The notes below the pieces were generated by a model. It worked only from the letters and a program-made list of their open reading frames with translations. It was not told the DNA's origin and searched no databases. A stretch of 33,320 nucleotides of DNA from a virus, in IMG/VR virus record IMGVR_UViG_3300014903_000001, positions 1 to 33,320 of that record; one strand, given 5' to 3'. Each line of letters opens with the position of its first letter. The stretch's first letter is position 1. Of the stretch, positions 1 to 33,320 are shown piece by piece. The position numbers and the translations under genes were made by a program.

Positions 1-123
1 AATGTGGTACCACCATCATACTGACCTAGAGTTGTACCCCACATAGCTCTGCCAAGTGCTACACCAGTATCACTTTCACCACCTTCGACAGTGAAAATAT
101 CTATACCTAAAACTGTGACAACA
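1..123. repeat. Left copy of 123-bp terminal direct repeat
   Basis: These 123 bases are identical to the last 123 bases of the window. The repeat lies wholly inside a tail gene whose reading frame passes through it without a break. The simplest reading is a circular or circularly permuted genome whose assembly ends overlap, giving a 33,197-bp unit. A true short direct terminal repeat is possible but less likely, since a physical end would cut a tail gene. Confidence 0.95.
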
Positions 124-1952
124 TCTAAAGCAGTATGTGCTACTGCTGTTGTACCAGATACACCTCTTGAACAACCTGTATAAAGATACTCATCTCCTGT
201 AGGAACATATTGAGTGTTTATTGGGCCTAAGATGATTTGCTCAGACCCAATCTGTATTAATTCCTTTTCAATAGAATAAGGATTAGAACCAGTTAATATT
301 TCTATTTTAATATCTGTTTCAACATCATCTATAGAATCAATTAATACCCCAAAGTCATCACTAACATCATAAGATGATAGTGAACCATGGATAATCTCAT
401 CCTTTATTTTAATATAAACAGAACCTCTTGATGCAGTAAGATCATCAGGCTCACCAGCATAATACTCTGAAGATTGTCTCTTGGTAGGAAATTGGATTGA
501 AGTAACACCAACACCAGGCTTAAAGGCTTTTTTACCTTTTAAAACTGCAGTTCCTTCGATGAAAACATAACCACCAGAACCGCTTACTGGGTCAACTGTT
601 GGTGGGTTCCACGGTCTTGACACTGAATCTAGGTTGTACTCATACTTCAAACCAGTTAGGTTTAAGTAATCCAAAGCATCATCATCTATGACATTTAGGA
701 ATTCAAGAGTGAAAGCTGATTCAATTGTTACATTGATTTTACCTTCGGCATCAATGTAACATGCTGAAACATCAAACCCACTGCCTTCAGTCCCATCCCC
801 AGCTTCAATTGCAGATTTGAGGTTCCCACAGATATGTGATGGTGCCGGATTATTAGTATTCTGAGAATCAGGTGTCCAATCAAAGATACCCTCCGATAAA
901 GTTATCAGAGTGTTTGTTGCTGTGTTATAGGGATCAGTCTCACGTATCGAGAATTGTCGAACACCATCTGCAATATGACATATGGTATCAACTTGCATTG
1001 AAGAACTTAGTTTCTGACCGAGTTTAGAATCTAACTCAGACAGGGTAGACTTAGCCTTAAATGCATATGTAGCAAGGTTACGTCCAGGAGATAGTGATTC
1101 TACATTACCTGACCATAGAACACGTCCAGATGCCGATTTAAGCCAGCATCTACGACCTCTGATGTAATAAGGGTACCCATAACCAGTGTAAGCACCAAAG
1201 AAGCCTTGAGCACCAATACCAGCTACAACACCACTAGACCAGCTTTCTACGGTCTCTAATTGAGCTCTTTCTAAGTTATCTAGAGTGGTTTGATCATCTG
1301 CGGGGACATAAGTTAAACCATCATAATACATTGCTTCTCGGTTTACCCAAAGGTATCCAGAGGATGGTAAAATAGCTGTGGCATCCCCACTAATAGCAGG
1401 TGTAGATCCAATATAATCCATCGTTACTTTAGGTGCTGTTACACCTGGAGCAAAGTTTTCAGTTATAAAGCCATCAATATCAACTAAAGTAAGTGACATA
1501 CCATCATCATTGATGGTACCCTTTTTCATGTCAAGTTGTTGACTAACCGTGTTAGGTAATGAATTCTGGTCAAGGTAGATATAGGTTAAAGTGTCTTCAA
1601 AACCTTCAATAGTCAACTCAAAGGGCTCAAATGATCCGCTATACTCCCTCAAAAAGAATCTATCATAGGACGAATCAACTGCTGTCCCACCAATGTATTC
1701 TATCTTGTAGGCACCGTAGAAATATTCAGTATGGAATTCAAGGTAATCTTCATTAGCATCTGGTCTGCTTACTACAAATTCAACACTCGAATCAGTAACA
1801 AATGATCCTGAATCATCATTAAATTTATAAACCCTCCAATTGCTAACATATAAAATCTCTGACCATTGAGCATCAGTGGCTTCCCCAGCAATATTTAAAC
1901 GGAAATGTCCCGGCCCTAATCTATTGGCATGTACTTGTAATTGTATGCTCAT
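1..1952 (-). CDS. Tail hub / host-specificity-like protein, N-terminal part (continues at 33197)
   Basis: This is an open frame starting at the ATG at 1952, directly after the TAA of the preceding gene (1953-1955), and running off the left edge. Through the 123-bp terminal overlap it continues in frame at 33197 and ends at 31901; the whole product is 1082 residues. The N-terminal part is beta-rich, begins MSIQLQVHANRLG, and shows no signal peptide or membrane segment. It follows the tape measure gene and two smaller tail genes, and is followed by fibre genes, the usual place of the baseplate hub or central tip protein (lambda gpJ position). Function is inferred from size and position; I recognise no specific domain. 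Confidence 0.75.
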   Translation of the reverse strand, partial: MSIQLQVHANRLGPGHFRLNIAGEATDAQWSEILYVSNWRVYKFNDDSGSFVTDSSVEFVVSRPDANEDYLEFHTEYFYGAYKIEYIGGTAVDSSYDRFFLREYSGSFEPFELTIEGFEDTLTYIYLDQNSLPNTVSQQLDMKKGTINDDGMSLTLVDIDGFITENFAPGVTAPKVTMDYIGSTPAISGDATAILPSSGYLWVNREAMYYDGLTYVPADDQTTLDNLERAQLETVESWSSGVVAGIGAQGFFGAYTGYGYPYYIRGRRCWLKSASGRVLWSGNVESLSPGRNLATYAFKAKSTLSELDSKLGQKLSSSMQVDTICHIADGVRQFSIRETDPYNTATNTLITLSEGIFDWTPDSQNTNNPAPSHICGNLKSAIEAGDGTEGSGFDVSACYIDAEGKINVTIESAFTLEFLNVIDDDALDYLNLTGLKYEYNLDSVSRPWNPPTVDPVSGSGGYVFIEGTAVLKGKKAFKPGVGVTSIQFPTKRQSSEYYAGEPDDLTASRGSVYIKIKDEIIHGSLSSYDVSDDFGVLIDSIDDVETDIKIEILTGSNPYSIEKELIQIGSEQIILGPINTQYVPTGDEYLYTGCSRGVSGTTAVAHTALDVVTVLGIDIFTVEGGESDTGVALGRAMWGTTLGQYDGGTT

Positions 1953-2696
1953 TTATGACCTGATAAAATCAATTGATGTTGAGTAAAAACCCGAGTTATT
2001 ATAACCACCCTCTACAGGAAATACTAAATCTCCCTGGAATGAATAGTTTATTTTTAGTTTATCACCTCTCTGAGATGCAATAATTGGGGTGTCACTATAG
2101 AATTCCACATAAGGAGTGTAGTCTTCCATGAACCTTATTTCCACATCCCCTAAAGCAGCAGAATCCCATATGTCACGCATGATATCACATTGAGTTGAGT
2201 TAAGCATACTCCAACTTATAGTTCTTGTAGTAGAGTGGCTGTTAAGTTGAGTGTGTGTGGTCCCATTGGCTGTTACTATCTGATTAGTTTTTTTACCATA
2301 ACCACCATGGTCGTCACTTCTATTACCTTCTTTAATCAGAAGGTTTTTGACGGTACCTGTTGATGTGAAGGAACTTACTGGGGTAGCTGTGAAATCATCT
2401 ACTCCAAACAAAGCCCACCCACTGGCATCTACAGGGTATACCGTAGTTGCATTAATGTTCTCAAAAACTATCTTAGAGCTGTACTCACTATTATCATCAA
2501 TAAATAGATCCCCAATTGTAAAGGGGTCTTCAGTAGCAATCCGCTCATTAAGGTGGGTAATCAATTCTTCAGGATAATATGAACCAGAGGTTAATGTCAC
2601 CGTAAATGTTTGAGCAGCAAAGGTATTCCACCACTTGATTGTGTTATTGGTTGAATCTATCACCACTGGGGCAACTAAAGCATTATAAGTTGGCAT
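1953..2696 (-). CDS. Distal tail protein, paralogue of the gene just upstream
   Basis: The product has 247 residues, starts MPTYNALVAPVV, and is beta-rich with no membrane segment. It sits between the 231-residue tail gene (3393-2698) and the tail hub gene (1952 onward), with almost no spacing on either side, so it is translated as part of the tail module. Its N-terminal half carries the pattern hydrophobic strand, SGSYYPEELITHLNERI, then a WALFGVDDFTA segment near residue 94. The upstream 231-residue protein has a matching order (GTYPTIYSILDAMNTELA, then WNLLGFDSNKT), so the two look like diverged duplicates. A distal tail or tail-tip structural role is inferred from position. Confidence 0.7.
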   Translation of the reverse strand: MPTYNALVAPVVIDSTNNTIKWWNTFAAQTFTVTLTSGSYYPEELITHLNERIATEDPFTIGDLFIDDNSEYSSKIVFENINATTVYPVDASGWALFGVDDFTATPVSSFTSTGTVKNLLIKEGNRSDDHGGYGKKTNQIVTANGTTHTQLNSHSTTRTISWSMLNSTQCDIMRDIWDSAALGDVEIRFMEDYTPYVEFYSDTPIIASQRGDKLKINYSFQGDLVFPVEGGYNNSGFYSTSIDFIRS

Positions 2697-2697
2697 G

Positions 2698-3393
2698 TTA
2701 CACCCTTCGAAGTGTGAGATTCAAACTATATAGTTTCTTAGTTAGGGTATTCCTTACGAGGATCGACTGTAAGCCATTTATAGACTTACCTGTGAGTACA
2801 TAGCTGTTCACAAGGCCGTTCGTGTCATACATCGTAATTGTGTGCCCCTCAGCAGCATTTGCATACCACAGTTCCACCCCAAGTTTTTCATCTTGGGTTA
2901 CAAAGTCGTACATAATATTCTGAGTCGGCAGGTTTGCAAATACAACCTGTTTAACCTGACCCCTGATACCAACACCTTGGTCAGTTATCATCTCACGGCC
3001 TTCTTGACCTATTTTATTCAAATAAGGTAACCAAAGTAGCCCAACAGGTCTTCGTGTTGCAATGTGGTTTACTAAAGGTGTATATGTTTTATTGCTATCA
3101 AACCCTAATAAATTCCATAAGGTATCACTTGAGGATGATATATCCGCTCCAAAGCTATTAAAAAAATAAGGTAACCAAGGTAAACCAACACCATGCACAT
3201 AACCATCTGAATTCAAACTTAAAACGACATCCCCGGCAAGTTCTGTGTTCATGGCATCTAAGATGCTATAGATTGTAGGGTATGTGCCTACAGGTATGGC
3301 ATGAGAACCTATTATAGAATCGGTATAAAAGGTAACATCTGAGTAAGAAAACCCCTCATCTGATAATTCTTGTTCTACGTGAAATTCAATCAT
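2698..3393 (-). CDS. Distal tail protein following the tape measure
   Basis: The product has 231 residues and starts at an ATG that overlaps the tape measure stop by four bases (ATGA), implying coupled translation. It contains GTYPTIYSILDAMNTELA near residue 37 and WNLLGFDSNKT near residue 93, the same two landmarks in the same order as in the next gene (2696-1953). A PVGLLWLPYLN segment occurs mid-protein, echoed earlier as VGLPWLPYFFN, which may be an internal repeat. In siphoviruses the gene after the tape measure usually encodes the distal tail (Dit-like) protein. The placement fits but the sequence alone does not prove it. Confidence 0.7.
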   Translation of the reverse strand: MIEFHVEQELSDEGFSYSDVTFYTDSIIGSHAIPVGTYPTIYSILDAMNTELAGDVVLSLNSDGYVHGVGLPWLPYFFNSFGADISSSSDTLWNLLGFDSNKTYTPLVNHIATRRPVGLLWLPYLNKIGQEGREMITDQGVGIRGQVKQVVFANLPTQNIMYDFVTQDEKLGVELWYANAAEGHTITMYDTNGLVNSYVLTGKSINGLQSILVRNTLTKKLYSLNLTLRRV

Positions 3394-5363
3394 GATTGCT
3401 CAATTGCTCCCCTGTTAATACGTGGAGCGGATTTACCAGCATGTTCATTTACAAGACCGAGAATGGCTCTTGAAGTGTCAGCACCACCTATAACACCTTG
3501 AATAGTGATATAGGTAATGTTTTGCCCTGCTTGTCCTGAAGCATTGCCTACTGGGGATAATGGAGGGGGTGTGCTATCACCTCGACTACCACCTTGAGGT
3601 GCTGAGGACGAAACGGAACCTGATCTTGAACCAGACCCACCACCTTTTAGTTTACCTACAGCGGCCCTTAAAGCACCAGCAGCAGCTAATAATAAAACAC
3701 CACCGACGATTAACCCTGGTCCAGATAACGCCTGTAGGTTCAATAAACCTATACCAGTTGCTATGAATAAAGCACCCATAGTTTGGGCAAAGGTGGCAAA
3801 CATACCAAGTAAGGTACCTAACATCTTTTTACCAGCACCTGCGGAATCACTAGAAACATTCACGAAGAACTCACCTAGTGCCATAGCAGATTGGGATAAC
3901 ATGTTGTGTATTTGATTTGAAATAACGGCGGACCATTGAGCATTTAATGACTTAGAAGCCTCCAAGGTTTCTTTCTGAATCCTTAGTTTTTCTGCTTTGG
4001 CTTCTTCCTCTTGCTCTAGGGTATATGCCCTCACTTGGTCTTCTAGGGATACTATCTGTTCAAGATGCTGGAGTTTAGTATCATTGACGGCTATCAGGTG
4101 TTCATTTAAGGAGTTCATGTCCCACGTCATCTGATCCATGGCACGTTGTCTTTTAGCAGCATTACGGGCATCAATTATAGCATCTGCTTTATCCCCTTGA
4201 ATTTTTTCAGCATCATAGTTTCTTTGTAGCCTAGCTATGTATTCATCATCTAATACTTTTTGCTTGTTTAAATCTTCTGCAAAATTTTTAAGTCTTTTTG
4301 CCCTTTCATCCTCTTGCTCTTGTCCACCAGTAATACTAACATCACCGGGGGATGGTCGTGTTGGGCCTTCAAAATCAGGAACATCAGCATCATCATAAAA
4401 AGCTAGACCTTTAGCAATCCCAGCCCCCGGAGTTAAAAGTGCAGTTAAGGTTTTAAGGAGAGTACCTGTACGTTTTGTAGCTCTAACTAAACCTCTCTCT
4501 AAAACGCCTACACCCCCAGCAGAACTCTTTAAAAATGCTTGCCAGTTTTCGTCCTGATCAATTACAGCACCAATATTAGACTTAAGGTTACCCATTGCGG
4601 TGGATAAGGCGTCATATTTGTCAATAGCTAAGTCATCTGAAATATTAGATTTATCACGTACTTTTTTAAGTTCAATTAAACCTAGACGTAATGCCATCTG
4701 CCCTCTTTCAGCAGTTAACATCGTTCCATTTATTTTTTCATAGGCTTTGATTTGATTGAGAATATCATTAGTGGTGGCACCTAAAACCTTTTGTAAAGCA
4801 CCTAAAGCCCCTGTTTCACCAACACGGGTTATCATCCCCATAGTTTCGCCAAAAGACTTACCGAGATCAGCTGCCATAAACCTAGCAGCTTTCATAGACG
4901 ATGTAACCTCATCTAAACTAAACCCTGCCCTTGCTAATCTATTAGCATAGGAAAGGAGGTCAGTGTCTGTTACAGTACGTTTAGTGGCTTCTCGGAGGGT
5001 ATCTAACGCTCTTGCAGTATTACCAAAGTTACGTTGAGCTGCTTCACCCAACATTTTATCAGTTGCACCTTCACGGCCAAGATCGGAAATGAATTTCAAA
5101 GTTTTCCCAACAGCCTTAAATGCTTGAGCCCCTAATTGAACTTTAGCATAAAGCTCTATCCATTGAGTAGAGGCTTTTTTAGCACCTTCTGCAGATTTAT
5201 CCCCGGCTTCTTTACCAGTTCTTGCTGCATTCTTTTGGCTTTGGGATGTTTTATCAACAGATTGCTTAAGATCATCAACTGCACCAGTTGCTTTTTGGGT
5301 GTCTTTTTTAAGATCTCCTTCACCCTCTAAGCCAATGACTATTTCACCATCTTTTTTTGTCAT
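3390..5363 (-). CDS. Tail tape measure protein
   Basis: The product has 657 residues. It is lysine- and alanine-rich and helical, with a coiled-coil-like N-terminus (residues about 15-70), a long helical middle, a strongly charged coiled coil (about 350-470), and a hydrophobic stretch around 515-570 that looks like one or two membrane-spanning helices. A Gly/Ser-rich linker follows. This is the standard design of tape measure proteins, which set tail length and contribute to DNA delivery across the host membrane. It directly follows the tail assembly chaperone pair, the conserved order in siphoviruses. At roughly 1.5 angstrom per residue the tail would be near 100 nm, an estimate from the family rule. 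No lytic transglycosylase or peptidase motif was seen. Confidence 0.9.
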   Translation of the reverse strand: MTKKDGEIVIGLEGEGDLKKDTQKATGAVDDLKQSVDKTSQSQKNAARTGKEAGDKSAEGAKKASTQWIELYAKVQLGAQAFKAVGKTLKFISDLGREGATDKMLGEAAQRNFGNTARALDTLREATKRTVTDTDLLSYANRLARAGFSLDEVTSSMKAARFMAADLGKSFGETMGMITRVGETGALGALQKVLGATTNDILNQIKAYEKINGTMLTAERGQMALRLGLIELKKVRDKSNISDDLAIDKYDALSTAMGNLKSNIGAVIDQDENWQAFLKSSAGGVGVLERGLVRATKRTGTLLKTLTALLTPGAGIAKGLAFYDDADVPDFEGPTRPSPGDVSITGGQEQEDERAKRLKNFAEDLNKQKVLDDEYIARLQRNYDAEKIQGDKADAIIDARNAAKRQRAMDQMTWDMNSLNEHLIAVNDTKLQHLEQIVSLEDQVRAYTLEQEEEAKAEKLRIQKETLEASKSLNAQWSAVISNQIHNMLSQSAMALGEFFVNVSSDSAGAGKKMLGTLLGMFATFAQTMGALFIATGIGLLNLQALSGPGLIVGGVLLLAAAGALRAAVGKLKGGGSGSRSGSVSSSAPQGGSRGDSTPPPLSPVGNASGQAGQNITYITIQGVIGGADTSRAILGLVNEHAGKSAPRINRGAIEQS

Positions 5364-5375
5364 GCAGTTTATTTC

Positions 5376-5729
5376 CTATGCAATTATGAAACGATTCTTT
5401 TTAATTTTATTCTTTTTCTCTTGCTTCTCAAATTCTTTACGGTCATGGTCATCATTGAGCCTAGAGATAAGATCCATCATATCTGTGTATAGGCTTGGCT
5501 GCTCAATCCAAGACCCTGCTTGAAGCATCACACCTTTCCTGTAGTTTCTATATAGGAGAAAGGGGTGTTGATCACATATGGTTGTTACGGGGTTGTTTAC
5601 TAGGTAGCACCTGACGCACTCAGACATATCAATGGTCTCGCCATCGAGACCATTGATTTTACCAGCTATTCCTTGTGTACATGTACACTTAGGGAGACCT
5701 TTTATGCTTGATCTGAATGCTATAGTAAG
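5376..5729 (-). CDS. Tail assembly chaperone T-type extension, reached by -1 frameshift
   Basis: This frame follows the chaperone gene 6154-5720 and overlaps its 3' end. It has no credible start: the only initiator-like codon at its head is a TTG at 5759. At the A AAA AAC heptamer (5735-5729) a -1 shift changes the reading from QRKNLL-stop to QRKKLTIAFRSS and continues for 117 residues, giving a 259-residue fusion of the lambda gpGT type. The extension has KCTCTQG, ECVRC and ICDQH cysteine clusters that could bind zinc, and a highly charged C-terminus (KKNKIKKNRFIIA). Known chaperone fusions of this kind recruit the tape measure protein, whose gene follows at 5363. Confidence 0.85.
   Translation of the reverse strand, partial: LTIAFRSSIKGLPKCTCTQGIAGKINGLDGETIDMSECVRCYLVNNPVTTICDQHPFLLYRNYRKGVMLQAGSWIEQPSLYTDMMDLISRLNDDHDRKEFEKQEKKNKIKKNRFIIA
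5628..5657. repeat. Perfect 13-bp inverted repeat with 4-base loop inside the T-type extension
   Basis: Bases 5628-5640 pair exactly with 5645-5657 around the loop CCAT. On the coding strand it spans the codons for INGLDGETID. It starts about 72 bases after the frameshift site, further than a usual stimulatory stem-loop. A second exact palindrome, GTGTACATGTACAC, lies at 5675-5688. Role unknown: RNA structure slowing ribosomes, or a protein binding site. Confidence 0.7.
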
Positions 5730-6154
5730 TTTTTTCTTTGTGCCTCTGTCATGGAGCAACTTGCATGGATTGTACCACCTACCCCGATAAACATATCCAA
5801 GGTAAGTCTTTCATCCTCTAACATGATCTTTTCCAGGGTTTCCTCTGAAACGTAACCATTAAGACGGTCTAGTGGTTTACCATCAATTGAGGTAACATGA
5901 CGCTGAAAGATGTCGAAGAATATATCATAAGGGTTCAGGCTACTAGAGCTAGAGGCCAATACCATAAGCTGTCCTTTATAATGGGACTTCTGCTTTAAGG
6001 TAGGCAACTCATACTCAAATGGCATAAGAACCTCACCATCTTTAGGTACTATAAACTGATTATCCAAGGTTTCCATGAACTTCTTGATATCAGAATTTTC
6101 ATGGTCAAGGTTAGGGTCATTATCACTGTAGGTTATTGCTGTTGCTTTACTCAT
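5720..6154 (-). CDS. Tail assembly chaperone (gpG-like)
   Basis: The product has 144 residues, starts MSKATAITYSDN and is acidic and probably helical. It lies between the tail tube gene and the tape measure gene, exactly where siphoviruses encode the cytoplasmic chaperone that keeps the tape measure soluble during tail assembly. Its last codons are AGA AAA AAC TTA CTA TAG; the A AAA AAC in the correct phase allows a fraction of ribosomes to shift -1 into the following frame. The gene has a good ribosome binding site (GGAGG) just before the ATG at 6154. Family membership rests on position, length and the frameshift, not on a recognised motif. Confidence 0.85.
   Translation of the reverse strand: MSKATAITYSDNDPNLDHENSDIKKFMETLDNQFIVPKDGEVLMPFEYELPTLKQKSHYKGQLMVLASSSSSLNPYDIFFDIFQRHVTSIDGKPLDRLNGYVSEETLEKIMLEDERLTLDMFIGVGGTIHASCSMTEAQRKNLL
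5729..5735 (-). other. Programmed -1 ribosomal frameshift site (A AAA AAC)
   Basis: The heptamer AAAAAAC lies in the phase X XXY YYZ relative to the chaperone frame (AGA AAA AAC). The zero frame stops three codons later (TAG at 5722-5720). The -1 frame is open from there to 5376. This is a canonical slippery sequence at the canonical place in a siphovirus tail module. Confidence 0.88.
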
Positions 6155-6181
6155 TGTACACCTCCAAGTGTGTTATTAAAC

Positions 6182-6202
6182 AAGGGTAGGAAATCTACCC
6201 TT
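6182..6202 (-). terminator. Hairpin after the tail tube gene
   Basis: AAGGGTAG (6182-6189) pairs exactly with CTACCCTT (6195-6202) around a five-base loop. On the minus strand the stem is followed by GTTTAATAA, a weak U-run. It sits just after the stop of the abundant tail tube gene and before the chaperone gene, so it may be an attenuating terminator or an mRNA 3'-end stabiliser. Confidence 0.55.
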
Positions 6203-6216
6203 TGAATATTGAACTT

Positions 6217-7443
6217 TTACTGGGCACCAAAGATACCGATTGTCCAAGGGCTGACCCCACTAACATCTGATCGGCAAATCTTACAGGTAACTTCCCAAGC
6301 TAGGATACCATTGATATCAGATTCAGAAATTTCAAGTATCTGACATACAGGTGCTACTATAACCAAATTATTGGATTCATCGTCGGAAACCTGCAGGTGA
6401 ACATGGAACTCACCACCTGTGGTTGAGTACAACAGATGGGGGTCGAAGGTCACAGCGGTATCTTGAGGCATGGTAAATTTAATGGTGGGTATCTGCTCTG
6501 TAGAGACATAAGCCCCCCTACCATTATCATTTGAACCATCTGTACACTCACTCTGAGTTTGACCATCATCAAATTCCACTGAACTAAATGGGATTGATTC
6601 ATTATCTACCTTCAGGGAGCATCCTCTGGTCTGCAGGATATTAGATTTAGACTCGATAGCACCTGCACCATCCGCTACTGTGTAATCCGGTGTTGCACTG
6701 GTCTTATCATGACGATGACCATCACCAAGGAAACTAAACTTAAAGCTGAAGAAAGAGCCCATATCTTCACCAACAGCACCACCTAAAGTGAAGCTACCCA
6801 TACAACCTGTAATGATATCTTGGATAACCTTGTTATTTCTGATGTCAGTGTGGGTAAAAACCGATAAAGAACTCATACCATCTACAGCAGGTGTAATGTT
6901 AGTGGCTGCATAGACTATACCACCAGATTCAGGTACGTCACTGATTGCATATGCCCACTCTACTGCATCGGTAGTGGTGTTCACGGCATCGAACTGTACA
7001 AATTCTACATCGGAACCACCAGATAGGGCTGTAATACCATAAATCCCACCTAGTAGGGCTTCATTGCCACTATCTGTGTAAGTTAGTGATGTAGTAGTAC
7101 CTGCACCATCAATAGCTAAACCTACAGAGGGTACAATAGAAGCACAAGCAAGTAACCAAGGTCCTATTTCAGCGTTTAATGAAGCTTGTGTATCTACACC
7201 AGCGGGGGTATTACTACCCCTAGCAGGGATTGTAAGTTCAACTGTAGGTGCTTGCCTACCAACTTCATTAGGGTCTCTGGCAAGGTCTTCACGTTGGAAT
7301 TCAGGGTCTATCTGAGCTGTCTCAGAAGCAGCACTGAACTCTTCACATTCAACTTGCTGGTAGGAAGCAGAGCCTATTGCCTCCACACCAAAGGTTGATT
7401 CCGTTGCTACAAATACGTTTCTTCGTAAAGTATGCTTGGCCAT
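6217..7443 (-). CDS. Major tail tube protein
   Basis: The product has 408 residues, starts MAKHTLRRNVFVATESTFGVEA and is rich in beta strands, Thr, Ser and Gly. The opening (basic first residues, then a V.xATEstFG-type segment) and the position between the tail terminator-like gene and the chaperone frameshift pair are typical of tail tube proteins, which stack as hexamers into the tail shaft. The protein is longer than many tube proteins (often 150-300 residues), so it probably carries an inserted or C-terminal decorating domain; six or more cysteines are spread over the second half. A hairpin follows the stop, which is common after highly expressed structural genes. The call is made from composition and gene order. 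Confidence 0.8.
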   Translation of the reverse strand: MAKHTLRRNVFVATESTFGVEAIGSASYQQVECEEFSAASETAQIDPEFQREDLARDPNEVGRQAPTVELTIPARGSNTPAGVDTQASLNAEIGPWLLACASIVPSVGLAIDGAGTTTSLTYTDSGNEALLGGIYGITALSGGSDVEFVQFDAVNTTTDAVEWAYAISDVPESGGIVYAATNITPAVDGMSSLSVFTHTDIRNNKVIQDIITGCMGSFTLGGAVGEDMGSFFSFKFSFLGDGHRHDKTSATPDYTVADGAGAIESKSNILQTRGCSLKVDNESIPFSSVEFDDGQTQSECTDGSNDNGRGAYVSTEQIPTIKFTMPQDTAVTFDPHLLYSTTGGEFHVHLQVSDDESNNLVIVAPVCQILEISESDINGILAWEVTCKICRSDVSGVSPWTIGIFGAQ

Positions 7444-7444
7444 A

Positions 7445-7897
7445 TTATATTGTCTCCTGCACGTTTAATTGTAAAGTGTAGACCAGCTCCTGGTGAGAAT
7501 GGCCGCTATATTGAGGAACTCTTTGGGAACTAAGGACGAACACTCCGTTACATCCATTGACCCAAAGGCTTGTCTTCTTAAATATTCTTATAATCTTAGT
7601 GTCATCCTCATCCAGGATGAGGTTAAGATAATCATTTTTCATTTTGGTTGGATAAAAGAAATGAAACTCTAGTGGGATTAATCTATAATCCACCGAAGAG
7701 TTATTCTCTGTAATATTATCCGGTAAAGATGGCTGTAATTGGTGAAGAAACTTCCTCATAAAGTGGCCACTAAAAAAGCTATCAGCTCTTGAATCATCAA
7801 TAGTGATGTAGTGGAACTTAGCTTTGGTAAATATCGTGGGTGTAATAGACTCTAAGGCCACTTTAAATGACTCTATTTGTTCTGTAACTACACTCAT
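7445..7897 (-). CDS. Tail terminator / neck protein (putative)
   Basis: The product has 150 residues, starts MSVVTEQIESFKVALES. A helical N-terminus is followed by beta strands, as in tail terminator (lambda gpU-like) and HK97 gp10-neighbour proteins that cap the tail tube. Its ATG overlaps the stop of the connector gene by one base and it ends one base before the tail tube start, placing it in the head-tail joining block. No diagnostic motif is visible; the call rests on order and size. Confidence 0.6.
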   Translation of the reverse strand: MSVVTEQIESFKVALESITPTIFTKAKFHYITIDDSRADSFFSGHFMRKFLHQLQPSLPDNITENNSSVDYRLIPLEFHFFYPTKMKNDYLNLILDEDDTKIIRIFKKTSLWVNGCNGVFVLSSQRVPQYSGHSHQELVYTLQLNVQETI

Positions 7898-8607
7898 TAT
7901 GGCACCAACTTAGGGAAATAGATGTTAGCATCTGTATCAGGTACTAAATCCTGAGCGGTATCTAATGGTAAGTTGGCTAACAGTTTGTCCATAACGTCAT
8001 TATATTCATCCAAATAGGTCTGAGCAAGGTTCTTGGAATAGTTATCTTGGCTACCGTCGGTTTTTGCGGCCCACAGCATATGGAGAGTACGGTTTTTTAA
8101 GGCACTATCAAGTGCAGGTTTATCAGTAACCATACCAGCTGCAAGTCTTGGGCTGTTATTATGGAACATTATTCGAATGTGGTCCTCAGCCCTACGTATA
8201 TCATCTGTGTAATTGACATTATTTGGGTCGAGTTCAGTATAACTGATGTCCGGGGACATGGTGTCAATATCGGCGGTCGTTACTCCTGGAATCCAAGGGT
8301 CAACGAGTATATGGAGGTACATGGTTCTATGCTCTTCAGCACCATCATAGGTAAATATGATATCACAACGGTAACATAAGTTAGGTTCAAAGGTAGAGGT
8401 GTCTGATACATCTATGACCCATTTCAATACTTCATCTGTTACATCCCAAGTGCCTGACACGTCCTCTAAGGAGCCTGTGCCATCTGGGGCATAGAAAGAT
8501 ATACTTATGTCCGTCGGTGGACTTGTGAGGTTATTATAGTCCACTACAGGTCTATAATACAGGGACGCTGCTGTTGAACCTGATCTGATTTCAAATGTTT
8601 GATTCAT
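7897..8607 (-). CDS. Head-tail connector with N-terminal beta domain (putative)
   Basis: The product has 236 residues and looks two-part. Residues 1 to about 110 form a beta-rich Ig-like region (FEIRSGSTAASLYYRPVV through HILVDPW). Residues about 130-225 are helical (DDIRRAEDHIRIMF, KNLAQTYLDEYNDVMDKLL), resembling the helical bundle of head-completion proteins that bind under the portal. It lies after the capsid genes and before the tail terminator-like gene, where connectors are encoded. The N-terminal extension is unusual for a connector and might be a neck decoration. The function is inferred. Confidence 0.6.
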   Translation of the reverse strand: MNQTFEIRSGSTAASLYYRPVVDYNNLTSPPTDISISFYAPDGTGSLEDVSGTWDVTDEVLKWVIDVSDTSTFEPNLCYRCDIIFTYDGAEEHRTMYLHILVDPWIPGVTTADIDTMSPDISYTELDPNNVNYTDDIRRAEDHIRIMFHNNSPRLAAGMVTDKPALDSALKNRTLHMLWAAKTDGSQDNYSKNLAQTYLDEYNDVMDKLLANLPLDTAQDLVPDTDANIYFPKLVP

Positions 8608-8626
8608 TTTTTACCCTAATCCTAGA

Positions 8627-8706
8627 CCACTACCCTTAGAGTTTTTCTAGGGTAGTGGCTGGAGGTGTTAGGCCGAAGCCTAAGTAACTCTCTACAAATA
8701 GAGAGT
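8627..8706 (-). other. Three consecutive hairpins in an intergenic gap
   Basis: Three stem-loops lie in a row. 8627-8636 pairs with 8649-8658 (CCACTACCCT stem). 8669-8674 pairs with 8679-8684; on the minus strand its loop reads UUCG closed by C-G, the very stable tetraloop. 8687-8694 pairs with 8699-8706 (ACTCTCTA stem, CAAA loop). No U-run follows directly on the minus strand, so mRNA stabilisation or processing seems more likely than termination. The gap between the genes at 8717 and 8607 holds nothing else. Confidence 0.75.
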
Positions 8707-8716
8707 GACGGCTTAA

Positions 8717-9244
8717 TTAGTTGGTTTTGAGTGCAAACTCCTTCAAAACCTTACGAGAAAGCTTTGCCATAGCTTCCCGTTGATATCCAGCGAGCATGAT
8801 CCAACTTATCAGCTGCTCAGTGCTTGCACCATCAACTTCTAGTTCTTTCCATGGTTGCAGATCATCAGGTTCAGTACCTTTTAAATATATGTGCCCTGAT
8901 TTGACCAGTTGATCCATGTACTTAATGAAGTTTTTTTGGTCTAGGAGAAGCCGAAGCTCCCCATCATTGAACTTATAAGACTGGCCTCTATAGGATATCT
9001 TATGGTTAGGGTTTCTGTGTGTGTATATCCTGTATTTTTTATCTTCAGGTTTCTGGATTCCAGGCAGCTTACCATCCTTGAGTTCCGGTACGCAACCATA
9101 TGTCTCCATCACACACTCCCTCTGATCATCCGACATCTCCCATTTGTAAGGTTGTTCCTCAACGGTAGGGGTATCTGTCTTCTTGATAGCAGGGCTTTTC
9201 TTCTTGGCTGCCACCTTTTTAGGGGCTGTTTTTTTAGTTGCCAT
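8717..9244 (-). CDS. Head-associated protein with basic N-terminal tail
   Basis: The product has 175 residues. The first 25 are a Lys/Ala/Pro-rich tail (MATKKTAPKKVAAKKKSPA) resembling nucleic-acid-binding tails. The remainder is mixed alpha/beta with a YRIYTHRNPNHKISYRGQSYKF segment near residue 70 and a leucine-rich helical C-terminus. The gene sits between a small beta-rich capsid gene (9660-9262) and the connector gene, with a strong ribosome binding site (GGGGAGG) upstream. It could be a head or neck protein contacting packaged DNA. I do not recognise the family. Confidence 0.65.
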   Translation of the reverse strand: MATKKTAPKKVAAKKKSPAIKKTDTPTVEEQPYKWEMSDDQRECVMETYGCVPELKDGKLPGIQKPEDKKYRIYTHRNPNHKISYRGQSYKFNDGELRLLLDQKNFIKYMDQLVKSGHIYLKGTEPDDLQPWKELEVDGASTEQLISWIMLAGYQREAMAKLSRKVLKEFALKTN

Positions 9245-9261
9245 CTAACACCTCCCCTTTT

Positions 9262-9660
9262 TTAACCTGAGATCCAGGCTTCAAAATCAAACAACGGAGT
9301 ATTATCACCACTCACTGTGGCTTTAATCTGGAAGTATTCATAATCGGAAGTTTCACATCCGATGTAGTAACTACCGGCATCTTCAATCTGTGGAAGAGTT
9401 ACAACAGTAACCAGAGTTGTACCATTGTATCCTTGAATTATAACATCAAGGGCAGGGGCATCACCGACGGAACCAGCCACAGAAACAGAAGTTACGTTGC
9501 AGTTCAGGACACTAGACTGTCGAAGTGGGGCTTTAAAGGTGTCAGAGGTTACAGAACCTGTACCCTGAGCTGTACCAGCCAGTAATAGATCATATTCAAC
9601 ACGGGTTGAACGACTTTGAGCGTTGTTACCAAAAGTGCTTTGGTTATCAAGAGTTCCCAT
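9262..9660 (-). CDS. Beta-rich small capsid protein, possible head decoration
   Basis: The product has 132 residues, starts MGTLDNQSTFGNNAQSR and is almost entirely predicted beta strand with many Thr, Ser, Val and Gly and few charged residues. It follows the major capsid gene with a hairpin in the 75-base gap and has its own good ribosome binding site (AGGAGAG). Genes in this place often encode head decoration or stabilisation proteins. Decoration is an inference from position and composition; a head-fibre protein would look similar. Confidence 0.65.
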   Translation of the reverse strand: MGTLDNQSTFGNNAQSRSTRVEYDLLLAGTAQGTGSVTSDTFKAPLRQSSVLNCNVTSVSVAGSVGDAPALDVIIQGYNGTTLVTVVTLPQIEDAGSYYIGCETSDYEYFQIKATVSGDNTPLFDFEAWISG

Positions 9661-9692
9661 AAGGACTCTCCTTTCATATAAGGTTTATTAGT

Positions 9693-9720
9693 TCAGGCTA
9701 GATTACATAACCTAGCCTGA
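9693..9720 (-). terminator. Hairpin after the major capsid gene
   Basis: TCAGGCTAG (9693-9701) pairs exactly with CTAGCCTGA (9712-9720) around a ten-base loop. It lies just after the capsid gene stop at 9736 in the direction of transcription. The U-run is weak (ACTAATAAACC follows), so partial termination or mRNA protection is more likely than full termination. Confidence 0.5.
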
Positions 9721-9735
9721 TGATAGCGGTGTCGA

Positions 9736-10674
9736 TTAGGATGCTTTAATACCACGAAGACAAGCAGCCCCATCAGGACGGTGAAGGATTAAAGCACCAC
9801 GCAGGGACATGTCTTGACGATAGTTGGCATTGTCCGGAGACGGGAACAGAATCTCAGACAGAGTAAGGACTTTTTTAACTGCAAAAGCAGTACCTTCAGT
9901 GTCGTCCCAGTTAACGGCCACGATAGAACCACAGTCATCATCATCTCCAACAGTTTCATTAAAGCCAAGTACCTGGGTTTTACCAATTTTTTCAACCGTG
10001 TGAATTGGAATTCCACTGAAGAAGTAGACTTTCTTACCAAACTCATCAGGACCATAAGTGATCTGACTCTGATCGTTCATCAAACCTTGAACTTCACGTT
10101 GCATAGGCTTGGACATGTATAGGGCATTTGGTCCACCATATACGGCATCAACCAAATCTTGAAGATCTGATTCCTTCAAAACAGCACCAGCAGAGCCAGC
10201 ACCGTCTGTGTAGAACAAGTTCTGAAGCTCTGTGGCATCGGTCTGAGTGCAAAGTTTGAAGATACCATTGAACTTTTCGCTGTTTGCAGAAGTATCACCA
10301 TAGAAAAAATCAACGGTAAGCTGGTTAGAGATAGCCTTAGCATGTGAAATCTGCTTCTCTAACATGATATCAGCTAAGTCACGGGGGTCATCTTCCACAT
10401 TCTCTTGAGCAATTTTGATTGCTGTTTCGAGTTTCTTAGGTGCCACTTCAAATGGTGCTGTACCATTTGTAGAAGAGGGTGCTTTTTGACCGATAGCCGG
10501 ATAATCAACGTCAGGAAGGGTTACTTCTAACTCCCATTCATAAGTTTTTCTGGCCCCCATGTCAACCATCAACATGTCTTGTATGATAATAGTCTGTGCG
10601 GCAAAGATACTTGTAACCGTAGGGGTTTCAGAGTTCTGAGCCATTTGCTGTGCATTATAACGTGTTACTGCCAT
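9736..10674 (-). CDS. Major capsid protein, HK97-fold type
   Basis: The product has 312 residues. A long helical stretch near residues 80-120 (KKLETAIKIAQENVEDDPRD, the spine-helix region) is followed by the typical mid-to-late pattern GGPNALYMSKPMQREVQGLM and then GIPIHTVEKIGKTQVLGF, a layout seen across HK97-fold capsid proteins (test-residue strand, then a GIPI loop). Placement after a scaffold-like gene and downstream of terminase and portal supports the call. Length fits a capsid protein with a separate scaffold. The fold assignment is from pattern recognition; no crosslinking residues were assessed. Confidence 0.88.
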   Translation of the reverse strand: MAVTRYNAQQMAQNSETPTVTSIFAAQTIIIQDMLMVDMGARKTYEWELEVTLPDVDYPAIGQKAPSSTNGTAPFEVAPKKLETAIKIAQENVEDDPRDLADIMLEKQISHAKAISNQLTVDFFYGDTSANSEKFNGIFKLCTQTDATELQNLFYTDGAGSAGAVLKESDLQDLVDAVYGGPNALYMSKPMQREVQGLMNDQSQITYGPDEFGKKVYFFSGIPIHTVEKIGKTQVLGFNETVGDDDDCGSIVAVNWDDTEGTAFAVKKVLTLSEILFPSPDNANYRQDMSLRGALILHRPDGAACLRGIKAS

Positions 10675-10692
10675 GATATATCTCCTTATAAG

Positions 10693-11337
10693 TTATTTGG
10701 CAATCTGTTTTCGTAAACGGGCTAGATCTTTTGCTTTTGCAGCTTCCCAATCTAAATTCCCATTACTGTCTACTAAGTTTGTGGTGGGTTTACCACCTGT
10801 CGTAGCAACCAGTTTCTTTCCTGGTGGTACGGCTTCCTCAGATGCAAAAAATTCAGGGTAGGTTTCTAAGACTTTTTCAAGTTTCTTATCTAACCCCTCT
10901 ACTTTTCCATCTTCAATTACTATATCGGATAAGTCCATCTCGGCCATTACCAAGTGTTTGAACTTATCCACTACACCTTTTGCACCCATTTCTTTAGCAA
11001 GTGCAGACTCCAAAGTAAGCTTATTCAGGTGAGCATGATGTTCAGCATCCTTGTTATCCAACAAGGTTTTGTAATCATCTCGTTCCTTCTTAGCTTTTTG
11101 GCGTTGAGCTTTTGATTTCTCAAACTCACCCTTCCAATAGTCCACGTTGGTTCCGTTGGATTCATCCAACTTAGCCTTCATTGCTGCATTCTCAGCCTTC
11201 AGTTCATCTAAGGCAGGATTAGCTGTCTCAGTTTCAGGTGTTACTGTGGCTGGTGGATCAGGGGCTCTGAGGGTTGCAACTTCTCCTATTAGAGCTTCTA
11301 CCTGTGCCTGTAATGCTTGTTGTTCTTCTTCAGTCAT
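10693..11337 (-). CDS. Capsid scaffolding protein (putative)
   Basis: The product has 214 residues. A coiled-coil core (residues about 1-110: EEEQQALQAQVEALIGEVATL, then LDELKAENAAMKAKL and EFEKSKAQRQKAKKERDDYK) leads to a helical region and a basic C-terminus (WEAAKAKDLARLRKQIAK). This architecture and the position directly before the major capsid gene are those of siphovirus scaffolding proteins, which guide procapsid assembly and then leave. A Gly/Pro-containing segment near residues 170-180 (AVPPGKKLVATTGGKP) fits the usual flexible linker before the capsid-binding tail. Confidence 0.82.
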   Translation of the reverse strand: MTEEEQQALQAQVEALIGEVATLRAPDPPATVTPETETANPALDELKAENAAMKAKLDESNGTNVDYWKGEFEKSKAQRQKAKKERDDYKTLLDNKDAEHHAHLNKLTLESALAKEMGAKGVVDKFKHLVMAEMDLSDIVIEDGKVEGLDKKLEKVLETYPEFFASEEAVPPGKKLVATTGGKPTTNLVDSNGNLDWEAAKAKDLARLRKQIAK

Positions 11338-11374
11338 AATACTACCTTTCCCTCATCCGAGGTTCAAGTGTCTT

Positions 11375-11399
11375 ATTAAGGGCAATCCTGCACCTTAAT
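11375..11399 (-). other. Small hairpin in the gap before the scaffold gene
   Basis: ATTAAGG (11375-11381) pairs with CCTTAAT (11393-11399). The gap 11338-11444 contains no open frame, and this weak stem is the only structure I see. On the minus strand the scaffold ATG follows at 11337. Confidence 0.35.
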
Positions 11400-11444
11400 G
11401 AAATTAGAATGATACTCGAAGTAAATCCTTACTATTGAATATCG

Positions 11445-11888
11445 TTAATGTCCTTGTTTTGATTTATTGAAATACTTAATAAAAGTATTTGTAATTGCTT
11501 GTATAAGTGGTACGTTATTTAATGTTTTAGGTAGATACCAAAATTCGTACCCATCCTGTCTAAGGTAGTTGATGATTTCCCAATGTGACTGAGGTGCCAT
11601 CATATAGGCTTTACCACTTGATACTCTCAAATTATATAATCCACGTTTAAGGAAGGTTCTATTCTTTCCCACTAATGGGGTTGAATGACCTTTCTGTTTA
11701 ATAGTCGAAGGTTTATTTCTCTTCTGAGCACTGTTATCCGGTCTTTTCTGTTTTTCTATGTTACTAATGCTTTCATCAATGATATCATTGCCAGAATCCT
11801 TTAAGGTGCTGGTAACAGAATTGGGCAAACCTCTTGCAACATTCTGTAAAACTTCTGAAGCGGTGTTTTTTATTACTCGTAAGCCCAT
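11445..11888 (-). CDS. Small head-tail joining protein (putative)
   Basis: The product has 147 residues, basic, starts MGLRVIKNTASEVLQNVARGL. The middle reads KQKGHSTPLVGKNRTFLKRGL, resembling the PLv-G-Lr motif of HK97 gp10-like and virion morphogenesis proteins, and the C-terminus is aromatic (YEFWYLPKTLNNV). Its start overlaps the 3' part of the zinc-ribbon gene by about 100 bases, a larger overlap than elsewhere in the window, so one of the two boundaries may be different in reality. A head-tail joining role is a weak inference; its place before the scaffold is unusual for that family. Confidence 0.55.
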   Translation of the reverse strand: MGLRVIKNTASEVLQNVARGLPNSVTSTLKDSGNDIIDESISNIEKQKRPDNSAQKRNKPSTIKQKGHSTPLVGKNRTFLKRGLYNLRVSSGKAYMMAPQSHWEIINYLRQDGYEFWYLPKTLNNVPLIQAITNTFIKYFNKSKQGH

Positions 11889-12102
11889 ATCTTGATTCCC
11901 TGATTAGGGTTATTAAATCATTTACCGTAACGTTATCCATCGGCTTCATGGTCATCTGACCGCATATAGGACATTCCAACCCCTCTAGGTTGATAACATC
12001 TGTGGGGTGTACGGATATAGCACCATAACAACACTTCATACAGCAGACCATTGTCTGTTCATACGTAGGTTGTATGTCATCAAATTGCAATAGTTCACCC
12101 AT
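11785..12102 (-). CDS. Zinc-ribbon protein after the portal gene
   Basis: The product has 105 residues from the ATG at 12102, four bases after the portal stop, preceded by GAGGAA as ribosome binding site; a TTG further upstream is less likely. It contains a four-cysteine zinc ribbon: CCMKCC near residues 20-25 and CPICG near 45-49. The C-terminus is basic and has further cysteines (TECCKRFAQFC). The last third overlaps the next gene in another frame, so the part after about residue 70 is less certain. Small zinc ribbons next to portal genes recur in phage head modules, but I cannot assign a function. Confidence 0.6.
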   Translation of the reverse strand: MGELLQFDDIQPTYEQTMVCCMKCCYGAISVHPTDVINLEGLECPICGQMTMKPMDNVTVNDLITLIRESRYGLTSNKKHRFRSFTECCKRFAQFCYQHLKGFWQ

Positions 12103-12106
12103 CCAG

Positions 12107-13519
12107 TTATTCCTCAATAGGCTCTGGTTCAGCCTGAATGTTCTTTATAGTTTCCAGCTCTTTTCTAGCATCATCGAGGCTTATACCACGTTCCTCAGCT
12201 CTAATCTCTACAGCAGATGTAATACCCATTGCAATTTCTTGGGACTGTAACGCACGTAACTCGGTAGGAGCTATCTCACTTACTGGTGGTTTAAAGGTCG
12301 TAATGACTCTTACACCTTCAAGTAGTGGTGCAGATGGATGGTCTACCACGGATGCCATTTCAAACAGCATAGGCATCAGCTTGGACTCTTCTAAACGCTT
12401 GAAGTATCTCTGCATCTTCTTGATGAACTTACGAGTTTGGGTGTCTCTATAGTATTGAGCAATTCCAGACTCTGCAACTAAATCGTCAGCCCATGCTTTA
12501 GGCAAAAATCTACTCTGCCCAAATAGGTTCAATGTTACCTGCATATCACGGTTATATTGCTCAGTTTGAGGATCAAAATCAACTGAGTGTAAATCTCCTG
12601 CACCTGATATAATAGAACTAGCACTCAATCCAATATTATTGGGTATACCCTCCATGTCGGTAACATATGGCACAGGTTCTTTTAGCTTAATCCAATAAGA
12701 TCGGGCTGTCCGTCTCCAACAGTACCAATATGAAATATCTAATAAATCATAAGGTGCATCAACAAAAATATCACCCCTTTGTGGTATTTCCGATTGGGAA
12801 AGCACCATAGGGTATAGGCTCATAGTCTTATATTTATTAAGATCAGCTTGAGTATCTTCATCAACCTCGATAGGGTTATAACCAGAGTCTGCTATCCACA
12901 CGTTTAACTCATTAGTTTCCCTGTCAAGCTGGTATATCCAATAACCTTGAGCATTAGGTCGTGAAACAAAAGTCTCGGTGTTATCGGCCATAGGAACAGC
13001 AATAAATTGAGAAGAGTAGAAGTTTGAAGCGTCTGCTCCTTGTATTAGAGCTGGTAATGAACTTTCAACGACTTCCATTCTAAACTTATTCTCAGGGAAA
13101 TTAGGAACGCAATGGATGATAGAGCTATTCAATAGATTAGTCCTAGTCTCATTGTGTGGCATCATCTCATAATAACCAACATCAGTGAGTAGTTTGTCGA
13201 AAGCACTATAACGAGGGTCATCTAATGGTATTGCTGCATCATTTTCGTCTATTAGGTTGTGTATTGGCTCAGATTCATATGCTTGGCTTAACTCACCTAT
13301 TACACGTTTAGTGGTCTGGGTTACGAATGAATGTTGTAATAGCCCTGATTTATTGCTTGAATCTTTATATAAGTTGTTGATATGCTGGTCTAAATTAGTT
13401 TTAAACTCAGCCCCGCCATCATAAGCTGCCAATAATTCTTCAGTTTTCTTAGCGTAAGCATCATGGCCGGAGCCTCTGGCTTGTGTAATTGACCTTTGAA
13501 ATGTGTTACTGACTGCCAT
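12107..13519 (-). CDS. Portal protein
   Basis: The product has 470 residues, the usual portal size. It follows the large terminase gene with a 14-base gap and precedes the scaffold and capsid genes. The sequence is mixed alpha/beta with many aromatic residues in the middle (the wing and clip region), then long helices near residues 340-390 (RKFIKKMQRYFKRLEES), and ends with ITSAVEIRAEERGISLDDARKE, a pattern common in portal C-termini (short helix, G-S, D-ARKEL). The portal forms the dodecameric ring through which terminase packs DNA. The assignment rests on order, length and C-terminal pattern. Confidence 0.85.
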   Translation of the reverse strand: MAVSNTFQRSITQARGSGHDAYAKKTEELLAAYDGGAEFKTNLDQHINNLYKDSSNKSGLLQHSFVTQTTKRVIGELSQAYESEPIHNLIDENDAAIPLDDPRYSAFDKLLTDVGYYEMMPHNETRTNLLNSSIIHCVPNFPENKFRMEVVESSLPALIQGADASNFYSSQFIAVPMADNTETFVSRPNAQGYWIYQLDRETNELNVWIADSGYNPIEVDEDTQADLNKYKTMSLYPMVLSQSEIPQRGDIFVDAPYDLLDISYWYCWRRTARSYWIKLKEPVPYVTDMEGIPNNIGLSASSIISGAGDLHSVDFDPQTEQYNRDMQVTLNLFGQSRFLPKAWADDLVAESGIAQYYRDTQTRKFIKKMQRYFKRLEESKLMPMLFEMASVVDHPSAPLLEGVRVITTFKPPVSEIAPTELRALQSQEIAMGITSAVEIRAEERGISLDDARKELETIKNIQAEPEPIEE

Positions 13520-13533
13520 CTATCTGCCTCTTA

Positions 13534-14841
13534 TTAATGGAATTTAAGTGTCACTTTTTTGTAGGGGTGTTCAGCCACAAGATAATAATCAAGAGCATCA
13601 CCTGGGTGGTCAACATCAAATCGTTTGTCTTTTGGGTTAGATACCTTTTCCTTAGTTATCTTATCCCCATCTGCAATTTTTGTACGCTCCATTGATTTGA
13701 TCACGTACACACATTTGGGGTTTATTACCAACTTACCTGTTCTGTACAAACTGTTTACTGCTATGTAACGGTTTCTTAGTCTGTTTTCTTGTTTAGCATG
13801 GTCACCAGGACGTACCTTAATTACAAAACCCGGCATCCTACCGAGAACATCCCTGATTAAATCATAATCATGTCGTCTTATTCTGTGGTCGTTTGCATAT
13901 CCGGATGGATCACCATAAACTCGAATACCTGATTTATGGTCTTTATACTTATTCTGAAATGCCTTACAGAGTGAAGTGGTGTCGGACCCACCTTTTAAGC
14001 ATATCTCATCTACAACATGTGTCTCACCTCTAACCTCTTGTATGAGGATCAGAGTCATAAAGTAAGCGTTGAAATCAAAAGATAGATTCAAGGGTAAATT
14101 CGGCTGATATTCAGCACGTTTATTAACGTGTAGTTTCCTATCAAAACTGTAATAGAACCGACCACCAATACCTGTCCCTGTGTTACCACCAATGTAGACA
14201 TGTTTCTCATCGTCTGACATCGTAGTAGCTAACATGTCTACATAATCAGATTTGATATTCGTCAAAAAGGTGTTCTCATCTGTAGGAGCATGAATGAATC
14301 TGAATCTGCAATCAGGCTTCTCAGGATGAATAAACGTGTCGTCGAGGAATCCAGGCATTTCCTCGGGGTTAGTGGTTAAAAATAATCGGTGCCTAAAATC
14401 TGGCCATTCATCTTTTGGGGCTTTACGGAGCCTTGCTAGAATATGTGGCAATATAGTGTGGGCACATTGAGAGGCTTCCTCTATGTGACACCAATGAACC
14501 TCAATACTTTTAATTCGTTCAAAGTCTTTTAAAGGACGGAACCATATCTGACTACCATTCTTTAAAGTAAGGATATTAGGCACTTGAGTCCAAGACTTAA
14601 TATCACTTAATGGTATCAATTCTTCATACTTCTTAATCGTAGTATCCTTGAGCAGTGTAAAAGTTTCAGCTCCTACAAGCCCGATAGACCCTGGGTACGT
14701 CTTAGCCAGCGTGTAACCGAGGAGAACACCACCAGTCGTCTTACCAGAGCCATATCCGCCTTGATAGCAGCACACGTCCGTTAACTCATTGTGAGGGCAG
14801 TTGAACATCTCTTCTTGCTTGGGCAGTAGGGTATGGATCAT
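13534..14841 (-). CDS. terL: Terminase large subunit
   Basis: The product has 435 residues and all main motor and nuclease motifs. The Walker A is GGYGSGKT (residues 28-35), the Walker B VHWCHIEE (114-121) with paired acidic residues, and the coupling motif LFLTTNP (152-158). The C-terminal RNase H-like nuclease shows Asp in LSFDFNA (about residue 233), Asp in VYGDPSG (about 305) and Asp in DHPGDALDYY (about 413). It overlaps the preceding gene by four bases (ATGA). It cuts and pumps phage DNA into the procapsid through the portal. With a circularly permuted genome, headful packaging from a pac site is the natural reading. Confidence 0.96.
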   Translation of the reverse strand: MIHTLLPKQEEMFNCPHNELTDVCCYQGGYGSGKTTGGVLLGYTLAKTYPGSIGLVGAETFTLLKDTTIKKYEELIPLSDIKSWTQVPNILTLKNGSQIWFRPLKDFERIKSIEVHWCHIEEASQCAHTILPHILARLRKAPKDEWPDFRHRLFLTTNPEEMPGFLDDTFIHPEKPDCRFRFIHAPTDENTFLTNIKSDYVDMLATTMSDDEKHVYIGGNTGTGIGGRFYYSFDRKLHVNKRAEYQPNLPLNLSFDFNAYFMTLILIQEVRGETHVVDEICLKGGSDTTSLCKAFQNKYKDHKSGIRVYGDPSGYANDHRIRRHDYDLIRDVLGRMPGFVIKVRPGDHAKQENRLRNRYIAVNSLYRTGKLVINPKCVYVIKSMERTKIADGDKITKEKVSNPKDKRFDVDHPGDALDYYLVAEHPYKKVTLKFH

Positions 14842-15338
14842 AAATCTACCTCACGTGCTGTCACAATTGCAAAAGGTACTTCATCTACTGCATTATCTTC
14901 ATCTTCACCCGTACGATCTTTCAAGGAACGTAAAGCAATTAGATTCTGAATAAACTTATTAGCTAAAGCTGCATGTTTCGGTTCGTTCGGTTTTGACATC
15001 AAAAGTAAAATCCAATTACCCATCATAAGCTCTAGCTCGACATTGGTTAATGGTTCATCTTTTAATTTGAAGCTGTGGAATTCAGGGATTGACCTGATAA
15101 ATTCTTGGATAGTACTGAACTTTGAACGTTTTTTATTGGCATCAGCACCACGTTGTCTCGACTTTTTAAAAGTCTTCTTATTAGCTGGGTTATGTACTGA
15201 GCAATATTTTGACCCCTGACTTGAAGGGTTCTTACATTTTTTTTTAGATTTGGTGACTACACAACATCTTGGTTGTTTAGTTGGTTTTTTCTTTGGCATG
15301 TTAGAGTATCCCCGGACATCCAGACGCATTTCTCCCAT
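14838..15338 (-). CDS. Small terminase-like protein with Cys/His zinc motif
   Basis: The product has 166 residues from 15338; an internal ATG at 15299 (MPKKKPTKQ), with GGGGA eight bases before it, is an alternative start giving 153 residues. The N-terminus is very basic and carries RCCVVTKSKKKCKN followed by KYCSVHNP, a C-x(n)-C-x(n)-C-x2-H zinc-binding pattern found in small DNA-associated phage proteins. The C-terminal half is helical. Its stop overlaps the start of the large terminase, the normal place of the small terminase subunit that recognises the packaging site. The zinc motif is visible; the terminase role is inferred. Confidence 0.65.
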   Translation of the reverse strand: MGEMRLDVRGYSNMPKKKPTKQPRCCVVTKSKKKCKNPSSQGSKYCSVHNPANKKTFKKSRQRGADANKKRSKFSTIQEFIRSIPEFHSFKLKDEPLTNVELELMMGNWILLLMSKPNEPKHAALANKFIQNLIALRSLKDRTGEDEDNAVDEVPFAIVTAREVDL

Positions 15339-15375
15339 GCTTAATCGTCCTACTATTCTAAGGATAAGTCAAGTG

Positions 15376-15714
15376 TTAATCCTCACTTACACATCTTTGC
15401 CGAGTGTCTTCACCACTTTGCCATGTTTTTAAGCTATTTTTAATCCAATTGTCTAGTTCCTTTTCGTCGCAAACGAAACAATTCATTTTCTTAGACCACT
15501 TAACAACGGTACCTAAATCTGTATTGTGCATGTAGTTGTATAAAGTCCGGCGGCTACGTCCTAACTTTATACAAATGTCCGCTGTACCGATAAGATACCC
15601 GTTAATGAAATAACGTTCAATCTTATCGTAGATCACATCATGATCCTCGGACATCATATTACAACCTGCCCGGAGAACTGCTTGGATGTCACTTGGTAAG
15701 TCTTTAATTGTCAT
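15376..15714 (-). CDS. HTH DNA-binding protein upstream of terminase
   Basis: The product has 112 residues. A helix-turn-helix is visible at about residues 39-60 (GTADICIKLGRSRRTLYNYM) followed by a wing-like strand pair and DEKELDNWIKNS, the layout of excisionase/MerR-type small HTH proteins and of the DNA-binding domain of some small terminases. It starts two bases after the stop of the 140-residue gene. It could be the true packaging-site-recognition subunit, with the next gene as partner, or a regulator of the late operon. Confidence 0.7.
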   Translation of the reverse strand: MTIKDLPSDIQAVLRAGCNMMSEDHDVIYDKIERYFINGYLIGTADICIKLGRSRRTLYNYMHNTDLGTVVKWSKKMNCFVCDEKELDNWIKNSLKTWQSGEDTRQRCVSED

Positions 15715-15715
15715 A

Positions 15716-16138
15716 TTATTGTACCTCTTTAAGTTTTCTGTGTATTTTTATGGCCCGGTCTACTTTGGCTTGTTCTTTTTTATTCAAAGCTTTAGGCTTG
15801 GTAGGTGTTGGGGGAGGGTCTGTGGTGAACAGTTTCAGGTTTTTCATTCGGTTGTTGTAAACCAGGGTCTCTATGTCGTTATAGGCTTGGATAAAGCAGC
15901 CAGTGAGTAGTGAATCCAACTCTTTTTGTGTTATATAACCACCTTGTACGGCAGCTACGAGGGTTTTTTTGACCCTCAAATCAAATGCTGCACGTTCGCC
16001 AATTATCTCGTCTAGGATAGATGCCTTATTAGTTGGGCTAATCACTATGGTTGCTGTCACACCTTTAATCCCTGGGTGGTTGTTACCTGAATACTTGCCG
16101 TAAGCATATTCTTTAATTAAATTCCAACTGAGCTTCAT
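15716..16138 (-). CDS. Unknown protein, first gene of the late unit
   Basis: The product has 140 residues, starts MKLSWNLIKEYAYGKYSG, has a strong ribosome binding site (GAAGGAGGTG) and is the first gene leftward of the bidirectional terminator at 16711-16744, so the roughly 25-kb late transcription unit probably begins here. The N-terminal half is mixed alpha/beta, the C-terminal third is basic and helical (KALNKKEQAKVDRAIKIHRK) after a Pro-rich stretch (TTDPPPTPTKP). I do not recognise the family. A role linked to packaging or to late gene control is possible from position only. Confidence 0.7.
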   Translation of the reverse strand: MKLSWNLIKEYAYGKYSGNNHPGIKGVTATIVISPTNKASILDEIIGERAAFDLRVKKTLVAAVQGGYITQKELDSLLTGCFIQAYNDIETLVYNNRMKNLKLFTTDPPPTPTKPKALNKKEQAKVDRAIKIHRKLKEVQ

Positions 16139-16277
16139 TATGCACCTCCTTCATAACATACCTGATAAATAGGCATAATATTGAGTTTTATCAGGTGTTC
16201 CTACTAATAATACCATAGCTTCTCAATAATAGGGGTATATGTTATTATAAGTAGTTTAACTACCTATAGGAGAAATA
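16139..16277. promoter_or_regulatory. Divergent control region with 10-bp inverted repeat
   Basis: The 139-base gap separates the late operon (leftward) from the plus-strand gene at 16278. ACCTGATAAA (16160-16169) is exactly inverted as TTTATCAGGT (16187-16196), 17 bases apart. On the minus strand a TATTAT hexamer lies between the arms; on the plus strand TTGAGT (16181-16186) is followed 18 bases later by TAATAA. The arrangement looks like an operator overlapping divergent promoters, although no strong sigma-70 promoter is present and late phage promoters often depart from consensus. A hairpin in the late leader is the alternative. Confidence 0.5.
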
Positions 16278-16706
16278 ATGTCTAATAAAATAACGTCTAA
16301 GGAATGTAATAATTGTTATGATCCAAAAATGCTTCTAAATTGGTTTCCTCCATCAACCCTGATAGGATTGGATGTCATAAAGGTTGACCATGTAGAATTA
16401 GATGTAATAAATCCATCTCAAACTCTTCCAACTATGTTAGTGGAACAGGTCAAGGATAATTTTTTTACTGATAAAGATCAACATCTTTGGAATCTATGGT
16501 TGGATGACTATGGCTCCCAAATACATCTTTTAAGCTCTGGGAAAGATGAAGTAAGGTGTTATTATAGGATCGAACGTAATGATGGCACATGGTGGCAGTC
16601 AGAGCCCTATCATCTACGTTCTGAGATTGATGTTATTGGGTTTATTTCATTGGTATTAACTAAGTATGATGACATTGTAATGGATACCACACCACTCTAC
16701 ACTTAA
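16278..16706 (+). CDS. Unknown stand-alone plus-strand protein (moron-like)
   Basis: The product has 142 residues, starts at ATG 16278 with TAGGAGAA before it. It is cytoplasmic-looking, rich in Trp and Asp (WLDDYGSQIHLL, WWQSEPYHLR), has cysteines early (ECNNCYDP), and no membrane segment. The gene runs against all neighbours, between the late operon and the winged-helix cluster, and is closed by a perfect terminator hairpin five bases after its stop. An isolated cistron with its own control region and terminator is the pattern of a moron, often used for host takeover, exclusion of other phages or anti-defence. I recognise no domain and assign no function. Confidence 0.75.
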   Translation: MSNKITSKECNNCYDPKMLLNWFPPSTLIGLDVIKVDHVELDVINPSQTLPTMLVEQVKDNFFTDKDQHLWNLWLDDYGSQIHLLSSGKDEVRCYYRIERNDGTWWQSEPYHLRSEIDVIGFISLVLTKYDDIVMDTTPLYT

Positions 16707-16710
16707 ACTA

Positions 16711-16744
16711 AAAACCCCACTAGAACTTAATCTAGTGGGGTTTT
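16711..16744. terminator. Perfect bidirectional terminator
   Basis: AAAACCCCACTAGA (16711-16724) pairs exactly with TCTAGTGGGGTTTT (16731-16744), a 14-bp stem with a six-base loop. The A-run on the left and T-run on the right give U-tracts in both directions. It separates the convergent genes ending at 16706 (plus) and 16765 (minus). Confidence 0.93.
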
Positions 16745-16764
16745 GCTTTCTTTGGTGTGGGGGG

Positions 16765-17493
16765 TTATATCTTGCTGTTGATTAGGTTTATCATCGTAGG
16801 ATCAAGTTCCTGAAAACGCACTATGTAACTCAGCCCCCAAACCTTACGGATAGGTCTTAAATATCCTTTTGCTCTCAACCGATAGATTGCTTTTTCCAAG
16901 TTGCCTACAACATAACCGCCCCTGCTACCTGTGTCATAATTGATAATTACGGCCAGCTCCTTATGCGACACAGGTCTCTGAAGCAAGTCTCCATATAAAG
17001 TATAGAATGTCAGAATACGTGTTTCCATCGAACCCTGACGAATCAAATGATCTAGGCCACTCCAGCAGCTTCCTGAAACTGGGTCTGCCAGCTCGTCTAC
17101 AGCAGTTAGTTTAGGTTGTGATTCCCCAAACATTGCTAAAACGGTAGAAGGAAGGTCCCCAACTTCCTTTGAATGGCGTAGTGTGCCGGAAGTTGGGGGT
17201 TTATTGGAGGAGATGCTCGGGAGGTTAATCCGAGCGGGTTGGTTAAATTCATTCTTAAACCATTTAGATGTACGCTTTTGTTTGGCAGTAGGTTCAGGTG
17301 GGTTTGCCATAAAAGCTTCGTCTATAATGTATGTCCTCTCGGTAGGCTCTGCTGGGGCTGTGAAGCATCCCTTATGCTCTTCATGTTGCTCTACGGCTTG
17401 TTTTGGCTCTTTTACCAGCATTGTCATCACCTCGCCAAAGGCTTTAAGAGCTATGTTCAAGTTCTCTTGCTTCTGGGTTTCTAATTTCGTCAT
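16765..17493 (-). CDS. Winged-helix family protein, paralogue 4
   Basis: The product has 242 residues from the ATG at 17493, which has GGAGGAA at the right distance; a TTG at 17508 is less likely. Residues up to about 145 are low-complexity and probably disordered. The C-terminal 100 residues hold a winged-helix-like module: METRILTFYTLYGDLL, then VSHKELAVIINYDTGS, NLEKAIYRLRAKGYLRPI and a final TMINLINSKI. The same order of segments occurs in the proteins at 19956, 19621 and 18195. A terminator upstream (17643-17677) suggests it is transcribed from its own promoter. DNA binding is likely; replication or regulatory role is undecided. Confidence 0.8.
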   Translation of the reverse strand: MTKLETQKQENLNIALKAFGEVMTMLVKEPKQAVEQHEEHKGCFTAPAEPTERTYIIDEAFMANPPEPTAKQKRTSKWFKNEFNQPARINLPSISSNKPPTSGTLRHSKEVGDLPSTVLAMFGESQPKLTAVDELADPVSGSCWSGLDHLIRQGSMETRILTFYTLYGDLLQRPVSHKELAVIINYDTGSRGGYVVGNLEKAIYRLRAKGYLRPIRKVWGLSYIVRFQELDPTMINLINSKI

Positions 17494-17642
17494 CTCTAGT
17501 TCCTCCAAGTTACTTTACCAACCATGTAAGTAAATCACCACGATTCACTTCGTTACTACAATGGGTGGTATTATTGGTAAACTATTGTGATTAAATTACT
17601 TTTTATAATGAAACTCAACAGATTCAAAGGATATTATAAAGA
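17494..17642 (-). promoter_or_regulatory. Probable promoter region for paralogue 4, with inverted repeat
   Basis: The gap between the terminator at 17643 and the ATG at 17493 is AT-rich and free of genes. On the minus strand TTGAGT is followed after 17 bases by TTTAAT. An imperfect 13-bp inverted repeat, GTAAGTAAATCAC (17526-17538) and GTGATTAAATTAC (17587-17599), matches at 11 of 13 positions and could be an operator. No experimental-grade promoter match. Confidence 0.4.
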
Positions 17643-17677
17643 AAAAGTACTCTGATGATATAATTCAGAGTACTTTT
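17643..17677 (-). terminator. Terminator of the leftward early operon
   Basis: AAAAGTACTCTGA (17643-17655) pairs exactly with TCAGAGTACTTTT (17665-17677), a 13-bp stem with a nine-base loop. On the minus strand the stem ends in a U-rich run (TTTTTCTTTA). It lies 40 bases after the stop of the 158-residue gene and so ends the unit that starts at 19956. Confidence 0.88.
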
Positions 17678-17718
17678 AAGATGATTGGTAAAGGTTTAGG
17701 GTTTGTTTGGTAGGGGTT

Positions 17719-18195
17719 TTAACATTCACCTGTAACAGGGTGGATATTATAATGATGTGTGGTATCATCTTCTACCTTTTCAGGTGTTGGTGTTTCTACT
17801 AATTCAAGCTCTTTGTCTTTACTGGTTAGGATTTCTTCTTTATTAATAAGATTCATAATTTCAGAATCTAACCCACCTATCTCTGTAGTAACATGTAACC
17901 CTTTGATGATGTAAGCTATCTTACCATTTGGGTTCTTGATATCCCTTTTAAGCTCTTTCACCCAACCACCTTTAATCATATAACCTAAATACTTTTTAAT
18001 TGTATCAGGCTCTGAGTTTAGAATCTTGGATAACTGTAAAGGTGACCAGTTAATTAAACGTGGTGAGTCTTCACTCGGTGTCCCAAATAAAGTCAGGAAA
18101 ATCAAAATACGCACATATAATATAGGACCAGCATCTTTCCCAGTTAAGACAGGTATGTTAAACAACATGTTTGCTTGCTCTGGTGTCAGTTTCAT
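17719..18195 (-). CDS. Winged-helix family protein, paralogue 3
   Basis: The product has 158 residues. The module occupies most of it: YVRILIFLTLFGTPSED (about residues 27-43), WSPLQLSKILNSEPDTIKKYL (about 51-71) as the recognition HTH, then YMIKGGWVKEL, a KIAYIIKG strand, and SEIMNLINKEE near residue 120. The tail after 125 is acidic and disordered. It shares segment order with the proteins at 19956, 19621 and 17493. It is the last gene before the terminator at 17643-17677. Likely DNA-binding; role not known. Confidence 0.8.
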   Translation of the reverse strand: MKLTPEQANMLFNIPVLTGKDAGPILYVRILIFLTLFGTPSEDSPRLINWSPLQLSKILNSEPDTIKKYLGYMIKGGWVKELKRDIKNPNGKIAYIIKGLHVTTEIGGLDSEIMNLINKEEILTSKDKELELVETPTPEKVEDDTTHHYNIHPVTGEC

Positions 18196-18217
18196 TAATC
18201 ACCCTCTTTAAATAGTC

Positions 18218-18664
18218 CTATTGACTATATTTTCTTTCATAGGATTTAGCTTCTCTATCCATCTTGGCTGTTATTTCGGCACAAGTTGGTATTTTAGGTT
18301 CAAAAATAACTTCTGGTTTCTGAGGCTCTGGCTCATCGTACTTATTAAGTGTAGGGTACAGGGCCAATTCCTCTTCCGCTGTAAACTTCGAACCTTCAAT
18401 AGGTTTGCTTTCAGGGTATCTGCTGGAGGTATGGTTTATAAGCGGTTCCTTATCTACTCTAGTCAGCCTGGAATCATCTAATGGGTTTATGACCTTCTCA
18501 TCATCAGCACGTTGGTCGTTATTTTTAACCTCTTGTTTCTCCTCTTTAAGTAATATTGCTTCATTACTCTTCATGATGGAGTTTGTTAATTCTGGGTTGT
18601 TGTCCATGATGTCTGCAACAGATTCCCAATAATGTGCTTCTTCTACTTCATTTCTTTTTTGCAT
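18218..18664 (-). CDS. Acidic disordered protein in the winged-helix operon
   Basis: The product has 148 residues, has an AAGGAGAG ribosome binding site, and lies between paralogues 2 and 3 with short gaps. It is rich in Glu, Lys, Pro and Asn, has no obvious domain, and ends in a short helix (CAEITAKMDREAKSYERKYS). It lacks the RILxFYxL module of its neighbours. Such proteins can be partner or adaptor subunits; loading or inhibition of a host replication factor would be a testable idea, but nothing in the sequence shows it. Confidence 0.65.
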   Translation of the reverse strand: MQKRNEVEEAHYWESVADIMDNNPELTNSIMKSNEAILLKEEKQEVKNNDQRADDEKVINPLDDSRLTRVDKEPLINHTSSRYPESKPIEGSKFTAEEELALYPTLNKYDEPEPQKPEVIFEPKIPTCAEITAKMDREAKSYERKYSQ

Positions 18665-18706
18665 TGCATCTCTCCTTGCTTTTCCACCTTAAATATGGTA
18701 GAGTTA

Positions 18707-19621
18707 TTAAAGATTGTTTACGCTTCTTTTTTCTTGTTTTTCCTCTGGGTCTGCTAACTCAGAGGATTTTTTTTGTTGTAGTATTACAACTTTTTGCTCA
18801 GATTCTCGAATACCCTCTAGGTGTTCTTGTAAATCATCATAGATATATGGACCTTCAAATACTTTGCCCTGTTCAGGTATCACTGCCCACTTAGCATCAG
18901 TTTTAAGGTAAACACTTAAAGCCTTCAAAGCAAACCCAATAACAGATTTAGGTTTCCAATCAGGGTTCTTCTCGGTGTATTGTTTCTGCACACCCATGAT
19001 AAGTGCATGTATAGCTGCCGCTTTTCTTTCATTGATGTCTTTAATCTCAGCTAGTGGGTGGCCTTTGGTGGTGATTGCATTAATGAGCTTCTTATTCCAG
19101 AACTCATGAACCCCAGGTCTATCCCAATCAAGTAATCCAGATAATGCTTTACCAGCAACCCCATTAAACCAAGCTATTGGAACATCAGGTAAGTCTTTGT
19201 AGGTTATGTTCCTACCCTTGAGTTCCGCAGTGTCTGATAAGTTACAGCAAATCTGGTTAGGATAAGTGAAAGGTTCTAACTCCTCTAAACGCTCATCAGA
19301 TAAATCTTCTACCTTTTCGATTGCTTGATAGCTGTGTTTATCACCTTTAAAGTTGTAAACCTTTTTCAGTTTGTTCTGCCTGATTAACTGACCCAACATG
19401 TTAGAAACTGTTTGTGGGTCTTTGTGTCCGATTAGTTTAGCTAACCCTTTAGGGTACATAACTCGGAAATAGCCATCAGGGTCACGTTGTTGGGCTTCTG
19501 TTGGCCCATGCAGCCTATAGAACCACAGAATACGCTCTGAATAAGAACCATTATTAAAAAGGTACTTATGTTCAACTAAGTGGCTGTGGTAATATTCTTC
19601 ATCATAATTCTTCTTAGCCAT
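18707..19621 (-). CDS. Winged-helix family protein, paralogue 2; candidate replication initiator
   Basis: The product has 304 residues and is the largest of the four paralogues. The shared module is at about residues 24-105: SERILWFYRLHGPTE, then YPKGLAKLIGHKDPQTVSNML (HTH), QLIRQNKLKKVYNFKG and a YQAIEKV strand. A second domain of about 170 residues (ITYKDLPDVPIAWFNGVAGK to KWAVIPEQGKVFEG) is unique to it and helical, and the last 40 residues are charged. It is the second gene of the unit reading away from the iterons at 20101-20163. No other candidate for replication initiation is visible, so an iteron-binding Rep role is proposed by elimination; a transcription regulator is the alternative. 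Confidence 0.75.
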   Translation of the reverse strand: MAKKNYDEEYYHSHLVEHKYLFNNGSYSERILWFYRLHGPTEAQQRDPDGYFRVMYPKGLAKLIGHKDPQTVSNMLGQLIRQNKLKKVYNFKGDKHSYQAIEKVEDLSDERLEELEPFTYPNQICCNLSDTAELKGRNITYKDLPDVPIAWFNGVAGKALSGLLDWDRPGVHEFWNKKLINAITTKGHPLAEIKDINERKAAAIHALIMGVQKQYTEKNPDWKPKSVIGFALKALSVYLKTDAKWAVIPEQGKVFEGPYIYDDLQEHLEGIRESEQKVVILQQKKSSELADPEEKQEKRSVNNL

Positions 19622-19623
19622 AA

Positions 19624-19956
19624 TTAACCACCCATCTTAGAATTCAACAGATCAAGAGTTTTTTCTCCTATAACAGCCATTAAAAATTCATCAAAAGGTA
19701 CTACTATCTTAGTTCCGTATTTACGTTTCAAACGTCTCTGCCTTATTAGATTCTGTATAGACTCCTTTACCTTTTTCTCTGTCACCTCTTTACCTGTTAT
19801 ATTATAAGACTCCAGAACCACTGTAACTTCTTTGTACTCCCAATAGATAGCCCTACCATTGTCACCTACTGAGCATAATCTATAAAACCAAAGTACTCTT
19901 TGCATTAAAGCTCCATCTGCTAACACTAACTGTAAATCCTCTAAGTTCTGTTTCAT
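19624..19956 (-). CDS. Winged-helix family protein, paralogue 1 (minimal form)
   Basis: The product has 110 residues and is essentially the bare module: MQRVLWFYRLCSVGD near residue 18, a helix pair ending in EKKVKESIQNLIRQRRLKRKYG, a strand KIVVPFDEFL and the terminal TLDLLNSKM that also ends paralogues 3 and 4. It is the first gene of the leftward unit, with an AGGAGAAGG ribosome binding site and a TTGACA-type promoter 40-80 bases upstream next to the iterons. A short DNA-binding protein at this place could autoregulate the unit or act with the iterons. Two bases separate it from the next ATG. Confidence 0.8.
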   Translation of the reverse strand: MKQNLEDLQLVLADGALMQRVLWFYRLCSVGDNGRAIYWEYKEVTVVLESYNITGKEVTEKKVKESIQNLIRQRRLKRKYGTKIVVPFDEFLMAVIGEKTLDLLNSKMGG

Positions 19957-20003
19957 ATTCCTTCTCCTGTTTTATTTTTAATTACAACTCCCAACCTCAT
20001 TAA

Positions 20004-20032
20004 CCATATCAGCTTTTAAACTGCTTGTCAAT
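20004..20032 (-). promoter_or_regulatory. Leftward early promoter
   Basis: On the minus strand TTGACA (20032-20027) is followed after exactly 17 bases by TATGGT (20009-20004). The -35 is perfect and the -10 matches four of six. The start would be near 19997, about 40 bases before the ATG at 19956. The iterons lie about 70 bases upstream. Confidence 0.75.
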
Positions 20033-20086
20033 CTTTTTTATTATTTTTTATTTGTTATATTAAATAACATTAAATTTTACCGTTCT
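20031..20086. other. AT-rich stretch beside the iterons (possible unwinding element)
   Basis: The segment is nearly pure A/T with runs such as TTTTTTATTATTTTTTATTTG and only a few G or C. AT-rich DNA adjoining iterons is the standard layout of plasmid-type origins, where it melts first. I saw no consensus DnaA box nearby. The role is inferred from position. Confidence 0.5.
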
Positions 20087-20087
20087 T

Positions 20088-20195
20088 ACATAGATTATGT
20101 AGTGTCCTATATAATCTATGTAGTGTCCTATATAATCTATGTAGTGTCCTATATAATCTATGTAGGGTTACCTCAAATCATATATAATTTATGTA
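20088..20195. repeat. Iteron array: three perfect 21-bp tandem repeats plus flanking half-copies
   Basis: Three identical 21-base units occupy 20101-20121, 20122-20142 and 20143-20163; each begins AGTGTCCTATATAATCTATG and ends in T. The flanks hold an inverted partial copy (ACATAGATTATGT, 20088-20100) and a degenerate copy (ATATAATTTATGTA, 20182-20195). A 21-base period equals two helical turns, so bound proteins would sit on one face, as with replication iterons. Operator sites for the divergent promoters are the alternative. Confidence 0.92.
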
Positions 20196-20343
20196 CCCTT
20201 TATAGTAACACCTGTTTTAACTAATAAGAATACTAAATAAAGACTACTAATCCAAGTGTCCTTCGGACTCTTTTGGGTTTTCTTTGGGTTTTGTGCTGAA
20301 CGCACTAAGAGTTTTGGGTTTTCCGTTCTTTAATAAATAAAAA
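20196..20343. other. Gene-free segment with small stems and TTGGGTTTT repeats
   Basis: No open frame is present. GTCC-TTC-GGAC (near 20259) and GTGC-TGAAC-GCAC (near 20295) form two small stems. The motif TTGGGTTTT occurs three times between about 20270 and 20322. These could belong to the origin region, but nothing assigns a function. Confidence 0.45.
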
Positions 20344-20615
20344 CCTAATAGGGGTGGAACCATAAACCAAATAATAATATAAAACGGGATAATATAAACC
20401 TAACAGGGGGTGGAGAAAATAACCAATAGGATGATATCAAATAGAACTTAACAGGGAAGAAAGGAGAAAACCAATAGGGATAGGATATCTAATAGGGAAG
20501 AATACAAAGAGAAGGAGACGGGAATAAACCAATAGGATAATATCAAAGGGAACCTAACAAGGAAAACAGAATGGAGACGGTAAGGATAGCTTAACAAGGA
20601 AGAATATAGAGACGG
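20344..20615. repeat. Degenerate A/G-rich repeat array, non-coding
   Basis: Six copies of a C(C/T)TAA(C/T)A(G/A)GG(G/A) element start at about 20344, 20399, 20447, 20488, 20553 and 20590, spaced 37-65 bases apart. Between them lie three or four copies of a second element, ACCAATAGGATAATATCAAA and variants (20421, 20469, 20527), and three copies of a GGAGACGG element (20514, 20573, 20607). The strand shown is strongly purine-rich. No frame is open. The array could be a centromere-like, packaging or origin-accessory site. Confidence 0.75.
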
Positions 20616-20819
20616 CTCCATCCCTTAATTGATTAATAATAGTCAAAGCCCGCTCGAAATCCAATAACAGATAAACCAACCATCATAAACCTATCAGAAT
20701 CGACGTAGGTTCAATGGAGAGCCACTTTAAGACTTAAAGGTATGTACTAGGTAGGGTTCACAATTTAAAAGGGCTTAGAACGTCTATTAAGCATTTTGAT
20801 AAAATAAACTAAATAATAG
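20616..20819. other. Gene-free upstream region of the rightward unit, with a palindrome
   Basis: No open frame. CTTTAAG-A-CTTAAAG at 20725-20739 is a perfect 7-1-7 palindrome about 80 bases upstream of the rightward promoter and may be an operator. Nothing else stands out. Confidence 0.45.
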
Positions 20820-20848
20820 TTGACATAGATGTTTATTGATGGTAGGGT
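20820..20848 (+). promoter_or_regulatory. Rightward early promoter
   Basis: TTGACA (20820-20825), a 17-base spacer, then TAGGGT (20843-20848) preceded by TG one base away, so an extended -10 compensates for the weak hexamer. The start would fall near 20855, some 36 bases before the ATG at 20891. The ribosome binding site is AAAGGAG (20877-20883). Confidence 0.6.
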
Positions 20849-20890
20849 AGATGTAGAGATTGTTACTGATATTTATAAAGGAGTTAAGAT

Positions 20891-21091
20891 ATGACCAGAA
20901 CTTATGTTGGAGCTAAAGAACTTGCTGAGGTGTTAGGGGTTTCGGCCCAAACGGTTGATAGGTTGACTCGGCAGAAATTGATCCCCTTCATTGAAATCCC
21001 TGGATTAGAGCGGAAAATGAAGAGGTACAATATAGAAGCAGTTGCTCAACATCTAATGTTTAGTCCAGATCCAGATAGTGAAGGGGAATAA
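20891..21091 (+). CDS. Small MerR/excisionase-type HTH protein
   Basis: The product has 66 residues. YVGAKELAEVLGVSAQTVDRL (about residues 5-25) is a clear helix-turn-helix, followed by TRQKLIPFIEIPGLERKMKRY, the wing of the HTH_17/excisionase fold, and YNIEAVAQHL. It is the first gene of the rightward unit and has a strong ribosome binding site. No integrase is present, so a transcription regulator of the divergent region is more likely than a recombination directionality factor. Confidence 0.85.
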   Translation: MTRTYVGAKELAEVLGVSAQTVDRLTRQKLIPFIEIPGLERKMKRYNIEAVAQHLMFSPDPDSEGE

Positions 21092-21092
21092 T

Positions 21093-21401
21093 ATGACAGA
21101 AGTAATTGACACTTTTAAAGTAATGACTGCCACCCAGGTACCTAGAGGGCTTGAAAAAGATCATTATGATACTGAGCAAGAATTAGAAATCCCTCAGTAC
21201 ATACCATGGCAAATAATAGCCCCCCATGCAGCTCAAGCCAGAAAGAATCACAGCCAGAGCTTAAAAGAGTTAAATTCCAGAGGTGGTTTGAGCCCTCAGG
21301 AGTTGCTAGCCGTACTTAACGACACCCCGTACCGTGTGACTAGAGGACGCGACTATCGTGTGATTATGCTTGAGCTTTCAAATCTACTCAAAGGAGAGTA
21401 A
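21093..21401 (+). CDS. Unknown early protein with PHAAQARKNHSQSLKEL motif
   Basis: The product has 102 residues from ATG 21093, one base after the preceding TAA, with AAGGGG upstream; a GTG at 21078 would overlap the previous gene and is less likely. The core IPWQIIAPHAAQARKNHSQS followed by LKELNSRGGLSPQELLAVL is a pattern I have seen in many short uncharacterised proteins of proteobacterial phages (W-x-PH-x-QA-x-NH-x-QSL-RGGLS). The function of that family is not known to me. The position in a small early operon suggests a role early in infection. Confidence 0.75.
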   Translation: MTEVIDTFKVMTATQVPRGLEKDHYDTEQELEIPQYIPWQIIAPHAAQARKNHSQSLKELNSRGGLSPQELLAVLNDTPYRVTRGRDYRVIMLELSNLLKGE

Positions 21402-21402
21402 T

Positions 21403-21666
21403 ATGAACACAGAAACCATTCAGGATTACCTATTAGGTGATGACACCCAAGTAAAACAGGGAACTTTATCAGGAAATTTGGTTGAGTTGGCCGCTAGATC
21501 AGTAGAGTTCTGTTTGGGTGATGAGGATCAATTCGCAGCGGAACAAGTCATTCGGTGGGACAGTTTGTGTTATGCCGAAGTGCTTCCTGTTGAATTCAAA
21601 GGTCGTTTGAGAGAAGCTATCATAGAGGCTCGGTTGGGTGCTTTTAATATGGAAAAAGAGAACTAA
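21403..21666 (+). CDS. Unknown small acidic early protein
   Basis: The product has 87 residues, starts MNTETIQDYLLGDD with AAGGAGAG upstream. It is acidic and probably helical, with one FCLGDEDQFAAEQVIRWDS segment. Its TAA shares a base with the ATG of the next gene (TAATG), indicating coupled translation. No family recognised. Small acidic early phage proteins often bind host enzymes, but nothing here shows a target. Confidence 0.7.
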   Translation: MNTETIQDYLLGDDTQVKQGTLSGNLVELAARSVEFCLGDEDQFAAEQVIRWDSLCYAEVLPVEFKGRLREAIIEARLGAFNMEKEN

Positions 21667-22106
21667 TGTCGTATAAAACCGCCGCAAATAACAATCCGCC
21701 AGTTAACCCTCTCCAGATCGTCGAAAGACCGACGGTCTGGGTTTTGTACCACTTACTACTAGACAGCAGCCGTAAGGCTTGTCTAGCAGCTGAGATTACA
21801 GATTTAGGTTATGTAATCCGAGACAATAATAGTGTAATTGCTATTATTAGAGGCACCCCCGAGGAAATAAAGAAGTTTATGATGCTCTATTACCTTAATG
21901 GTCTTGGAGCAGATGATCCCGATGCGGCCTGTTTGTGGTGCAATTATTTGTCATTTTATGGGGGGTTGCAGTGGAAATATATATCTAAACATGCACATAT
22001 AAATAAAATAACTATGATACAATTAAGGCTCGGACGTTCTGTTCACCCTAAGACTAAAAAGAAAATGATGGATTTCGTAACAGCTTTTTTAAACAGGGCA
22101 CCCTAG
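21666..22106 (+). CDS. Unknown early protein with possible C-terminal HTH
   Basis: The product has 146 residues. The N-terminal 90 residues are mixed alpha/beta (PTVWVLYHLLLDSSRKACLA). The C-terminal part reads KHAHINKITMIQLRLGRSVH followed by PKTKKKMMDFVTAFLN, which resembles the recognition and following helices of small lambda-type or LacI-type HTH domains (hydrophobic, then GRSVxPxT). DNA binding is therefore possible. It is translationally coupled to the preceding gene and is the last gene before an 86-base gap. Confidence 0.7.
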   Translation: MSYKTAANNNPPVNPLQIVERPTVWVLYHLLLDSSRKACLAAEITDLGYVIRDNNSVIAIIRGTPEEIKKFMMLYYLNGLGADDPDAACLWCNYLSFYGGLQWKYISKHAHINKITMIQLRLGRSVHPKTKKKMMDFVTAFLNRAP

Positions 22107-22192
22107 TCCGGTTTTTATTCGGTAATCGTTTAATAATTCATATATAGTGTAGTGTAAGTTACCCACCACTTCATATTCAAGGAGAAAACATT

Positions 22193-22969
22193 ATGAATAA
22201 ATACCGAATCCAAACCCATCATCTGAAACCACATACAAAGAAAAATATAATACAGTTCATAGGCTTAGGGGATCTGCATATAGGATCAAACACCTGTGAC
22301 ATGGAAATGATTAAGTCTGTTGTCAAACGGTGTCTACGTAGAAAGATATATGTTATTGGGATGGGTGACTACATGGAAATGGCCACTAAAACAAGTCCAG
22401 GGAATAGCCTTGGAACCCAAAAAACACCACCACGTGGCCAGATAGATCAGGTAATTGAGTTATTTAAACCATTGCAAGAACGTGGGTTTCTGCTTGGGAT
22501 GCATTCCGGGAATCATGAAGATCGAGTCATGAAAGCTGTCAATTTTGACATCACCTCTGTGATAGCTGAAGGAGTAGATGCCGTGAGCCTCCCAGCCACC
22601 GCCTATCATGCAATAAGAGTTAGTCCTAGGTTAGTTTATGTAGTATACACCACTCACGGCTCAGGGGGTGCTCAGAAGACTTTAACCAAGTTGGCAGCAG
22701 CCCAACGTAAACATGAATCCATAGAGGCGGATATAGTATTGATGGGACACGTTCACGAGTCAGCTAGTTGCTGCTTCGAGAAGTTTGTACCTAATTTCCA
22801 AACAGGTATTGTAGAAAGACATGAAAAATGGTCAGTCCTAACAGGGTCTTATATGAGGTATCATAACAGTTATGCGGATGGGAAGTATGCCCCAGGAATG
22901 TTGGGGACTCAGTTGGTAACTCTGAATGCCCTGAAGCATCAAATAAAATGTGAAAGATTTGAGGTTTAA
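22193..22969 (+). CDS. Calcineurin-like metallophosphoesterase
   Basis: The product has 258 residues and all dimetal phosphoesterase motifs: GDLHIG (D27, H29), GMGDY (D59), GNHED (106-110), TTHGSGG (H155) and GHVHES (185-190). The family includes nucleases (Mre11/SbcD), phosphoprotein phosphatases and cyclic nucleotide phosphodiesterases, so the substrate cannot be read from the motifs. It lacks the capping domain of SbcD and no SbcC partner is present. It has a good ribosome binding site (AAGGAGAA) and is immediately followed by the Ntn-hydrolase gene (TAA then ATG, no gap), so the two are probably made together. Confidence 0.92.
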   Translation: MNKYRIQTHHLKPHTKKNIIQFIGLGDLHIGSNTCDMEMIKSVVKRCLRRKIYVIGMGDYMEMATKTSPGNSLGTQKTPPRGQIDQVIELFKPLQERGFLLGMHSGNHEDRVMKAVNFDITSVIAEGVDAVSLPATAYHAIRVSPRLVYVVYTTHGSGGAQKTLTKLAAAQRKHESIEADIVLMGHVHESASCCFEKFVPNFQTGIVERHEKWSVLTGSYMRYHNSYADGKYAPGMLGTQLVTLNALKHQIKCERFEV

Positions 22970-23518
22970 ATGACAATTATTGCAGGTTACAGATCAAAGA
23001 ATGGTAAGAAAGCGTGGTTGGCCAGTGACTCAATCGGGAGTGCTGAAACACATCTTGAAGACTATGGTAATAAAATCATTTCAAGAAAAAACTGGATATG
23101 TGGCCTAGCAGGTAGTTATCGAGCTTTTGACCTGATTAAGGAATCCCCTGAATTAAATATAGACCTCCATGGTATTTCGGGTATTAGAACCTTCAGAGAC
23201 ACCCTAAAACAGATAAGGATAGAGGATGGGTCTATAGGGCAGTCTTCAGACACCGAGACTATTGTCCATGATGTAAATTTGTTGGTGAGCTATGAAGGCT
23301 TATTATTCGTTTTAGAGACTGACTATCAAATCCATAAGATATCTAAAAATGGAATAATAACTGCTGGCTCAGGGTATGCTTATGCTTCAGGTGCATTGTT
23401 TGCTGGTCTTAGGAATGGTATTGTAGGTAGAGATTTAGTTAAATTAGGGGTTGAGGCTAGCAAAAAATACCATGCACTTTGTGGTGGTAGAACTTTTATT
23501 AGGTCTACAGAGAAATAA
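22970..23518 (+). CDS. HslV/proteasome beta-like Ntn-hydrolase
   Basis: The product has 182 residues. Removal of Met1 would expose Thr2, the Ntn nucleophile position. Further landmarks fit the proteasome beta/HslV fold: ASDS (D20), NKII (K35, the lysine next to Thr1), ICGLAGSYRA (43-52), and the AGSGYAYASGALFAGL strand-helix (132-147, S134). In the last helix region the usual Asp and Ser of the catalytic support pair correspond to H168 and C171 (KYHALCGG), an unusual substitution. No HslU partner is encoded. Similar stand-alone HslV-like genes occur in phages; whether this one is an active peptidase is open. Confidence 0.85.
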   Translation: MTIIAGYRSKNGKKAWLASDSIGSAETHLEDYGNKIISRKNWICGLAGSYRAFDLIKESPELNIDLHGISGIRTFRDTLKQIRIEDGSIGQSSDTETIVHDVNLLVSYEGLLFVLETDYQIHKISKNGIITAGSGYAYASGALFAGLRNGIVGRDLVKLGVEASKKYHALCGGRTFIRSTEK

Positions 23519-23527
23519 AAGGTACCA

Positions 23528-23564
23528 CCTTCACTGTTATTTAGGGTATAAGATATAGTGAAGG
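23528..23564 (+). promoter_or_regulatory. Hairpin that sequesters the ribosome binding site of the small peptide gene
   Basis: CCTTCACT (23528-23535) pairs exactly with AGTGAAGG (23557-23564), and the stem extends past one mismatch by three more pairs (23524-23526 with 23566-23568). The Shine-Dalgarno AAGGAGG (23561-23567) is thus base-paired. Translation of the peptide at 23573 would be low unless the stem is opened. Confidence 0.75.
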
Positions 23565-23572
23565 AGGTTTTT

Positions 23573-23644
23573 ATGTTACGGTTTTTGTTAATTACAATAT
23601 TAATTGCTATGATTTTGCTCTTTTTTGTTGATCCCCTTTTTTAA
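23573..23644 (+). CDS. 23-residue hydrophobic membrane peptide
   Basis: The gene is too short for most gene finders. It starts at ATG 23573 behind a perfect AAGGAGG and encodes MLRFLLITILIAMILLFFVD plus three residues, a single membrane-spanning helix with one positive residue near the N-terminus. It is the last gene of the rightward unit, followed directly by the bidirectional terminator. Size and composition recall type I toxin peptides (Ibs, ShoB, DinQ classes) and small phage membrane proteins that exclude superinfecting phages or modulate lysis. The buried ribosome binding site fits tight control of a harmful peptide. Confidence 0.7.
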   Translation: MLRFLLITILIAMILLFFVDPLF

Positions 23645-23648
23645 ACTA

Positions 23649-23695
23649 AAAAAACCCCCTGAATCATAACTTAATATGTTTTCAGGGGGTTTTTT
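23649..23695. terminator. Bidirectional terminator between early and late units
   Basis: AAAAAACCCCCTGAA (23649-23663) pairs exactly with TTCAGGGGGTTTTTT (23681-23695), a 15-bp stem with A- and T-runs on both sides. It ends the rightward unit (20891-23644) and, on the other strand, the whole late unit whose last gene stops at 23717. Confidence 0.93.
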
Positions 23696-23716
23696 ATTTC
23701 AGGGTTACAAATCTAA

Positions 23717-24118
23717 TTAGGTGGTAGTGTCACTCCACTGTTCAACGTAAACACTTTCATACGACATTGAACCGCTAGAATCGAATGCAGCAAAGGCAGC
23801 AACAGCAGGACCTGAAGCAGCAGCCGACTCAAATACCGCCTGAAATGCCGCTAGATCAAACGGGTCTTGGACCCCAATATCCCAGATTATCACGCCCCTG
23901 ATGGCAGGACCAGACGAATCACTCGTATCAACATAATCAACAAACCCAGAAGTGTTTGCACCATCCGGTCCGACGGTAGCCAGCTCACCACCATTATAGG
24001 TGACCATAATTGCTTCAGCCCAAGCCTGGAAAGCATCTCCCCAAGCACCAGCACCAACATCTGGTGTAAGTACCGTGTTGTCTGGGACGTAAGTAGCAGT
24101 AATTTTAAATCCTAACAT
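23717..24118 (-). CDS. Unknown protein, last gene of the late unit
   Basis: The product has 133 residues with a strong AAGGAGA ribosome binding site. It is acidic, Ala/Ser/Asp-rich with beta-like segments (MLGFKITATYVPDNTVL) and one aromatic helix (WGDAFQAWAEAIMVTYNGG). No signal peptide, membrane segment or lysozyme motif is seen. It follows the holin-like gene and could be an accessory virion protein or belong to the lysis cassette by position. I do not recognise it. Confidence 0.7.
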   Translation of the reverse strand: MLGFKITATYVPDNTVLTPDVGAGAWGDAFQAWAEAIMVTYNGGELATVGPDGANTSGFVDYVDTSDSSGPAIRGVIIWDIGVQDPFDLAAFQAVFESAAASGPAVAAFAAFDSSGSMSYESVYVEQWSDTTT

Positions 24119-24173
24119 TTCAATTTCTCCTTAAAGTTAAATAACTTTTGGTTATAAGACCAGTATAAATATA

Positions 24174-24362
24174 TTATACCCGCCTATTTGGTAGTTTATC
24201 AATCAGCTTGCCGCCTAAAACAAGTAAGGTTGCCAAGGCCGATAGTTCATGGTCAACTGGTACATAACCAAGGCTCATGGCACCAATCAGGGTTAGAACA
24301 ACTGTTATGGGGGTCATGGAGCCTATTAGGGTTGCAACGCCCTGAACTCTATCAATGCTCAT
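24174..24362 (-). CDS. Holin-like protein with two membrane segments
   Basis: The product has 62 residues with a GGAGGAG ribosome binding site; the start overlaps the preceding gene by 11 bases. Two hydrophobic helices, about residues 8-29 (GVATLIGSMTPITVVLTLIG) and 40-52, are joined by a short turn (YVPVDHE), and the C-terminus is basic (KLIDKLPNRRV). This is the usual topology of class II holins. The gene lies after the fibre genes and next to a membrane-anchored coiled-coil protein, as a lysis cassette would. No endolysin is recognisable nearby. Confidence 0.65.
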   Translation of the reverse strand: MSIDRVQGVATLIGSMTPITVVLTLIGAMSLGYVPVDHELSALATLLVLGGKLIDKLPNRRV

Positions 24363-24720
24363 GATTCTCCTCCATTATTTCAACTAATCTTTTGATCACT
24401 CCGACATCTTCTTTGATTTGGCTGGACTGCTCTACTAGGGCAGTTAGTTGTTGGTCCATCTTATTTACTAGGCTTAAGTCAGCTTTGGCGGACAGGGCTG
24501 CTTTATCAGCTTTCCCATCAACTCGATCACCCAACTTAATCATCAGGGTTAAGTCAGCTTTCCCGTTGATTTGAGTTTGCTGGGCAGCTACTGCTTTATT
24601 AATAGGTTCGATGGATGTACCATAATATAGTGTCGCCCAGGCTATTAAGATAGTAAGGAACAACGCCCCAACTTTTGCTAAATTACTCCACGTTATCATA
24701 TTCTTCAACTCCAGTTTCAT
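24352..24720 (-). CDS. Membrane-anchored coiled-coil protein (lysis accessory or spanin-like)
   Basis: The product has 122 residues from ATG 24720, which has AAGGGG upstream; an upstream GTG at 24765 lies inside the preceding gene and is less likely. A membrane helix at about residues 14-33 (LAKVGALFLTILIAWATLYY) follows a short positive N-terminus, so the rest should be periplasmic. The rest is coiled coil with repeated KADL units (NGKADLTLMIKL, DGKADKAALSAKADLSLVNK) and ends ENHEH. Topology matches inner-membrane spanin (Rz-like) and hemolysin XhlA-like accessory proteins. It overlaps the holin-like gene, supporting a lysis role; no outer-membrane spanin partner is evident. Confidence 0.6.
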   Translation of the reverse strand: MKLELKNMITWSNLAKVGALFLTILIAWATLYYGTSIEPINKAVAAQQTQINGKADLTLMIKLGDRVDGKADKAALSAKADLSLVNKMDQQLTALVEQSSQIKEDVGVIKRLVEIMEENHEH

Positions 24721-24734
24721 AATATAGTGTCCCC

Positions 24735-25514
24735 TTAAAGGAAACTTGATTGGGTAGCAAAACACATGTATGTTCCTTTAATACCAAAAGTACCTACTTG
24801 ATCCTGTATGTCAGGACCGTCATCAGCCACAAGACTAAATGTTAGTTTGCATAAGAGGGGGTCATTTTGCTGAGAATATTCTTCAATGATAGCATCTATT
24901 CTTCCTCGTTTATCTGTTAATTCAATATAAAATTCTACATCACCCGAACCATCAGGGTCACTTGTTAGTGGGTTTAGTTGGGCTGTCTTATTCAGTAATA
25001 GAACACCATCTATATTAAACAAAGATAGATTTAAATCTGAGAGATTGTCACTTATATTAGTCCGAACCTTAAGAAACATTGCATATCTTGAAGGCCAAAA
25101 CTGAAAGAAATCAGAATCCCAATATTCAAGGTTTGCTTCCAAATTTAAGGTATCCCACGCACCGTACATAGGTGCTGGGTATTTCATTCTGTATGTAAGA
25201 TCTTCAATTATTGCAGGTTCGTTCAGAAGTGCACCACTTATGAAAATACCTCTTGGGATGGTTTCAACCCATTTAAGGAATTTACCAGACCTTGACTTGA
25301 TTCCATTGTTTTCCCAATAGGCTCCCGTGTGGTTATATGAAATATCCCCACCAGGTACTCCATCAAAAGGGTGTTGTCTGAGATATGCTTCATATAAATA
25401 TTTCCAGTTTTTGTAGAATTGGTGGACAGATGAACCGTAAACCGGAGCACCCATATAGAAGTTATCATTTGGTAGGGCTTGAAAAGCATTGTAATCATCT
25501 TGTATAACTGGCAT
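24735..25514 (-). CDS. Tail-associated protein of unknown function
   Basis: The product has 259 residues, starts MPVIQDDYNAFQALPNDNFY. It is aromatic-rich in the first 140 residues (NWKYLYEAYLRQH, AWDTLNLEANLEYWDSDFFQ) and beta-rich after that (VRTNISDNLSDLNLSLFNI, VEFYIELTDKRGRI), with no membrane segment. It is the last gene of the fibre block before the membrane genes. A receptor-binding or fibre-associated role is possible; I find no glycosidase or peptidase motif. Confidence 0.65.
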   Translation of the reverse strand: MPVIQDDYNAFQALPNDNFYMGAPVYGSSVHQFYKNWKYLYEAYLRQHPFDGVPGGDISYNHTGAYWENNGIKSRSGKFLKWVETIPRGIFISGALLNEPAIIEDLTYRMKYPAPMYGAWDTLNLEANLEYWDSDFFQFWPSRYAMFLKVRTNISDNLSDLNLSLFNIDGVLLLNKTAQLNPLTSDPDGSGDVEFYIELTDKRGRIDAIIEEYSQQNDPLLCKLTFSLVADDGPDIQDQVGTFGIKGTYMCFATQSSFL

Positions 25515-25537
25515 TTTAATTCCTTATTTTTAAATAC

Positions 25538-25567
25538 TTGACTTATAAAACCTGTATGGTGTATAGA
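25538..25567 (+). promoter_or_regulatory. Promoter for the plus-strand lipoprotein gene
   Basis: TTGACT (25538-25543) is followed after 18 bases by TATAGA (25562-25567). It lies 45 bases before the lipoprotein start in the gap 25515-25612, which has no other gene. Its orientation opposes the surrounding late transcription, so expression from this site can occur independently of it. Confidence 0.6.
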
Positions 25568-25612
25568 AGTAAGTAAGGTTTGGTTATTATAACATCACAA
25601 AGGAGAAGAAAG

Positions 25613-26071
25613 ATGAAAAAATTATTATTTGTTTTAGTATTTATTTTACCACTGTACTCATGCGGCGGTGAAGATACTTACTATGGTGACCCCACTATGT
25701 TCCAGTGTGTCGATAAAGTGGGTATCTTCGAGTACTGCCACTGTGAGAACAATTCATATTACTGTAAAGCTAATTACTACTTTACTTGTAATCATAATGC
25801 AGACTATGTAAATGAGTTCCAAGATGTCACCTCTGGGAACTACTGGTACACTGAGTACATATGGACTTGTGTTGATACCCACAGCTTATACACTGCCGAG
25901 TTTTGGCAGGGTTGGTTTGGTCAAAACTATGGGATTTCTAGCCCACCTTTTTACCATAACTCTTTATATTCTGAAGATTATAGGTGTATGGATCTCATGA
26001 TTAAGGTACACAATGCTTCAGGCCGAATCACAGCAGAACTCCAAGAATCTTTTGATTGTGTTACTTATTAA
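25613..26071 (+). CDS. Cysteine-rich lipoprotein (moron-like, possible superinfection exclusion)
   Basis: The product has 152 residues from ATG 25613, behind AAAGGAG; an ATG at 25580 lacks a site and would spoil the signal peptide. The N-terminus KKLLFVLVFILPLYSCGGED is a type II signal peptide with lipobox LYSC. The mature part is very rich in Tyr, Trp and Phe and has eight more cysteines, an even number that suits disulfides in the periplasm or outer membrane surface. It has its own promoter and terminator and runs against the late genes. Phage lipoproteins such as T5 Llp block receptors; that role is a hypothesis here. No known domain is recognised. Confidence 0.85.
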   Translation: MKKLLFVLVFILPLYSCGGEDTYYGDPTMFQCVDKVGIFEYCHCENNSYYCKANYYFTCNHNADYVNEFQDVTSGNYWYTEYIWTCVDTHSLYTAEFWQGWFGQNYGISSPPFYHNSLYSEDYRCMDLMIKVHNASGRITAELQESFDCVTY

Positions 26072-27117
26072 GGTTTGAATTCCACCCGGACTTGCGGGTG
26101 GAAACCTTTATTTTCATAATCTACAAGCCATAAGTAATTCTGGATCGGGATATATCGGTTGTTCTGGGACACGTTCTCTACTTCAATACGGAATTCATGG
26201 TCAGTTCCTTTGATAGCATCAGCAAGTTTATAGATAAGTTTACGATACCTTGGGTGATCTCGATTACCCTCTGCAATAACAGAGACACTATTAGTTGGTG
26301 GTTTACCATCCGCAACTAACCGCACATCAAATAACTGAGTCCCTAAGACTGAGGCTTCTGTCTGTACTTCTGAGGTGGTATTTCCCAAATTAGAATCAAA
26401 ATACTCAATTGTACCTTTTAACATGACATACACATTTACGTAGTTTGCCCACTCAGGGACACTTAGGATGAAAGTATCAGGATCAGTTGCTCTGTTAGTG
26501 CAGTATAGGTGGGCTGCAACATTTGAAGTTAATTCTGAAGGGAGGGGGTTAAAGAGTCTCCACCACATATCTGTACCATCATCAGTGAATTCACGAGCAA
26601 CTTGAAATAGGTAATCCTCACCAAAAAATGTCATAAACATAGGTTGCTGCTCAGTAAAATCAAGAAGAGGGTTTGCAGTTTCTATGTTATTTGTTTTAAT
26701 TATTGTGGTAGTTGAGCCACCTGAGTATGCCGTTATGGATATTGGAGCACCAACTCCAGATGCCCCCGCTCTCATCTCTTTCATACATGCAAAATCTACA
26801 GTGTTTGTCAGGAAATTGTTCATGGGGTTTAGCATGATATTTTTAATCCCTGAAGATCCTAGGCCATCTAATACCATGTGAGGTTCAGTAGTGTGCCCTA
26901 TGATGTGTGATTCATAAAAGGGTATAGTGTAACCAGGGTCATGATCGTGACCTGTACCAGGAGTCCCCTCGATGTCTGTACCTGTTGCTATTTCAGCTAA
27001 ACCATTGATATTCTCAGCAAGGTCTTGAATGACATTACTATTTATAGTCTCATCCCCTTCAATACCAATAAAATCATTCTGAGAGTACTCGTGGTTTTCG
27101 GCATGTTTAATTGTCAT
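26068..27117 (-). CDS. Tail fibre-like protein with HDH motif
   Basis: The product has 349 residues. The N-terminal 45 residues are helical (NSNVIQDLAENINGLAEIA), then GTGHDHDPG at about residues 54-62 resembles the metal-binding HxH motif found in trimeric phage fibres. The remainder is beta-rich. Its ATG overlaps the stop of the preceding fibre gene by one base, and its 3' end overlaps the convergent lipoprotein gene by four bases; its last codons contain that gene's terminator hairpin. A receptor-binding or fibre role is inferred from composition and context. Confidence 0.7.
   Translation of the reverse strand: MTIKHAENHEYSQNDFIGIEGDETINSNVIQDLAENINGLAEIATGTDIEGTPGTGHDHDPGYTIPFYESHIIGHTTEPHMVLDGLGSSGIKNIMLNPMNNFLTNTVDFACMKEMRAGASGVGAPISITAYSGGSTTTIIKTNNIETANPLLDFTEQQPMFMTFFGEDYLFQVAREFTDDGTDMWWRLFNPLPSELTSNVAAHLYCTNRATDPDTFILSVPEWANYVNVYVMLKGTIEYFDSNLGNTTSEVQTEASVLGTQLFDVRLVADGKPPTNSVSVIAEGNRDHPRYRKLIYKLADAIKGTDHEFRIEVENVSQNNRYIPIQNYLWLVDYENKGFHPQVRVEFKP
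26071..26114 (+). terminator. Terminator of the lipoprotein gene
   Basis: TTCCACCCG (26080-26088) pairs exactly with CGGGTGGAA (26095-26103) around GACTTG, with AGGT (26071-26074) and ACCT (26104-26107) adding an outer stem across a bulge, followed by TTTATTTT. It starts at the stop codon of the lipoprotein gene and lies within the 3' coding end of the convergent fibre gene. Confidence 0.85.
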
Positions 27118-27956
27118 TATTTATCCAATCTTCCATATGTCGAAATATTAGGACCAGAAGTTGTGTCACCATACCATTGACTGAAAGGTCTTAGACCAAC
27201 ACCAACACCAGGAGCTATAACTTTATAGGTTATATCTATAGCCAATAGTCTGTCGTAGTTGGTATCTTCTGCTGGGACATCAAAGGTAAAGTTAATTACC
27301 TGGCCTGCAAGAGGTGTGGGATTAAAAGGGAATGTGGCTGATTCATCAGAATCTATTTCAGTAAATGTACCAGTTTGTGGGTCTACTGTATAAAGGTAAG
27401 CCTTAGCTTGCCCCACATCACCAAGAACAGATGTATAACCAATCATAGGTGGTAAAATTATCTTTTCGATATCATTAGTACATCTAAAAATACATTTTGT
27501 TGTAAGAATATCATTAAAATTAAATGCAAGTGTTCCTGAAGGGCTTATAATCCCTTGTCTGATAACTTGGAATTTAGCATAATCTACATCATAGTCTGTA
27601 GCAACTGATATATTAAATTCATATAAAGGTGGGAAATAAAGCCCACAAGACCGTTCAATGTGTACCGACCTCCCATCCCTACCATGGTTATGCCCCTCCA
27701 CTGTTTGTTCCTGTGTGGGGGCAATAGGCCCATCTGTGAGGAATTCATACAAGGTAGATAAGTGTGCCATCATGTCAAGAGCTATGTCAGTACTAAAAGG
27801 ATAATCCTCAGCCATACGTTCATCTATGATACCATCCATGTATTCAGCATCTTCAAAGATAGCAAACTGATCCAACGAGGTTGAAGTGCCTGTCAGGGAT
27901 GCAAGCCCACCACCTAATGCGGTTGACCCTAATGTGGTTGAACCTAATGTTGACAT
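27117..27956 (-). CDS. Tail fibre-like protein with HNH-containing GHNHGRDG motif
   Basis: The product has 279 residues. The N-terminus is a short low-complexity repeat (STLGSTTLGSTALGGG). A helical part (DIALDMMAHLSTLYEFLTDG) is followed by TVEGHNHGRDGRS at about residues 84-96, an HxH motif of the kind common in phage fibre proteins; it is not an HNH nuclease. The rest is beta-rich. The next gene (349 residues) has the same order of helix and HxH motif near residue 56, so they may be related or form a complex. Confidence 0.7.
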   Translation of the reverse strand: MSTLGSTTLGSTALGGGLASLTGTSTSLDQFAIFEDAEYMDGIIDERMAEDYPFSTDIALDMMAHLSTLYEFLTDGPIAPTQEQTVEGHNHGRDGRSVHIERSCGLYFPPLYEFNISVATDYDVDYAKFQVIRQGIISPSGTLAFNFNDILTTKCIFRCTNDIEKIILPPMIGYTSVLGDVGQAKAYLYTVDPQTGTFTEIDSDESATFPFNPTPLAGQVINFTFDVPAEDTNYDRLLAIDITYKVIAPGVGVGLRPFSQWYGDTTSGPNISTYGRLDK

Positions 27957-27975
27957 GTGATTTCCTTTTTAAAAT

Positions 27976-28010
27976 ATTCTACAGGTAAAATACTACCCTA
28001 CCTATAGAAT
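27976..28010 (-). terminator. Hairpin between spike and fibre genes
   Basis: ATTCTACAGGTA (27976-27987) pairs with TACCTATAGAAT (27999-28010) at 11 of 12 positions around an 11-base loop. On the minus strand it is followed by ATTTTAAAAAGG, a short U-rich run. It lies in the 81-base gap after the beta-helix spike gene, and may attenuate transcription or protect mRNA. Confidence 0.45.
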
Positions 28011-28037
28011 ATATAGAAGGATTATTGTAAATTTCTT

Positions 28038-29279
28038 TTATAAAACCTCTAAGAATCCATCATCTGTAACAGGGCTCCATTTCAGATAACCCCTAAAAGT
28101 ACCAGAAGACGGTGTATCCGTTGTGCTGTAAGTCATTCTGAGGTAGGTAGGTGTACCATCACCCTTCTGACCTACGATAACTTCAGTCTGAGGTTCTTTC
28201 CAAGCTGCATTCTCACTTATAAATCCGTTAGCACCTGACTGGTAATCTAGGATTTCATCTGAGGCAGCATTACGTGTTATCAATGATCCAGCAGGTGCAT
28301 TACTTAGGTCTAAAGTGGTGACTTTGCTGATAGGTGTACTTGTAGACCCATCCCAAATATCCAGATAGAAGTCTGTGATGTTAGATGATAAAGCAACTAA
28401 AATCTGTATGTGTACCTTAGACAGCTTTACAGAACCATAAATCTGAGCCACGTTGTAAGACTTGGTTTCGTTCGAGGCATCAATGGAAGCTAAACTTGTA
28501 GCCACATTATGGAACGTGAAGTTCGACCATTCATTTGCCAAGTCGATGTCTCTTGATTTACCATCACCAATACCAGAGTTACAGTCTTTAACAGTCCAAC
28601 CTGAAACGCCAGAGGCTAAATGATAACCTCCAAGGCCACAACCTATGGTAAAGCATCTATCTAAGACACCAAAAGTACTGGCATTGTTGACGTAGATGCC
28701 ATATGATGCATTATCACCTGCAACTCCACATTCTTTAGCTGTGATCTTAGTACCTTTTATGTCAATACCCCTACCACCAGCTTTAATACCTGCAACCTTA
28801 CAGTTGAATAAGTCAAGGACTGCACCAGCTGCTAGAATACCTGTAGAGCTTGCATCACCTAAAACGATAGTATCACCTAAATAGCAACCAGTGCCTGTAA
28901 TATTAACACCGATTTCATCTGCTGATGGCATCACTGTAACAGGACCACACAAACAGCAGTAGTCACCGCTGAGTAGAATACCAGTACCAGAGGCAGGGTT
29001 AATCACCGAACCTAGGTCACAATGGATGTCACAGCCATCAATGGCTAATTCCAGCCCTGATTCAGTGTAAGTTCCAGCAGCAAGTTTAATACAGTCACCT
29101 TCAGCCAACTGAGCAATAGCAGCACCTATAGTCTTAAAAGGTACATATGTACTTTTACCAGTGTTTTCATCATCACCAACCGATTGATTTACATAGTAGA
29201 TATCACCAGTTGTTTGATCTATTCGGGCTACTTCTTTAGGTGTGTAACCACACCCGCCACTTTTACCGTAGTTTCCCAT
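28038..29279 (-). CDS. Tail spike with right-handed beta-helix
   Basis: The product has 413 residues. After MGNYGKSGGCGYTPKEVA comes the usual beta-helix entry YVNQSVGDDENTGKSTYVPF-KTIGAAIAQLAEGDCIKLAAGTY, with short repeated turns rich in Gly, Asn and Cys through about residue 245 (pectate-lyase/tailspike fold). The C-terminal 150 residues are a separate beta domain (receptor-binding or trimerisation). Such spikes bind, and sometimes cut, cell-surface polysaccharide; catalytic residues cannot be picked out by eye. Its first eleven residues nearly match those of the upstream protein (30089-29283), suggesting a shared docking peptide. Confidence 0.8.
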   Translation of the reverse strand: MGNYGKSGGCGYTPKEVARIDQTTGDIYYVNQSVGDDENTGKSTYVPFKTIGAAIAQLAEGDCIKLAAGTYTESGLELAIDGCDIHCDLGSVINPASGTGILLSGDYCCLCGPVTVMPSADEIGVNITGTGCYLGDTIVLGDASSTGILAAGAVLDLFNCKVAGIKAGGRGIDIKGTKITAKECGVAGDNASYGIYVNNASTFGVLDRCFTIGCGLGGYHLASGVSGWTVKDCNSGIGDGKSRDIDLANEWSNFTFHNVATSLASIDASNETKSYNVAQIYGSVKLSKVHIQILVALSSNITDFYLDIWDGSTSTPISKVTTLDLSNAPAGSLITRNAASDEILDYQSGANGFISENAAWKEPQTEVIVGQKGDGTPTYLRMTYSTTDTPSSGTFRGYLKWSPVTDDGFLEVL

Positions 29280-29282
29280 TGT

Positions 29283-30089
29283 TTACCCCTCATACCCATG
29301 TATACCATAGTAGAAGTCCACTGTTTTAGCTGATTCCCCAAGTGTCATGCACTGTGCCCAAATCTTGGCATCGAAATCTATACGGGGCATCTGAATTTCA
29401 ATGGGGCCGCTATCAATCTGATTTGATTGAGCTTTTATGACTACTTCGGTTAAAAATACTCGTGCTGCGGATTCACCCTGATAGAACCTAACAAAGGTTA
29501 CGGCAGTTGTACTGACATCATCAACCATCATTCTATGAGCATCACCTTTCACGAACCCTTGGGTTGTAGTGTCCTCGGAACCATGGATAAGAACAAAGTT
29601 ACCATAATCACTAGTGCCACCTAGGAGCTGAAAAGCCACCACGCCAGGACCTATTCTATCAGCAACATGTACCTCAAGATCAGGGGTTACAGCTGCTCCA
29701 AACCAATACTCAGAGCTATGATTATGTCTGTCATTCTCAGCTATCCCATAACTGAGAGAATTAGGTACACCTAAAAGGCCATTACCTGGGGCTAAATCCA
29801 TCTTATTGGTTTCAGTCTTGATAGATTGTATCTTATCAGTCTCTGTGAGGATAGACGGGATCTTATCTGTCTCTGTTTTGATATCAGGTAGAAGGTCTGT
29901 GTCTAGCTTAATATCAGGTATTTTGTCAGTTTCAGTGACAATAGAATCTATCTTGTCTGTGTCCTCAATAATAGAGGGGATCTTATCTGTCTCGGTCTTG
30001 ATGGCAGGTAGGAGATCCGTATCTGTCTCTATGTCATCAAGTTGCTGTTGGTTTATACCACAGCCACCACTTTTACCATAGTTTGCCAT
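29283..30089 (-). CDS. Tail fibre protein with decapeptide repeat stalk
   Basis: The product has 268 residues. It begins MANYGKSGGCGIN, then residues 20-99 are eight exact-length ten-residue repeats of the form I-x-T-E-T-D-K-I-P-S, probably a helical or triple-stranded stalk. The C-terminal 165 residues are beta-rich (globular tip). Its start overlaps the preceding stop by one base. The opening NYGKSGGCG is shared with the next gene (29279), which points to a common attachment point on the tail. The likely role is a fibre or adaptor. Confidence 0.78.
   Translation of the reverse strand: MANYGKSGGCGINQQQLDDIETDTDLLPAIKTETDKIPSIIEDTDKIDSIVTETDKIPDIKLDTDLLPDIKTETDKIPSILTETDKIQSIKTETNKMDLAPGNGLLGVPNSLSYGIAENDRHNHSSEYWFGAAVTPDLEVHVADRIGPGVVAFQLLGGTSDYGNFVLIHGSEDTTTQGFVKGDAHRMMVDDVSTTAVTFVRFYQGESAARVFLTEVVIKAQSNQIDSGPIEIQMPRIDFDAKIWAQCMTLGESAKTVDFYYGIHGYEG
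29793..30032 (-). repeat. Eight tandem 30-bp coding repeats (decapeptide stalk)
   Basis: The codons for residues 20-99 of the 268-residue fibre protein form eight consecutive 30-bp units encoding IxTETDKIPS-like decapeptides. The DNA copies are diverged, so the repeat is maintained at the protein level. Slippage between copies could change stalk length. Confidence 0.85.
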
Positions 30090-30436
30090 TATCTTTTTAC
30101 CCCCATGCTTAAGGTTACATCAATAACGCCAACTACATCTGAGATGGTGGCCTTGATGAAGTTAGAACCTTTGACATCATCAATATCAACCCCAGAAACC
30201 TCATCCTCATCGGCTGGTTGCGTCCCTGATGCTAGTTCAAGCACTAAGCCTGTAGTTACCCCCACCATAGGCAGCAATGACCATACAACACCATCTAGGG
30301 AACGGTAGAAGGATATTTTGCAAGTTCCTACACCCGTCTTCACGAAGTCCAAGTAGATCTTAGTGTACTCACTGATGTTGTAGGTTTTTGATCCAGCAGT
30401 GGTCTGGTTCTTAAATAAGTCGATTTTAGTTTCCAT
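30089..30436 (-). CDS. Small beta-rich tail protein
   Basis: The product has 115 residues, starts METKIDLFKNQTTAGSKTY and is made of beta strands with the look of a carbohydrate-binding or fibre-knob domain (YLDFVKTGVGTCKISFYRSL, then DGVVWSLLPMVG). It has an AGGAGG ribosome binding site and lies between two fibre-type genes. Its size suggests a fibre assembly or decoration unit. No family recognised. Confidence 0.7.
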   Translation of the reverse strand: METKIDLFKNQTTAGSKTYNISEYTKIYLDFVKTGVGTCKISFYRSLDGVVWSLLPMVGVTTGLVLELASGTQPADEDEVSGVDIDDVKGSNFIKATISDVVGVIDVTLSMGVKR

Positions 30437-30465
30437 TTTAAATCCTCCTTGTAGGTATTACTTTA

Positions 30466-31890
30466 TTAGGTTACTAACATGATAACATTCACGTCAGTCA
30501 TATCTTTTGTTGCTGCAGTTCCATCTAACCCTTTAATAGTACCTTTGACAGTACAGTAAAGGCTATTAGTACCATCTACTACATAACCATCAACACCAAC
30601 ACCTGTAAAGGTTGTATTGTCTACTCTGATGTCATACTCAGCCCATCGAGCATAGTTCATACTGATAATCATTGCCAAAGTTGTGTGGTCTACATAGGCA
30701 CTTGAGCATCTAATTTTAAGAGTCCCACCTTGAACAGGCACATCAAAAAGAACCCCGTTTGAAACCCCATCGGCTTCTGTTACACCATCACCAATATAAT
30801 CAATCCTCCCGAAGTCTTTACCTGCAGCATATGAATAATCAATACCCACAGAACGACTAACCAGGACGAAATCTTTTGCTTCAACATCAGTTGCAAAGGC
30901 AATTGTGAATCTGTCCCCAAAGTTGATAATATTCAACGTACCACTTAGAGTCAGGTGGTTACAACCATTTTTTGTTATAGCCACCCTATCTGGGCTTGTG
31001 ATACCTGTACCAAAGTTTATCGGGAGTGTTACAGTTTTACTTGCAAAACTTGCTGATATTGGAATATAAGTGGTTCCAAGGTAAGTGGCAACATGAGCTG
31101 TTGGGTCTGCTTCAACTAAGTCCAGATTAAAATCACTTAAATAGGTCACAACACCAGAAGCACCAAGGGTGACAGAATTTGAAGTTATTATGTAGTCGTA
31201 GGTTACAACCTTGATAGTATAAGTCCCATCACCATCAATAACAGGGCCACCATCTTTATCGTCGAAAACATACTCAGTATTAGAATAAAGCAACCAATCC
31301 TGAGATAAGGTGTAAGAACCTGTTTGGATAAAGATCTTTTCACCCTCTATGGTGTCTGTTAAGTCGATAAGATCATCCAGCTGGGTACTGTTAGTGATTA
31401 CACGGTCATAGACATTAAATAGATCATCAACAGTTGCAGCCATCTGTTCTACGTTTGTATCCCCTGTTAAATTACCTGTATAACCCCCAGCAAGAGAAGT
31501 TCCTATTGCTGTTTTAGCAACTACTATCTCTCCAGCATTGGTAGAAACTGAACTCTCCAACGTGGTTAATTGATTTAGCAGGTTGTCTATCCATTTGTAG
31601 TTGACACCATAGACGACTACATAACCTGTATTAACCCCATTACCAGATGAAGCTCCTCTAGTGCAGCCTGTAAGTGAGTTACCCACCTTAAGCCATCCTG
31701 TGTACCAATCAACTACACTTTGAGGTAAGTCTGGATTGATGACAGTGATATATAAACCAGTACCATCGACAGGGAACTCTGAAGCATCTATCATGTTTAA
31801 ATCAACCGCCCCGGAACCACTTGAGAAACCATTTAATAGAACTGAGTTGATCCCATCAGCACCGATGTCATCGATATTTGAAATAGCCAT
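30466..31890 (-). CDS. Tail fibre or spike with beta-helix-like middle
   Basis: The product has 474 residues. The N-terminus (residues 1-85) is beta-rich and resembles the C-terminal repeats of the preceding hub protein (ITVINPDLPQ, GNSLTGCTRGASSG, compare YLYTGCSRGVSG in the hub). A helical part follows (LLNQLTTLESSVSTNAGEI). Residues about 180-420 contain IFIQTGSYTLSQDWLLYSNT and short repeated turns typical of pectate-lyase-like beta-helices. It probably extends the tail tip for receptor contact. It starts ten bases after the hub stop. Confidence 0.72.
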   Translation of the reverse strand: MAISNIDDIGADGINSVLLNGFSSGSGAVDLNMIDASEFPVDGTGLYITVINPDLPQSVVDWYTGWLKVGNSLTGCTRGASSGNGVNTGYVVVYGVNYKWIDNLLNQLTTLESSVSTNAGEIVVAKTAIGTSLAGGYTGNLTGDTNVEQMAATVDDLFNVYDRVITNSTQLDDLIDLTDTIEGEKIFIQTGSYTLSQDWLLYSNTEYVFDDKDGGPVIDGDGTYTIKVVTYDYIITSNSVTLGASGVVTYLSDFNLDLVEADPTAHVATYLGTTYIPISASFASKTVTLPINFGTGITSPDRVAITKNGCNHLTLSGTLNIINFGDRFTIAFATDVEAKDFVLVSRSVGIDYSYAAGKDFGRIDYIGDGVTEADGVSNGVLFDVPVQGGTLKIRCSSAYVDHTTLAMIISMNYARWAEYDIRVDNTTFTGVGVDGYVVDGTNSLYCTVKGTIKGLDGTAATKDMTDVNVIMLVT

Positions 31891-31900
31891 TTAGAACTCC

Positions 31901-33320
31901 TTAAATATTAACGTAATAGTAACCTTCATCATCTGCTGTACCAAGAACACCATCATCATCAGCCAAGAAAGTAAGTTTCTTAATGAAAGCTGTTGATATC
32001 TGACCATCCCATGCAGGTGACTTCAAGTAATCCCCTAATGCGGGTACAATAACTGTTGGTGCTGATACAAAGGTGATAACCGTCTCACCAGCAGTCCAAC
32101 CAACCTGTACAGCGGCTACCTCTAAAGTTTCATAAGCAACTGCTGATACTGTTCTATGTTCAATCATCAACTTGTCACCAACCTCCAATATTTCATTAGG
32201 GGCAGCACCAGTTGCATCTGGGTCTATATAAACAAAGTTTTTACGGTGTAATATAGTGTCTGTACCACTCGAAACTGTTATTGTCTTAGCTACAGCATTA
32301 TAATCTGTAACAATAAGACCTAAGTTGAACCCACCATACCTGTTTTCATTTTTAGGTACTATTACAAGCTCAACTTCATCTGAAATTAAAGACCTTTTGA
32401 TTGATATAACATCATGAAGTCTCTCAGTGATGCCTCTTGTCCCATCACCTGAAGGCAATAAAGAATGGGTAAGCTCAACAATATCCCCTATATTTATGTC
32501 ACTGTACTCAGATTTAGGTACCATGAGAGTAACAGAGTACAAGAAACGATCATATCTTCTAGCCTGAGACACTGCAAAATTAAAAGCCCAAGTATCGTAA
32601 CTACCACCAGATAGATAAGGTGAGTATCTGCCATGATAGTCGTGTGCCTTAAGAGCAGTTTGGTGATCTTCAGAACGGAACACATCGGTTATTTCACCGT
32701 TAAAGTTCACGATTAATTTAGATTTGTTTTCGTCCTTAGCCGGATGCCCATCAAACTCTATAATAGAACGCTTGATTCGGGCTTTCTCATCCCACTTGAT
32801 TGTGGGTTTATCTGTGACGCTTGTATCGGCCTCTAGGATGGTGTAATCAGCCTCTTGATGTACCATTAGGTCTTTCAGCCTGCCGATGCTTAAACGTCCA
32901 TTATTGTCTGTATAAAGGAATCTATTCATACCTTTTAGAATATTGTCAATCAATTCTCTATAAGATTTTTTTGCATCTGATACTGAAAGGAATGAACTCC
33001 CGTATTTAAAGGGGTTAATTCTTTGGTCTTCGTTGAAAGACTCGACATTGATTGTATCTCCACCTAAGTTCAGAGAGTAGTTAGGTATTTGAGTATGGTT
33101 ACCCACAATTCGATTGTACTCACCTAAAATAGCTAAAACAAACTGATAAGGGTTATCTAATTGCTCAACCCCATCTTTTGATGTCAGAACCTGTTCAAAT
33201 GTGGTACCACCATCATACTGACCTAGAGTTGTACCCCACATAGCTCTGCCAAGTGCTACACCAGTATCACTTTCACCACCTTCGACAGTGAAAATATCTA
33301 TACCTAAAACTGTGACAACA
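31901..33320 (-). CDS. Tail hub / host-specificity-like protein, C-terminal part (continues from position 123/1)
   Basis: The frame is open to the right edge and is the continuation of the gene that starts at 1952; the apparent ATG at 33241 (MWGTTLGQ) is internal, not the start. This part contains alpha/beta segments such as KSYRELIDNILKGMNRFLYT and SQARRYDRFLYSVTLMVPKS followed by INIGDIVEL, which resemble the barrel and strand layout of baseplate hub proteins. The full product of 1082 residues would sit at the tail tip below the distal tail proteins. The last 90 residues are beta-rich and acidic at the end (LADDDGVLGTADDEGYYYVN). Confidence 0.75.
   Translation of the reverse strand, partial: VVTVLGIDIFTVEGGESDTGVALGRAMWGTTLGQYDGGTTFEQVLTSKDGVEQLDNPYQFVLAILGEYNRIVGNHTQIPNYSLNLGGDTINVESFNEDQRINPFKYGSSFLSVSDAKKSYRELIDNILKGMNRFLYTDNNGRLSIGRLKDLMVHQEADYTILEADTSVTDKPTIKWDEKARIKRSIIEFDGHPAKDENKSKLIVNFNGEITDVFRSEDHQTALKAHDYHGRYSPYLSGGSYDTWAFNFAVSQARRYDRFLYSVTLMVPKSEYSDINIGDIVELTHSLLPSGDGTRGITERLHDVISIKRSLISDEVELVIVPKNENRYGGFNLGLIVTDYNAVAKTITVSSGTDTILHRKNFVYIDPDATGAAPNEILEVGDKLMIEHRTVSAVAYETLEVAAVQVGWTAGETVITFVSAPTVIVPALGDYLKSPAWDGQISTAFIKKLTFLADDDGVLGTADDEGYYYVNI
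33198..33320. repeat. Right copy of 123-bp terminal direct repeat
   Basis: Identical to bases 1-123. The join lies inside the tail hub gene and keeps its frame, showing that the window is one full turn of a circular or circularly permuted genome. Confidence 0.95.

Follow-up and report, generated by a model that had tools for sequence, protein, structure and literature searches.

Setting of the locus

What is a complete lipoprotein gene doing on the opposite strand of a phage's late operon, and does its place there say anything about its function? The window analysed here spans the entire virus record, 33,320 bases in all. It begins and ends with the same 123 bases (1-123 = 33198-33320), a terminal overlap which makes a complete, circular phage genome of ~33.2 kb probable. 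The minus-strand gene at 3-1952 continues across the record ends into 33241-31901, and the long minus-strand operon likewise crosses them, into 33241-23717. No tRNA genes were found in the 33,320-base window and the Rfam search gave no match. Two landmarks could be named, with few other named genes in the genome:

13534-14841, terminase (PHROG match)
9736-10674, capsid protein (PHROG match)

The locus itself consists of one plus-strand gene between two minus-strand genes:

24735-25514, minus strand, divergent neighbour of 259 aa, no family match, in the place that oad takes beside llp in T5
25613-26071, plus strand, cysteine-rich lipoprotein gene of 152 aa (open reading frame, lipobox and ribosome binding site)
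26068-27117, minus strand, convergent neighbour of 349 aa, a tail-operon gene with no family match

The lipoprotein gene diverges from 24735-25514 across a gap of 98 bp, and its stop codon overlaps that of 26068-27117. The antisense orientation given in the preliminary description is therefore correct. Its statement that the gene lies between fibre genes holds for the placement between two minus-strand genes; the fibre identity was inferred, as neither neighbour matches a family, and our searches returned no relatives of either. Weak tail-fibre and DUF1565 matches were found elsewhere in the operon, for 28038-29279. This gene and the tail gene that follows it (29283-30089) have their first 24 residues in common (M-x-N-Y-G-K-S-G-G-C-G..., 50% identity), as if both products plug into one attachment point. 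The possibility that the two neighbours are paralogues of other tail genes was considered and rejected.

Relatives of the phage, with or without a gene at this site, were searched for with both neighbours, the terminase, the capsid protein, a portal-sized protein (12107-13519), the protein at 22193-22969 and the DNA as queries. None was found by the protein queries or the DNA search; the matches were all distant and fell to the terminase, the capsid protein and the exonuclease, and in one viral contig the match, at 35%, is confined to the exonuclease-like protein 22193-22969. Directly after this exonuclease-like gene stands an HslV-peptidase-like gene (22970-23518; PHROG 1040, E 3.6e-12).

The lipoprotein gene and its product

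The gene at 25613-26071 is a real, well-formed orphan. Its ATG at 25613 is preceded, 7 nt upstream, by the good ribosome binding site aaggag (25600-25605, plus strand), and the TTG start at 25580 chosen by the ORF finder is unlikely because this aaggag stands between the TTG and the ATG. No minus-strand ORF longer than 42 aa exists in the stretch that the gene fills, and its codon usage is like that of the other genes (score 0.059, with the 43 genes spanning -0.037 to 0.105). The lipobox and the eight further cysteines that had been described were confirmed from the sequence, and the predicted product has the following parts:

residues 1-16, signal peptide, with lipobox LYSC at 14-17 and the lipid-bearing Cys17 (lipoprotein signal MKKLLFVLVFILPLYSC; in silico)
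25661-26068, plus strand, predicted mature protein of 136 aa, with Cys17 and the cysteines 32, 42, 44, 51, 59, 86, 125 and 149

The signal has a charged n-region and a hydrophobic core before the LYSC at 14-17, and in silico it reads as a signal peptidase II signal. The eight further cysteines are an even number, which would fit disulfides formed outside the cytoplasm. Cysteine makes up 5.9% of the protein, the second-highest share among the 43 genes (the other 42 average 1.2%), and its aromatic share of 21.1% is the highest of the 43. Internal repeats were rejected, as 411 of 500 shuffles equalled the best candidate.

Of the 106 ORFs in the genome that reach 50 aa, this is the sole credible lipoprotein gene. 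A strict lipobox scan of these ORFs found it and 5163-5330; the latter lacks a ribosome binding site and lies antisense within the long minus-strand gene 3390-5363, which likely encodes the tape measure, and it was taken as chance. A looser scan listed nine ORFs, and again only 25613-26071 was judged credible.

A lone lipoprotein in a phage genome could be an o-spanin, which forms the outer-membrane part of a two-component spanin; its partner in lysis might here be a membrane protein encoded on the minus strand, for example 24352-24720. Sequence inspection of 24352-24720, our guess for the i-spanin, showed a hydrophobic segment at the N terminus and a periplasmic part that is likely coiled. 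Excerpts of PMC6139136 also record spanin pairs with separated genes, and separated o-spanins that are beta-rich. Like the protein described here, Rz1-like two-component o-spanins are phage outer-membrane lipoproteins with periplasmic cysteines, but their genes come with that of an i-spanin, in an embedded, overlapped or separated arrangement, whereas this gene lies on the strand opposite to the late genes, with 24735-25514 intervening before 24352-24720. Its eight periplasmic cysteines also compare with at most four in the o-spanins of 526 two-component spanins, as tabulated in that source (PMC6139136, Table 9). We regard an o-spanin identity as unlikely, indeed as very improbable. A unimolecular spanin was ruled out by inspection, the lipoprotein having no C-terminal hydrophobic segment.

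Transcription signals

The gene had been described as a complete cassette with its own promoter and terminator. The 3′ signal is well defined and the promoter is not:

25538-25567, plus strand, weak promoter candidate TTGACT-18-TATAGA, scoring 5.61, more sigma-70-like than any other site in the gap
26080-26103, plus strand, intrinsic terminator hairpin, located within the 3′ codons of 26068-27117 and followed by a T-rich tail

The promoter candidate is no better than chance, as 311 of 500 dinucleotide shuffles of the 98-bp gap score equally, and the consensus promoter scan listed no plus-strand promoter in this gap. By the same measure, far better sites are found at the two early regions: TTGACA-17-TATGGT at 20031 (minus strand) scores 11.9 and TTGACA-17-TAGGGT at 20820 (plus strand) scores 10.9, against 5.6 before the lipoprotein gene. 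A perfect 21-bp tandem repeat of 3.3 copies (TATGTAGTGTCCTATATAATC) was also found, at 20096-20165. It looks like origin iterons and lies in 934 bp of non-coding DNA (19957-20890) that separate two divergent early modules. In the same part of the genome, the proteins encoded by 18707-19621 and 19624-19956 are weakly similar (26% over 80 aa, E 0.001-0.003) and are possible replication or regulatory paralogs.

The terminator hairpin falls, as had been reported, in codons at the 3′ end of 26068-27117. With its flanks it folds at -19.8 kcal/mol (z -4.6), matched by none of 200 shuffles. Its minus-strand version folds about equally (-19.2) and has no T tract. Because the T-rich stretch is found on the plus strand only, the hairpin should end the plus-strand transcript and let the minus-strand transcript pass. 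A scan of the whole window for hairpins with a stem of at least 8 pairs, at least 5 of them G-C, and a T-rich tail gave four plus-strand sites, this one included, against an average of 0.35 on shuffled strands (20 shuffles). Two of the four (18741 and 21712) lie in coding sequence, so that the class is not exclusive to intergenic terminators and strength by itself is no proof. The first of these, at 18741-18766, resembles a terminator, its hairpin running into eight T on the plus strand, and falls within the 3′ codons of the minus-strand gene 18707-19621.

Another lone plus-strand gene, 16278-16706, encodes 142 aa with no family match and has a ribosome binding site; the terminator after it (16711-16744) is strong and scores on both strands. 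A common element before both lone plus-strand genes, GTTATTATAA, was rejected as weak, with 11 matches against 5.6 expected.

A stand-alone lipoprotein gene with its own terminator brings to mind a moron, an autonomous cassette inserted in a phage operon. The lipoprotein would then serve host fitness by altering the envelope of a cell that is infected or carries the phage, through nutrient binding or protection for example, and would not block a receptor. The second lone gene with its terminator opposes the same operon, so this genome does contain inserts of the kind. Against this, no sign of lysogeny and no integrase were found among the proteins scanned, so that a carrier state is only putative; the exclusion lipoproteins that we examined occur at such a site beside tail genes; and no relatives were found in which presence or absence of the gene at the site could be compared. 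We consider a moron for host fitness unlikely, if a serious contender. The related suggestion that the protein belongs to a lysogenic phase is not borne out, since no integrase or repressor match was obtained among the proteins scanned; the nearest thing to a lysogeny gene is a small HTH protein with weak excisionase matches (20891-21091).

Searches for homologues

No homologues of the lipoprotein were found by tblastn in phages and plasmids, and it has no match among PDB sequences or in Pfam, PHROGs, NCBIfam and PADLOC. Pattern searches gave one stretch in viral contigs, which was not confirmed, and 14 in genome contigs, none of which was confirmed. The DNA pattern for C-x-C-E-N-x-x-Y-Y-C gave three stretches in viral contigs, all in short, stop-broken frames, and these were taken as chance. 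Two single-sequence AlphaFold2 runs gave mean pLDDT values of 42.4 and 38.6, models too poor to compare or use, since models of such low pLDDT yield meaningless matches in a fold search.

Both of these poor models are mostly beta, and a predicted beta-rich protein full of cysteines and aromatic residues, encoded among tail genes, might be a tail-associated or packaged lipoprotein, or an anti-defence or exclusion protein acting at another step, such as DNA entry through the periplasm. The gene is on the strand opposite to the virion genes, however, and the absence of a PADLOC or PHROGs match also speaks against such roles, which we hold to be quite improbable.

Comparison with superinfection-exclusion lipoproteins

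The preliminary description proposed that the protein might block reinfection. We compared the locus with those of T5, T1 and Rtp, chosen because these phages are known to carry exclusion lipoproteins. According to excerpts of the respective papers, Llp of T5 binds FhuA at the periplasmic side and alters its outer loops (PMC9586334), Rtp45 likewise blocks LptD, to which it binds from the periplasm (PMC12685063), and Cor of T1 causes an early FhuA block (PMC13164509). The PDB entries for Llp and Rtp45 are 8A60 and 9RPS. A surface location, as put forward in the preliminary description, is less certain for our protein, since Llp and Rtp45 both act from the periplasmic side. Loci for receptor binding are found downstream of gpJ, and it has been suggested that exclusion proteins share this place with them, again from an excerpt (PMC8594841).

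All three exclusion lipoprotein genes examined adjoin receptor-binding or tail-tip genes and stand opposite to an adjacent tail gene. In T5, llp (AY543070 110429-110662, plus strand) is divergent from the receptor-binding gene oad (minus strand) across a 79-bp gap, compared with 98 bp here; the T5 gap carries an annotated promoter, and llp differs in having no far-side neighbour that converges on it. The rtp45 gene of Rtp (NC_007603 27687-27917, minus strand) is opposite to the gpJ homolog rtp43 (plus strand) at the tail-tip locus, although the receptor-binding gene rtp44 is co-oriented with it. Cor of T1 (ST30; NC_005833 29623-29850, minus strand) is convergent to the tail-tip genes ST31-33 (plus strand). 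The orientation of our locus, opposite to the adjacent tail gene, is as in these three phages, with 24735-25514 only a putative receptor-binding gene.

As a counter-sample, the same lipobox scan was run on six siphophages, and an annotated antisense lipoprotein beside tail genes was found in none of the six. Their credible lipobox hits are all in lysis regions and were taken as spanins; hits that were unannotated or overlapped annotated genes of the opposite strand were set aside by eye. The six are distinct records chosen non-randomly by terminase similarity among the 20 matches listed of 242, and the T5 scan covered 98000-113500 only. The 3/3 against 0/6 compares two small, non-random groups. 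In Rtp, the same scan also picked up rtp34 (16380-16766), annotated as hypothetical, on the sense strand of the tail operon; its product has 113 aa when mature, with 2 further cysteines.

The proteins themselves are less alike than the loci. Llp has 77 aa (mature 62), Rtp45 76 aa (mature 57) and Cor 75 aa (mature 59), each with two further cysteines, and the small mature size of ~60 aa common to them contrasts with the 136 aa and eight further cysteines found here. BLASTP of the lipoprotein gave no similarity to Llp and only an 8-residue alignment to Rtp45 (E 6.7), that is, chance. No cysteine-rich exclusion lipoprotein of such a kind was found in the open-licence literature searched. Lacking homology to Llp and Rtp45, about twice as long, and with eight cysteines in place of two, the protein has an exclusion-like layout and may work likewise, but we do not assign it to their family. 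The idea of a reinfection block is favoured by the layout, seen in three of three known loci and none of six siphophages, and not by homology, length or a usable fold.

A candidate receptor-blocking lipoprotein

The reading that we favour, at about even confidence and by analogy, is a single-gene cassette for a phage envelope lipoprotein, set opposite the tail operon and serving as an analogue of the superinfection-exclusion lipoproteins that block the receptor. It is favoured because position and strand resemble those at the T5, T1 and Rtp loci, which is the strongest argument to hand.

Judging by its orientation, the gene would have a transcript made earlier than, or separately from, that of the late minus-strand operon, and the hairpin at 26080-26103 would be expected to end this transcript before it runs far into 26068-27117. 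The lipobox and the even number of cysteines suggest that the product would be exported, lipidated on Cys17 and folded with at most four disulfides, and the Gly at +2 would direct it, in a diderm host, to the outer membrane. There, by analogy with Llp-FhuA and Rtp45-LptD, the lipoprotein may bind the receptor used by the phage's own tail tip. Such a block could keep sibling or related phages from adsorbing any further, and could prevent adsorption by cell debris, if the analogy holds.

More tentatively, and as less likely than not, the protein might represent a new, independently evolved class of exclusion lipoproteins, a disulfide- and tyrosine-rich, outer-membrane-anchored domain of 136 aa by which an uncharacterised lineage of phages jams its receptor. 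Should the exclusion reading be false, 25613-26071 would still be an ordinary orphan lipoprotein gene. If the independent class is real, the design of a lipoprotein opposite a tail-tip gene would have arisen more than once. If the proposed function is correct, the lipoprotein and its neighbouring tail gene would form a pair that points to a receptor and its lock in an unknown host, and gene position and strand, rather than sequence, would serve as a usable guide to receptor-blocking proteins in phages that have no relatives.
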